Source: Aspidapion aeneum (Eukaryota > Arthropoda > Insecta > Coleoptera > Brentidae). From it: a DNA stretch of 64,000 bases. The stretch spans positions 28,681,351 to 28,745,350 of the forward strand of contig OY755047.1 of the NCBI GenBank assembly GCA_963576565.1, given 5' to 3'. How positions within the stretch are numbered: position 1 is the first letter of the stretch; each line of letters opens with the position of its first letter. The notes under the pieces were generated by a model. It saw only the letters and a list, made by a program, of their open reading frames with translations, was not told the DNA's origin and searched no databases. This document shows positions 1-64,000 of the stretch, piece by piece. The translations under genes and the position numbers were made by a program.

Positions 1-2021
1 GTCACTTTGTCTTAAATAATCCCAATTTTTTAAATATTTGTCTTTGTCTAGAACACATCGTGTTGCGGACGGTAGACAGTCCGTTCTGGACAAGGACAAC
101 AATCGTCCAAAATGTAGTAAGTTGTGTTACAAAAAGTATATAATTGAAATACTTAGCTGAGTAGAAGTAAGTAGTAACGCTTATCATGGAATAAGACTTA
201 CCTCCCTTTTTTTATGTACAATAAAATTATGACTATTTTAGGCAACTAACTCATATGGAAAAATTGTACAATAAATACGAGAGTGATCTGAGTATGTTAT
301 GAAAATAGAGTTAAAAGCTCTGTTCTTTGTTTAAGTTTATAACTTTATAATAAGGAAATGGGAATACTGATTTTTAACCAAAAAAGGTCCATACTGACTC
401 TTTTCGTTGACAATTATTTTCATCACTTTTTGAAAACCAATCCCCAATTTTTCGGTGGTCTTCAAAAGCTCGATCAAACATCAGATTACGCCACTTGTAA
501 TTCTCTTTTTCAGCATTTTCTTGCTATCCTTGTTAATCCTCCTGGACCAAAAGAGAACAATAGATGGCCGAAAAGGTCAAAAACGGTAAAAAAAGACAAT
601 CGCCAATGCAGGAGGTCCGGCAAATCAGAGGAGTCTATCAAGTTGCATGCGGCTAAGAGCGAGTAAAACGTTTTGGAACTTTTTAAACTTAAATTTAAAG
701 GGTTGAATTACATACACAAATGGGATCAGTTGGGCCGTGAAATGACTTAAAGGGGTAATTGGATCAATTAAAACTAAAAAAAGGAAAAAAAGCAACCGTA
801 TTAGCTTTCAGCTTCTCAAAAAGTTAGTAAATATCAAATAAGTAATATAAATTTAAATAAAATAGAAACAAGTAAGTCTCTTTTACCTTCTTAGCCCGCG
901 TAGCAATGGCTAGAGAAGGTATTATTTTCGACGAAAAAAAAACTTTTTTGAGATAACGCCAAAAATGTGTTATTTGGATGTATTTTAACCTATCCTAGCA
1001 ATATCGTCGTGATGTCTGTCTGCGTGTGTATATTATTTCTGTCCGTAAGACGATAGCTCCTTCGACAATATTACGAGCTGATTAGATTTTCGTCAAAATC
1101 CATTAATGCTAATGACAGTTGTTTGACAATTAAAAACTTAAAAAAATGCTAACTTTTTAAAGGAGCATGGTATTAATAAACTGTTTTCGGAATATAGTAG
1201 ATTATATTTTGCTTAAAACTCCATGGGGGCTTTAGTTTCTGAGATATTTACAAAAACTGTTTTCAAGGATAATATATTATCATGGCTTCACTTGAAGTGT
1301 GATAATAGGCTAGCTAGGAAGGTGCCAGATCCGTCATGCATCCATTTATTTTAAATTATACATTTTCAAATCTTCTTTTAAATCAGCTTAGCCAAACGTC
1401 GCAAAAGAATTCACACTTAGCTACCCCTAGTTGGAGTACCACAGGAAAGTAAATTGGGGCCATTACTATTTATTTTTACATACCATCAATTTTAAAAAAA
1501 TGCTTAATTCAGATGTTTGCGGACGATACGTTAATTTATTTAAAAGAAAATTTATTGAAAATATATTTTACAAACATTATAAAATATATTTTAATTAAAA
1601 AAATTATAATAATATACTGCCAGAATCATGAAAACAATTTTCGATGAGCGTGCGGAAAATCGCACATTCGTGGAAAATGTTGACACATGTTATACGATTT
1701 CCAAAGCATTGTCATGTTTTACTTTCATATATTTTTTCTCAGTCCATAAGGTATTGTGGTACTATACTATCAATGTAATAAAATATAGAAAGAATAAACA
1801 TTCCTATCTACCATTTAAAAACATATTTTCTCATACAACACTTCTAAATCTCCGTTTCTCACACATTAAATTTCACACGTGTCAGATTCTTTGCTAAAAA
1901 TTACAACTTTTTAAACCACCAAAGGGTAGAGCCTTCACAACCCCCCTGCTGATGACCGTTAACCGCAGGGTTAAACATTAGGTGTGAAATTTATCCGTTT
2001 ATGGTATAGTTGCATCGGGAA
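1..2021. other. Non-coding, no recognisable gene
   Basis: AT-rich DNA with short open frames only (for example 358-666 and 1628-1897). None shows a domain, biased composition or splice context that I can defend. I see no intact repeat ends here. It is probably decayed transposon or intergenic DNA. Confidence 0.6.
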
Positions 2022-2114
2022 TGGGACAATTCGCCGCGGCCTATTCGCGGCGGCCGATTCGCCGCGGGACAATTCGCCGCCGGCCGATTCGCCGCGGGAA
2101 CAATTCGCCGCGAG
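2022..2114. repeat. GC-rich tandem repeat, about 30-bp unit
   Basis: About three degenerate copies of a unit that alternates GGGACAATTCGCCGC with CGGCCGATTCGCCGC. The block is strikingly GC-rich in very AT-rich surroundings. Each unit is itself built of two related halves (ATTCGCCGC). I cannot assign it to a named family from the sequence alone. Confidence 0.8.
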
Positions 2115-2284
2115 ATTTTTTGTTTTATGATATAACCATTGACAATTGTTTAAACATTTTTATTTAGCTTGACTTCATATAATATATTTGTTTATTAGTT
2201 TGGTTATAACTTTTTTCACACTTTTTTCAAAAATTTGGTGGTCAGTATACAATTCAACATTTTTTTTATTAAAAAAATAAATAA

Positions 2285-2580
2285 AATGGTGGATTTAAAA
2301 TGGCGGATTTTCCCATTTATGAACCGATTTGCATCAAACTCGGAACTTTAAGATATTTCAGGTCGATGATAATAATTATTTTTATCCAAAATGGCGGACT
2401 TTCCCATTTATGAACCAATGCGTGTTTCAGGTCGCTTATTATTATTTCTAACTTAAACTTTTAAAAAATCAAAATGGCGGTTCCAAGATGGATTTTCCCA
2501 TTTATTAACCGATTTGCATCAAACTCGGAATTTTGAGATCTTTCAGGTCGCTAATTATTATTATTCTAAAGTTCTGAATT
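2285..2580. repeat. Degenerate tandem repeat, three copies
   Basis: Three imperfect copies of a unit of about 80-130 bp. Each has AAATGGCGG or AAGATGG, then TTTCCCATTTATGAACC, then CATCAAACTCGGAA or a shorter version, then TTTCAGGTCG. An open frame at 2514-2720 runs through the last copy and is not thought to be coding. Confidence 0.6.
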
Positions 2581-5251
2581 TGATTCATATTGGTTCACAA
2601 ATGGGAACATGGCGGAATTTTGAATCTTTGGGAAAAATGGTACCAAATGCAAAAGTTTTGGTTGTTTCCAGAAGTCTGACATTTTACTTGGTACTAAGCC
2701 CCACTAGCCCTTTCCCCTAATTTCGCCTCTGATAGAAACAAAAAGTTTATAATTGTGCTACTTCATTGGAAACGTAGCTTTACAAACCAGTGGCGGATCC
2801 AGAATTCATAAAGGGGAGAGGCCAAAATACCAATAAAAACCAAAAAAACATTTCTGCTGTTTTAAATAAGTCTGACCTCTGAAGTTTCAACTGATTATTT
2901 TAAATTTATTTCTGGCTTTAAAAATCCAATCCAATCCACTTTGGCCTACGCATCAAAGGCTATCTGGCCACAGACATTGTGATTACAGTTTTATAATCTG
3001 TTTGCTAGGCTGGCTTTAAAAAATATACCTATAAATTTGTTTTTGTTTGGTTATTAGTTAACTTTTTTTAAAAACTGACACGAAGTAGTTTTAGCTCTAA
3101 ACAGCGACCTAAAATGTAAACATTTAAGCTATTGCAGCGAAGCACCTCTTAATCGAAACCAAACGATTAAGACATCTCTAGATTCTGCCAAAAATTTGCA
3201 AAGTCATCGAAAAAATTTAGACTTCATAGTATCAAGTGTCTCAAACATAATAGAAACTTGAAGCATGTATAGGAAAACATTTCACACGCATGGGGTTGAT
3301 GTTTTGTTCAAAGTTAATGTTCGAAAAATAGCTCTCTATTGATCGTCTTGTGGGGTAGGAAGTCTTGAAGAATAGAAAACGATTAAGAGTTAAAAGGTCT
3401 ACCACGGCACAAAAGGCACTGTGACGCTGATGGGGTAGTTTTTCTTAAAAATCGGTAATTAAAAATTTGAATAAAAAGGAAACTGATCCACAACGATCTA
3501 AAGGAATCAATCAGTTCTATAAGGGTTATAAACCCCTTACCGTTTGATAAATTTTCATGGCGTGATGCCTACCTCACAAGAACCTAAATAAAAGGCTAGA
3601 TATAAATTAAAAAATACACTATTAAGTTAATTAGATAGCTAAACCTTGGCTCATAATAATTATTAAGGTACTTGTTCCAGTTCACGTCAGTGAATTAAGA
3701 CTTCTATTGCACGAAATTATGAATAAGTAAAGATTTTCATAATAATTTTATAACAACGCCTATAACGTTAAAAGGCAACTCGAAAAGCAATATTGCTGCG
3801 AAATTTATTTTAGTTATGCCTCAGCACTCAACCTCGTGGTAGGTGTTTTCTTAAATTAAGAGAACTGCAATTCTAAATGTTTTTTTATTAAATTTCTTTA
3901 TAAAGTATACATTTCAAAAAAAACTCAACACAAACTAAACTGTAAATTTTTCGTAAACTTTTTTAAAAATATTTTCTGGAAAAAACAGCTGTGACGGAGT
4001 TTTGGACAAGAAATATTACTTGTTACAAGCTTGACGAAAAATGCGCTTATTTCGTCATACCCTTTTTCTGACAGATTTCTTAAATATAAAATGCAAAAAT
4101 GAGTTGACGCTAGCGTAAAAGATATTTGTTTTTTTTGTAAAATTATTAATTAAAAGGTGAGCCCCATTCTTTATGCTGTACTGCTGTGGGTTCTTTCTAA
4201 ATTTGCTAAAGGGTTAAAATTTATTTTTTAATGATCTTTGTAATTTTCCCGAAAAAACTGGAGTGGCGATGTTCTGGACATTTCTTTTTATTTTGACCAA
4301 TTTTTCGTCATTACTTTATAAATGTGCTGAATTTTAGGATTTTATTTCTGAATGTTTCGTAATACAATAACTAAACTATATTTTGAATGAAAAATTTAAA
4401 CATAAGATTTATATAGATAGATATTAAGTAATTAGGTATCAATGTGTGTTTTAATATTACCAAATAAAGATATGACGAAAAGTGGGACAGTACAATGACA
4501 AATGTATACTTTGTTTTTCTTTTATAAAATATGTTTGTCTTCTACAGGGTGTTCTTTTTAATTAAAAAGGGCATTTGCGTGTATTTTGTCATACTTTCGA
4601 ACACTTTGAGGAATAAACTTTAACCCTCTATCTCCCTTTTGGTACAGTAGTCACAGTTGCGTGTATAATGAATGGGACTTAGTGTACCAAAGGGGAGATA
4701 TATATGAAAGCTTATTTTGATGGTCTTTTGAATGTCTTTACAATCCTGTAAAAATTTAGAAACTCTGTGTGTTCGTTTTTGACCTTTTCCAAGTTTAACA
4801 TAGAACGATAAAAAAATCAATTAAAAACATTTCAAAATTACACACAGCAATTCGTATGTTTGGCTAATAAAATAATTTTCAGAAAACTATGTTATTATAA
4901 AAAAATTAACTTAGATTGCATTCAGATCTTTGCGTAGACCACCCAAATTGAATTCTGACATCATTTGCTAAAATTAAGTGGCTAAATTTCAATTATAGTG
5001 ATCACCCTTTTATTTTGTCATTTCTTCTGCGGTTGGCCTACTTGAATAAGGAGCATATAATTTTAAAATCATTAAAATTCCCAGTGTTTACAAAAATAAG
5101 ACTTTCATTTTATCCCGAATCTCACCACGCGATGTTTGTCAAGCCATGGTTAGGTCGTTTAGTAGTTATCCTGTATGTACACTCGCTCACATTTTTAATG
5201 TCTTCTTAGTCTTATATTTGAAGAAACCCAAGAAATATTATGTAGCTTGGC
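2581..5251. other. Non-coding, decayed repeats
   Basis: No gene is recognised. A CAGTGGCGGATCC motif at 2790 and a CAGGGTGTTC motif near 4545 look like isolated ends of hAT-type and fold-back elements. I could not pair either with a convincing partner end and target duplication. Confidence 0.5.
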
Positions 5252-6672
5252 AACAGTGGCGGCTGGTGACGTCATAAATTGGAGGGGGCAGAAATTTATA
5301 TTGCATGGAAAAGAAGATAAAAAACTTACCTAAACAATTTTATTTTAGCACTTTACAAACAAGCAGCTACTTGGTGTAGTTTTTAGTTTATTTGTTTATA
5401 GATAAAGTCTATTCACCCTTCTTTTACTTGCGCAAAGTGCTCGGATTAGTACCAGTTTCAGACTAATCATGGCCCTGTAGAGCAACCTCAAAAATCCCAC
5501 AGAATTTTAAACAGTCTATTTATTAACCTACTAAGCATATGTCTATTTTTTGCCCCATTTTCATTATGTTCGGTAATGTTTTTCCTTTAGGCACTATTCA
5601 ATTTGCACCTAATATCAGTCTTGCCTAGCATAGAAAATTCTGTGTGGTTATTTAAATAAGTAGCACTTACTTTGTGTCTTTAACTTTTCACTAAAGTGCT
5701 TGATATCACACATTCCCTGTGCCAACCACGCAGGATCATTTTGTGAATTGTTTATAATAAGACAAATAAAGCAATTTCGTTTTTCACAACCGCACAACCA
5801 CTTTTCAGCATAGTATAATTTTTTATTACTTGCTCTAAAATTTTGGTTAATTTTTAGGATTTTTAGATCCGGTCTATGTGGCCCTAAAGATTTTATTTGT
5901 AATTGAAGTTCATGTGTCAACGTATTTACATTTGCACAGTTAATTATATAATCGACGGTATTTATTTCCATTTTGAAAACAAACAAAAACAAAATGAAAC
6001 AATGGAAACGCGACCGGCAAGACTTTTAACTACTGACCCTGACGTACTCCAAATCAAAACAAACTCATACGTCTTTACTAAGAATAGAACCGGCAACACG
6101 TAGGAAGAACAACGAACGGTTTGGCACGATGAATATGGCTGACGTGAACTAAAACAAACATTCAGCCCGCCCCCGCGCGAGAACAGCCCATACACCGCTG
6201 AAAAACGGGTGAAATCTAAATCTTGTCCCGCGCGGTGTTGCCGGCTTGTAGTTATTTACGCTAAAAAAGTTTACCCAGTTAACCACAGACTAAAAAAACG
6301 AACTAGACATTTCACAATGAAAGATTTAACTTTTTTTAAATAAATCAATTAAAAATACTGGTTGTTGTCTAGTTTTGGAAAGGCACTGCCCATTGCCCTC
6401 CCTGTACTGTCGTGCATAAGCTATAATGCAGTTAACCAACATTTGGACAATTTTCACTTTTTGGTGCCGTCTTAATCACAACATTATTCTACATCAGTTT
6501 TTTTAAGCAAATCTTCTTTAGCTTTTGTGGTTTTCAAGAAACAAATAATTTACAGTTATCAAGGATCATCGTTTGTCTATTATTTTCTGGGTTTTTTGAT
6601 CCAAACTAGGAAAATTTTATAGGTAGTTAACGGCATTTTAGCTTAAACACGGCAGTGTAGCAGCCACCACTG
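5252..6672. mobile_element. Possible non-autonomous hAT-like element
   Basis: The left end reads ACAGTGGCGGCTGGTGAC. The reverse complement of the right end reads ACAGTGGTGGCTGCTAC. These are imperfect inverted termini of the CAGTGG type, also seen in the 15-kb element. No matching 8-bp target duplication is visible, so the boundaries are uncertain. Open frames inside (5648-5992, 5903-6103) have no recognisable domain. Confidence 0.35.
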
Positions 6673-7823
6673 TCTTCTAGTCCAATCAAATATAAATTGA
6701 TATATGAATCTTACTTATTTCAGAAGATTCGTATTGGAAACACTCCCAAAACTTAGTTTCTTATTAATTGCACCCTTAACTACGCCCTCTAAAAAGAAGT
6801 TCTATTTTGTATCAAGAATGCTTTAAATCTTAGCTAATTCTGACCTACCGCGGCATATTTTTGGGTAATATTTGAGAACTACTCTAGAAAATAATTAAGT
6901 TGTTTGTTTTTGGCGAATTAGTTCCACCCTCAATTAAGTTAATTATAGGTTAATTATTCTTAGTAATTACTTTTGTTTCTTCAAGCGCAAGCGTTAGAAT
7001 CAATTATTTTTCGAAAAGTATCAACAAAAAATTGGCAAAAATAATTTATCATGTTTGTGCATTTTTTATATTTTAATCAAAAATACCATTTTACACACAA
7101 ATTTTTTTGTTTTGTAATCAATGCAAAAAAATTGCATTTACACAAGGGCACTCATCGTAAAGCAAGCTTTACGTTGAGTAAGTTTGGAAGTAGGGAGGGA
7201 GAGTAAATTATAATTTTGGGGTTTTTTGATTTCCACAAGGGTTTGGTTTTAATCTTTATCAATTTGCCAAATTTCAGATTTGTAACATGTCTAGTCTAAG
7301 TACTGTAGAATTTTGATGATCATACATCAAACGCTGTTTTTTTTAAACTTTTATTGGTAAAATTAATTATATATATATAATAATAAAATTATGTAGAGAT
7401 AAAACAATTTTTATTTTTTAGTTAACAACGACACATTGTAGAAAAAAAAGTTAAGATACATTTTTTTACTGAAATTAGACTGTGATTTCAAAAATAATTT
7501 GAAAGCAAAAAAAAATCCATTGGCGTATCATTTTTTCTTCAAAAATCTGACCGTCACCGCCCGTGCGCACGCCCCTGGCAAACCAAAATTTTTGCTTTAT
7601 GAAGAAAAGTATACAGCTAAATTAACCTTTATTCTGTACCAAATTTAGCTTTATTGTCCCAAGTAGTTTTCTAGAAAATAAATTTTCGTTTTTTTTAAAG
7701 AAAACTTTAACAGACTGTATTTTCCTAACGAAGCACTTTTCCACCTATGTTGTATAGACTTTTTTTTTCATATTTTTCAATGTACAATACGCCGGTGAAG
7801 TTTGGCATGTTAAGATCGGGTCA
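6673..7823. other. Non-coding, no recognisable feature
   Basis: AT-rich DNA with homopolymer runs. No gene or clear transposon boundary is seen. Confidence 0.5.
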
Positions 7824-8040
7824 CCCTGTATATTCAAATCAAGCAGAATATCTCGCGATGACACTTATTATCAAATTGCACTGGAAAGCACCATGTTAAG
7901 AAAAGGAGAAAGAGATAGACTCGATCAACTTGTGCATGTGGAAGTGTTTGAGCTTCTTGACAATAGGTAATGTGCTAGAAGATTAAAAAGAGTAAAGCCG
8001 TTTGAGCTAATAAACTAAATTAAATAAATAAAAGAAAATA
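7824..8040 (+). pseudogene. Jockey-like LINE 3' fragment, internally deleted
   Basis: This piece is a shortened duplicate of the next feature. It shares the ATATTCAAATC start, the ATGACACTT..AAATTG..GAAAGCACC stretch and the end encoding a PFEL-like C-terminus, followed by TAA and an A-rich tail. Most of the reverse transcriptase C-terminal region is missing between the two parts. It does not code for a working protein. Confidence 0.55.
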
Positions 8041-8104
8041 ATGTTATAAACAAAATTGTGATTTATTTACTCGAAGCAGAAAAAAAAACAACATTCCCAC
8101 CATA

Positions 8105-8574
8105 TTCAAATCAGACAAAATATCCGGTATGACACTTGATGCCAAATTGCGCTAAAAAGCACATGTTAAGATAAATAAGAATAACTTGACATAAGGTATA
8201 GAAATATGAACTGGCTAATTGGAAGGAAGTCCAATTTAACAATTTATAATAAGTTACTGCTTCATAGACAAATACTGAAACCAGCATGGACATAATATGG
8301 TATTCAAATATGGGGTTCTACTAAAGATAGTAACATTCTAGTTTCATTCATTCACAGATTTTAAAATAAAGTATTAAGAAAGATTGGGAATGCACCTTGG
8401 TACGTTCGAAATAGTGACTTATCAGAACCTAGAAATCGAAACTGTAGCAGAGATGATAAAAAATTACGCAAAAAGCCATGAAGATCGACATGTGAATGTG
8501 GAAGCCATTGAGCTTCCAGACAATACTATGCTCGTTCGAAGAATAAAAAAGAGAAGCTGTTTGAGCTAGTGAAT

Positions 8575-8580
<6 letters not shown>
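8105..8580 (+). pseudogene. Jockey-clade LINE reverse transcriptase, 3' end fragment
   Basis: Conceptual translation in broken frames gives the usual end of jockey-clade reverse transcriptases. There is an LGM-LDAKLRWKAHV-like part, WLIGRKSNLTIYNKLLLHRQ, then KPAWTYGIQIWG, NKVLRKIGNAPWYVRN and a final basic KKRSCLS-like tail. Internal stops and frameshifts show that it is dead, and its 5' part is absent. The 8384-8569 open frame is the intact last stretch. The copy ends in an AATTAAATATATA tail that runs into the (TA)n array. Confidence 0.75.

Positions 8581-8632
<52 letters not shown>
8573..8632. repeat. (TA)n microsatellite
   Basis: An almost pure TA dinucleotide run of about 55 bp. It lies exactly between the 3' end of a jockey fragment (+) and the 3' end of an RTE-like LINE (-). 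It is therefore likely the expanded tail of one or both. Confidence 0.9.
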
Positions 8633-8633
<1 letters not shown>

Positions 8634-10610
8634 CGGTTTCACAACGTTCTACGTCTTCCGATACCCAATCTCCACTCGTTTCTGTTTGCCCATAATTCAT
8701 CATCTAGGCCTCTTATTCTTATTTCACTGTCTATTCCTTCTCTCCAGCTTCTCCTTGGCCGTCCTCGTTTTCTTCGGCCAGTTGGTTTCCATTGTAGTAT
8801 TTGTTTAGGTAGGCTTTCATCATTCATTCTTTGTACATGTCCGTACCACACCAGTTGTTTTGTTCTTATATCATCCACTAAAGTACGTTCACCCACTGTC
8901 ATAATTTCTCTTATTCTTTGATTTGTAACTCTTTCTCTTTTTGATTTCCATCTCCTTGGCGAAAAGCATTTTTTCTGTTCTATCCTTGATTGGCCATACT
9001 TCTGAGCCGTATGTAATAATACTTTTTACAATGGTGTTATATAAAAGCTTTTTGTTATGTTTTGATATACTTTGGTCTCAAATTATTTCATTTAATAAGG
9101 TTATTGCTTTTTTTCCTTGTACGTTTCGATCTTCTATAGCTTTGTCTAGTGTTCCATCAGCTGTAATTTTTAGACCTAAGTATTTATACTCATCACAGGC
9201 CTGAATTCGCTGCCCGGTATTTAAGATTAGATCCTATTTCATTCCACCGATACACATATACTCTGTCTTATTAAGATTAACCTCTAGTCCCCACTTATTG
9301 TACTCTTCTATTAGTTTTCGTGTCATATATTCGAGGTCCTCATAATCCTGAACCACTACTATTTGATCATCGGCGAAACACAAAGTAAACAAGGTGGTTT
9401 CGTCCAACGGAATTCCCATGTTTTGGCATTTTGTCTTCCATACTTTAAGGACTTGTTCTAAGTATATCTTGAAGAGCGTAGGCGAGATACAGCAACCTTG
9501 TTTCAGACCTTTATTTACTTGAAAGCCTTTGGTTAGTTTTGCTTTTATTTTAACTTTTGCCTTACTATTGCGGTATAACTATTTGATGGCCTTACTTCTC
9601 TTCTATCTTCAGTTAAAAGTCTTTTAAAATGCTCATCTCATTCTTTGTCTGGTATTGGTGAAATGATATCTCTGCATGTTTCTTTTTTAATCGATCTTAT
9701 AGTTTTCCAGCTTTCGGTACTTCTTCTACGTCCTGAGTGGCACTTTTGCGTCCACGAATGATTTTTCTTATCACTGATGATTCTTCTCACCTTTGCGCGA
9801 TTTTGTATTCTTGTCTGCTTCTTTATGTCTTTTGGGATAAGTAGGTGAGATATAATTTCCTTTTTTCCTCTATTTCTCTTTCAATCTCAGCATCCCACCC
9901 GTATGGTTTTCTTCTTTTAGAAGTTTCTTCCACTAATACTAGTGCTTCTTTTGCAGCTTGGTGGATGCCTAATGTAATACATTCGTATTCCTCATCTGGG
10001 GTTGTATTAAGTTTTTCGTTCAGTCTCTTTTTGTATAATTTTTTACGCTGTCATATTCTAGGCTTAGTTGATTATATTTACAGTAATCAATTTCTTCAAT
10101 CACTGTATCAAGATGTTGTTGATGCAGGCTTCGGTCTTGATAAGAAAAGAGAATTTTGGACTCCAGAAAATAGTGATCACTTCCGCATGTTGATCCACGC
10201 TTTGTTCTGACATCTTGAATTTTTAGTTTTGTCTTTTGTTTAGTAATAAGATAATCAATGACGGATTTCAGGTTTTGTGAGGGTTTGGTCCAGGTATATT
10301 TGTGTATTTCCTTATGTTGAAAAAAATCGTTTTGGATTTTTAGGTCTAATTGCTCACATACTGTAAGCCGGTTTCCATTGTCATTAACAACATTTTCTCC
10401 ATATTGGCCAACTGTCAGATCATTAACTCTGTTACCGGTTCTACTATTTAAATCTCCCAATATGACAATTTCTCTAGATGTACTTACTGCTGATATTTCA
10501 TTGTGTATTTTTTCAAAAAAATTGTCTTTCACGGCTACATTTGCATCGTCGATATACGCATAGATTCCAAAAATCAAAGTCTCATTTCTTTTATTCTTAT
10601 ATTCATTTTA
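8633..10610 (-). pseudogene. RTE-like LINE, copy A (endonuclease plus partial reverse transcriptase)
   Basis: It reads leftward. At 10020-10577 an EEP-type (apurinic-like) endonuclease C-terminal half is seen, with the motifs VILGDLNSRTG and GSDHYF. Then comes a linker (about 9600-10020). At 9234-9590 lies reverse transcriptase with the motif-C FADD box (LCFADDQIVV). At 8639-8902 is the C-terminal tail with WYGHVQRMNDE and GRRKRGRPRRSW. There is no RNase H, which fits the RTE group. Frames are broken by stops. The first RT motifs are absent near 9590, where copy B (28310) is continuous, so copy A has an internal deletion. The 3' end is marked by AACCGATAAATATA and the TA run, like the simple-repeat tails of RTE elements. 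Confidence 0.8.
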
Positions 10611-11616
10611 ATTAGCCTTTCATTGACTGCTTCCCAGTTGGTGATAAATTTTCTAAATTAAATAAAATATATAAAACAAAATAATACTATAAATACATCA
10701 AAGAGGGGGATGTGTTGATGAATTTTAGGTTTAAATCTAACTTTTCTAGTAATTAAGTTAAAACAAAATTGCTAATTAGTCTTGCTGACGAGACAGTAAT
10801 ACAATAAACAGAGTATGTTAGAAAAATCACAAACAATTCTATAAACTAATATTTTACACTGCGGTAGAAAAAACTAGAATTTGTTACCGATTCCTTTTCT
10901 TTGGTTATCTCGATCCAATCTAATAGAACATAACTGTGATCGAACAATAGATTTATTTCTTTGGCTACTGAAGCAGTAGCATTGTGGATCATATATCACT
11001 ATAATCAAATCTATTGAAAACCTAGAATCACAACTTTCTAATAATCGCCAACAAAAAAACCGACTTTTATTGTAAAAAGGAAATCATTATTTTATTCTAT
11101 TTGCTTGTGCGGTTTTTGGACGTACCCCACGTAGAGTATATACAAGGGGGTGGTCTTTTTATGATATTCGCAGTTTTATATAAAAGGACCCTAGCAGTTT
11201 GTGTCCAATGTTCTATAAAAGGATCCACGTTTGATATCATTTGATTTCTAAGAGTATTCACACCTTGATACCTTTATTTTAGGGGTAGTTTTACAAGGCG
11301 GTCTAGTATGGTTGGCAATCATTATTAAAAAAAATAATTGTAAAGGAAACCCAATTTAGACGTTTACAAATTAGGTGCGAAAAATTCGAAATTACTTTGC
11401 TTTATGTTTTTTAATAAAAGAAATAGTATTGTGTTGAAAAAAAAGTTTACCCGTGATACCATATGACATCTTCAAGATGTCTTGTTTATTTGGGGGTATG
11501 GCAGTGCCCTGCCAAGTTCGTGCAAACTGCAGTACCACCTTTTCTTGAAACATTTCAGCCCATATTTGACCTATCTATAACTCCACTTTGGATTGAGCCA
11601 CGAAACTCAAACAAAC
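10611..11616. other. Non-coding, no recognisable gene
   Basis: AT-rich DNA with no domain-bearing open frame. The 11463-11648 open frame ends inside the palindrome and is not considered a gene. Confidence 0.5.
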
Positions 11617-12100
11617 AAAAACTATGTAGAATTTTTGCCAAATTTTAAATAAGTGATGCTGCTAAACTAAAAAATAAGTTATATGCCTGGGAGGGGACGG
11701 TAAGCCATCATAAGTTCTATAAGTCTGCCAAATTTCAGCTTTGTAGCATGTCTGGAAGTACAGTAGAATTTTGATGATCTATACATGAGTGAGTTGCAAA
11801 TTCATCGTTTTTTAAAATTCCGTAACTTCTTTACTGCTTTATTACCAAGGGCTACGACTACGTAGCCCTTGGTAATAAAGCAGTAAAGAAGTTACGGAAT
11901 TTTAAAAAACGATGAATTTGCAACTCACTCATGTATAGATCATCAAAATTCTACTGTACTTCCAGACATGCTACAAAGCTGAAATTTGGCAGACTTATAG
12001 AACTTATGATGGCTTACCGTCCCCTCCCAGGCATATAACTTATTTTTTAGTTTAGCAGCATCACTTATTTAAAATTTGGCAAAAATTCTACATAGTTTTT
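11617..12100. repeat. Perfect 484-bp palindrome
   Basis: The left arm 11617-11856 and right arm 11861-12100 are reverse complements over 240 bp with no mismatch that I can find. They are separated by a 4-base loop (ACTA). The centre reads GGGCTACG-ACTA-CGTAGCCC. Sequence outside the arms differs at once. There is no coding content. It could be a very recent inverted duplication, a snap-back event, or a sequencing or assembly fold-back. Confidence 0.95.
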
Positions 12101-13358
12101 AAAAAAATTTCGCCTGCGGTACCAAAAATCTCCTTTGAATACTAAATTTTACAACTCAGATATCTATCAAAAATCGCTAATAAAAAATATTTTGATGTTT
12201 GCTGCCATTTTGGCCCCTCCCCCTGGAAATCCTGGATCCGAGATCAAAAAGTAAGAAACTTCGTGATCTTGTTACCCTAATAAAATATTCCAGAAGGCAA
12301 GATTTGTTTTTATACATATTTCATGAATACAAACATAAAATAGCATAAAATACGACCTTATGGGGAATCGCCCCTACCCCCCTTAAAACTGTCTTGGGCC
12401 CACTCCCAGACTTTTTTCTATATACGCCACTGTAAAATATAGTTTCAATAAATATAAAAGCAGTAGAGGAAAGATAGTAGAAGTTTTATAAGAAAGTGGA
12501 TTATAAAGTATTTCAAATACAAATTTATACAGGATGGCCCGGCGAAAGCGTACCAGACGCCATTTCGAGTATTTCCGGATGGAATTTGAAGTGGGACTTT
12601 TTAGCTACCTTGAAATTTTTGTCGCACGCATCTCATTCGCGGTGAAAACTTTACACTTTGAATAGGAAAAGTGGGTCGTGTGACGCCTTGTTTTAAAGGT
12701 CTTTAGAATATCTTTACAACCTTATAAAAATTTTAAAATCTATCGACTAGTTTTTGAGATATCTGCCTTCAAATTTAACATGGACTGATAAAATAAGAAT
12801 AAAATCAGAAAAATGCAAAATTCTGATTTAACTTTTTATTTACGAATGAACCTTTTTTATATTAGATTATATTTTTTATTATTTTATTTTCTGTCATCCG
12901 CAGAAGTTTGAGAAATCTTCATATGGGTTGAATAGAGAACAAGAAGGAAACAAAGTTATGAGGCAGGTCTGGAGAATAAGGGGGAGAAGGTAACAGTTTA
13001 ACTTCCTGATTGGCAGAATGGCGATGGTGATTATAAAACTTGATATCTTTAAAACCCTATCATTATAACCTTTGTTTTAAAAACCCAATTGAACAAAAGA
13101 AAAGTTAGCCAAAAATTAGCCCTTCAAATCAAAAACGGTTTGTCAGGCAGCAGCTTTTATCCCTTTTATGTTTTAAGATATGGGCAGAGGGCTCATTAGC
13201 GTGGTATAGAAAATTTTAAACGGTATTTTTGGCCGATCTGATCGATCCGATCAAGCGATATTTAATTATATGGTCTGGGTGCCGAAAATTCATATTGACT
13301 TTTTTGATTTTGGCTTTTCTTGTCTTAGTGAAATAAACTGTTGGCCAATAATAGACAA
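12101..13358. other. Non-coding, isolated transposon ends
   Basis: No gene. A TACGCCACTGTAAA motif near 12427 and an ACAGGATGGCCCGGCG motif near 12535 look like single ends of inverted-repeat elements. I could not pair them. Confidence 0.45.
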
Positions 13359-13360
13359 TA

Positions 13361-13638
13361 GGGACTTATTGGAATAAAACCTGACTTTATTTTAGAGTCG
13401 ACTTTATTCTGACACATTCACACAGAAAACTAACAGCTGACCTCTCAAAATTGACATACCAAAACCAAATTTAATAATACAGTCGCTAACTTCCATCTAA
13501 TAAATACCGACATTAATAAATCCGGTTTTTAAATACACAAAGGCCGAATTTTGAAGCAAAGCAGCTGGTTTTGATATGTAAATCTGTCACCATAGGGTCG
13601 ATTTTAAAATAAGGTCAGGTTTTATTCCAATAAGTGTC
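13361..13638. mobile_element. TA-inserting MITE, copy 1
   Basis: A 278-bp inverted-repeat element. The ends are GGGACTTATTGGAATAAAAC and the complement of GTTTTATTCCAATAAGTGTC, flanked by TA on both sides. It shares an internal block with copies at 32784 and 43233 (here on the minus strand: TATGTCAATTTTGAGAGGTC). It has no coding capacity. TA flanks and size suit a Tc1/mariner-type non-autonomous element. Confidence 0.75.
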
Positions 13639-13639
13639 T

Positions 13640-15015
13640 ATTATTAGCCATGGCACTACCTTATTTTTCTACAAAAACACGTTTTTATTTTTAAAACATC
13701 GTAATATGTTTGTTATTTTATGCATTTCTTTTTAATTTATATAAATCTGGTAAACCCTGTGCAATGCAATGCATAATGCGCAACGCCTGGCTGTCCTGCT
13801 GCCTGCCATTGAAACGCAGAGTAACTGAGGGGTGGAAATGTGTGGCGCTTGTCTGCTGGAGTCGTCGAGGAGAGTGATTTTTACGAGTGGCCTATACGAG
13901 CACCAGAGTTAAACAATTTTTACATTGTTTAATGAAAAAAAATCAACTTAAATTTGTGCCGGGCGCGTCAGCCAGTTAGTGTGCAGTTAGTCATCTTGTT
14001 CTTGTGCGTGGAGCATGTATGCTTTAATTTACGCCTTCTATATTACGCAATAAAAAAAGATAAAGAAAAATTTGATGCAGCACCCCAAAAATTTTTTTGA
14101 GTGGCTATCAAAATTCTGGCACTACCATGTTGAATGGGCACGAGCCGCCACTGGATCTTAAGACTTAGACACCACTTTAGACACACAAATTTAATCAAAT
14201 TTTAAAAATAAAGAAAAATAAAATTCAAACTATAAAACGATCTGTCATATTATAGAGATTTAAACCGTGCAAAGTCACAGGATTCGATGTAAAATAATTT
14301 TAAATTTTAGAGTGTAAAAATAGCCACAAAATAGTTTAAACCCCACTATCTCTGTATATACTTTTATCGTAACAAAAACCTTTCATCTAAAAAAAAGCCA
14401 AGTACGCGAAAATGGTATTCCGTAAAAAGAATTGCAATAAAAGTAAAGCCAAGTTCTCCAATACAAATTTCTAAAAGGTTCTTACTAGTTTGGAAATGTT
14501 TTTTTAATAAATAATAGGAAAAGTTTTATTTGTTTGTTTATATAAAATCAAACCACAGCTGTTTTGCTGACAAACAGATAACAGCTAAGCGGTGACAAAG
14601 CGATGTTTAAATTGTTGATCAGTTTATTCTCAAGATATATTAATCTACATTAATTAAATATATTCTGCCATAAATTAATAACAACCTTTCCATTTATACT
14701 GATGTGAATGATCCGATATTAAAAACTTTTTTAAGAACTGACTTAAAATTACTCCCCCTCATTTATTAAAACACTCTCTCTTCAATTTTTTAGCGAAAAT
14801 TAGGTACTATCGTCCAACCCCCGCTGGGTAAGGGGGTTGAAAAGTTTCTATATATTCAACGTCTAGTAGACGTCCACCCCTTTTTTCGAAACTATATCAT
14901 ATTTTTTAGGGATTTTAAGAAGCTTATTTTTAATTATAGGTGGTTAAATGCAATATTTTATAGGTATAACAGTTAAAAGGCTAAAAAAAATATCGATTGG
15001 CTTACATCCTAGTTA
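13640..15015. other. Non-coding, one hAT-like end
   Basis: No gene. A GGGCACGAGCCGCCACTG motif at 14138-14155 is the right end of a hAT-like element related to the one at 15024. A convincing left end is not visible. Confidence 0.45.
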
Positions 15016-15023
15016 TCACAAGC
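15016..15023. repeat. Target site duplication, left (8 bp)
   Basis: TCACAAGC, repeated exactly at 16539-16546 on the other side of the hAT-type element. Confidence 0.85.
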
Positions 15024-16538
15024 TAGTGGCGGCTCGTGACAGTAAAGTTTGTGAGTTCTGCCGATAGGGCATAAAAAATGCTATTTTTTTACAGTCTCCA
15101 AATCACGTGTCTATTATAAAAAGTAAAAACAAAAGGCACGGAAAACAAAAAAGATAATTATTTTTATTGCATCCGCATATCCAGTCTTTTTCTGGCATAA
15201 ATTTCTCTTGTAAAAATCCTTTTATACTATTTTCCCCGGCTTGAACCACACTTTTCTATTAAAATATCTGGCAATGGCCGTCCTTCTTCTTTCAGTTTTT
15301 CTTCATAAGAGAGAGAATTTTTTTACATTAATTAAATTATCCACCACATTCATTGTGACACAATTATACAAAAACAGACAACAAACACGACCATAACCTC
15401 CCGCTCATGCGTTTAGCGTCTTCTATCTAAATAAATAAATGCGCCCGCAAACACGCAACGCTGAGCCCGCCCGCCCGAAATTGTACTGGAACTGCAAGTT
15501 TTGACAAGACGCTAGCGCTACCAAGTCCACTTTCAATCCCTGACTTGCGCATGCGCAGATCTACCAATATTATTTACCTCATGTATTAGAATAGATGAAT
15601 ACAGGGTGATTTTCACTTGAATGATTCTAACTACATGAAAATAGAAAGTTTCAAAAACCTAACCTAACAAAACCTAATCAAATCTAACCGAACCGAACCA
15701 AAGGAAACTGAACCAATAATTAAAAAAAAAAAAAACTTTCCTGACTTCCTGCCCGGGATCCTAGAGAATGTAAATCCGAACCGAACCAAACCGAACCTAA
15801 CTAAACTGAACCAAACCTAACCTAACCAAACTAAACTACAACACGCACTGCTAATTAGGTTTAGTTGGGTAGAGTTAGGTTTGGATAGGTTCGGTTCGGT
15901 ACGGTCCGGTTCGGATTCACATCCTCTAGGATCCCGGGTAGGAAGTCAGGAAAGTTTTTTTTTTTGAAAAAAAATATTGGTTTAGTTTGCTTTGGCTCGG
16001 TTCGGTTAGATCTGATTAGGTTTCGTTAGGTTACGTTTTTGAAACTTTCTATCTTCATGTGGTTAGAATCATTCAAGTGAAAATCACCCTGTACATCTAT
16101 TCTAATACATGAGGTAAATAATATTGCGGGCTAGCGTCTTGTCAAGTTTTGCAGCTCTATTTTTCCCTAGATTTCGCTATCTAAACCCATGAGCAAGTGC
16201 GGTGCGGGGCGAAGGAAGGGGTTCCTAGCCGAGCACAGATCTCGTTAGCCGCCCAGCTACGTTGCGTTGCAATTTAGCAGCGCAACAATGCCAATAACTT
16301 CATTTGACCGACTGTGAAATGCGGCCTTCGGCGACGGCGCGCGGCGTCATACTCAACACACGTACGCGATTTGAAGGCCTACTATACCAACACCGGACCG
16401 AAAATATACTGCCATTCCAATAATTTTAGAAATAAAATAATTATATTAGAAAAATAGCAGCGGCTGAAAAATAGTCAAATAATGTGAAAATTTTGGGGGT
16501 TATGCAGCTCTGCAGCCCTTATGCACTAGCCGCCCCTG
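15024..16538. mobile_element. Non-autonomous hAT-type element (1515 bp)
   Basis: The left terminus is TAGTGGCGGCTCGTG and the reverse complement of the right is CAGGGGCGGCTAGTG. The element is flanked by the exact 8-bp duplication TCACAAGC. An 8-bp duplication with CAG/TAG-type ends is the hAT signature. It encodes no transposase. It encloses the fold-back array at 15565-16126, which may be a nested insertion or part of the element. Confidence 0.85.
15565..16126. repeat. Fold-back structure with telomere-like pentamers
   Basis: The two arms of about 270 bp are imperfect inverted repeats. They start at CAATATTATTTACCTCATG and include CAGGGTGATTTTCACTTG. The inner part is a degenerate run of pentamers such as CCTAA, CCGAA and CCAAA, which on the other strand read TTAGG- and TTCGG-like. 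Weaker inverted similarity (CAAGACGCTAGC) continues outside to about 15490 and 16160. It is AT-poor relative to its flanks and non-coding. Confidence 0.8.
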
Positions 16539-16545
16539 TCACAAG

Positions 16546-17936
16546 CCCACTAAGCACAAAATCGTAAAAAACGTTAAATAAATGTTGAAAAAAAATGTTT
16601 TTTTTTTTAACACAAATTTGTGTTAAAATTTGACAATAAAAAAACATGTAGAAAATCCTAACGAAAATTTCATGTAAAAGCATTACCAAAAATATATTTC
16701 TTAATAACATTAAGAAACCAGCATTAAAAAAACCATAATTTCACTAACATTCAAAATAATACCATCAGTATATGGCTATTTTTATAATGTTTTTCCTAGA
16801 TCTCACTTCTAACGTTGAATTTAAGATATATGAAGCTAATAAATGTTTTGTTTTTTAAACATTAAAAAAATATATACTATAGAGGGCGCGATGGCAGCGT
16901 CCTCTATAGTTTAGCAGTCCCACTACCTAAACATCGCCATTAGTTGCGTTTCGCTGCGAGTTGATACAAGTCGGTAGCAAAGACTCTTTTTGTAATTTTG
17001 GTTAAAATATTTTCATTTTGCAGAAACAAACATGGCAAATTTAAAGGACAATTATTAATATTGATAGTGAATACATATTACGATCGGAATATTACTCCAG
17101 TTGTGTGGGAAAGATGGTATAGTTAAAGAACAACAAATGTCTGTGCAGTGATCTAAATGAAGCACCACAAAATCAGGTAAGAAAAAGTAAACAAAAGAAA
17201 AAAAATGGTTTTGTATGAAATATCGCATACCTATAGGTAATCAGACAGGGAATGCGAAGATTCACCGCGTACGATTAGCCGCCGGACCTTAAGCCGCGTA
17301 TTCATTTGAGGCAGAATTATATAATAATAATAAATCTTTATTGATAAATAAATGTTACATAGGCGAGGTTTAGCAAACTGCTACTTCGCAAGCCTCGCAG
17401 CGGGACCAAACGAATGCTTCGTTTGCATTCATGCTAAAGTGAATACGCGCCTTGAAATTGTTTGCCTTGTATTCACTTGAGCATGAATTGTTTGGCCTCG
17501 AAGAGAGGCACTTACTCCAAAATTATTGTTTACATAGAATTTTAAATTTTATTTTCAGAAGCTACGAGCCGAATTGCCTTTACTGAGTGTCGAGTTCACG
17601 AAAACCTCAACGAACTGTTGCTGCCCTGTGTTTCCAAAATAGAAGAATTTTATTTACATTATTTATGTTACCTTATCTTTAAAGATATTTGAAAAAAAAT
17701 ATATTTTTTCATGGTTAAAAAAGCATTTATTTTTCAATGTTAGAAAAACATTTCTTTTTTACTGTTAAAAATCAATATTTTTTTAACGTTCGAAAAAAGC
17801 GTTATAAAAACATAAGATTATTTTTCTAACGTCAGAAAACTATGAATATGACGTTAGAACTAACATCCAACCTAACGTTATGTTTTTAACTTATACATTA
17901 TTTTGATGTTATTAAAATGTTTTTGTGTTTAGTGGG
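16546..17936. mobile_element. Inverted-repeat element, CCCACTAARCACAAAA ends
   Basis: The left end reads CCCACTAAGCACAAAA. The reverse complement of the right end reads CCCACTAAACACAAAA. Both sides are rich in short AACGTTAGAAAAAC-like stems. It contains a small hairpin (ACTATAGAGG..CCTCTATAGT) near 16877-16910. No transposase-like frame is seen. The left end abuts the hAT target duplication, so one insertion may have landed at the edge of the other. Confidence 0.55.
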
Positions 17937-18080
17937 AGGATATCTTAAAGATATGTAAAAGTTGTACATTCCATGCGGCTAAATTTAGGGAAAGCTATCT
18001 TAAATATATCCTAAAAAGGTCGTATTTTATGTCCTTCAAAATACGTTTCTAGAATGTTTTCATAATACTTTTTCAGGATC

Positions 18081-18370
18081 TTGCTAATAAAATGTGTATA
18101 AAAAGAGCAAGCGAAGATTTCCTTGTCGCCAACCCCTGGGCATCCCCTCTACTGCGTCCTTCCGTCGCTGAGGAATTTGCCTTGTCTTCTTTACAAAGGC
18201 CAGAATATTGGGCCACCTCAAATTCAAAAGGTCCTCCGTCTCAAAGGCTTCCTCTTTGAATACCTCTGTTCTTGATTCCTTGTAACGCGCCGAGGTCACT
18301 CTCATCTTCACCAAGTGTCCTTGTAGAACGCAGTGTCTAGTTAGGACTCCCACTATGGCTCCTACCTCTC
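18081..18370 (-). pseudogene. Non-LTR RNase H fragment, part 1 (split by BEL insertion)
   Basis: On the minus strand this encodes REVGAIVGVLTRHCVLQGHL, like the C-terminal RNase H region of non-LTR retrotransposons (pattern of TGHC..L..HL). An ETEDLLNLRWPNI-like stretch and an end at TAG near 18084 follow. Its start is continuous with DNA on the far side of the BEL element at 26641, in the same frame. The upstream half is degraded. Confidence 0.55.
18366..18370. repeat. BEL target site duplication, left
   Basis: CTCTC immediately before the 5' LTR. The same five bases follow the 3' LTR at 26641-26645. Confidence 0.9.
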
Positions 18371-18783
18371 TGTTGGTGCAAGCAAGAAATTTCCTAATTT
18401 TCATTTTCTTTTCCTTTTCTGCGCGTTTAAAATAATTTAAATTTTCGCGCTCTAAAATATGCATATGGGGTTTCACGGCACCGGACACGTGGAAGAGAAG
18501 CAACGCCGCGATGAGTGCGAAAAGAACCACCGTCACAACAAGACACTAGCAAAATCACGTTCCCGAAAAAAGTGAATTTGAGGTGAAAAAACTGGACGTT
18601 TAAACGTCGACTGGAGCTGCAAGAGAGTCCGAGGTAGGTGCCTTTTCATATAAAATTCCATATGTATCGTAACTTTCCATTTTCAATCGTCAATTCCGAC
18701 AATTATTTTTAAATGTGCTTGTGAAGCCAATACCGGCGACCTATCGAAGGAAATTCCGTTATTTTTCAGCCCTTGCACGCACA
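18371..18783 (+). repeat. BEL 5' LTR
   Basis: 413 bp, starting TGTTGGTGCAAG and ending TTGCACGCACA. It matches 26228-26640 throughout by eye. An ATGGCCCTTCGACC stretch from 18788 may be the primer binding site, but I cannot assign the tRNA. Confidence 0.95.
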
Positions 18784-19501
18784 TTTAATGGCCCTTCGAC
18801 CCAAATTATTAGTGTTCCAAACTACCTAGACTCCTGTGGTTCAGCAATTTCCTACAAAAATTCCAAATTTCTATTTTCTATTTCAAATTTCAAAATTTAT
18901 TTCAATTTCAATTCGAAACAGACCATATTGTTTGACCACCCGTTGGTGGTATGTTCCTTCAAAGTTGATCGAAGTGTTTATTACCGTTCAAAAATAGCTA
19001 GAGCCAATGCACATATTTCGTATAGTTTACTAGTTCATCAAAGAAAGTTGATCGCTTTGTTCATTACATTTTCAGTAAAAGTGGCGTCAATACGCCGAAA
19101 GTGAAAATTTTAAGGCGGTTCTTCCATCTACTTTTCTAATTATCGATTTTACAGGTGTCGCGTTAACGCGCAGGTGCAAGTGTCGCCGTCTTCGAATACC
19201 GTCGTTTCTTAAAAACTTTCAGACGGGACCGCTAGTCGTATGCACAGAGTGTGCGACTTGGAATCGAAAGGTGCGGGGTTCAATCCTTGGTGAGACATAA
19301 AAGTTTTTTTTAAGGGATATGTTCAAATAATAACATACAGACAAACTTACAAACATTTCATTTCAAAATTTTCGAAAAAAGTTAATAAAATTAAAATAAT
19401 AAAATTGTTTAAATTTTGCTAAAATTCGGGTTATATTTTAAGCTATATTTTAAGCATTTTTTTGGGTAATTTTAAAAACAAATTAACTTTCAAAAACAAA
19501 A
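18784..19501 (+). other. BEL leader region with tRNA-like segment
   Basis: A 718-bp untranslated leader. At about 19224-19300 it holds a tRNA-like stretch: GTGCGACTTGGAATCGAAAG, then a B-box-like GGGTTCAATCC (19276-19286) and a T run. The fold is imperfect. A 129-codon open frame (18715-19104) crossing the LTR boundary is not considered a gene. Confidence 0.5.
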
Positions 19502-22500
19502 ATGTCTACGCAAAAACAGAAAAAACTTTGCGACAAAAGGCTTTTGAGCTTCAACCAAATGGCGGAAGCTCACGAGGTAGCTTTGAAAGCGAAGTCGGAT
19601 ACAGCGTTTCACTTTTTGTTTAAATCCAGATATGAAGACGTCGAAGAATGTCATGCTCAATTCTATAATTTTCATAACCAAATTATTGGCTCTCTCGAAG
19701 AGTTTAAACTTTCATTTGACGAGCAGGACAAAACTAGAAAAGACTTTGACAACCTTTATTATGAATGTAAGGGTATTTACTACGACCTTTTTAGGGCCAA
19801 CCCTGTCAATTACGTAGGCAACCCTAACCAACAAAATATTGTTCAGAGGTCAAATACAAGATTATTTCCACAACCACGGTTGCCAATTTTCAATGGTAAT
19901 TATAAAGACTGGCAACACTGGTTTGACTTATTTAAAGTCATGGTACATCAAAATTCTGATTTAAGTGATATAGAGAAATTTCAACAATTGCGGAGTTCTG
20001 TTCTGAATGAAGCCCTTTCTCTAGTAAAAACCATTCCCCTCGCAGATAGCAATTATCACATTGCGTATGAAACCTTAGTAAAGAGGTATCAAAATAAACG
20101 AATTATTGCTACTACCGCTTTGAATGCTATTAACTTTCTTTCAACTAAATCCAGTTCTGGGAAAGAATTACGTTCCATGTTGGATACATTTTCTGAGAAT
20201 CTAGCCATCTTAAATGAGCTTGGTTTTCCTACAAAAGAATGGGACTTTCTTACTTTTAACATGATGCTCTCAAAACTTGAAGTCAAGATGAGGACTGATT
20301 TCGAACTTTACTATAGTAGAGAGAAAAACAATTCAGAAATTCCGTCCTACACTGATCTTTACACGTTTATAGAAAATCATTGCGTTGCGCTCGAATCTGT
20401 AGTGCAAATGCCCAGTTTTAGTAGGCAAAATCAAACCCCTAGACAACCTCAAACTACGCGTAATTCTCAACAGAACAGTTTTCAGAGAAACAGTTTTAAT
20501 AATTTTAATTCACCTTCTGCTTTCAATACAACTATTTCAAATCAAAGTTCAAAGCCAAGAAATCAACAAAATACTTTACAAAATAGCAATCAACGCAGCA
20601 ACCCTCAAATACAAAATAATCAGAACAGAAATTTTAATCCAAAAATAAAATGCTACCTATGTTCTTCGAATCACGCATTATCGAAATGTATCGAATTTCA
20701 AAACAAAAGTCCACAGGAAAGGATGGGTTATGTTCGGCAGGTGAATCTATGTCAAAATTGCTTACATTTTGCTCACCAGACCGTGAATTGCCCCTCCTCC
20801 TACAACTGCTTTACGTGTGGAGCTAGGCACCACAGTCTTCTTCACGTTCCACAACCAGTAGCGCCCTCTGTGAGTGTTGATTCTTATCCTCCAGAGAACG
20901 TTAATATTCCACTTTCCAATTCCAATAGCACCCCTATGTCAGGAAGCCATTCCACGAACTGTCATGCGACAATTTTTTCCAAAAATTCCACTTTTCTACT
21001 TTCTACCGTTGTAGCTGACATGTTAGACTCAAGGGGACATTACCAACCAGTTCGTATCTTACTCGATTCTGCCTCAGAGGCAAACTTTATTTCAGAAAAA
21101 TGTCTAAATCGTTTAGGTCTTTCGAAAAGCTTCTTTTCTACTTCTATTCAAGGCTTAAATCAAATGACATCTTCCAATACCAAAGGTAAGACGAAATGTC
21201 TTATCAAACCTCAAGGTCAAGCGGGACCTACCTTTGATTTTGAGGCTTTAGTACTTCCAAAACTTTGTACAGAGATTCCTTCTTGCGCTGTCGACTCGAG
21301 CAAGTGGAATCACATTCGCAATATCAAACTTTCTGATCAAAACTTCCATATACCAAGTTCCATTGATGTCCTAGTAGGTTGTGAACTTTTTCCGCATCTC
21401 TTACAAGAGGGAGTTATCCACGGAGAGCGTGGACAACCTAGTGCTTTTAATAGCATCTTTGGCTATGTGCTGATTGGTAAAGTTGAAACTTCAAAGCAAC
21501 AAAATCCACAATCACTCATAAGCTGTTACACTTCCATCGAACCATCTCTGGATATCTGCCTAGAGCGCTTCTGGGAGATAGAGCAGGTTCCACATAAGGT
21601 TCATCACAGTCCTGAGGATATTATGTGCGAAAAATTATTTTCACAATCAGTTTCACGCAACGAATCAGGTAGATTCGTCGTTCCATTACCTTTCATAAAC
21701 TTAGAACCCCAGTTGGGTGACACCTATCCAATCGCTTTAAAACGTTTTAAGCTTCAGGAAGCTAGACTTCTCAAAGACTCAGCTAATTATCAAGCTTACA
21801 AAGATTTTATGCAAGATTATTTAGACACTGGTCACATGATACCTATTCCTACGCCTATATCTAAAGATGTCTTGGATAATTCCTACTTTATCCCTCATCA
21901 CAGTGTCTGGAACACTGGGAAGATAAGAGTGGTCTTTGATGGGTCTCAACGTAGTCCCAGAGGTGTCTCACTCAACGAGACGTTGTGCGCAGGTCCTAAA
22001 CTGCAAAATGATGTCCGTGAAATTTTACTTAATTTTCGAATTCATGCTGTAGCCTTTGTTACTGACATAGTAAAAATGTTCCGACAGATATTAATTATTT
22101 CTGAGCACACGCGTTATCAAAATATTCTATGGAGATTTTCTGAGGATGATCCTGTCCAAACCTACTCCTTAAGAACAGTTGTTTATGGACTTAAGTCATC
22201 ACCTTACTTAGCTATTCGTACTATACACGAACTAGCTAAACTTGAGTCTGAAAGGTATCCTAATGCTTCCAAGGTGCTTCTTAAAGACATTTACGTTGAC
22301 GACGTGCTCACTGGGCAGGATTCTGTGGCCTCTGCCAAAGAACTTCAGTCGGAGTTAATTTCCCTGTTGCGCCTAGGAGGGTTTGAACTTAAAAAATGGG
22401 CGAGCAACAGTCCGGAACTTCTCTCCTCATTCTCAGAATCAGAAACACAAATGTCCATTCGTTTCGACAAATCCGAACCTAATTTTGTAAAAATATTAGG

Positions 22501-24823
22501 TCTCCAATGGAATCCTATCTCAGATTCGTTTACCTACTTGGTCGTACCAGAAGATAAACCATGCACCAAGCGAGGTATCTTATCTCAAATCATGAAAATT
22601 TTTGATCCCTTAGGTTTCTGTTCTCCCGTTTCTTTACTTGCTAACCATCTCATGCAAGATCTGTGGAAGGAGAAGCTGGACTGGGATTCTCAGCCTCCTC
22701 CGCATATCGTAAATGTTTGGAATCAATTTCAAACCGAACTTCCAAATCTTTCAAATATTCATTTACCTAGACGCCTTTCCATTGATCAACCACGTAGCAT
22801 TGAACTTCACGGCTTTTCAGACGCCTCTATGATAGGTTACGCGGCTACGGTCTATTTCAGAATGGAGTCAGTATCCGGAGAAATCCATACCTTTCTTGTA
22901 ATGGCCAAATCTAAGGTCGCACCAGTGAAAACAGTTAGTCTTCCGCGACTGGAGCTTCTTGGTGCCACTTTACTTTGCGACCTAATTTCCTTTATTCAAA
23001 ACACTTATTCAGATATTCTTAACTTCAACCAAATGTGTGCATGGTGTGATTCCCAAGTGGTTCTATGCTGGTTGGCGGCTTCACCTCACAGGTTTAAAAC
23101 GTTTGTGGCAAACCGTATCTGTCACATTCAAGAAACCATTTCTCCTACGGCCTGGAAAAATATTCCATCAGCGCTAAATCCAGCCGACTGTGCTTCGCGC
23201 GGTCTTATGCCTAATCAACTTGTCAAACATGACTTGTATTGGGAAGGTCCTTGTTTTCTTAGGCTACCAAAAGAGAGCTGGCCTGATGATTTTCGCTGTC
23301 CAGACCCTCCGGAAAGCGAGGTTATTCTGGAAGAACGAAAATCAGTATTTCAAACATGCACAGTTGAACCACACATGCTTGATACTTTTCTTTCTCGTTA
23401 CTCTTCCCTAGAGAAAATTCAACGCATAATTTCCTATATTTTTCGCCTTACCGAAAAGAAATCTAAATATCCTAACGAAAATATTACCGAAGTAGAACTT
23501 CAACATTCTCTTATTGTTCTCGTTCGGCATGTTCAACGTTCCATCTTTGCTGATCTCATTTCACGTTTGAATGACGCAAAGCTACTTCCTAAACAATTTC
23601 GTAAACTTTCACTTTTTCTAGATACACAAGGCTGCTTAAGAGTGGGGGGTCGATTACCACATTCTTCCGAACTCTCTTATTCAGCAAAACACCCTTTACT
23701 TTTACCACGTTCTCACCGTCTTACTCAACTTGTCATTGAGTACACTCACAAAAGGTACTGTCATCCCGGTCAAAAAACGTTGCATTACCTCTTGAGACAA
23801 CAATTTTGGATCCTTTCCCCTCGCTATGCAATCGAGAGCGTAACTTCTCATTGCATTTTATGCTATCGACTAAATCCTAAACCTTCCGTACAAATCATGG
23901 GCAACTTGCCTGCTCAACGCATCTCTCAAGTAAAGGCATTTTCACATGTTGCCATAGATTATTGTGGTCCCTTTCCAATTACAATGGGAAAGTACCGAGG
24001 TGCAAAGGTATCCAAAGGCTATATTCTTGTCTTAGTCTGCTCCGCAACAAAGGCAGTTCACCTAGAACTTACCTCCGATATTTCCACCCCTACCTTTCTT
24101 GCGGCTTTTAAGAGATTTGTGGCAAGAAGAGGAAGAATCTCTGACATTTACTCAGATTGTGGTAGCGCGTTCTTGGGAGCTGATCGTTTACTCAAACAGT
24201 ACTCCCAGGAAGCATGTCACAGTCTAAAAATTACCTGGCATTTTTCAAGTCCTGGTAGTCCGCACCTAAACGGACTAGCCGAGGCAGGAGTTAAATCCAC
24301 CAAGGCAAATTTGAAACGTGTAATAGGTGAGCAACGGTTAACCTATGAAGAGTTTTTTACTTTTTTGTGTCAGGTCGAATCCATCCTAAACAGCCGGCCT
24401 CTGTATGCCCAAAGTATGGATCCGAATGACTTTCTTCCACTGACCCCTGGTCATTTTCTTACCCTGGAACCGTTGAATTCCGTACCAGAACCCGATTTTT
24501 CTGATTCCAAGTTGAACACCCTGTCCCGCTGGCAGCTGGTGCAAAGGCTCCAGTCCGATTTTTGGAAACGCTGGAACTTGGAGTACCTAAACACCTTGCA
24601 ACAGCGTTCTAAATGGACAGAGGCTTCTAACAATATTAAACTAAATACTTTAGTCGTGGTAAAGAATGAACAAAAACCGCCATTGCAATGGGCTGTTGGG
24701 CGAATTGTCGACGTACACCCTGGCTCAGACGGTCATATTCGTGTTGTGACCGTTAAAACAGCTACAGGAACATATCGTCGACCAGTAGTGAAACTATGTC
24801 CTTTGCCTATGCCCGACGCATAA
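19502..24823 (+). CDS. BEL/Pao gag-pol polyprotein
   Basis: A single 1773-residue frame with no stop, starting at an ATG in the good context ACAAAAATG. Domains in order are as follows. The N-terminal gag resembles DUF1759 (about 1-330). A Gln/Asn-rich linker follows. Zinc knuckles start at Cys384 (CYLCSSNHALSKC) with more Cys/His at about 416-445. The aspartic protease has LLDSASEANF at Asp522 (DSA in place of the usual DSG/DTG). Reverse transcriptase has YVDD at 931-934. An RNase H-like part has FSDAS near 1105. Integrase has an HHCC zinc module (His1416 to Cys1451/Cys1454) and catalytic Asp1486, Asp1552, Glu1594. The C-terminal DUF5641-like end is RRPVVKLCPLP. The protein makes virus-like particles, copies its RNA and inserts the cDNA. 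All catalytic residues named are present, so it may be functional. No env-like frame is seen. Confidence 0.95.
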   Translation: MSTQKQKKLCDKRLLSFNQMAEAHEVALKAKSDTAFHFLFKSRYEDVEECHAQFYNFHNQIIGSLEEFKLSFDEQDKTRKDFDNLYYECKGIYYDLFRANPVNYVGNPNQQNIVQRSNTRLFPQPRLPIFNGNYKDWQHWFDLFKVMVHQNSDLSDIEKFQQLRSSVLNEALSLVKTIPLADSNYHIAYETLVKRYQNKRIIATTALNAINFLSTKSSSGKELRSMLDTFSENLAILNELGFPTKEWDFLTFNMMLSKLEVKMRTDFELYYSREKNNSEIPSYTDLYTFIENHCVALESVVQMPSFSRQNQTPRQPQTTRNSQQNSFQRNSFNNFNSPSAFNTTISNQSSKPRNQQNTLQNSNQRSNPQIQNNQNRNFNPKIKCYLCSSNHALSKCIEFQNKSPQERMGYVRQVNLCQNCLHFAHQTVNCPSSYNCFTCGARHHSLLHVPQPVAPSVSVDSYPPENVNIPLSNSNSTPMSGSHSTNCHATIFSKNSTFLLSTVVADMLDSRGHYQPVRILLDSASEANFISEKCLNRLGLSKSFFSTSIQGLNQMTSSNTKGKTKCLIKPQGQAGPTFDFEALVLPKLCTEIPSCAVDSSKWNHIRNIKLSDQNFHIPSSIDVLVGCELFPHLLQEGVIHGERGQPSAFNSIFGYVLIGKVETSKQQNPQSLISCYTSIEPSLDICLERFWEIEQVPHKVHHSPEDIMCEKLFSQSVSRNESGRFVVPLPFINLEPQLGDTYPIALKRFKLQEARLLKDSANYQAYKDFMQDYLDTGHMIPIPTPISKDVLDNSYFIPHHSVWNTGKIRVVFDGSQRSPRGVSLNETLCAGPKLQNDVREILLNFRIHAVAFVTDIVKMFRQILIISEHTRYQNILWRFSEDDPVQTYSLRTVVYGLKSSPYLAIRTIHELAKLESERYPNASKVLLKDIYVDDVLTGQDSVASAKELQSELISLLRLGGFELKKWASNSPELLSSFSESETQMSIRFDKSEPNFVKILGLQWNPISDSFTYLVVPEDKPCTKRGILSQIMKIFDPLGFCSPVSLLANHLMQDLWKEKLDWDSQPPPHIVNVWNQFQTELPNLSNIHLPRRLSIDQPRSIELHGFSDASMIGYAATVYFRMESVSGEIHTFLVMAKSKVAPVKTVSLPRLELLGATLLCDLISFIQNTYSDILNFNQMCAWCDSQVVLCWLAASPHRFKTFVANRICHIQETISPTAWKNIPSALNPADCASRGLMPNQLVKHDLYWEGPCFLRLPKESWPDDFRCPDPPESEVILEERKSVFQTCTVEPHMLDTFLSRYSSLEKIQRIISYIFRLTEKKSKYPNENITEVELQHSLIVLVRHVQRSIFADLISRLNDAKLLPKQFRKLSLFLDTQGCLRVGGRLPHSSELSYSAKHPLLLPRSHRLTQLVIEYTHKRYCHPGQKTLHYLLRQQFWILSPRYAIESVTSHCILCYRLNPKPSVQIMGNLPAQRISQVKAFSHVAIDYCGPFPITMGKYRGAKVSKGYILVLVCSATKAVHLELTSDISTPTFLAAFKRFVARRGRISDIYSDCGSAFLGADRLLKQYSQEACHSLKITWHFSSPGSPHLNGLAEAGVKSTKANLKRVIGEQRLTYEEFFTFLCQVESILNSRPLYAQSMDPNDFLPLTPGHFLTLEPLNSVPEPDFSDSKLNTLSRWQLVQRLQSDFWKRWNLEYLNTLQQRSKWTEASNNIKLNTLVVVKNEQKPPLQWAVGRIVDVHPGSDGHIRVVTVKTATGTYRRPVVKLCPLPMPDA

Positions 24824-25047
24824 GGCAAAATTTTCCTTTTCTTTCTTAATTTTTTCTAAGTATTTTTTCTTTTCTTTAATTTTAATTTACATGCATAATT
24901 TAATGCATATCTGGGTTAATGTTAAATTGTATCGTTTAATAGCTAATAGGCGAATACTATTTAATTTTTTTTCCTTTCTATTTCTTAACTAAGTAAAAAC
25001 ACACGTGTTTTGGCGGCCGGAAAATGTTGGTGCAAGCAAGAAATTTC
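24824..25047 (+). other. BEL 3' UTR, polypurine tract and 23-base U3 stub
   Basis: An AT-rich tail leads to TGGCGGCCGGAAAA, the likely polypurine tract, followed at 25025 by the LTR start TGTTGGTGCAAGC. The LTR breaks off after 23 bases at AAATTTC, where inverted pol sequence begins. Bases 24975-25047 recur at 26178-26250. Confidence 0.85.
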
Positions 25048-26177
25048 TTCTAGAAAAAGTGAAAGTTTACGAAATTGTTTAGGAAGTAGCTTTGCGTCAT
25101 TCAAACGTGAAATGAGATCAGCAAAGATGGAACGTTGAACATGCCGAACGAGAACAATAAGAGAATGTTGAAGTTCTACTTCGGTAATATTTTCGTTAGG
25201 ATATTTAGATTTCTTTTCGGTAAGGCGAAAAATATAGGAAATTATGCGTTGAATTTTCTCTAGGGAAGAGTAACGAGAAAGAAAAGTATCAAGCATGTGT
25301 GGTTCAACTGTGCATGTTTGAAATACTGATTTTCGTTCTTCCAGAATAACCTCGCTTTCCGGAGGGTCTGGACAGCGAAAATCATCAGGCCAGCTCTCTT
25401 TTGGTAGCCTAAGAAAACAAGGACCTTCCCAATACAAGTCATGTTTGACAAGTTGATTAGGCATAAGACCGCGCGAAGCACAGTCGGCTGGATTTAGCGC
25501 TGATGGAATATTTTTCCAGGCCGTAGGAGAAATGGTTTCTTGAATGTGACAGATACGGTTTGCCACAAACGTTTTAAACCTGTGAGGTGAAGCCGCCAAC
25601 CAGCATAGAACCACTTGGGAATCACACCATGCACACATTTGGTTGAAGTTAAGAATATCTGAATAAGTGTTTTGAATAAAGGAAATTAGGTCGCAAAGTA
25701 AAGTGGCACCAAGAAGCTCCAGTCGCGGAAGACTAACTGTTTTCACTGGTGCGACCTTAGATTTGGCCATTACAAGAAAGGTATGGATTTCTCCGGATAC
25801 TGACTCCATTCTGAAATAGACCGTAGCCGCGTAACCTATCATAGAGGCGTCTGAAAAGCCGTGAAGTTCAATGCTACGTGGTTGATCAATGGAAAGGCGT
25901 CTAGGTAAATGAATATTTGAAAGATTTGGAAGTTCGGTTTGAAATTGATTCCAAACATTTACGATATGCGGAGGAGGCTGAGAATCCCAGTCCAGCTTCT
26001 CCTTCCACAGATCTTGCATGAGATGGTTAGCAAGTAAAGAAACGGGAGAACAGAAACCTAAGGGATCAAAAATTTTCATGATTTGAGATAAGATACCTCG
26101 CTTGGTGCATGGTTTATCTTCTGGTACGACCAAGTAGGTAAACGAATCTGAGATAGGATTCCATTGGAGACCTTTTT
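25048..26177 (-). pseudogene. Inverted partial copy of BEL pol
   Basis: The reverse complement of about 22498-23622 of the same element. It covers the RT C-terminal part, the RNase H-like region and the approach to integrase. The leftward frame (24985-26133) keeps the pol reading frame without a stop but has no RT active site or integrase. It ends in unrelated codons read through the repeated PPT region. It matches the parent in every residue that I compared, so the duplication is very young. It is not expected to make a working enzyme. Confidence 0.95.
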
Positions 26178-26227
26178 TTTCTATTTCTTAACTAAGTAAA
26201 AACACACGTGTTTTGGCGGCCGGAAAA

Positions 26228-26640
26228 TGTTGGTGCAAGCAAGAAATTTCCTAATTTTCATTTTCTTTTCCTTTTCTGCGCGTTTAAAATAATTTAAATT
26301 TTCGCGCTCTAAAATATGCATATGGGGTTTCACGGCACCGGACACGTGGAAGAGAAGCAACGCCGCGATGAGTGCGAAAAGAACCACCGTCACAACAAGA
26401 CACTAGCAAAATCACGTTCCCGAAAAAAGTGAATTTGAGGTGAAAAAACTGGACGTTTAAACGTCGACTGGAGCTGCAAGAGAGTCCGAGGTAGGTGCCT
26501 TTTCATATAAAATTCCATATGTATCGTAACTTTCCATTTTCAATCGTCAATTCCGACAATTATTTTTAAATGTGCTTGTGAAGCCAATACCGGCGACCTA
26601 TCGAAGGAAATTCCGTTATTTTTCAGCCCTTGCACGCACA
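26228..26640 (+). repeat. BEL 3' LTR
   Basis: 413 bp, preceded by the second copy of the polypurine tract GGCCGGAAAA. It matches the 5' LTR base for base by eye and is followed by the CTCTC duplication. Confidence 0.95.
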
Positions 26641-26770
26641 CTCTCTTCGTGTTCTACGGAGCAGCCAGTCCCTACGGGACATAAACATGATACAAACAGG
26701 ACATGTTTAAGATGCCTTGTTTCCTTTGCCAGACGGTGTTCTAAAGTCCTCTTAAAACGAAACAATTAAA
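26641..26770 (-). pseudogene. Non-LTR RNase H fragment, part 2
   Basis: Minus-strand sequence upstream of the BEL insertion. It encodes RRDWLLRRTRRE, which joins in frame to REVGAIVG at 18370. An in-frame stop about 50 bases further up shows that the source was already decayed before BEL landed in it. Confidence 0.45.
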
Positions 26771-27917
26771 TGTTAATATACATGGTGATTCCATATTCTT
26801 CAAGAAATAAAAATATAAAACCTTTAGCGTGAATTTGATTATATGGTCCGGAGCTTGGATCAGATAATGCTTTACGCCATTACACCCCCGCCTATAATTT
26901 GCCGTGTTATTATTTGTTTAAGAACTTAATCAGTTTGAGTTATGAAAGTTTAGTTAGGGAGTCGATCTGTATCATCACAAAAGTCTGCCAGATCATAAAT
27001 TATGTTTTCCCACTTTAGCTATAAAAAGTGCACTTTCATAAATATAGAGCGATTTCAAAAATTCTTTCTGCACACATTTTAAGATTTTTTTCACACTATC
27101 TTACAAGTTCCTTCCTTCCTTTCTCTTCCCCACCTTCACTCAATGGAAGGTAACACTGTTCGCGTCCGTAGAAAATCTACACGTACTTTTGGGATAAAGC
27201 TAAATTAATGGTAAATGCATAGTGCTTTTTATAAGGCTGAATAAGAATTAAACCTAAAACTTGGAAATAAAAAAAAATCATTAAAAAAAACACCCAACTG
27301 CTAAATTTACTTGTAACTACTAGTCGCAGTTACAAAATTACCCAATAACCTGATTCATGAAAATACAAAACTGTATATTTTTTATTCCTTGGTATATGCT
27401 ATTGTGCGTAATCACAGTAATCACTACAGTTAATTTTATAATATTTGAGATAATTTTTTGACATTTTACATAACTAGTATAGACAAGCGAAACAAAGTTG
27501 TCTCAAAAATTATGAAATGAGCAGTTATAATGGATTGGATTTGAGCAAAAGGTGATTGTGGTTGACAAAACATTTTCTTGAAACTACGTACCAAAATCAC
27601 GTTGAAAATTTGTAAGTGATGACATGCCATTCTTTCGCGCCTAGTATCACCGCTACATCCCAATTGCAAGGCTTTTGGTACAGTCGGAGACCTTTTAAAT
27701 TGCCGCCCTCGAAAATAAAAAATATTCCTATTTGAAATTCGGAAAAGCAGTTTGAACCAAAACAAAAAAAAAGTGAACCTTGCCGCTGTCTGTACACATA
27801 CATATTTAAAAATATATTTTTTTGATGTCTTTGAATGATTAATTTTGGCAGAAAAAAAAATACAATGGCAATTTAAAAAGTCCTCGACTGTACAATAAAA
27901 CGTGTAGATACTATTAA
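26771..27917. other. Non-coding, no recognisable gene
   Basis: AT-rich DNA. Two overlapping minus-strand frames (27466-27765 and 27597-27803) show no domain. Confidence 0.5.
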
Positions 27918-29557
27918 CTAGGTATTAGAAAATTATGGATCAATTCTCCCTTGGACCCTAACTAAGTCTGAAAACGGGAAGTTCCTGCACCTTGTCGATG
28001 GTGCACACTTTTTTTGGCTAAGCACCGATATTAATCCACGGGAACACTTGTTTTTTAATCTAAAATTTTGCAAATTACAGACCGCAGGAAATTGGATCCT
28101 CAAGCATATTGCACAGATTTTAGATGTTTATTTTAGGCCGTCATATTAAAAAGGAGACCCGAAAACCCAAGCTAAAGTGTTTAAATTACTTTCCGCTGTC
28201 ATATTTATGTAGATAATAAAAAATATATATTTGCATATTTTTACTAAAAATTTTACGAATATTATATTCTCTAGCGTGATTTTGGTCCTGCATTTATTAG
28301 TACTTCGATTTGCAGAAGGCATATGATAGTATACTTCTACTTTGGAAAGCGTTGGAAAACACAAACATAAGCGTAAAACTAATTAAGGCCATCAAAGAGT
28401 TATACCGCAATAGTAAGGCAAAAGTTAAAATTAAAGCAAAACTAACCAAAGGCTTTCAAGTAAATAAAGGTCTTAAACAAGGTTGCTGTATCTCGCCTAC
28501 GCTCCTCAAGATATACTTGGAACAAGTCCTTAAAGTATGGAAGAGAAAATGCCAAAACATGGGAATTCCGTTGGACGAAACCACCTTGTATACTTTATGT
28601 TTCGCCGATGATCAGATAGTAGTGGCTCACGATTATGACGACCTTGAATATATGACACGAAAACTAATAGAAGAGTACAATAAGTGGAGACTAGAGGTTA
28701 ATCTACATCAGACAGAGTATATGTGTATCGGTGGAATGAATCAGGATCTAATCTTAAATACAGGGCAGCGAATTCAGTCCTGTGATGAGTATAAATACTT
28801 AGGTCTAAAAATTACAGCTGACGGAACACTAGACAAAGCTATAAAAGATCGAAACGTATAAGGAAGAAAAGCAATAACTTTATTATTAAATTGAATAATT
28901 TGGGACCAAAGTATATCAAAACATAACAAAAAGCTTATATATAACACCATTGTAAAAAACATTATTACATACGGCTCAGAAGTATGGCCAATCAAGGATA
29001 GAAGAGAAAAAATGCTTTCCTCTACGGAGATGGACTATTGGAGAAGAGCAGCAGGGAAATCAAAAAGAGAAAGAGTTACAAATCAAAGAATAAGAGAAAT
29101 TATGACAGTGGGTGAACGTACTTTAGTGGATGATTATAAGAACAAAACAACTGGTGTGGTACGGACATGTACAAAGAATGAAGGATGAAAGACTACGAGG
29201 ACGGCCAAGAAGAAGCTGGAGAGAAAGAATAGACAGTGAAATAAGAATAAGAGGCCTAGATGATGAATTATGGGCAAACAGAAACGAGTGAAGATTGGGT
29301 ATCGGAAGACGTAGAAAGTTGTGAAACCGATAAATATATATTATATTTATTAGTACAATCATGGTTATCGTTATTCTTAGTGGACGAAGTAGCGACCTGC
29401 CACGCCCTCATATTTATTTTCAAAATTTTAGAATCAAAACAAGTGTACGGTGCTTAGCTGAAAAAAGTGTGCACCATCGACAGGTTACGGGAACTTCCTA
29501 TTTTAACTATTAGTTAGGGACCAACGGAGAATTGATCTCTAATTTTCTAATAGCTAG
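27918..29557. mobile_element. Inverted-repeat element enclosing a LINE copy
   Basis: The left terminal repeat of about 158 bp (27918-28075) and right one (29410-29557) are imperfect inverted repeats. They share CTAGNTATTAGAAAATTA at the tips, CTGTCGATGGTGCACAC or the CTTGTCG form, and GCTAAGCACCG inside. CTA sequences lie at both edges. The interior is nearly filled by RTE-like LINE copy B. The LINE is either a nested insertion or captured cargo. Confidence 0.7.
28310..29345 (+). pseudogene. RTE-like LINE, copy B (reverse transcriptase 3' part)
   Basis: The same family as copy A at 8633. The 28310-28861 frame holds the RT finger/palm start FDLQKAYDS (motif A, partly outside the longest frame), QGCCISPTLLKIYLE (motif B region) and LCFADDQIVVAHD (motif C). 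The tail includes YLGLKITADGTL. After a stop at 28861 the C-terminal part continues in broken frames to GRRRKL-like codons. It ends at AAACCGATAAATATATA. It is 5' truncated and has lost its endonuclease. Confidence 0.8.
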
Positions 29558-29577
29558 CTAACACATGTTTTATAAAG

Positions 29578-29800
29578 TTGCTGGAAGAACTGAATACAGC
29601 TGATAAAAATATAGGCTTGAGTATGAACTACACTAAAACTAAAATAATATCAAACACAGATAAAGATATTACGATCAGAATAAACCAAATCCGAGAAGAG
29701 CCACCTTGGCTATTCTCGGATGGAATGAAGAAGGCAAATAGAGCACTAGTAACCATGATTAGGCTTAAAAGCTCACGAAAAAAACAAATATTAATTTAAA
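29578..29800 (+). pseudogene. LINE fragment (RT after motif C)
   Basis: It encodes NYTKTKIISNTDKDITIRIN, matching the same stretch of the LINE fragment at 57312-57521 (NCTKTKIITNTDKDFSIRIN). The similarity then stops. A short orphan piece of a second LINE family. Confidence 0.6.
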
Positions 29801-30339
29801 AATCTAGTAAACTATACTAAACTGATATTAGAAGTAAACTATATTTTCAGTAGATCGCAAAATATTTAACAGGCAGGCAAGATTGAAGATTAACCAAGAG
29901 ATTAACTATTATTAGAAGAAGGGCCATATAAAACGGATCCAAAATACCATCCCGATAGAGAGATTCATAAGTAGATATCGAATAGTCGTTATATTGATTT
30001 ATTGTAGCGCCGCTAACAGAATTATTTGAAGACTCCTAATTGAGTGCCAAAGTGTGACTTACTTTTTTATGGCCCAAATTTAAAACCGTTTTGTTGCTTT
30101 GGCTACCTTTTGAAGATTTGTTATGTCGCAAAGTCGTAAACTCTTTTAAATTGACGTTTATGGCTCATAGTTCCGGTAATCTGATAATTTTAGCACCTAC
30201 CTACCAATTTAAGAAAAAGGTTATCTAAGTCTCTTTTGTTTGCAGTTAATACGTTTTGGCTAAGAAGAGATTAGGAACTTGTTGGAAAACGGTATAATTA
30301 TCTGCATTAAGGACGACAATTTGACAACAATAATACAGT
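29801..30339. other. Non-coding, no recognisable feature
   Basis: No domain-bearing frame or paired repeat is seen. Confidence 0.45.
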
Positions 30340-31690
30340 GTGAGAATAACGCTGAAATGCTTAAATATGGGTCAGAGAAACTACTAGAAAATCTCACATA
30401 TGTTATCAATCATGCATAAACGGACATCCAGTTCCTGATGATTGGAGAATTCCATTCAAATCCTTAATAGATAAAAAAGGAAACAAGCAGAACTGCAACA
30501 ATTACAGAGGAATTTCAGGCACCAGTACTCTAAGTAGATTGTACGGTAGGATCCTTAGTGATCCAATAGAGAAAGATTTCATAAACATGAAGAAGAGCAA
30601 AGTGCGTTTCCTGCAGGCAAATCTTAAAGTGATAATATTTTTTGTCTAAATAGAGACTTAACATATGAAAGAGTTTCAGTAGAAAAATTATGGACAATCC
30701 TAGAGCAAACTAATATCAATCGTACATACATAAAAGCGATAAAGGAACTATACAAAGGGTCAAAATCTAAAATTAAAATTGGAAATCGCCTTTCAAAAAA
30801 ATTCCTGGTAACACAAAGCTTCAGACAGAGATGTTGTATTTCTCCAACTCTTTTTAAACTATATATCGCAGTAGCTCAAAAAAACTGGAAACGTAAAGTA
30901 CACGGCTTGGGACAACGTAAAGACCGATTTACCATATACACACAACAACTTACCGAGGGCCAAGTAATTGTATAGCTAATGATAAAGAAGACATGGAGTA
31001 TATGATGAGAAAGTTAACGGAAGAATACCAAAAATGGGGGTGAACGTACGTACACAGTACTTATGTATTCGAAACGAATCAAGTGACTTAGAATTAGACA
31101 ATGGACAAACAATATCTCCATACAATGAGTATGTATACTTGGGTGTCACATTTGATAAGACAGGAACAGACTGTGTAAAGAACTGAAAAAAAGAATAGTA
31201 AAAGCAAAAAAGGCTATTGGATGTCTTAACAGTATTTTATGGAACAGAGAAATAAAAAAGAATGTAAAATGTAACGTATATGAATCAATGGTGAAAAGAA
31301 CGCTGTTGTATGGAATAGAGGCTTGTCGCGTAAGAGAAAAATACAAAACCAAAATGGAAAGTGTCGAAATGGATGCAATATAAGAAATGAGATCATAAAA
31401 GAAAGAATGGGAATCGAGGGAAGCATAACAGATGACATCACTAAAATACAACTGATATGGTCCGGCCATGTACAACGGATGAACGACGAAAGATTACCAA
31501 AGCAGGTCCTAGAATAGCAACCAATAGGGCGCAGAAAAAGAGGGCGTCCTTAGCTGGAATGGCAACAGTCAATACAAAGATCAATGAGTCAAAAACCTGA
31601 CAGAATATGATGGTCAGGATCGAAAGAGGTGGAGAATAGGCGTCGACCAACGTAGAAAAACGTTCTAAAGTGACATAGTAGTAGTATATG
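30340..31690 (+). pseudogene. RTE-like LINE, second family, decayed copy
   Basis: Broken frames encode EMLKYGSEKLLENLT, then NCNNYRGISGT-like, then a degraded FADD region. YVYLGVTFDKTGTD follows, then KRIVKAKKAIGCLNSILW, LIWSGHVQRMNDERLPKQVLE and GRRKRGRP. Many stops and frameshifts are present. The 3' end is near GACATAGTAGTAGTATATG (31672-31690), a simple-repeat tail like that of the copy at 35045. Confidence 0.7.
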
Positions 31691-31749
31691 AAACAAACTC
31701 CACCAGGTCTTTGTTTGAAACTCGTAGACAATGATTGTGTAGAAATATC

Positions 31750-33317
31750 CAGGGTTGGATGGGCTCGAACAAACCGGCCCTGGCAATTTTTTTTATTCGG
31801 CCCTCGCTTCGGCACAAAAACTTTACGGCAAAGAAAACGAAGCGATATTGTGTTATTTTTGTTTTTGATATTATGGAGGTTTTGTTATTAAGTAACATGC
31901 TAATTTTAATGGATGTAATTTGCATTTTGAGAAAAAATATTTCATATAAACATATGTATGCATGTCCTAAACATCCTAACTTGTGAGATACAAGGTGTTT
32001 AAAGACTTTTAGAAAATCTCCTTTTTTATTAATATCTGTGATACTGCTCTAGATATTTTTGTAAAGTTTTAGATTCTGTATGCCTATATTAAACACTAAG
32101 TACCTATTAACATATTTAATATCTAATTCACAAAATGAAAACTCAAAGAAAAAATAAAAACGTACAAAATTTCAACATACAACAGCACTAGCCCCGTTAG
32201 TTAAAAGGCTGCAAGTAATTTTTTTTCGAATTTAGGTTTTTGGTCGCGACAGATTTTCCATCATGTCCTATGTAATAAAATTTAAAAAAAAACTTTAAAA
32301 AAATAGCAGGAACAATTAAAACTTTGAAGTCGTTTTTTTCTCGAACCACACTTTCGTCACTTGCGCCCTTTTAACGACCGGGGGCAGAGCAGGTATGCTA
32401 ATTTTTCATATGTTAACGACTTTTTTAATAATGAACTTGATGCTGCAATTTTATCTATGATCTCCTTAATTTTAATTGGACCCAACACCGATTTTTCAAT
32501 CGGTTAATCAATTTCTTAGATTTTTTATGTATTTTAGCACCAAAAAGGATCGCAAATAAGATATGAGATATTGGCAAGGCCTTACCGAAGGAGGAGATCA
32601 GGGGGATCAATCGCCACCAAAATAGTCAACAAAATGTGTTAAAAGAGATTTCACAACAGCAACACAAATAAGAAAAAAATTGGACAATATTTTTATTACA
32701 TTTATTTAATCTCTCGATTTTTTCTTCTGGATATTGGTATTGTAAAAAGATATTAATAAGTTTAAGTTGCCATTACCACATTAGGGACCTATTGCAATAG
32801 TGCGAGGCATAAATTGTGCCGGGCATATATGACACTTTCGCAATATAAGAACAGCTGTCTTCTTTCAAAATTAGGCCATTGTGTATTATAAGAGCCGGAA
32901 TTAATAGTGACGCCACTATTAGTGGAAAATAAAAGACTGGATTTCTAAATTCGACTTTGGTATGTCAATTTTGAACGATCAACTGTCAGTTTTTAATGCG
33001 AAACTGTCAATATAGCGCCCGGCACAAATTGTGCCTGGCTTTATTGCAATAGGTCCCTATTATCTCCTTGATACATTATACTTATTTTAATATAAAAGTT
33101 ACTGTAACAATCAAACGAGTAACGCAGGCCTGGACTTACTACATACAGATTTTTTTAATTTAAATGTTTAATGTTTTAATTAGTTCTTTTGTCAAATGTA
33201 CAAAAATAAGTATTAATAATTTGGAATAGGTACATCGGGGCTGTGGCCCAACCGACCCTAAATTGTACCGGCCCACCGGCATTTGCCCGGTTGCCCGCCT
33301 GTCCCCATCCAACCCTG
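31750..33317. mobile_element. Inverted-repeat DNA element, CAGGGTTGGATGGG ends
   Basis: The left end is CAGGGTTGGATGGGCTCGAAC and the reverse complement of the right end is CAGGGTTGGATGGGGACAGG. It is 1568 bp long with no transposase-like frame. The interior is interrupted by the TA-inserting MITE at 32784. A clean target duplication is not visible. CAGGG ends suggest hAT, without proof. Confidence 0.6.
32784..33057. mobile_element. TA-inserting MITE, copy 2
   Basis: 274 bp. The ends are GGGACCTATTGCAATA and its complement, flanked by TA. Inner arms share GGCACAAATTGTGCC-type sequence. It carries the family core GACTTTGGTATGTCAATTTTG near 32947. It is nested in the element 31750-33317. Confidence 0.8.
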
Positions 33318-33437
33318 AATTCCACGGTTAGTAAACATACGAGTACGAACTGACTTAAAATAATAGAAATTAAACAGACTCAGGACCGTATCACCCAGTA
33401 TCACCAACTATCCCTGGTTTACGTTTACGTATGATAC

Positions 33438-33525
33438 ACGACAGGAACATGACTTTACAGGTCTCTTCAGCTTCACACTTACCTTACAAATTGCCTGGGT
33501 CGACTTGAAAAACCTACGTTTCCGG
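33438..33525. repeat. Short fold-back, copy 1
   Basis: CACGACAGGAACATGACTTTACAGG on the left and the complement of ACCGGAAACGTAGG on the right. It is a decayed relative of the fold-back at 33948. Confidence 0.35.
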
Positions 33526-33546
33526 TTTAGTGATGTAACAAAAATA

Positions 33547-33938
33547 GGGACACTTTGTTACCGTTATTGGTATTACTGAGTCTGCGCATTACCAGCTTCT
33601 CGTCCCTTTTTTGTTATGTACGGTAACGGCTCCCGGTACTTACAGTGGCCGTCTTTTAATGTTACCGTTATTTTTTAAGGTGAGTTTTGTATTGTTTTTT
33701 TTTAACGCAGTCGAATTTTTTGCTAAATTTCGGTAGTTTGGTTTGTAAAAAGCCATAAATCTAATAAAAATAAATAAACAATAAAGGAGTGTGAAACTAC
33801 TAAATTAACGTTTGTGTTATGTTATTTTTAGTATTCAAAAATCTATCTTTATTGCCCTAATTGTTGCCGTTATTCTTAGTAATAATAACGGTAACAGTTG
33901 TCAAATTTTCTGTTTTTTTAACTGACCCAAAATGTCCC
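33547..33938. mobile_element. Short inverted-repeat element, GGGACA ends
   Basis: The left end is TAGGGACACTTTG and the reverse complement of the right end is TAGGGACATTTTG. Inner GTTACCGTTATT blocks are repeated in inverted order. The flanking TA suggests the same insertion preference as the GGGACYTATTG MITE, but the interior differs. Confidence 0.5.
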
Positions 33939-33947
33939 TAATACCTT

Positions 33948-34060
33948 CGATACACGACCGGAAACGTAAACTTTACAGTTCGATCCAGAAAATTTACAGA
34001 ATAAACCGCAGGTGAGACCTGTAAACCTGGGGGACCTGTAAAGTCCGTTTCCGGTCGTTA
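33948..34060. repeat. Short fold-back, copy 2
   Basis: CGACCGGAAACGTAAACTTT on the left pairs with AAAGTCCGTTTCCGGTCG on the right. The 113-bp inverted-repeat unit has GACCTGTAAACC-type sequence inside. Confidence 0.6.
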
Positions 34061-35044
34061 CGAAAATACCTATTATAAAAACAAAATTGTCCTTTGGGCT
34101 CAAGCATGTGCTAAAATAAAATCAGAAATGTCGAGAGCTACTTATACCAAAGTAATGATAAATGGCTTGTTTAAAAGGTCTTTAAAATACCTTGGTATGA
34201 AAAAATGTTTACTTTTCCAAAAAAGATTAGTATCTATATGCAATATTTTTGTGGTTAGATGTGGGAATGAAACAGATACCCAGTTTCTGAACACTTATCA
34301 AGATAGTAGAATACATGCATGCCTGTAAAAGATATTTTTTCGAAAAACAAGAACTACCGAAATGATCAGAGAGATTTCCTCTATCAGGGTCATGCCGAAA
34401 GATTACCCAAAAAAAGGACATTTTTTATGTCATAAATTTCAAATTTTAGATGCGCCTATTTTTCACCTGTTCCACACTTCCGAAACTTTGAGCTTTGTTT
34501 TGGATAAAATCTATTCAGTGGCGTATCCAAAGCATTATTTTCAAAGGGTACATGGCTCAAATTAATTTCGCGATAGTCTCTATAAAAAAAAAACAGTGTT
34601 CTTACTTAATTTTAAGGAAAAGTGCACGCTGATTTTAAAAATCGTATAAAAAAGAGCCGTAGGTTTTCGTATATAAACCCATGCAGGATTTTGAACAATT
34701 TCGAGTAGCTAACTCAAAGGATAGCTTAGTTAGTATGCTATTGCTATGTATATATTATATAGAGGGTGTCTAAAAAATCTGGAATCACTGGTTTGTCGAG
34801 AAAACTGAACAGTTTTGATGGAAAAAAATATAGAACACTTGGACACTTAAAAATATTTTACATATCGTTAGTACTAATCTTTTGCAACTTAAGAAAAAAA
34901 GAATAAAATTGATATTGTAATTAGATAACTATAAAAAAGTCAACGTTTTTGATAAAAAAAGTCGACATCCAAATATTTGATCCCCTGTATAAAAAAAACA
35001 GAATCCACTCAAAAATATTTAAAAACATTTTTGAGTTAAGTGGA
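34061..35044. other. Non-coding, isolated transposon end
   Basis: No gene. A CAGTGGCGTATCCAAAG motif at 34516 resembles the left end of a hAT-type element, and no partner is seen. Three short open frames (34128, 34227, 34362) have no recognisable domain. Confidence 0.45.
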
Positions 35045-36263
35045 TCAAGCACTATAAAAATTACTATTACTACTATTATGTCGGTTTAGAACGTTTTTTT
35101 GCGTTGTCCGACGCCTCCTTCGATCCTGACAATCATCTTCTGTCAGATTTTTTTGACTCATTGATCTTTGGATTGACTGTTGCCATTCTAGTTTAAGACG
35201 CCCTCTTTTTCTGCGCCCTATTGGTTGCCATTTTAGGACCTGCTTTGGTAATCTTTCGTCGTTCATCCATTGTACATGACCGTACCATATTAGTTGCCTT
35301 TTAGTGATGTCATCCGTTATGCTTCGCTCGATTCCTATTCTTTCTTTTATGATCTCATTTCTTATGTGATCTGTTCTAGAGATTCTCAAAGATCAATCTT
35401 CTTGATTTTAGATTTGGACCCTTTGTACAGTTCTTTTATCGCTTTTATGTCTGTATGATTGATATTAGTCTGCTCTAACGCTGTCCATAATTTTTCTACA
35501 GGAACGGTATCATATGCTTTTTGTAGGTCCACAAAGGTAACATGAGTCTCTATATGTCTGGCGCTCATTTTCTCAATTACTTGTTTAAGACAAAAAACAT
35601 TACAAGATCTGCCTGCATGAAACCCACTTTGCTCTTCTTCTTCTTGTTCATGAAAATCATTCTCTATTAGATCTCTAATCTCTAAGAATCCTACTGTACA
35701 ATCTACTTAGAGTAGTGGTTACTGAAATTCCTATGTAATTGTTGCAATCCAGCCTGTTTCCTTTTTTATGCATTGAGGATATGAATGTAATTCTCCAATC
35801 ATCAGGTACTGGATGTCCGTTTATGAATTGATTGATAATATCTGTGAGATTTTCGAGTAGTTTCTCTGATCCATATTTGAGCATTTCAGCAAATATTCCT
35901 CCAGGTCCGCTAGCCTTTCTGGATTTAAGCTTTTTAATACTATTCTTTATCATTTCTTTTTTGATGATTACTTCCTCTCCATGTACTTCTATCTCTCCTC
36001 GGATAGGCTGCCAGATATTCGGGTCTCGTCTCCTGCAGCAGTCCCTTGTAGTGTTCTGTCCATTGTTCTGGTTTGATGATCTGAATGTTAACTTTTTCTT
36101 TTGTTGGGTTTTTTACTGTAGAAATGAATTTCCATACTTCAGAACTCTGCCTACCACCTACGTGTCTATTTATATCGTGGCATTTGCGATCGAAAACTAT
36201 AAAAATACCAAAAATTAAAAAAAACCGTGATATACGAGTAAGCAAGTTGGGTTTCCAATCCAT
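35045..36263 (-). pseudogene. RTE-like LINE, second family, copy with RT core deleted
   Basis: Reading leftward, the copy holds KPEQWTEHYKGLLQE, then KASGPGGIFAEMLKYGSEKL, then PVPDDWRITFISSMHKKGN, HVTFVDLQKAYDTVPVEKLW (motif A) and AIKELYKGSKSKI. It then jumps at about 35395 straight to the C-terminal IRNEIIKERIGIERSITDD and WYGHVQWMNDERLPKQ. The motif B and FADD regions are missing. It ends in a TAG/TAA-rich tail at about 35045-35085. Confidence 0.75.
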
Positions 36264-37214
36264 GGTCTAATTACCCCTATCCCTATTATTACTATTATTT
36301 ACTTCCTTGTGTTTATTTATTATTTAGAACCAGGACCAGTACGCAACCCAACTAGAAAACCCCTAATCAATTATCCCCAAACACCCCTATACACGCCGCG
36401 AGCCACTGATTTTACACTTGCAAGGCTTGCTTTTGGATAAAATCTTCAGTTTTCTTCACCATCAGGTATTTATGTTAATAAGAGCCGTTGACAACTATGA
36501 CAATATGTAATTAGTAACTTTTAGGTAAAAAGGCTGTGGCTGTAAATTTTGTTAAATTTATATCCATGTGTTACAAAAAAAACTCCCAAAAATGATTTAT
36601 TTCAAAACCGATTTGATTGCATTGTCTTCTTCTTGTTTTGTCCAGTTTCCGGCCCCCTTTTGCTGTCATCATCCTATTATAATATGTAAAAGATGACCAC
36701 AGTGGTCAATAAAAACTTAACAAGTTGAGTGAGTTTCTGCGTCGGTACAGTCCTTCTTCTATTGTGACCTTTCTGCAGCCAGTTCTTCCATATTTAGGTA
36801 TTCTTGGCCTTAAATTCTCCTGAAAGTCATCTACATATCTCTCTCTTAGCTAGCCACACATACCATGTAGCAAAAAGCTATATTGGCTATAGGGAACACT
36901 GCTGAGAAAAAGAAAAACTAATTTAGCAGGTTTTCAGAAACATAAGTGTTTACCCCGATCTCAGCTAATCCCGGCCGGCGGGCGGTCCGAGAACAAACGA
37001 GCACGCGTTACGACATCGATATTGTATTTTCTTTTAAACCTGTGTAGTAGACAATGCATTAATTCATTCGACTCGGTATGCAGGCGGAGCAAGAATCGCA
37101 AAGGGATCAAAAGAATTTCCTTCTATCTCGTATATCTAAACACCCGCCAAATTTCTAGTTTTTCTCTTTTTAAGCAGGCTTTTCCATAGCCAGTATAGCT
37201 TTTTCCTACATGAT
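36264..37214. other. Non-coding flank of the Polinton
   Basis: No gene. A GC-rich patch lies at 36970-37020 (GGCCGGCGGGCGG). Nothing here continues into the right flank except the 6-bp target duplication. Confidence 0.5.
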
Positions 37215-37220
37215 ATTATT
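37215..37220. repeat. Polinton target site duplication, left
   Basis: ATTATT, directly before the element end AGTAGTGTAG. The identical six bases follow the right end at 37437+17000, that is 54437-54442. Six bases is the usual Polinton duplication length. Confidence 0.95.
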
Positions 37221-37570
37221 AGTAGTGTAGTAGTGGAGGTTCTATATATATTGGTAACATGCCATCCAGTTCTGTCTGTCTGTATGTCTGTCTGTCTGTT
37301 GCTGAAGAAGTGAACTTGGTATGACCTTGGGACTAAAAGAAGTGTGTAAGAAGTTGTGAGCAATGACGTAACAACCAGAGGCTGTTGAAAGGCCCTATTG
37401 GTCAATGAGTTAGGTGCCAATGCGCGACTAGGTAAAATGGTGTGTTTTTTTAGTTTGAGCTTCACTAGGTTAAGGCGTCTAGGTAAGTCTTAATGTGAAA
37501 AAGGCCTTAGGTAATTGTTGGTTAAAAAATAAAATAATTTCTAAAAATATTTGTTAAAATTAATCGGGAT
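37221..37570 (+). repeat. Polinton terminal inverted repeat, left
   Basis: 350 bp, from AGTAGTGTAGTAGTGG to ATTAATCGGGAT. It contains a GTCT tetranucleotide run (about 37280-37300). It differs from the right copy at only a few places, for example around 37434 and 37475 and in an A/T run near 37527. A 27-bp piece (37521-37547) is repeated just inside at 37592-37618. Confidence 0.95.
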
Positions 37571-37825
37571 AGCCTGTTATTTTCTCTGTGTGTTAAAAAA
37601 TAAAATAATTTCTAAAAAAATGATTGCACGAGTATCTTGTTGGATAACCTTAGTGACCCCACACATGTTCTTATTTTATCTCATTAGCAAAAATATGATG
37701 CAACTTTTATAATAATTTTGTATACTGGGAGATGTTTATAGTTTATAGTAAGCATTTTTGATTGATATGATACATTTTTTCAAAATAAATTTTATATAAA
37801 ATGAGTCAAAAAAGAGGATAGGGTA

Positions 37826-38501
37826 TCAAAGAAAAGCAATAAGTGATTTATTAAATAATATTTGGTAAGTCTTTTTATTAAAATAAAAATTAGTCAAACT
37901 TGATGTTATAATTATATTTCTGTTGAAAAATTCTGCATGCCAATTTTCTTGTTTCTGGGTATTTGATTGCAGATCCAATAAACAAAATTTGCATATCCGA
38001 AAGTTGTTTGGTACTTGTGCACGACACAGGATACATGTCTTTTGGATCTGAAAAAATAAGAAAATATACTTCAAATATTTTATTTTTAATTTATTTAATT
38101 TTAAACATATATTAACGAGGAGAAGGAGATATTTGCTCATAGCAAAATAGGTCTTGTTCACCTCTTACTGTGTAATATTTTTCTATGTTCTTATGATGTT
38201 CAATTGATTTCTTGCAAAAACAAAACATTTGCTTACAACTAGAACAAAGCCTAGTGCCAATATTGCAATGTGAATAGTTTTGACAGAAACAAACGTTTCT
38301 TTTACAGTAAACACATACATTTTTACTACTACTACTGCTATCCATCTGGTCCAGAAATCCAAGTTGCTTGGTTGTCACACATTCTGCAGTCTTTTTTATG
38401 TTATTTTTCTTCTGCCATCCTTGTGGTGATGTTTTATTTGTAGCTTGATAAATTTCTAGGTTGTCTTTTTCTGTTTTTTGATGTGATGATTTCTTGTTCA
38501 T
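37826..38501 (-). CDS. Cys-rich zinc-ribbon protein (spliced), unknown role
   Basis: Two coding exons, 38169-38501 and 37826-38047, joined across a 121-bp intron with a GTAAGA donor and TTTTTTCAG acceptor in phase 0. The product is about 184 residues. The start ATG at 38501 (ACAATGAAC) lies downstream of a further acceptor (TATTTCAG at 38526). A GTAAGT donor at 38627 suggests a 5' UTR intron. Exon 1 ends in a Cys cluster with CVYCKRNVCFC and CSSCKQMFCFC. Exon 2 adds CILCRAQ and CKFCLLDL. The five or so CxxC pairs suggest structural zinc ribbons that may bind nucleic acid or protein. I do not recognise the family. Reading exon 1 through into the intron would add only a short tail and lose the last two CxxC pairs. 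Confidence 0.7.
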
Positions 38502-38714
38502 TGTGGTGGTGGTATCTCGGTTAGACTGAAATAACAATTAAAAGGTAAGTATAATTTTTTTACAGATTTTTTATTTATCATTTTTTTTCTTCTAGGTGTT
38601 AATTTTTTTTTTAGGTTGTTTACTTACCTAGTTTAATGAGTTCCTAGACACACAGTGTCCGATGTCTGAACAAGTTGAGAGGATTCTGTAGACTAGTTTA
38701 AATTTAAGATTTAT

Positions 38715-41700
38715 TTAAGTTATTGGATAGCCCCATGGTGCTGTGTTGGTGGAGTGGGGTAATAGTTGACGTTTATCGTCAAAAGGACTTAAAGCAATCT
38801 TTTTTTGTTTGATTGTGTACACTTCGTGTTTGTGAGATCGGATCATGGTTTGAGAGATATCTGTGATTTTATTTTTAAAAAGGCACTCAAGATAGTCATT
38901 AAATGTAATTTTTCTAAGTGAAGCCTTTTTTACACCCTTTGCCCTTTTACTAATATTTAAATTTAAACATTGTTCCTGAACCTCTGTTAATGAAAGACCT
39001 TTCTGCTCAAGTTTAGTTTGAAGATTTTGCAAATCGCTCTTATTTTCCAAAATCTTCACACTATACATTTTAGACCGTAATCCTACAAACTCTGTCATTA
39101 TAGCACCATTATTTTCATCTTTCATGAGCCCCAAAACTTTTTTATTTTTTAATGGCATGTTAAAAATATTGTCTCGTGGGTAGTCAGATGTGTCAAATTT
39201 GTCAATGTCAGTTTTCATATGTTTGTATATATCATCAACATGTAGGTTATAAATTAAACTGTCTGTATCCGTATATAGCAAAAGGGCTTTATCTCCAAAG
39301 TTCGTTTTAATATAGTTATAGTGAAATTCATAAAGAAAAGTTTTTGACAAGTCCAAAATTGTAAATCCTACATATATGGGCTTATTGAAAATAATGTTGT
39401 TTCTAGACATTTCAATAATAACCATATCTTTATCAAATATGGTTAAACTATGAAAAGTAGGTTTTGAAATATAGAATTGCGCACCAAAACGACCCGACCA
39501 TCGAGTTACCAACTTAACATCCTTATATTTTCGAACATTCTCCATAGTCTTGCCAAATACTGAATTAATCATCAATTTGTAAAAGTTTTTCTCAAATTCA
39601 TTTTTACTTTGCTGACGCATATGGATGTTTAATTCAATATAGGGTTTCAACCATTGAGACTGTTTAAATTTAAGGACTCTATGAATTTTTCTAATTTTTA
39701 AACCCAAACCAAGGACCTGTTTTAAGTTACGATAATGGATGATATATCGCTCTTTATTGTAAAGTGTAGTCATCAGTTTGGGTAGCTTACTTTTTGAGTT
39801 GGGTGGCACTCGATGTTCAGGGCAGACAGGAAGGTCTTTATGTATTTCAAATAGGTTAGCAGGGTATGAAATGTCTGCTTCAAAAATGTACCCTATGGGA
39901 CTATCATCTGAAATATTACATATATCCTCCTCAGTGAATGAATTGTTATGAACCCATTCAAAACCACCATAGGGCAATGGTAGAGTCATAGCTGTGCCAT
40001 AAAGTGAATTAACATCATAGTACATTAAATATGATGTTTCCTTATTGGGGTTGTATGACTCTCCCATGTACCTATTGTTGGCTTTGGCATATCTGTTTGA
40101 ACACTGTGAAACTCCACCTCTTATACCTCTTTCTATAAACATGATTATATCAACATCAGTCAAAAGTTGTAGCTCTATTTTACACTGTTTAAGCATGGCT
40201 GAAAAGGCCAATCCTGGACTGGTAAAATAATGAAGCGGATCAAGTTTATAGGTGGAGAGACAGATGTCACGGAACGAGCTCATTATTTCAGATAACAAAA
40301 TTACATCAATTTTCATGTAAAAAAGCGCATATTCCAAAAGCGAATTAATATTAAAGGTATTCCAAATTGTTTGTGCCCTTTTGTATTCATCATTTGAAAC
40401 ACCTTTTCCTTCCAAAGTACTATAAAATGCGTCTTTAGGAGGAAGAACAGTTTCATATAGCTTTTCCCAAGAATCGAGATACTCATAGGGCAGGACACCC
40501 TTACGAGTAACTAAATTAAATTTTTCCTCTTCCTTGTAAAAACTTTTTAAAATTGTCTTTTTGGAATCATCTAAATATGAAGCTAGTTTGTCCAACGCGG
40601 AAGGCATAAACCGAAAAGAATCAATAAAACGAAAATTTACTTTGGTGCCTTCAATGTATTTAGTAAACGAAATATATTTTTCCTTGTTTACAGGGAGAAG
40701 TTGAATTCTACCCTCTACCTCCTTTGCTAAAGATTTTATAAGGAAATGGCTATCATAACCAGAAAGGTTGTGGAATACTACAGGAACACTGTGTGAATCA
40801 TTAAAATTTAAATTACAACCCGGATGAGCTGCTCCCCTATATTTTCCCGTCAAGTGACAATGATCTAAATGTTTTCTGTCTCCCTCTTGAAAAGCCTTCT
40901 CACAGATATGACAATGGGTTGCATTATTAAAATCAAACTTTTCCAGTGTGTTTAACGGTTTTAAAGGAACAATATTTGAAAAAATGTTACTCAACTTTTC
41001 TGCTATTCTTTTCAGCTCATGAGTAAAACGTGAAATGCAATCATTTCCTACAATTTGATGATAATAGGAGAGCGAGTTATCATATGAACATTTCACATAA
41101 TACCCAATCGCAAAAGGAATATGGTGTTGAATTCTTTGTGTATTCGATGGTGATGATGCACTTTTATCATCGTTGTCAATTTTTTCCAACAAACTTTCTA
41201 AATCAGCAAAAATTGTAAAAGGCACTTGCTCTTTATTTTTAAATTCTGTAAATTTCAAAATGTCGTCATTTTTCTTTGGTAGAGTTAGTTTGGTAAAATT
41301 TAAATTTTTACAATCTAAATAATGCTTTTGCAGCACTGCCTCAGAAACAAACCAATTTAAACATCTGTCACATACCCATTTTTTATGATTTTGTCTACCC
41401 ACCTGACTTGATATAAGACGTGAAATATTTTTTATTAGGGCAAAGTGATAGATCCTTTTATTGGGTTGGAGAATTTCAAAATCTTCAGAATCTATATGCA
41501 TCTCATTTTCACTATCAACTACATCATCATCATCACCACACGATAAAATAAGTAAATTAATTCGTTTGGAAAAATCTGATTTGCTTAAACAGATAGGTAG
41601 GATTTCATTCTTTTCAACTCCAAAAACATTTATTGATAAATTATTAAGTTTCTCAAATTTTGAAATGTCTTTTAGTCGTATAGGAAATTCCAAACCTTCA

Positions 41701-42569
41701 TAATTCAGTCCCACCTGACTAAAATGAGGGTACGAGTAAGTTATATTGCTATTATGAGCAGCAGGGTGTAAAGCAGCCACAATAGACCAAAGAAAACAAT
41801 AATTATCTTTATTTTGAATATTGATCACCCCCTTGGTGTTTTTAATCCACTGCGGTGACTCAACATAAGTTGAATCACCACAGTTGATTGGGGTGTGTTT
41901 ATTAATATTAACCTTAAGATGGAGAATTTCATACAGAGCCCAACCAGAATCTCGCTCTTGAAAATCCTCCATCTTGGTTAATATTTTTTGAGAAACATTT
42001 TCCTCATACCATTTTTTTAAATTTGTTGTTTGGTCTATTATACTGTTTCTCGTAGAAAAAGCCTTCACATCAGTTTGCGTAGTACCTTCATGTAATTTAA
42101 TAAAATTCCCCGAAAAAATGACATTAACTTTTAAAATTGAATGTTTAAGTGACTTTTTAATTTGACTTGAAAAACTCTTGAATGCCTTTTTAAAGAAAAT
42201 CTTAGGGTCTTTAATGGTAAAATTAGTGATAATACCTGTTGTAATTCTACCACCAAAGCACGTTTCAACATCTTCCCAAACCAAATTTTTTTTGACCGAC
42301 CTCACCCTATTAGTTTTGCCAAAATGAATTCTTTTTTTATTTTTTAGTAATATTAAATAATGTTTTAAAAGTGCCAAATTCGATTCTAATTTAGAAAAGT
42401 TTTGTACACAATCAAGTTTATTTTTTACAGAACTTTTTACGGTTGAAATTAAATTTAGAAGAAAAACTATCCAATAATTAAATTCCTCTCTTGTTTTCAC
42501 CAGTCTACTCACCTGTTCAACCTTTTTTACAGACTCAGACACCAACACATCAAAACTTTGGGAACTCAT
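38715..42569 (-). CDS. Protein-primed family B DNA polymerase (Polinton pPolB)
   Basis: 1284 residues from the ATG at 42569 (GAAAAAATGAGT); numbering here counts 14 extra codons upstream. The 3'-5' exonuclease shows FADLE (470/472), [10 protein letters not shown] (620) and YMKID (769). The polymerase shows motif [10 protein letters not shown] (866), motif [11 protein letters not shown] (about 1012) and motif C YTDTDS (1114/1116). Between the exonuclease motifs sits a zinc/HNH-like insert (Cys567, Cys570, HLDHCH, Cys599). Upstream is a C2H2-like finger (Cys414, Cys417, His430, Cys434). Before that lies a 120-residue region with DNYCFLW (Cys272) and YHFALIK (His389). The enzyme copies the element's DNA from a protein primer. 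AATAAA overlaps the stop. It is long for the family because of the N-terminal part. No break is seen. Confidence 0.97.
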
Positions 42570-43763
42570 TTTTTCTATAATATTCAACTGTGCAAGATAT
42601 GTTATGAACAACGGTCTTTGTCAGAATGAATTCATACGTTGTCAAAATATAATTAAATATTGGTTTGATAAGAAAGTTCTTCTTGAATACGAGGGAAATT
42701 TTTTAAGTAACAAATGTAAGAAAGCATAGCACATGTTGCCAGATTCACAATAACCTAACTTTTTTAACAGTTGGATGGTATTGATTGTGCATAGAATTGC
42801 TGTCAAAAGTGTCAAAAAGACATTTGAGTTTAGTTTTAAACGCTTGGAATTTAGTTTGCAAAACTTTTCATTTTCACTTGTATAGTTAAAGCCTGGAAAA
42901 TTCCATAACAAACACATGACTGACGTATGATTTAATACAATGTAACCAACGCCACTAGTCTGTAAAAATGAACCTTTTTTTTATTCAAATCAAAACATAA
43001 TGTTTAGTAAATTTTATAAAAATGTATTATTTAGCAAAAATGTGTTTTTTATATTTAAACTAAAATATATTGGTCAGCACTTTTTAGGTGTAGTCATAGG
43101 CGACGCTACTTTAATATTGTATATATATTTAATTAATTTAAACCAACAAAAATAATTTGACTGCTTTAAAAGTCACGTGATATGTCAAAATAGTAAAATA
43201 TGACAGTTTGTAACCTAAAATTCAATATATTAGGGACTTATTGTAATAAAGCTTAGATTTATTAGTGTCTGTCTTTATTTAAAAAAAAAACAAATGACTA
43301 TATTTTTCAATTCGACTTTAGTATGTCAATTTTGAGAGATCAGTTGTTAGTTTTCTATATAATACTGTCACAATACGACCAAGCAGTATTAAATCCATTT
43401 ATTGTAATAAGTCCCTATTACAGACCGATTCATCATTTTTGAAACAACTTTTGACAGTTATCAGCTGTTTCCCATAACAAATAGCATAGGCCAACAAAAA
43501 ACTTGCAAAAAGTTGTACTAAAATGTAAAGGATGCAGCTAGTCTATAGAAGTATCGCTGTCATCTTGGTTATAAGAAAAACTATCTCCCCACACCAAAAT
43601 TTTAACTAATGATACGCCTATGGATAAGTGAAAACATGGTTTAGATAAGTGGCCAAAGTAGTGCTATGTCAGCTAAAAATTGGTTATATATACCAAAAAT
43701 TTTGAACTAGAAATCATCTGAAACAGTTTATTAACATATAATAAAAAAAATAATAAAATAAAA
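42570..43763. other. Polinton intergenic gap with divergent promoters
   Basis: 1.2 kb between PolB (leftward) and the spliced gene at 43764 (rightward). It holds the MITE at 43233-43415. A minus-strand 91-codon frame (42642-42917) has one hydrophobic stretch and no recognisable domain. It lies where the PolB 5' leader should be, so I do not call it a gene. Confidence 0.6.
43233..43415. mobile_element. TA-inserting MITE, copy 3 (nested in Polinton)
   Basis: 183 bp. The ends are GGGACTTATTGTAATAAA and its complement, flanked by TA on each side. It holds the family core GTATGTCAATTTTGAGAGATC near 43320. It has jumped into the intergenic gap of the Polinton without touching a coding frame. Confidence 0.85.
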
Positions 43764-44567
43764 ATGGCAAACAAACCATCGACTTTGATTGTGTATTCAT
43801 TAGATCGCATTAACTGTCCACCGAAAATGGTCTATGTGTGTGTAAAGAATTTGTTCAGGTAAGTTTTGTTATTTTTTGTTAAAACTTTAACTTATAAAAA
43901 AAAACAAAAAATATATATTATTTTTTAATATATTTTTTATTTTTTAATATATTTTATATATATACGGTTTTTTTTGTTAAGAGATTTGTTGTTTTTTAAT
44001 AAACTTCAGAAGAGATTTATTTTTGATACATTTTGATATAGGTAGTTTTATAACAAATTTTTTTAAATATTTTAAAGTTAACAGGACCTATTATTTTATA
44101 TTATGCTTTTGATGTGCTTTTATTTTACTTATTATATTAGGTTATTAATTTTTTTTATTGTTCTTGCTTTCAGCTATGGAGTGGAACGAATCGAAATGAA
44201 GGGAGAAAAAGTATTTGTGAAGTTGTCATACACCTCAAAACAGGAGACATTAATTCAAAAGTTTGCTAGATTGCCTGTGAAATTCTATAAGATACAGGCA
44301 GATGATGAGGAGGAGTATTTATTATTAGAACAGGCAAGCAAAAAATATGGGATAAATTTACATCAGGATGGGTCTGAAACCATGCTTCCTCCTCCTCCGC
44401 CGCCTGTTGCAGCAGCTGTTGGGAAGAAGATGACTTCACCTAGAAGAAAAAGAGCGATGGCGACCACATCATCATCATCATCATCCATCAATGAGATGGA
44501 TATATTATCACAGGCGATTTCATTGGTGGATGATGATGTTCACTTTGAGGAGTCACAAAAGTGGTAA
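43764..44567 (+). CDS. Spliced small Polinton protein, unknown role
   Basis: Exon 1 is 43764-43858, from AAAATGGCAAAC to the donor CAG|GTAAGT. Exon 2 is 44174-44567, after TTGCTTTCAG. The 315-bp intron splits a codon after its second base and the joined frame is open, giving about 162 residues. The first 85 residues look globular, with VKLSYTSKQETLIQKFARLP and DDEEEYLLLEQASKKYGI. A linker of seven prolines, a basic patch (SPRRKR) and a serine run follow, then an acidic tail. An unspliced frame from 44103 would read intron sequence as a hydrophobic leader, which I consider misleading. AATAAA repeats at 44604-44622 serve this gene and possibly the convergent one. Family not recognised. Confidence 0.75.
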
Positions 44568-44625
44568 TTTTAGTTAGAGTATTAGTTAAAGGATGTATAA
44601 TATAAATAAATAAATAAATAAAGGG

Positions 44626-45120
44626 TTAAAACTGAATATGCTTTTTATTTAAATACCATCTATTTAACAAAATTACATTTTCTCTAGCACAATTTAAATA
44701 ATTATTATTATGCATTTCACAGTGAAACTTATCATTACAATAATTTTTTAATTTTTTAATATTGGGACATCCCAAGTCATATAAATCTACAACATTATTA
44801 TTAACTAAATTACATAACCAAACTTTTTTTTCATTTCCTTTTACAAACACAGTTTCATTTTGAATTAAATCCTTAATAAATAAAGCGAGGTTTTCAAATG
44901 GTAAATAACTAAAATCAAAAGTGTCCCAATTTATACCATGAAGTTTGTTTGTATTCCATTCAGCTTGATGTTTAAAGTCTTGATGTAACCAGATGGACTT
45001 CATAGGTAAATTAACGATATGGTGCCGAACTTCATTAGTATGGGTGTTTAATATAGCTATTTCCTTACATATAAATTCAGTGTCTTTGTACTGGAAACCT
45101 TGCACATCCAAAATAAACAT
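44626..45120 (-). CDS. Conserved-looking Polinton protein, unknown role (164 aa)
   Basis: Starts MFILDVQGFQ and contains FICKEIAIL, WNTNKLHGINWDTF, ETVFVKGNEKKVWL, LGCPNIKKL and a final Cys/His group (CNDKFHCEMH, NCAREN). The acidic residue in the first strand (LDVQG) and the HGINW and KG motifs recall a nuclease-like fold, but I cannot show this. It reminds me of small proteins often found beside the capsid gene in insect Polintons. It begins 10 bases after the capsid stop in the same direction, so the two may be co-expressed. It converges with the spliced gene at 44567. Confidence 0.8.
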   Translation of the reverse strand: MFILDVQGFQYKDTEFICKEIAILNTHTNEVRHHIVNLPMKSIWLHQDFKHQAEWNTNKLHGINWDTFDFSYLPFENLALFIKDLIQNETVFVKGNEKKVWLCNLVNNNVVDLYDLGCPNIKKLKNYCNDKFHCEMHNNNYLNCARENVILLNRWYLNKKHIQF

Positions 45121-45130
45121 TTTTTTTTCT

Positions 45131-46354
45131 TTAAACTACCCTTACGGTACTGGTTAGAGGGTTGTATTTCACAAGTCGATCGTGCAATATTAAACAGTAG
45201 GCTATAGTTTTATCAGGTACAGCTTTTTTCGTTTCAAACTCAATTCTAATGTCAACTGCACCACCTTTGAGCACGTCTTCACTCTGTCGAGAGCAGTCGA
45301 TAACTACCAGTGGAGCATCATTTTTAAAGCTTATCGGGTGAAAGCAAGGTTCGCTTTGATCGTGGTAATAATAGGATTTTTGAAACTGGGCATACATTTC
45401 ATATAGAATAGCATACTGATTGTTATCAAAATCCAAATTTAAGTTATCATATGGAAAAACTTCAGAGTTTAAATAAACTTTTAGGTTCGTTAATGATAAG
45501 TGGTCAAAACGGCTCATATTTTTACTAAACAAGTTTTTTCTATCTGTCTGAAATCCAATAATAATGAAACGTGGTGTCTCCAGTTGATTTGAAGTTTTCA
45601 CTGCCCATGTGTGATTAGTTGTAGTTTGAAGTTGTGGATACTCATGCAATTCCCAACTTCGAAAACTAATATTGAGATCTCTGTTACCCTCTAAATACTT
45701 GTAAAGGCGCAATTTTTCATCATCTGACACTCTAACATGTGGAATTTTCCAATGAACTTTATTTAACACCACCTTATATTTTTCTTTTTTATCCTCAGTT
45801 TCAATTAAAGCGTTTAAATCGGAATTGCTGCGAATCAACACAAGTTCTTGTCGTACATTTAAAATAATCTTGTGATGGTCCTCAAATACCCCCATAAGGG
45901 TTTTTAGGGGTAAACATATATTGAAATTACCGGAACCATCTAATATAGGTGGATTTTCTTTAAGTGTCCAACCAGCATTTTGAAGGGTGTTACCATCACT
46001 TTCCTTGAATGAGCAGTAACCTTTTATTGTTGATGTAATCCCAGGATTTCTAACACGGTCCACAATCACCCCTCCTAACTCATAACGAATTTCATCAAAT
46101 AAATGTGCTAAACCATTGTTTGCAAAGTGCACATTAGTGCTGGCAGTATTGTCATCTTTCAGTACTTTTCCTTCAAGGTAAAGAACACTTTGACTAGGCA
46201 GGGTATAGATGTCTTGAGTTTGTATCGGAATTCGAATTTCATCATTGTTGTTTAAGGTGGTTGAAGCATATGGTTGATGAGTGTGTAGTTGGTAACTCAC
46301 AATCGAATTATCATAGAGCACGTTTTCACCCACTCTTAGAATGTTACGACTCAT
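45131..46354 (-). CDS. Major capsid protein, double jelly-roll (Polinton MCP)
   Basis: 407 residues from the ATG at 46354 (AAAAAAATGAGT). It is all beta in appearance. It has the typical early HLFDEIRYELGGVIVDRVRN stretch, a mid WKIPHVRVSDDEKLRLYKYL and a late PLVVIDCSRQSEDVLKGGAVDIRIEFE run that ends in the second jelly roll. Size and order fit Polinton major capsid proteins, which form hexon-like trimers of an icosahedral shell. It lies in a leftward late block with penton, protease and core genes. No break is seen. Assignment rests on pattern memory, not on a search. Confidence 0.88.
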   Translation of the reverse strand: MSRNILRVGENVLYDNSIVSYQLHTHQPYASTTLNNNDEIRIPIQTQDIYTLPSQSVLYLEGKVLKDDNTASTNVHFANNGLAHLFDEIRYELGGVIVDRVRNPGITSTIKGYCSFKESDGNTLQNAGWTLKENPPILDGSGNFNICLPLKTLMGVFEDHHKIILNVRQELVLIRSNSDLNALIETEDKKEKYKVVLNKVHWKIPHVRVSDDEKLRLYKYLEGNRDLNISFRSWELHEYPQLQTTTNHTWAVKTSNQLETPRFIIIGFQTDRKNLFSKNMSRFDHLSLTNLKVYLNSEVFPYDNLNLDFDNNQYAILYEMYAQFQKSYYYHDQSEPCFHPISFKNDAPLVVIDCSRQSEDVLKGGAVDIRIEFETKKAVPDKTIAYCLILHDRLVKYNPLTSTVRVV

Positions 46355-46471
46355 TTTTTTCAAAACACTTTAAACTACACCACACTGAAAAAAATATTCT
46401 TCTTATACCACAACTGACACGTACTTTTAAATTATACCAAAATTTCCTAAGTCTTTTGCCTATGATGGTAG

Positions 46472-46666
46472 TTATTGTCCTTTTAGTTTAAATCCTAAAT
46501 ATACTAAAAAAGCTCTATTTTCAGGTGTTAGCTCTTTGACTAGCTGTTTATTACTAAATGGTTGTACACTATCAATCTTCTTCTTATAAATTTTATTACT
46601 TTCCTCTAAGGCGGTAATTTCTTCATAAGGAATACCAAAAGTATTATAATTATACAAAAACACCAT
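46472..46666 (-). CDS. Small Polinton protein between capsid genes (64 aa)
   Basis: Starts MVFLYNYNTFGIPYEEITAL and ends LTPENRAFLVYLGFKLKGQ. The ATG has A at -3. It begins 3 bases after the stop of the minor capsid gene and lies in the same direction. The LTPENRAFL..LG end recalls short proteins encoded next to penton genes in other Polintons. Role unknown; a virion component is a fair guess from position. Confidence 0.7.
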   Translation of the reverse strand: MVFLYNYNTFGIPYEEITALEESNKIYKKKIDSVQPFSNKQLVKELTPENRAFLVYLGFKLKGQ

Positions 46667-46668
46667 TT

Positions 46669-47367
46669 TTAAACGGATTTTTTTAGATGCAGTCTAATCG
46701 TGACCACTTCTCCACGAAAATTGATGGGTTTTCCATCTTGGTCAGTTATTTTAAGTAAAATATCATCAATATAATGAGTGCTGATTGGTAGATATATCAC
46801 ATTTGAGGGTCTTTCTATAATTTTATAACCTGGAGGAGAAGAGGGGTAAAACATGTGTAACATGTGCACTGCTTTTCCGTTATTATAAGAGTTTATAACC
46901 AAGTTGCACTCAACACATATAGCATTCACTTTTAATATATCAACCGGATTTTCAGATATATGTTTTTTATCGGCCTCTAGAGTTTTTCCTGCAAATCCTA
47001 GTAAACTTCCAATGGAATTTTCCTTTTCAAAATTAATCTTTTTATTGCATATAACCTCACACTGTAAGGTATTATGGTTAGCTGTTATACTTATTTCAAA
47101 TTGTTCCTCCTTTAAAGTTTGCTTTGAGTATTTATTTAGGAAATCGTTCAAGTCCTTAATTTCGTATGACCCCTCAGGTATTTTTATAATTTTATCATCA
47201 TTAAAACAAAATAAATTATTTGAACTATCCACATTCGGTATTGAGTTGTAACTTTCGAAATTAATGAGCCCCAAATCATATTGCTCAAGCTCGTTTAGCA
47301 CTATAGGTGGATAGATGTTTGCTGAAAGGAGTGATGATTTTCCGGATAAGGTAAAGGTGTAGGACAT
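46669..47367 (-). CDS. Minor capsid protein, penton-like single jelly-roll
   Basis: 232 residues from the ATG at 47367 (GTAAACATGTCC), preferred over an ATG 39 bases upstream with poor context. It has a beta-rich N-terminal FTLSGKSSLLSANIYPPI. The middle holds EGSYEIKDLNDFLN and the conserved-looking SIGSLLGF. A strong C-terminal block, GEVVTIRLHLKK, is typical of Polinton and adintovirus penton proteins. It would form the vertices of the capsid. The neighbours are the protease upstream and the capsid downstream. Confidence 0.85.
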   Translation of the reverse strand: MSYTFTLSGKSSLLSANIYPPIVLNELEQYDLGLINFESYNSIPNVDSSNNLFCFNDDKIIKIPEGSYEIKDLNDFLNKYSKQTLKEEQFEISITANHNTLQCEVICNKKINFEKENSIGSLLGFAGKTLEADKKHISENPVDILKVNAICVECNLVINSYNNGKAVHMLHMFYPSSPPGYKIIERPSNVIYLPISTHYIDDILLKITDQDGKPINFRGEVVTIRLHLKKSV

Positions 47368-47428
47368 GTTTACTATATAGCGGTTCACTGATAAATGAAA
47401 AACCATATAGTTTAGTAGACGTTTTTTA

Positions 47429-47845
47429 TTAACCCTTAAAGTAATACAAAAAACTTAAACACAAGTGTCCACAATTTACAGAATCATAAGTCTGGTAGGG
47501 GTTATAATTATACAGTACTTTTGAGTCACCATTAGAACTAAAGTATCTTACAGATTCTATAGGAGGTCGTAAATTACCAAAACTATCAAAATAGTGTACA
47601 TTATTTTTAATTTTCTTATAACAAGTCCAATGACTTCCTGATCCTCTGCTACTATCTAAATTAATTATCCCCGACTCAAATTTATGTATCTTTGAGGGTA
47701 GTTCATCTCTCATAAACACACCTCTAAAATGTTTAATTTTTAACAGCTTTGTATACTTTTTCAGGTCAATATTTGTAAGAGCTCGCTGTGGTAGTGAAAT
47801 CGGTAAAGTTTTCTTGAAAAACTTTAGGTTTTTGTTTTTTGACAT
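47429..47845 (-). CDS. Adenain-like cysteine protease
   Basis: 138 residues. The triad and oxyanion residues of adenovirus-type maturation proteases are visible: His72 in GSGSHWTCY, Asp87 in YFDSFG, Gln118, and Cys125 in NCGHLCLSFL. It is shorter than adenovirus protease, as is usual in Polintons. It is expected to cleave capsid or core precursors during maturation. Its start overlaps the end of the core-like gene by 22 bases in another frame. Confidence 0.93.
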   Translation of the reverse strand: MSKNKNLKFFKKTLPISLPQRALTNIDLKKYTKLLKIKHFRGVFMRDELPSKIHKFESGIINLDSSRGSGSHWTCYKKIKNNVHYFDSFGNLRPPIESVRYFSSNGDSKVLYNYNPYQTYDSVNCGHLCLSFLYYFKG

Positions 47846-48324
47846 CCACCTTTGTGTAAAAAAAGACCCATTCCTAGTTTATATGGTTTGAGAAATAATC
47901 CTTTACCCATAGCAATGGACTCCATACTTTGGTTATGTCGTTGAGCCTCTTGCAATTGTTGATTTGCAGATTTAGCAGCATTAATGGCTTTCACTATTCC
48001 CGCTGTGCCACTCCCTAAAGCACCAAGGGCAGAGAGGGTCGCCATGATTGGTATTAGAGGCAAAAAACCACCCTTTTTTGGTAGTTTTATTATTCGTGCA
48101 GGTCGTACTTTTCCTTTGTTTTTTTCTGCTGTCTTGAGAGCAACTTTGACTGCAGTTTCAATGTCTTGTGGTTTTCGTTGTTTTAATCTATCTTTTATCT
48201 TTTTTGTTGCTTGACTGAAACTCAATGTTTTGATTTTTTTCTTTACAATTCGTGCCCTCTTTCTTTTAAAAGTTGATGTTTTTCTACTTTTTATGGGTTT
48301 TCTTGATTTTCTCGTTTTACTCAT
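47824..48324 (-). CDS. Basic core-like virion protein
   Basis: 166 residues. The first 50 are very rich in Lys/Arg (TRKSRKPIKSRK, KRKRARIVKKKIK). Then comes a KKGGFLPLIPI hydrophobic segment with an Ala/Gly-rich SALGALGSG part (about 85-110), a short helix rich in Ala and Gln, and GKGLFLKPYKLGMGLFL. Basic tail plus hydrophobic GGFLPLIP recalls adenovirus protein X/mu and similar Polinton proteins. It could condense DNA or act on membranes. The protease gene overlaps its 3' end, so the protein is a likely substrate. Confidence 0.75.
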   Translation of the reverse strand: MSKTRKSRKPIKSRKTSTFKRKRARIVKKKIKTLSFSQATKKIKDRLKQRKPQDIETAVKVALKTAEKNKGKVRPARIIKLPKKGGFLPLIPIMATLSALGALGSGTAGIVKAINAAKSANQQLQEAQRHNQSMESIAMGKGLFLKPYKLGMGLFLHKGGCQKTKT

Positions 48325-48405
48325 TTTTTAAGAATGATGTTACTACCTTGAAAGTTTACACAAGAATGAAAGCAACTGATATGTGTGTTTGAAGGTGTTT
48401 AAGAT

Positions 48406-49287
48406 TTATATAACTTTTGGTTTTTTAATGTTGCTATGCATATTTTCATTTTCTTCACCATCAATGCTTAGTCTCCGCTTTAGTGACTTCTGCTCCAATG
48501 GTCCTTCACTCAAAACAGCAGCTGTGTCGGTTTTTGGTAATTTAAAGGGAACATCAACCGAATCGCTTAACTTTCTCTTTCGTTTGACTTTTAAAAATTT
48601 TGGTAATTTAAAAGGAATATCCACCGAGTCGCTTAACTTTCTCTTTCTTTTGACTCTTAACAATATTGGTTCTTTATGTAAAGGGGGTGAATTAGTTTCC
48701 ATAGCTTCTGTTTCAGGTTCATCTTTTTTTACTTTTTTTAACCGTGGTTTTCTTGGTTTAGATGATGATGATTTTCTCGTTGTTTGTGATGGATTTTTAA
48801 TTTGACCCTCTAGAGTTTCAAGAGAGCCTAAATAATTTTTTGTCATCTTTATCCCACGTTGAATCATATTTAGGCACTGACGCACTGCCTTTAAACGTGG
48901 CACTTGATCAGTTTTTGATACATTATTTACCATACCCATCCCTAGTTTTAGCTTGGTACCCATAGCAGCAGCCACACCAGAAGCAGCCAGTTTTTCATAC
49001 AAGCCTGAATCCGTTGCTCGCATCCGTTCTAAAGCTTTTCTCATTAAAACTTTATCTGCCTCATGACGGTCGGTCAACTCCATATTAGTTGAATAGGAAA
49101 TGTCATGATCTTTGCATGCTCTATCAAGCTGGTTAATACCTTTATCCCCTCTAGCTAAACGTTTCTCTAGCTTGGTCCCAGGTCCACAATAAGAAAACCC
49201 TGGGATATGCATTTCGAAGGGCAGATTATTTATAGCACTGTTTAACAACCCTTGCCCTTTAACGTTTGAACTAACATAGTACTTCAT
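48406..49287 (-). CDS. PLA2-domain virion protein
   Basis: 293 residues. The N-terminal 110 residues form a phospholipase A2-like domain of the parvovirus VP1 type. It has the calcium loop YCGPG (33-37) and the active site KDHDISY (His61-Asp62, Tyr65), so both catalytic residues are present. In viruses this domain breaches endosomal membranes. The C-terminal half is basic. It contains two near-identical 22-residue units, VKRKRKLSDSVD then PFKLPK (about residues 212-255), which look like nuclear localisation signals. A minus-strand TATAAAAAA box (about 49330-49340) lies in the 97-bp divergent gap shared with the ATPase gene. Confidence 0.9.
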   Translation of the reverse strand: MKYYVSSNVKGQGLLNSAINNLPFEMHIPGFSYCGPGTKLEKRLARGDKGINQLDRACKDHDISYSTNMELTDRHEADKVLMRKALERMRATDSGLYEKLAASGVAAAMGTKLKLGMGMVNNVSKTDQVPRLKAVRQCLNMIQRGIKMTKNYLGSLETLEGQIKNPSQTTRKSSSSKPRKPRLKKVKKDEPETEAMETNSPPLHKEPILLRVKRKRKLSDSVDIPFKLPKFLKVKRKRKLSDSVDVPFKLPKTDTAAVLSEGPLEQKSLKRRLSIDGEENENMHSNIKKPKVI

Positions 49288-49329
49288 AGCGTTTCACTTA
49301 AGACTAAATAAAAACCAGGGTCTTTACTT

Positions 49330-49340
49330 TTTTTATACAT
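49330..49340 (-). promoter_or_regulatory. TATA box for PLA2 gene
   Basis: TATAAAAAA read on the minus strand, about 45-50 bases before the PLA2 ATG. It sits in the short divergent region that also serves the ATPase gene at 49385. Confidence 0.55.
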
Positions 49341-49384
49341 TACCAGTTCAACAGTGTTAAGTTGACATAATATTTCTATAGAAA

Positions 49385-50068
49385 ATGAAAAAGATTGTTA
49401 AACAAAAAGTGCGTTTAGAAGTTAAAAACCATGATATTAATGCAAGTACTACATCAAGACATGGTTTCCTGTTTCCATCATCTATTAGATGTCTTATCGT
49501 GGGCCCATCAAACTGTGGAAAAACCAACCTTATATTGAGCCTTTTGGAACATTCAAACGGTTTAAAGTTTAAAAATGTGTATGTGTATTCAAAAAGTCTA
49601 TACCAGCCAAAGTATTTATATTTAGAGAATCTATTAAAACCCATTAAAGAAATAGGGTACTATGCTTACAACAGTGGCGAAAATATAATTCCTCCATCAG
49701 AAGCAAATCCGTTTTCCATTTTCATATTTGATGACGTAGCCTGCGATAAACAAGATGTGATGCGTGACTACTTTAGTATGGGTCGACATAATAATATTGA
49801 CAGTTTTTATCTCTCTCAAACATATGCAAAAATACCTAAACATTTAATAAGAGACAATGCCAACGTTTTAATTTTATTCAAACAAGATTTACTAAATGTA
49901 AAACATATATACACCAACCATATTGGCACTGATATGACATTTGATGAATTTCAAAAGATGTGTGCATTTTGCTGGAAAAAACCGTATGATTTTTTGACAA
50001 TTTTTAAAGATTGTGATATTGATAAGGGAAGATATAGGTATCGTTTTGATAACTTTATATATCTTTAG
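49385..50068 (+). CDS. FtsK/A32-like DNA packaging ATPase
   Basis: 227 residues. Walker A is GPSNCGKTN (40-48), Walker B is FSIFIFDDVA (Asp116/Asp117), and the later SQTYAKIPKHLIRDNAN (Gln145, Arg156) carries the sensor and arginine-finger-like part. This is the A32/adintovirus-type packaging motor that pumps element DNA into the capsid. It heads the rightward block with DUF8207 and integrase, 60 bases apart. Confidence 0.93.
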   Translation: MKKIVKQKVRLEVKNHDINASTTSRHGFLFPSSIRCLIVGPSNCGKTNLILSLLEHSNGLKFKNVYVYSKSLYQPKYLYLENLLKPIKEIGYYAYNSGENIIPPSEANPFSIFIFDDVACDKQDVMRDYFSMGRHNNIDSFYLSQTYAKIPKHLIRDNANVLILFKQDLLNVKHIYTNHIGTDMTFDEFQKMCAFCWKKPYDFLTIFKDCDIDKGRYRYRFDNFIYL

Positions 50069-50128
50069 ATTCAAATACTGCTTAGTGTTAATAGTTTTAA
50101 CACACTTGTAGAGATAACATAGATAAAA

Positions 50129-51346
50129 ATGTCAGAAGAAAACATAAAAATTGTTAGTGGTGAAAAGAACTTAAAGAAACAATTAATTTCTAAAAGAAAA
50201 ATAATACGTGAGAAATTAAATTTGTTAAAACAGGGTCAGATTTCACAGGCTAACCTATTTCAACCCATTACAAAACACTTGGAAAATATTGAATCTAGTT
50301 TAACCGATAAAAAGCCTCCGAAACTGGTCAATATACCTTCATTATCACCCACTCCTCAAAAAATCAAGCAAGAAAACGAAAAACAACAACAAGAAAAACA
50401 GGAAGAACTTGAAGATCTGCAAACTTCATCGCTTTTTCATAAGAATTTTGATAATAACAGTGCAGAAGAAGATGAAAAACATATGCATGAACCAAGTGTT
50501 TACATGCAAGACTTATTCCAGTCAACTCCTCGAAACCCAAATCCTACAACACCGACAACCGAGAAGAGAGCTAAACGAAAATTAAATTTTTCTTTAAGTG
50601 CTAAAAAACTAAATAAGCCCACCACAAGTGGTTACTTTTTGAGAAAAGCAGTATTAAAAGATGCAGCAGAGAACTTTACACAGAATGAGGCCAAAAAGCA
50701 AGAAGAGTTTGAAAACGGACGACTTAGAGACTTGATGAATAAATCTGAGAATGACTACTACAGTCAGTTTCATCCTTCACTTGCAAGCTATATTAAAGAA
50801 TTTTTAGATGATCCATCCACCGTGCCTTCTGACCCACAAAATTATTTTTCCAAGTTTCGTGTAAGGCGAGATGATATTGACAATTTTTATATTGGTGATT
50901 CGAAAATTGATTTTGATGGAGCTGATTTAATTATAAAAGGTAAACGCTATAAAGGTACACACGGTTTGTACAAATTACTCTTTCGAAAAAATATGCCTAC
51001 AAAGTATACCCAAGATGATGCAGACGCTTTTAGAGACATCATTGAACACACCTATGCAAACAGAAAACATCATAAGGCCTCTGGAGATGTGATCACTGAT
51101 AGCTACTCAACCAAATTTAAGAAACTGTTTAGTGACATATATAAAGGTGGAAATCTAGAGGAGGAGATGGAGTACTCCGATAGTCCTATAGAGTACGTGT
51201 ACTGGGATAATCCCAATGAACTTGTAGAACGGTTACGTTTATTATTAGCATCTCAGACAGCTGGCAACACAGGTCACACAAACGAAATCTATGCTATAGT
51301 TGAGGAGCTTCAAGAAGCTAATATTATTGAGAAGAGAGATGGTTAA
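50129..51346 (+). CDS. DUF8207-like Polinton protein
   Basis: 405 residues. The N-terminal half is charged and Gln/Glu-rich (coiled coil likely at about 75-110) with a TPTTEKRAKRKLNF basic patch. The C-terminal 200 residues hold the conserved-looking YVYWDNPNELVERLRLLLAS, then AGNTGHTNEIYAIVEELQEA. I associate this pattern with the DUF8207 family of insect Polinton proteins, whose role is not known. The stop lies inside ATGGTTAA, where the integrase ATG begins, so the two frames overlap by 8 bases. Confidence 0.8.
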   Translation: MSEENIKIVSGEKNLKKQLISKRKIIREKLNLLKQGQISQANLFQPITKHLENIESSLTDKKPPKLVNIPSLSPTPQKIKQENEKQQQEKQEELEDLQTSSLFHKNFDNNSAEEDEKHMHEPSVYMQDLFQSTPRNPNPTTPTTEKRAKRKLNFSLSAKKLNKPTTSGYFLRKAVLKDAAENFTQNEAKKQEEFENGRLRDLMNKSENDYYSQFHPSLASYIKEFLDDPSTVPSDPQNYFSKFRVRRDDIDNFYIGDSKIDFDGADLIIKGKRYKGTHGLYKLLFRKNMPTKYTQDDADAFRDIIEHTYANRKHHKASGDVITDSYSTKFKKLFSDIYKGGNLEEEMEYSDSPIEYVYWDNPNELVERLRLLLASQTAGNTGHTNEIYAIVEELQEANIIEKRDG

Positions 51347-52274
51347 TAATTTTATTACAGATGTTAAACGAGAAGTAGTTAGTGAAATACACAAACCGGC
51401 TAGAATTAATTTTTTAAGGCGCAGAGTGATTGTGAAATCACTAAATGATCTATTTCAAGCAGATCTTGTGGAGATGATACCGTACGCAAACGAAAACAAA
51501 GGTTTTAAATACATTTTAGTGGTTATTAACTGTTTCTCGAAATATGTTTGGGCCTATCCATTAAAAACAAAAACTGGAGAAGAAGTGTCGAAAGCTATAG
51601 AAAAAGTGTTTAAGGAACAGGTGCCACTTCATCTTCAAACCGATCATGGGAAAGAGTTTTACAATTCGACTATGACAAAACTGTTGAAAAGATACAATGT
51701 CAAACACTATAGTTCATTTAGTGAAAAAAAGGCTCAAATTGTTGAGAGGGTAAACCGTACCCTTAAAAACCTAATGTGGAAGGAATTTAACTATCAAGGA
51801 TCTTACAAATGGTATGATATACTTCCGAAAATTGTTCGAATTTATAACAATCGGAAACATCGAACTATAGGGATGAAACCCTCAGAGGTGCGAAAAAGAC
51901 ATGAAAAACTACTGCTCAAAACGGTTTATAACCATATAAAGATGACATTTAAACCAAAATACAAGGTTGGTGACCATGTTCGCATTTCAAAACTACGAGG
52001 TGTGTTTGATAAGAAATACATGCCAAATTGGTCTACTGAAATTTTTACTGTTAAGAAAATTCAGCTCACCAACCCAGTAACATACCTATTGGAGGATGCT
52101 AGTAAAAATGAAATTAAGGGAGGATTCTATGAACTTCAGCTGCAAAAAGTAAAATATTCTGATATATATTTAGTAGAAAAAGTTTTGAAACGTGCCAAAA
52201 ATAAGGTGTTTGTAAAGTGGTTAGGATTTGATAATAAACATAATAGCTGGATAGATAAAAGTAATGTTGCTTAG
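51339..52274 (+). CDS. rve integrase with C-terminal chromodomain
   Basis: 311 residues from the ATG at 51339. The catalytic triad is Asp42 (FQADLVEM), Asp102 (LQTDHGKEF) and Glu136 (AQIVERVNRTLK). The C-terminal region has an SH3-like KYKVGDHVRISK and a chromodomain (YLVEKVLKRA, VKWLGFDNKHNSWI). No N-terminal HHCC zinc module is visible, as in many insect Polinton integrases. The enzyme joins the terminal repeats to the target and makes the 6-bp duplication. An AATAAA follows at 52282. Confidence 0.95.
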   Translation: MVNNFITDVKREVVSEIHKPARINFLRRRVIVKSLNDLFQADLVEMIPYANENKGFKYILVVINCFSKYVWAYPLKTKTGEEVSKAIEKVFKEQVPLHLQTDHGKEFYNSTMTKLLKRYNVKHYSSFSEKKAQIVERVNRTLKNLMWKEFNYQGSYKWYDILPKIVRIYNNRKHRTIGMKPSEVRKRHEKLLLKTVYNHIKMTFKPKYKVGDHVRISKLRGVFDKKYMPNWSTEIFTVKKIQLTNPVTYLLEDASKNEIKGGFYELQLQKVKYSDIYLVEKVLKRAKNKVFVKWLGFDNKHNSWIDKSNVA

Positions 52275-52404
52275 TACTAAATAAAGAAAAACATATAAAA
52301 CTTATTGGTGTATTTTATTTACTAATTTTCTTAAAATATAATTACATTTAGAATAAATATTTAATGGGAACAACCATCCTCTAATTATAGCAGTTACTAA
52401 ATAA

Positions 52405-52929
52405 CTAAAATGAGCCACCCATTGATGATATTCTAAAATTTGATGGGTTGTTATACAGCTTTGAAGTACCATTTAACTGTTTCTTCCCATTTCGAATATT
52501 AGTTGACTCTTCCATTTGCTCCTCTTCATAAATTCTCCCCTCTTCGGGTTTAATATGTTTTTGACGCATCTCTTCAAAAAACTCTGGAGAGAGATGTGTT
52601 TGATACTTTAATAAGTATTCCCAGTCGATGCGCCATTCATTTTCTCTTATAAAATTTTCAGACATCCGTTGATAACGACAAAGAAAAGGCCAATAGAGTT
52701 CGCTTTTAAACATATGCATAAAAGCTTCGCTTAAATTTTGATATCTAGACACATTGGGCCAATGCATCTTATTAATATAGGTCGCCATAAACATATCAGA
52801 TAATCTTTGTTTGCGACAAATTACTTCCCAGTTCACATGGTCACAAAACCATCCAATAAAGTCCTCTGTAATAACTGGTGACGCAGAGATCTCATCCCAC
52901 ACTTTATTAATACTATTATTTTCAACCAT
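52405..52929 (-). CDS. Repeat protein with 23-residue period
   Basis: 174 residues from the ATG at 52929 (AAAGATGGTT); the open frame extends 12 codons upstream without an ATG. Trp11, Trp34, Trp57, Trp80 and Trp103 are exactly 23 residues apart. So are Gln41, 64, 87 and 110 and Phe24, 47, 70, 93 and 116. The unit is roughly W-x6-Q-x-[LMH]-S-x2-F. This is a small alpha-solenoid-like array of the type seen in large DNA viruses. A TATAAATA motif lies about 50-60 bases upstream on the minus strand. The tail is acidic, then Asn/Gly-rich. Function unknown; a protein-binding scaffold is plausible. Confidence 0.8.
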   Translation of the reverse strand: MVENNSINKVWDEISASPVITEDFIGWFCDHVNWEVICRKQRLSDMFMATYINKMHWPNVSRYQNLSEAFMHMFKSELYWPFLCRYQRMSENFIRENEWRIDWEYLLKYQTHLSPEFFEEMRQKHIKPEEGRIYEEEQMEESTNIRNGKKQLNGTSKLYNNPSNFRISSMGGSF

Positions 52930-53027
52930 CTTTAAAAGCGTTCTTTCTGAAAGTAAGAGTTTCAACTTATAAATCCCCCTATTTATAGGTTGAAGTAAAA
53001 GTAACCTTTGACCTTTGATACTTCTTT

Positions 53028-53201
53028 TTAACCACGATAGCCTTGTTGAATATATTTCTTAACTTCTTCGTTTTTCTTCTGTTCACAAGAACTGTGTTTT
53101 GTTACAATCCAATCAGCAGGTCGATGTGGATTTCCTTTGGTACAATAGATGCAACGGGGTTTTTTTATTCTTGGTTTAATCCACTCATAGGTTGGTAACA
53201 T
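53028..53201 (-). CDS. Small zinc-finger-like protein (57 aa)
   Basis: A short open frame, MLPTYEWIKPRIKKPRC onward, with Cys pairs CIYC and a later HSSC. It ends in a charged helix (EQKKNEEVKKYIQQG). Basic and Cys/His-rich, it may bind one zinc. It lies between the repeat protein and the divergent zinc-ribbon gene at 53389, all closely packed, which supports a real gene. Family not recognised. Confidence 0.55.
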   Translation of the reverse strand: MLPTYEWIKPRIKKPRCIYCTKGNPHRPADWIVTKHSSCEQKKNEEVKKYIQQGYRG

Positions 53202-53261
53202 TGTATTTGGTTGACTTCAAAAAACACCAAGTTTTGCTGATCTACACTGTTCAACGGTTGA

Positions 53262-53290
53262 CTATAAAATAACCAACGCAGTAAGTTCAA
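53262..53290 (+). promoter_or_regulatory. TATA box and possible initiator for 53389 gene
   Basis: TATAAAATAA from 53263 and a GCAGTAAG initiator-like motif about 25 bases later. The arrangement suits an arthropod RNA polymerase II core promoter. The transcript would carry the 53389 frame and possibly the 53600 frame. Confidence 0.5.
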
Positions 53291-53388
53291 TCGTTTTAGC
53301 ATAGATGAAATAATCCTTTATCTACATCTACAGTTTTAGATAAATCAGTTTTTCTGTGTCTGTCGTAGCGATAGGTTGTGCGTGTGAA

Positions 53389-53598
53389 ATGAGAAAATGT
53401 TCTCAACCACCATCAATTTATCATAATTTTCGCTGTGATAAATGTGGAAGAGTAGACATAGTTAAAATAAGCACAGGCAACAAAATTTCTTCATATTTGT
53501 GTGATATTTGTAGAAATACAAGTCCAGGAAAAAACCAAGGAAATATTTTCCGAAATACAACAACGAGACGTGGTAAATTAAAATTTAGAACACAGTAA
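53389..53598 (+). CDS. Small zinc-ribbon protein (69 aa)
   Basis: Start at ATG 53389 (GAAATGAGA). Two Cys pairs (CDKCGRV and CDICRN) 26 residues apart form a likely zinc ribbon. They are followed by a basic tail (TTRRGKLKFR). The next frame starts one base after its stop. It may bind nucleic acid. Family not recognised. Confidence 0.6.
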   Translation: MRKCSQPPSIYHNFRCDKCGRVDIVKISTGNKISSYLCDICRNTSPGKNQGNIFRNTTTRRGKLKFRTQ

Positions 53599-53599
53599 G

Positions 53600-53920
53600 A
53601 TGGACTTTCAATATAATTATTGGTCAACTAAAATTGACTTTGAACTAGAAGAACTTTTAGAAGAGAAAAGTTATGAAAATTTTTATAAATGGTTAGCAGA
53701 ATGGATATATTTTGGGTTTGAGTCGTGCAGATACATCATTGAGGAAAAACTACCAACATTATACCCATTATTACCTACAATATGGAAACGTAAATTAACA
53801 GAGGCAGCGCTGGAATATACGAAAATTTATCCAAACTATAACGCGAAAAAACATCTTCAATCAATTATTTTTAAATTTGATGGTCGAGATGAGTGTGGTT
53901 TATATGATATATATGAATAA
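53600..53920 (+). CDS. Small Polinton protein (106 aa), unknown role
   Basis: ATG at 53600 right after the stop of the zinc-ribbon gene. It is rich in aromatic and acidic residues (FELEELLEEKSYENFYKWL, YDIYE at the end) and probably helical. No known motif. AATAAA overlaps its stop at 53917-53922. It is the last gene before the right terminal repeat. Confidence 0.6.
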   Translation: MDFQYNYWSTKIDFELEELLEEKSYENFYKWLAEWIYFGFESCRYIIEEKLPTLYPLLPTIWKRKLTEAALEYTKIYPNYNAKKHLQSIIFKFDGRDECGLYDIYE

Positions 53921-54084
53921 AAATATATAATTAAAACATACTTTGAGTTTTTTATTTTAGCATTATTTACTTTGAGACATCCTGTACAGCATAAGTAACC
54001 AGCTGTATTAGATAAAACAGGAACGTGTGTGGGTCATAAGGTTATACTATAACTGCATAAACAATGATAAGAGATACACAGACA

Positions 54085-54436
54085 ATCCCGATTAATTTTA
54101 ACAAATATTTTTAGAAATTATTTTTTTTTTTTAACCAACAATTACCTAAGGCCTTTTTCACATTAAGACTTACCTAGACCAGGCTAACCTAGTGAAGCTC
54201 AAACTAAAAAAACACACCATTTTACCTACTCGCGCATTGGCACCTAACTCATTGACCAATAGGGCCTTTCAACAGCCTCTGGTTGTTACGTCATTGCTCA
54301 CAACTTCTTACACACTTCTTTTAGTCCCAAGGTCATACCAAGTTCACTTCTTCAGCAACAGACAGACAGACATACAGACAGACAGAACTGGATGGCATGT
54401 TACCAATATATATAGAACCTCCACTACTACACTACT
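54085..54436 (-). repeat. Polinton terminal inverted repeat, right
   Basis: 352 bp. Read on the minus strand it starts AGTAGTGTAGTAGTGG and ends ATTAATCGGGAT, like the left copy. Differences are few: GCGAGTAGG for GCGACTAGG, a four- to five-base change in CTAGGTTAGCCTGG, and a longer A run. Open frames of about 80 codons in both repeats read out into the flanks and are by-products of the repeat. Confidence 0.95.
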
Positions 54437-54442
54437 ATTATT
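54437..54442. repeat. Polinton target site duplication, right
   Basis: ATTATT, identical to 37215-37220. Confidence 0.95.
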
Positions 54443-55708
54443 CGTCTTTTCACACGGTTTATCGTGTAATCTCTCAAAATCATTTACATGAGTCACCCGA
54501 TGTGAAAGGGCCTTCCACTGGAGTGTTACGTTCCGCAAACGTGACGCGATCACCATTGTTCACGGCAAAAAAAAGTTTCTACCTGGCATTAGCATAGGTA
54601 ACTCTCTTGACAAAGATAAAAAATCTTTAAATTTTGGTGAGTGTTGTTTCCAAAACTTTTGCGCCTTGGCTGGCTGTATTTCAGACCATTCAGTCAAATG
54701 CATGTTCTTTTGCGCATACTAACCGCCGCGTTCCAAATATTATTAATAAAAATAAAACATTGTTTCCAAAAGTATTTTCATAAGAATTTAGGTTAAAATT
54801 AGAAGATTTTAAAGAAAATTTAAAATATAATATTTTATCCTCAGGGCCCAGAGCCGATAAGATTCAAACAAATTAAAAACAAAATACAATTTTTTTTTAC
54901 AAATTATTTAAAAAAATACAATAAATACTGTTTGTATCTTACCTGCTTACTGGACTTTTATGATTGACCGGTTTTTCATAAAGAAGGTTACACTTTTCTT
55001 TTAAATATTCCAGGTTTAAGAAACTCCTTCTTGAGAGTAGCTTGCACTATAATGAACTTAGGGAAGTTAGGGTAATAATTAGCTAATTATCTGTAAAAAT
55101 AAAACTAACCCAGCAAAATGGACATCATGTTCATGCCGCATCAAAAATATCCCTACAATTATTGTATATTATTTGTATTATACCTATTAGTTTTTATAAA
55201 TTAATTTGTTTATAGTTATAGATTAGAAATAAAAAAACGTAGTTTGTATGTTTGACCACTATGTCTTTGGTGCGATCTTAATCAGAAGAGTATATCAACT
55301 TATATAATATAATGTAAACAGTGGCAACGGACTCGGATTTGGTTCCCATTCACACAAGAACCTGTGGATGGACCGCTTTATCGGCATATCTGAGTATGAG
55401 TTGGTTCTTAAAGCCAAAGCATGGAGGTATAGTTCTGACAGCCGAAACTAAAAACAACCTCCCCCATATTGTGTGTCTATTTGAGAGAAATACTCTCAAG
55501 AAGAAAGAGCTTCTACCTTCGGAATCTACTCTGAGGAACACTCAGGAGAGCACAAATTTACGATACTACTCTCAAATGGACAAAGAGTTGAAAGTAACCC
55601 TAAGTAATATAAAATTAGTGCTAATTTTAATCTAGTTCTTTTGCTTTGTTAAAGTGTGAAAATAAACCAACCCTCGCCTCGTAGGTATAGTGAAATCTTG
55701 ACCCCCAA
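54443..55708. other. Non-coding right flank
   Basis: No gene recognised. A 104-codon frame (55321-55635) has no domain. The short GC-rich patch at 54500-54570 has no assignable role. Confidence 0.45.
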
Positions 55709-56429
55709 CAGAGGTGTAGTGGAGTATAACTACTTACTACTTAATCAAAAAATTAGTTTAATTACTTGGTAGTTAAACTACTTCTTTAGAAAAGTAGTTA
55801 AACTACTGACTACTAGTAGTATTAATAACTTACTAGTAGTATATTTAACTACTTTTTTGATTACATACCATATGTATAGGATGAGCCAAAAACGGACAAA
55901 ATTGGTTTTACTTTACCTTCGAACTATATCACCGATTTTGATGGTACAAACGACACGACATATTTTTTTGTCCGTCACCTTAAAATCAAAGACAGCCGAC
56001 AGAATTAAATTTGACCCTTCAAAAAGGCTCGTTATCTTTTTTTTTTGAGTTTGTTGAAAAGCCCTTTTTTCCGCCAATGCAAACGTGGGTTTTAAAAAAA
56101 TATTTTTTGATTGAACCATTGTTTTACGCATTATATGAATGCCTTCTCAATTCTGTTTGCATTTCTTTCGTCATAAATAAATTTTTACTGAACCGATTTT
56201 AATTAAATGAAAAGTGTCATGGGCTCTTTTAAGGTCTGACTACTTTTAGTAACCAAATTTCGCAAAAGTAGTTAAATTGCTTTTACTTTTTGCGATTATT
56301 TTATGCAGTATAAAAATAATCGAATATAACTAAATAGGAGAAAAAAGTAGTTAGAATATATCGTCTTTTACTAAAAAAATAAGTAAACTACTTTGTAAAT
56401 TACATTTGTAGTTAACTACTGCCCACTTC
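55709..56429. mobile_element. Possible hAT-like element rich in TAGTTAACTACT
   Basis: The left end is CAGAGGTGTAGTGGAGTATAACTAC and the reverse complement of the right end is GAAGTGGGCAGTAGTTAACTAC. Inner arms repeat AGTAGTTAAACTACT-type sequence. The flanks GACCCCCA and GTCCTCAA are similar but not the same. It has no transposase. Confidence 0.5.
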
Positions 56430-57114
56430 GTCCTCAAACAAACTTTACAAACATAGTTTTTCCGGATCTATTCAAATTCAAAGGTCACAAACAACGTTAC
56501 GGATGGACAATTAATACGAAAGACAAAAAAACGTTACAAACATAACTTAACAGGACTCAACTCACCTTCAACAGCGATCCGATAGCAGCAGAGATGAATT
56601 TATAGCGATCCCGATTCGCCCAAGGCAGCTGACTTGAACGGGTTTTAAACAGGTGAAGAACCATTCAGAAAGCACCCACTATTTTACAATAAGGACTACC
56701 GTTACCGAATTTTCGGTTGTAGATTTCCTGTATATTTTTTTTGAAACCCACCTAAGGAGTTTATTCATATAAATAGCAAAACATGATTAATGCAAGGAAA
56801 CATGAACAATTTCCGTGATTAGTACAACATTTTTATTACACCTTAGCACAATTATTTACTCTATCTATATCTATCTATCTAATTAGCCTTCTTCGATCCA
56901 TCTTTATCTTTCACCATTCTCGTCTGTCGCCGTGTTCATCCATCTAGCTCCCGCATATTTCTTCAAATCGTCCGCCCATCTCTCTTACTTCTTTTATTTT
57001 CCCAAGGCCTCCATTTAACAATACATTTGTTCCATCGATGGTCTTTCTGTCTGATATTATGACCGGCAAATTTCCATTTGAATTTTGTTACTTCTTCTCT
57101 GACATCCCTTACTT
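56430..57114. other. Non-coding, no recognisable gene
   Basis: AT-rich DNA. A run of TATCTA/CTAT repeats lies near 56860-56882. Confidence 0.45.
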
Positions 57115-57660
57115 TTATTTCCTTCCATTTATTCGTTTTTTATCTGTTAGCTTTACATGTAACATTTGTCTTTTTATTGATCTTTGGACTTTTGTTACCT
57201 TATCCATGTTTGATTTTGTAAGTATCCAGGTCTGGGATCCATAGGTAAGTACAGGAAGGATACATCGGTTATACACTTTCGTTTTGAGGTACTGAGGATA
57301 TTTGTTATTTTTTAATATGTACCCGTACATTTACCGAATGCTGCCCAGGTCAATTTTACCCGTCTCTTGATTTTAGCCGTTTGGTTTTCTTTTTTTAGTT
57401 TAATAATTTGTCCTAGGTATATATATTCCTCTACTTGTTCTATTTTCTCCTGGTTTATTCTGATCGAGAAATCTTTATCTGTGTTTGTTATGATTTTAGT
57501 TTTAGTGCAGTTCATACTCAAGTCTATATTTTTAGTTGCTGTATCCAGTTATACCAGCAGTTTTATTAGTTCTTCTTTCTTATCTGTTATCAAGGCGATA
57601 TCATCAGCATATCTTAGGTGGTTCAAATATTGTCCATTTACTTTGATGCCTATTTCTTCC
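57115..57660 (-). pseudogene. LINE reverse transcriptase fragment (third family)
   Basis: Leftward broken frames encode NCTKTKIITNTDKDFSIRIN and EYIYLGQIIKL. The tail then has VYNRCILPVLTYGSQTWILT and KVQRSIKRQMLHV, which is the end of an endonuclease/RT-type LINE. A frameshift separates the two parts near 57320. The RT catalytic half is absent. Confidence 0.7.
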
Positions 57661-57709
57661 CAATCGAAGTTTTTAGTATTTACTAAAGGGTGTTAAGTGC
57701 TAATTTATA

Positions 57710-58921
57710 CAGGGTGTCTCTAAAAGGTCTGTACAAAATCTTAGCACATATTCCTCAGGTCAAAATAAGTCGATTTAATGCACATTACCTTAGTCCTAAA
57801 TTGCTCCGTTTTTGAGATACAGGGTGGTGAATTTAAAAATTAAAAATCGATTTTATTAAAATTTATAAACATTTCTCAACGCATTATTTTGAAAATTGGT
57901 ACTCGGGGGATTTTTTGGGATGCGAAACATAAATATGGACACTTTTTCACTGTGGCCGCCAGAGGGCGCTTCACAATGCTCATCTTATGGTTTAAAATGA
58001 CCATAACTTTTTTCTCAGTGTTTTTTTTCAACTTTTTTTTGTTGATAAAAAAATGTCCTGAACTTTTTTAAGTAAAAAAGGCACTTTTGATAAAATCTGC
58101 TAGGGTGAGCTCGTTCCGAGATATTTCCGTTTTTAGTGTTCGATGCCCCAACGGAATATTGAAATTATTTTTGATCAAAAAATTTTGCTGCTACTTTTAA
58201 GGATTAAATTTAGTCAGTAAATGAGTTATTATTAGCTCACACTACTACACCACATAGTAGTGTGAGCTATGGTGATCCTAATTTTTTCGAGAAAAAAAAA
58301 GTTGCTCCGATTTCAAAATTTTCTATATATCTTTGCGTTTCAGATGATTCTGAAACTTTTTTGTTGCGACGTCTGTCTGTCTGTCTGTCTGTATGCCTGT
58401 CTGTAACGACCAACGCGCATAACTCAAAAACGGCTAGCCCGATTTTAAAGAAATTTGGTACCCAGGCTGGGTATTGGGTCGAGATGGTCCCATTTAAAAA
58501 TGAACAAAATCCACCGAACACAAGCCAAATAAAAGAATGGGGGTCGATTTCAAAAATTAGAGTTTATGTAAAAATATGGCGTGTGTGATATCAAACGAAA
58601 GGTAATTGAGTCTGGAGTTCAATAAAATATACTTCAGTTTTTAGTTATATTGGCTTTCACGTAGATACACCATAACTATAGTACACAGTGTGAGCTTAGG
58701 TGCCCATAGATTGGCAGAGTATTTTTTTTGTCGCTTAGTCATTTTCGGTACGTATCAGTCAATTTCTGGGAAAATAGTTTCAATTGGTTCAATTAAAATA
58801 AAAAACACCCTGTATCTCTGAAACGGAGCAATTTCGGACTAAGGTAAGTTGCTTTAAATCGACTTATTTTGACCTCAGGAATATGTTCTAAGATTTTGTA
58901 TAGACCTTTTAGAGGCATCCT
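57710..58921. mobile_element. Fold-back element, CAGGGTGTCTCT ends
   Basis: The terminal inverted repeats are about 125 bp. The left starts CAGGGTGTCTCTAAAAGG. The reverse complement of the right starts TAGGATGCCTCTAAAAGG. Both share AGGTCAAAATAAGTCGATTTAA (as two shorter blocks) and TTGCTCCGTTT. The inner part holds a separate repeat with a 14-bp hairpin (58234-58268) and a GTCT run (58371-58395). Confidence 0.75.
58234..58268. repeat. 14-bp stem hairpin
   Basis: AGCTCACACTACTA pairs with TAGTAGTGTGAGCT across a 7-base loop. It is followed about 100 bases later by a GTCTGTCT run. Confidence 0.85.
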
Positions 58922-59063
58922 ATATAAATCATCGGCAGCTTGTCCGATGACGCTACTTCACCTCTTTTTTCCAGACTGAATGTAATATTATGACACGAAA
59001 AGGTCAAAAAGCGGGACTGGCCCGGTCAACAAATTCGAACGGTTGGCCGGTCACCTTAGATCT

Positions 59064-60118
59064 TTAAAAATCGCGAGCCTGTCCCAGCCTTGCTTTGCTT
59101 TTCACCATTGTTTCATATATGTTAAATTTTACATTATTTTTTATTTCTCTGCTCCATAAAATACTGTTAAGACATCCAATAACCTTTTTTGCTTTTACTA
59201 TTCTTTTTTCCAATTCTTTACAGTCTGTTTCTGTCTTATCAAAGGTGACACCCAAGTATACATACTCATTGCATGGAGATATTGTTTGTCCATTTTCTAG
59301 TACTAACTCACTGGATTCGTTTCTAATACATAAGTACTGTGTCTTGTCCACGTTCACTGTTAATCCCCACTTTTGGTATTCTTCCATTAACTTTCTCATC
59401 ATATACTCCATGTCTTCTTTTTCATTAGCTACAATTACTTGGTCGTCAGCAAACTGTAGTGTGTATATGGTAAATCGGTCGTTAAGTTGTATTCCCATGC
59501 CGTGCACTTTACGTTTCCAGTTTTTTAGAGCTACTGCGATATATATTTTAAAAAGAGTTGAAGAGATACAACATCCCTGTCTTAAGCCTTTTGTTACCAG
59601 GAATTCTTTTAAAAGTCGATTTCCAATTTTAATTTGAGATTTTAACCCTTTGTATAGTTCTTTTATCGCTTTTATGATTGATATTAGTTTGCTCTAACAC
59701 TGTCCATAATTTTTCTACTGGAACGGTATCATATGCTTTTTGTAGGTCCACAAAGGTAACATGGATCTCGATATTTCTGGCGCTCCTTTTCTCAATTACT
59801 TGTTTAAGACAAAAACATTATCACTACAAGATCTGCCTGCACGAAACCCACTTTGCTCTTCTTCTTCTTGTTCATGAAAATCATTCTCTATTAGATCTCT
59901 AAGAATCCTACCGTACAATCTACTTTACTGGTTACTGAAATTCCTCTGTAATTGTTGCAATCCAGCTTGTTTCCTTTTTTATGTATTGAGGATATAAATA
60001 CAATTTTCCAATCATTAGGTACTCGATGTTCGTTTATGCATTGATTGATAATATATGTGAGAATTTCGAGTAGTTTCTCTGATCCATATTTGAGCATTTC
60101 AACATATACTTTTTGAAG
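59064..60118 (-). pseudogene. RTE-like LINE, second family, third copy
   Basis: Leftward. EMLKYGSEKLLEILT and RVPNDWKIVFISSIHKKGN come first, then degraded palm sequence. LQFADDQVIVANEKEDMEYM (motif C) and YVYLGVTFDKTETD follow, then KRIVKAKKVIGCLNSILW. It stops near 59064 before the C-terminal GHV..RM tail. The FADD box is intact here, unlike in the copy at 35045. Frame breaks near 59510-59960 make it non-functional. Confidence 0.8.
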
Positions 60119-60500
60119 CATCCGTTTTTCGTTCGCCTGCGTCCAGTCGTCAAGTCGAGGGGTGAAAGAATCCGGTTACAACTTCGCGTGCTCCCGCGGG
60201 TCATTTTTTCCCATCTACGACGCAGTTACTGTTTTTTACTGGAAAAATCGCTTTTGTGGTGGAGATCACTTTATAAATAAGTTCGCTAATTTAAAGGGCA
60301 GACAAAGTTGTCTCCCATACAGATAGTAAAGTTTAACCAAGATAATTTAGTGGAGTAAGGACAAGGAAATAAATAAGAAAAATAAGATAACACAAAAATG
60401 TTACCTTAGCCTGGAATACGTTTTCTAGATTTGATATAAAAAAAATTGTGTTTAGGTACATAAATAGAAATATCCGAGGATATTATTATATCGATATAAT

Positions 60501-61302
60501 ATTCGCACCCCCGATAAAAAAAATAGTCACAACTCAAAAAACATTGTTTTAAGAAAATCGCAGTTAAAGAATTTAGTTCATTAGAGAGATTCATTTTTCA
60601 CTTACATGACAAATTACGAGTTAACATGTTATTTTATATCAACAGGAACCTATTACCTCAATGTAATTGGTGCAGTACGTTTCTCAGAAAAAATTATTTT
60701 TGTCGTTTTTAGTTAAAAAAAAGACAAAAATCCGATATTGTGACACTTTTTTAGAACAAGGCACATCATGACGTTGTAAATCAGGATGTCACGCAGGATG
60801 GTAAATAATATAAAAAAGAAAACAAATAAAGAAGAAACTTTGTATTTATTTTTACAACGAGTTATAAAATGCTGAACAACTGCGAATGTGATTATTCTCT
60901 AATAAATTCAAAAGATTTTTTTCTTATTCTCCTTAATTCTAAGTACACGTAACAATTCGAAAAAACAGTCGCAACACAAAAAAGAACAGTATTTTACTTG
61001 TTATATGGGTCAGATTTAACAAATAGTTCACACGAAAACCTTCACAACTCGAAATGTGACTCTTTTCAGGATGAAACTCCACGTTTACGCTGTTATAAAG
61101 TCAAAAGTGACACTGTAAAGGAACACAGCCTTAGCTAAACTGGACAAAATAAAAGAGTCACATCGCCATTACGCGGTGAATTGTCGAAACATAAATGTTA
61201 CGCTTTTATGGAAGAAAGTACAAGTTATTTGGATGATGGCGGCAGGTTTATCTCAATAACGGCGATTTTTGAGTTGTGACTCTTTTTCAGCGGTGTGCGA
61301 AT
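60501..61302. mobile_element. Inverted-repeat element, ATTCGCAC ends
   Basis: The left end is ATTCGCACCCCCGATAAAAA with AGTCACAACTCAAAA inside. The reverse complement of the right end is ATTCGCACACCGCTGAAAAA with GAGTCACAACTCAAAA inside. Several more GTCACAACTC-like motifs lie within. 802 bp, no coding capacity. Confidence 0.6.
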
Positions 61303-61589
61303 TATCATGGTGCGTCTACTGTGATTATTAATCAGCACAATGTAACCTAATATAATTTCAAGAATAAACAAACCTTAAAAACTTCTTTCGGCAAAAACAG
61401 AAAAGCAAAGTAAAAGACACAGGCTAGTCGCCGCTAATCCTGTTGACAACTATAATTTTTCGGCCACTTATTAGTTGTTAGTTTTACCTGAGAATTTAAT
61501 AACTACTTAAAACTTAAAAGTAGTCTTTAAATTGTGTCTTTTAAGAGACCGCACAGTACGGTGCAGTAAACAATTTGCTAATTTCGAAA
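61303..61589. other. Non-coding, upstream of the 61590 frame
   Basis: No recognised feature. A stretch around 61548-61575 (GACCGCACAGTACGGTGCAGT) could hold an initiator-like CAGT, which is weak evidence. Confidence 0.3.
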
Positions 61590-61697
61590 ATGAGGAAGTA
61601 TGCCTTGCCCATTTCCGTGTTTTGTTTGGTTTTTGGCTTGGTGCCGACGTCGAAATTGGCTGCCAAGGGTGTTATTAGACAAATTAGGTGGTGCTAA
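61590..61697 (+). CDS. Short frame with signal-peptide look, possible first exon
   Basis: ATG in the good context CGAAAATGAGG. The 35 codons begin MRKYALPISVFCLVFGLVPT, a basic start then a hydrophobic core, ending near a small-residue site (SKLAA). This could be the first coding exon of a secreted or membrane host protein. A GT at 61688 (ATTAG|GTGGTG) or a nearby site could be the donor, but it is weak, and I see no second exon. It may equally be chance. Confidence 0.25.
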   Translation: MRKYALPISVFCLVFGLVPTSKLAAKGVIRQIRWC

Positions 61698-62530
61698 GTC
61701 CGACACTGTGGTGACCGTGGCTGGGCCTCAAGTCGTCAGTTTTTACTCGATATCTATTGAGTTTTCAAAATAAAGAGAAAGCAAATAAAATATATATTTT
61801 ATATAAAATAATAACATTTTTGCCCGAGGTCGACTGTTGATGCACAAGCTTGCTGTCTTCCCACCTACTGGCGGGCGTTCAAACAAGATTAGTTCTTGTA
61901 TAGTCCTGTCATTCCAAAAAGCCACACAAAAAATTGGCACGCGCCACTCTAATCATAATAACCATTTAGGGGTTTCCAGGAGTCTGTGCAAAAATTAAAA
62001 ATTTATTTTCAAATTTTGGGAAGAATTTCTGTGTTTTAAGCACGGCTAGGTATACTTCAGTCTTTAAAGTTTAAGCTTCGAACGTACCTTATTCCATTCT
62101 ATAAGTACCTAATCCCTTCTCGAAATATAACAAAGGCTTTCGAAAGGTACCACCTGCATTCTTTAATACAGGGTCAAACTCATTTTAAAATTGTTAGCGG
62201 TTACTGTTTATATTAGGGATTTGACTAATTATTGTGAATGATAACAATTATTATAAACCTGTACATTTTAGTTTGATTTTATAAGTGAGGACCTAATAAG
62301 TGATATTAATCATGGCATTTTGGCGGCCATTTGAAACATCACAAACAAATTTTTGGAGACCATTTGAGGACCAAGGAGGAGAAGAAGTGGTGGTACCATT
62401 AGTGTCTGCGGAATTTAAACTTTCTATGTAAATTTTTTATATGGTGACTTAAAAAAAAGGTACCACTACAAACTTTTTTATAAAGGACAAGTAAAGTTAA
62501 AGAACAAAAAATTATAAAAAAAATTTCTGT
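61698..62530. other. Non-coding, one short frame
   Basis: At 62312-62431 a 39-codon frame starts MAFWRPFETSQTNFWRPFED, with a doubled FWRPFE motif. There is no supporting context. Nothing else is recognised. Confidence 0.35.
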
Positions 62531-62602
62531 GTTTTGGCCAGGGATCAAACCTGGAACCTCTTGCTTTATACGCAAACGCTCTCCCAATTGAGCCACCAAA
62601 AC
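62531..62602 (-). tRNA. tRNA-like sequence, anticodon position ATA
   Basis: 72 bases fold as a full cloverleaf. There is a perfect 7-bp acceptor stem (GTTTTGG/CCAAAAC) and a D stem GCTC/GAGC with an A-box-like TGGCTCAATTGG. The anticodon stem TTTGC/GCAAG has loop GTATAAA, and the T stem CCAGG/CCTGG has loop TTTGATC (B box GGTTTGATCCC). A run of T follows on the minus strand at 62516-62523. The anticodon would be ATA (Tyr codon), which is very unusual in eukaryotes. The T loop has TTTGATC in place of TTCGANN. It may be a tRNA pseudogene or SINE head. Confidence 0.6.
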
Positions 62603-62749
62603 AACATATGTATAATTTGGTAAAACCTTAACTACATATATGTGTCGTTAGTGTCACAGTATAGTATTTTTTTAAATAATTTTTCGTTCTTGGTGATTCT
62701 GTGTCTTTATTGCATTGGTATTTAAGAAAAAACTTTTGATCTAAATTAT

Positions 62750-63492
62750 GTCTAGCTAAGTTGGAACTATATGGAAAACTTGTTTACTTTCAACTTTAGG
62801 AAAAAAAGATATTCTTCATAAAAAGTTCTGCATGTTCTAAAACCTGAAATCCAATCATCAGATATCAAATGTCTTTAGTCGTATACAAGGTTTGTCAAAA
62901 AATATTCATTTTGCTTAAAAGTAAAATACCTTTATTTTCGTCAATATCGAAAATAGTTGTAAATAAAAGTTAATCAGAACAAAAAACTATCTTTAAATAT
63001 GCAATTATATCAATTTATAATGAAAAATTATGTTTAGTTAATTTTGACTAGTTTTTCTACATTATACAGTGAAAAGGTAATAATGCCACTATTCTTATGT
63101 GTTTTATATATTCTAACGCATTTTGACGGTTACAATAATCCATTTGACTAAGTTACGTCCAACTACAGTTTTTACATTGTTATTATTGAAATATGTACAT
63201 ATTACGAAAAAAACTTAAATATTTTCTTTTTAATGTAAATGGTGGTAATAGCATATATAAACAAGGCTTTTAGTTTTGATTGACTTTTCTTTGTAACAAT
63301 TTTTGATATTGTCAAGAATTACTCTTGGTCAAAATTTATATTTTTTGACAAACCTCGTATGCGACTGAAAAAATTTGACATCTGACGATTGTATTTTAAA
63401 TTTTAAAACATGCAGAACTTTTTGTAAACAATAACTTTTTTTCCTAAATTAAAAATAAAAAAGTTTTCCATATGGTTCCAACTTAGCTAGAC
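62750..63492. mobile_element. MITE with about 170-bp inverted repeats
   Basis: The left arm (62750-62920) and the reverse complement of the right arm (63325-63492) both start GTCTAGCTAAGTTGGAAC. They share AAAAAGTTCTGCATGTT, and GTCGTATAC or GTCGCATAC followed by AGGTTTGTCAAAAAATAT. The interior of about 400 bp is AT-rich and non-coding. Confidence 0.8.
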
Positions 63493-64000
63493 AACAGGTA
63501 TATAACCTGTTATAACAATTCATCCTGTACCTAATGTTACATTTAAATAAAATGTATACTACCTATCTATTAATGATTATTATACGTATTAAGCACCAAC
63601 TTTTAATCAACGTTTTATTTTACTTGACTATATAAAGTTCCCAGTCCGGCCCATATTATCTTTTATTTGTTTAGGATTCCTTAATGGGTTTCACACTTCC
63701 AATTTTGTTATGGTTTTTTTGGTGGCTTTTTGAAATGAAAGGACTTTAATCGCCTCCAGTTTAGGAATTCTTGGACAAGTGGGAAGGAGTACTCCCTTAA
63801 AATCGGGTGAAAGTCAAACTGCGCCTGCGATTTCACTTGATTTCCGCATCTCTATTGGTCCTCGCTCGAATTTCGAGGAGTATTCGCTCGGGGAGATTTC
63901 AAGAGTAACGACACAGGGCGCAAAAGTGCCACAAGTTAAGTTGTGACTTACAGTACAAGTGCGGAAAGTAATACATTACCGCACGCGACGTCGTTCATGC
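63493..64000. other. Non-coding, no recognisable gene
   Basis: AT-rich then mildly GC-richer DNA to the window edge. No gene or paired repeat is seen. Confidence 0.45.

Follow-up and report, generated by a model that had tools for sequence, protein, structure and literature searches.

A stretch of 64,000 nucleotides from the beetle Aspidapion aeneum (Brentidae; contig OY755047.1, positions 28,681,351 to 28,745,350), hereafter the window, carries at its positions 37221–54436 a seemingly intact Polinton, a member of an adintovirus-like insect family whose copies have probably multiplied very recently. The explanation that we favor as a whole, and regard as probable, is that of a virus-like Polinton that would replicate as linear, protein-primed DNA, generate snap-back defective genomes and mobilize a non-coding satellite.

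The element is bounded by terminal inverted repeats (TIRs) of about 360 bp (37221–37580 on the forward strand and 54078–54436 on the reverse) and flanked by a perfect 6-bp target-site duplication, ATTATT (37215–37220 and 54437–54442). Its genes for the polymerase, the integrase, the ATPase, a protease-like protein, the major capsid protein and the penton are all open, and the preliminary description of a complete Polinton with matching ends and an exact ATTATT duplication holds. The reverse strand codes for a family B DNA polymerase of the organellar/viral type with an embedded endonuclease-VII-like stretch (38715–42611), a double-jelly-roll major capsid protein (45131–46363), a penton or minor capsid protein recognized by its predicted fold (46669–47406), a putative adenain-like cysteine protease (47429–47845) and a phospholipase A2-like protein (48406–49287). 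The protease is assigned from its catalytic triad, identified by eye, and an adenovirus-like Pfam match that falls below the cut-off (E 0.068). On the forward strand lie an ATPase matching Pox_A32 (49385–50068), which presumably serves in packaging, and an RVE-type integrase with a chromodomain-like tail scoring below the cut-off (51339–52274). The remaining reverse-strand frames are a small ORF (37826–38161) and a small basic protein (47824–48324) with similarities below the cut-off to a zinc ribbon and to the adenovirus core protein PX, respectively, and three with no function assigned: a small ORF (38112–38537), one with five relatives found (44626–45120) and one matching PHROG 3532 (52405–52965). 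Likewise with no function assigned are the forward-strand ORFs at 44103–44567 and 50129–51346 and two small ones, the first of them Cys-rich (53356–53598), the second at 53600–53920.

The family B polymerase, RVE integrase, A32-type ATPase, and double-jelly-roll capsid protein with a penton are each hallmarks by which Polintons/Mavericks are recognized. The element resembles both these and the insect adintoviruses in its TIRs, 6-bp duplication, length of about 17 kb, polymerase, integrase, ATPase, protease-like gene, major capsid protein and penton. The comparison with adintovirus families that had been proposed at the outset points to kinship: in a pairwise comparison with one named protein, the penton is 58% identical to 'penton [Bos-associated insect adintovirus 2]'. 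Sequence searches of the protease and penton against PDB, as well as PHROG and NCBIfam scans, gained little. Vertebrate Mavericks are similarly characterized by 6-bp duplications, a length of about 17 kb and purifying selection, with at most 38 intact elements per genome and 96% of copies defective, according to PMC8097293.

The beetle differs in the number of its copies: the capsid protein is 97–100% identical at 102 scored loci of the genome, as against a maximum of 38 elements in the vertebrates, although the latter are counted by the stricter criterion of intact elements and the former are capsid genes rather than fully intact elements. As many as 95 of these loci are without an internal stop, and among 45 listed pairs of coding-type ends, 19 lie 17.1–17.6 kb apart. 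The view that such completeness is uncommon for genomic copies, therefore, agrees with the account of vertebrate Mavericks (PMC8097293) but not with this genome. Over 2,883 nt, four adjacent capsid-side genes of the window show no difference from their counterparts at another locus, L010, which belongs to the fold-back elements. This argues for a recent burst of the family over the arrival of a single copy. Of the earlier suggestions, completeness, recency and a virus-like nature are supported. A neighboring gene is damaged at three of the 30 loci with the most similar capsid genes: L022 and L033 have gaps of 13 nt and 32 nt in their penton genes, and in L029 no match was obtained for 102 nt of the protease. 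Among 14 end pieces from seven copies, two left ends (C2:92894670 and C5:103724669) are without a match to the window ends. Differences between the window TIRs were considered as an age clock. This was rejected because end differences (1–4 substitutions plus small gaps between the window end and 12 other coding-type ends of the same side) coexist with capsid-side genes identical to another locus, and because the outer 120 bp of the ends diverge far more between copies. A search for the empty site, in which the joined window flanks were compared with seven loci of the flanking repeat, yielded matches ending at or near the insertion point, and no empty site was shown among them.

Genome-wide, with up to two mismatches allowed, 323 right-end, 168 left-end and 316 non-coding-family end markers were found, as against zero matches with reversed patterns. 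Right-end markers thus outnumber left-end ones by about 2:1, an excess that the elements with two right ends explain only partly. The third marker belongs to a family that has in common with the coding Polinton the outermost ~312 bp of its TIR (5–6 mismatches and four gaps). Its helper-like ends and its insertion with the same duplication size are features expected of a satellite. Its interior is apparently non-coding: the 10.4 kb sampled of one 13.4-kb copy contain a single frame of at least 100 aa, and the 4 kb sampled of a second are without long frames. In the sampled interior, tblastn with 16 window proteins found nothing better than E 0.4, and Rfam revealed no resemblance to any family. 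The 45 pairs of this family among 100 of its markers listed have an estimated median length of 16.5 kb, 33 of them falling within an estimated 13–18 kb. Terminal sequence as the only part in common with a coding partner, and the same duplication size, recall MITE-like non-autonomous DNA transposons. However, the arms of MITEs are hundreds of bases long, whereas a sampled copy here has inverted arms of several kilobases, and the estimated median length in the family is the 16.5 kb just given.

Two readings of this family deserve comparable, if tentative, consideration. It may be a true satellite, namely, a protein-free linear genome that the Polinton polymerase would copy from the common ends, the capsid would package at about full length and the integrase would insert, reaching numbers that rival those of its helper. 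It might, just as conceivably, be a repeat of old and unrelated origin that acquired Polinton ends on a single occasion and now spreads, unpackaged, as a large non-autonomous transposon. Consistent with such a capture are the sampled interior, with its lack of resemblance to window proteins and Rfam families, and the occurrence of related symmetric elements of about 7–10 kb; against it, unpackaged non-autonomous DNA transposons usually shrink, whereas most of the listed pairs retain the 13–18 kb estimated above. The idea that packaging sets a strict minimum length was also entertained, and dropped because one element of about 7.0 kb and two with estimated lengths of 9.3 and 9.8 kb exist.

An ordinary transposon burst without virions, in which copying and insertion took place within germ-line nuclei, with the capsid genes as passengers or with only an intracellular role, appears unlikely. 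It would accord with every copy seen being chromosomal, and with no relative being confirmed among viral contigs in one scan that covered close relatives only. The open state of the major capsid gene at 95 of the 102 loci speaks against it, as does the pattern of variation. In the 30 best of the 102 loci by capsid similarity, whose variants may be linked, those common to several copies comprise 22 synonymous and 5 replacement changes, as opposed to 19 and 40 among private ones (Fisher p 2e-5). Replacement changes are thus in deficit among the common variants. With the capsid gene, on which the sample was ranked, left out, the penton, protease and 44626–45120 genes still give synonymous-to-replacement ratios of 7:2 for common versus 11:33 for private variants (p 0.005); taken by itself, the capsid gene shows no significant contrast (p 0.13).

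In two derivatives of the coding element, as in snapback genomes, one end is missing and the opposite end stands in its place as an inverted copy. In the first (C4:61849863-61865102), an inverted copy of 49782–54436 replaces the polymerase side (37221–43896), its arms differing at 3 of 1530 and 0 of 1001 positions compared; with the polymerase side absent, it would depend on a helper for replication. The second (C5:45609820-45624762) consists of two right halves set head to head in a near-perfect 15-kb palindrome, with 99.7% self-complementarity across 8 kb of the 10 kb sampled. The halves join at a 6-nt inverted microhomology, its two copies separated by about 40 nt. Among the 100 right-end markers listed (zero mismatches, C1–C6, pairs within 25 kb), 13 pairs are right-right and none is in the two other orientations. 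A simple derivation of these pairs from the coding element was considered but rejected for most, since all four sampled centers belong to the non-coding family; the two proven fold-backs stay. Perfect 6-bp duplications, all different, flank 24 of 27 elements checked; of the 13 right-right elements listed, 12 were checked and 10 have such duplications, among them the two proven fold-backs, as do six of six non-coding pairs of one checked set. These elements were thus inserted as symmetric units. Among the right-right elements, the exceptions are one pair without a duplication and another with five of six positions matching.

These observations also bear on a quite improbable alternative, that chromosomal inverted duplication or gene conversion, rather than linear-DNA replication, gave rise to the palindromes as well as to the symmetric non-coding family. 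Inverted duplications do occur in chromosomes, and the two exceptions would suit such an origin, but the perfect duplications at the other right-right and all checked non-coding pairs, as well as the concentration of 33 of the 45 symmetric pairs within one size range, count against it. An assembly artefact in which fold-back reads or collapsed repeats produced the palindromes is highly improbable: some long-read data are known to contain spurious long palindromes, but the ones here occur at many loci with differing flanks and duplications, and their arms show some substitutions or gaps hardly expected of a doubled read.

The virus-like Polinton that we favor would be copied off the chromosome as linear double-stranded DNA, and replicated end to end by its putatively protein-primed polymerase; its own capsid proteins would package it, and its integrase would insert it at new sites, each insertion duplicating 6 bp. 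Fold-backs would arise by template switching during strand-displacement replication, and the proteins of coding copies would copy and move the non-coding family in trans. The length of that family is suggestive of packaging in helper capsids, which may in turn influence it. A parallel might be struck with adeno-associated virus, whose snapback genomes are self-complementary, built from one viral end and either symmetric or asymmetric (PMC8235507). The beetle elements share this one-ended structure in both forms, but they are chromosomal insertions with target duplications and their parent has a family B polymerase. Fold-back and non-coding companions also set the family apart from known Polintons and adintoviruses; among the papers listed in text searches, none was seen to describe such companions.

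Ever since capsid genes were found in animal Polintons, gene content has been the ground for arguing whether they are transposons or viruses (PMC4028283). Many young copies, fold-backs inserted with intact duplications and an apparently non-coding partner of similar length add physical traces of the copying and movement of their DNA, and such a genome makes packaging directly testable in one host. If the non-coding family is a true satellite, this genome would preserve together the helper, the snap-back defective genomes and the satellite of one virus population.

Members of the Polinton family represented by the element at window positions 37221-54436 are numerous and closely alike. The genome to which the window belongs (1.286 Gb in 149 contigs, the window lying on C10) contains at least 102 capsid loci, the number scored among 1244 first-look candidates in a protein search. 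All 102 scored loci encode 97-100% identical protein at near full length, 15 of them, the window included, tie for the top score, and seven carry an internal stop. The named species among 120 listed relatives of the capsid protein are beetles throughout, which makes a beetle host probable. In a set of 30 loci fetched from the 102, with the window as both member and reference, DNA identity to the window is 98.5-100% for the major capsid protein gene (MCP; 45131-46363), 95.7-100%, gaps counted, for the penton gene (46669-47406), 99.2-100% for the open reading frame at 44626-45120, and 99.0-100% for the protease gene (47429-47845), for which one locus has 102 nt unmatched. One locus, L010, shows zero differences from the window across all four genes (2,883 nt); this places a 95% upper bound of 0.05% per lineage on divergence, or about 0.2 million generations at an insect mutation rate of 2.9e-9. 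The PLA2 gene of the window element has an internal 66-nt tandem repeat, a multiple of three, at 48532-48663.

The window-type 30-nt tip occurs at 115 ends genome-wide with up to 3 mismatches, while markers of the right (integrase-side) and left (polymerase-side) ends occur 323 and 168 times with up to 2 mismatches each; reversed-pattern controls for these counts gave 0 matches every time across the whole genome. Elements with right ends at both sides account for only part of the right-end surplus at this common mismatch limit. Among 100 listed tips there are 45 end pairs, 19 of which span 17.1-17.6 kb, and the longer ones probably contain nested insertions.

Perfect 6-bp target-site duplications flank all 13 end pairs found among the first 30 listed tips, eight of ten further right-right pairs (one other matching at 5/6 positions and one lacking a duplication), and two of three left-left pairs, the third having its tips outside the fetched pieces. 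With the window, this amounts to 24 of 27 elements with 24 distinct duplications; the elements are separate insertions made via one mechanism. Segmental duplication as the source of the copies is rejected, since the 24 perfect duplications all differ. Adjoining the window element, 36990-37220 belongs to a dispersed repeat (40 of 952 candidates scored, giving 63 matches), whose matches end at or near the Polinton insertion point, with short inverted matches in some copies. Elsewhere in the window, 19502-24823 (+) is a 1,773-aa open frame resembling by eye a BEL/Pao-type retrotransposon polyprotein, with an inverted partial copy downstream at 24985-26133 (-).

Only 19 capsid loci out of 102 lie within 12 kb of a listed window-type tip (100 of the 115 tips being listed). 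For seven loci with capsid-side genes 99.5-100% identical to the window, 12 of 14 fetched end pieces match a window end. In the eight end pieces profiled, the outer ~120 bp are 8-13% different, and the inner terminal inverted repeat (TIR) with its adjoining sequence is almost identical. Both tips of a single element are usually alike; in G000:C2:138634758-138649344 the two TIR tips are unlike and the duplication, TACGTT, is perfect, making this element a possible exchange product. These patterns suggest that terminal sequence may have been exchanged between elements and both ends then equalised, as would be expected of linear genomes copied from their ends. The MCP genes of four loci (L027, L028, L029 and L034) are 98.9-99.0% identical to the window against 99.8-100% for neighbouring genes, which points to local exchange.

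Two fold-back derivatives are likewise flanked by perfect 6-bp duplications. The first, C4:61849863-61865102 (15,240 bp), which includes L010, has a normal capsid side and a right end at both ends: beyond window position 43896 it continues as 49782-54436 in inverse orientation, and hence has no polymerase side. Its arms differ from each other at 3/1530 and 0/1001 positions, whereas comparison of the duplicated arm with the window over 3,164 bp shows 41 differing positions as well as gaps, which makes the element a mosaic relative to the window. The second, C5:45609820-45624762 (14,943 bp), is made up of a pair of right halves; in the 10 kb sampled, self-complementarity is 99.7% over 8 kb, and the turn lies at what appears by eye to be a GGATTT/AAATCC inverted microhomology with ~40 nt between. 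Structurally, both match the snapback defective genomes that PMC8235507 describes for adeno-associated virus, and they would be explained by a template switch while linear DNA undergoes strand-displacement copying.

A further family of apparently gene-free elements, to which 6 of the 13 end pairs from the first 30 listed tips belong, has the outer ~312 bp of the window TIR with 5-6 mismatches and 4 gaps. In these six pairs its own inverted repeat is at least 1.4 kb, and the longest interior match to the window's inner ends is 59 bp. Two sampled halves of a 13,405-bp copy are mutually inverted, 99.4% identical over 3.65 kb; 10.4 kb of it contains one frame of at least 100 aa (107 aa), comparable to shuffled sequence, and 4 kb of a second copy contains none. 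Searching 16 window proteins against these copies with tblastn gave best E values of 0.4 and 0.12, respectively, and no Rfam family matched the sampled sequence. The 30-nt marker of this family is carried by 316 ends; the first 100 listed form 45 inward pairs and leave 10 ends without a partner, while a single pair of neighbours no more than 40 kb apart is oriented differently. Estimated as marker spacing plus ~1.3 kb, element size has a median of 16.5 kb, with 33 of the 45 pairs at 13-18 kb. Over 1,528 aligned bases, two members inserted at different sites have 0 mismatches and one 2-nt gap between them, and thus this family too has recently spread. Among 100 listed right-end markers there are 13 right-right pairs, and all four centres sampled are 89-98% identical to the non-coding family. 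A third element type (G000:C3:81733885-81751902) has the same tips and an inverted repeat of ~1.45 kb, and matches the window right arm at 94% over 479 bp. Polintons, their capsids and selection on these are already known; a literature text search, with most subscription papers outside it, did not find fold-back or genome-length non-coding Polinton companions.

Relative to the window, variants shared by more than one of the 30 loci are 22 synonymous to 5 replacement, against 19 to 40 for those private to one locus (Fisher p 2e-5, possibly inflated by linked variants). Capsid similarity had been used to rank the loci, so the other three genes were also examined by themselves, and the contrast held (shared 7:2, private 11:33, p 0.005); the capsid gene on its own shows no significant contrast (shared 15:3, private 8:7, p 0.13). 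Thus, inherited changes tend to preserve the proteins, in agreement with PMC8097293, where cyprinid Mavericks are reported to be under purifying selection. Such preservation would fit a requirement for virion proteins in the spread of these elements.
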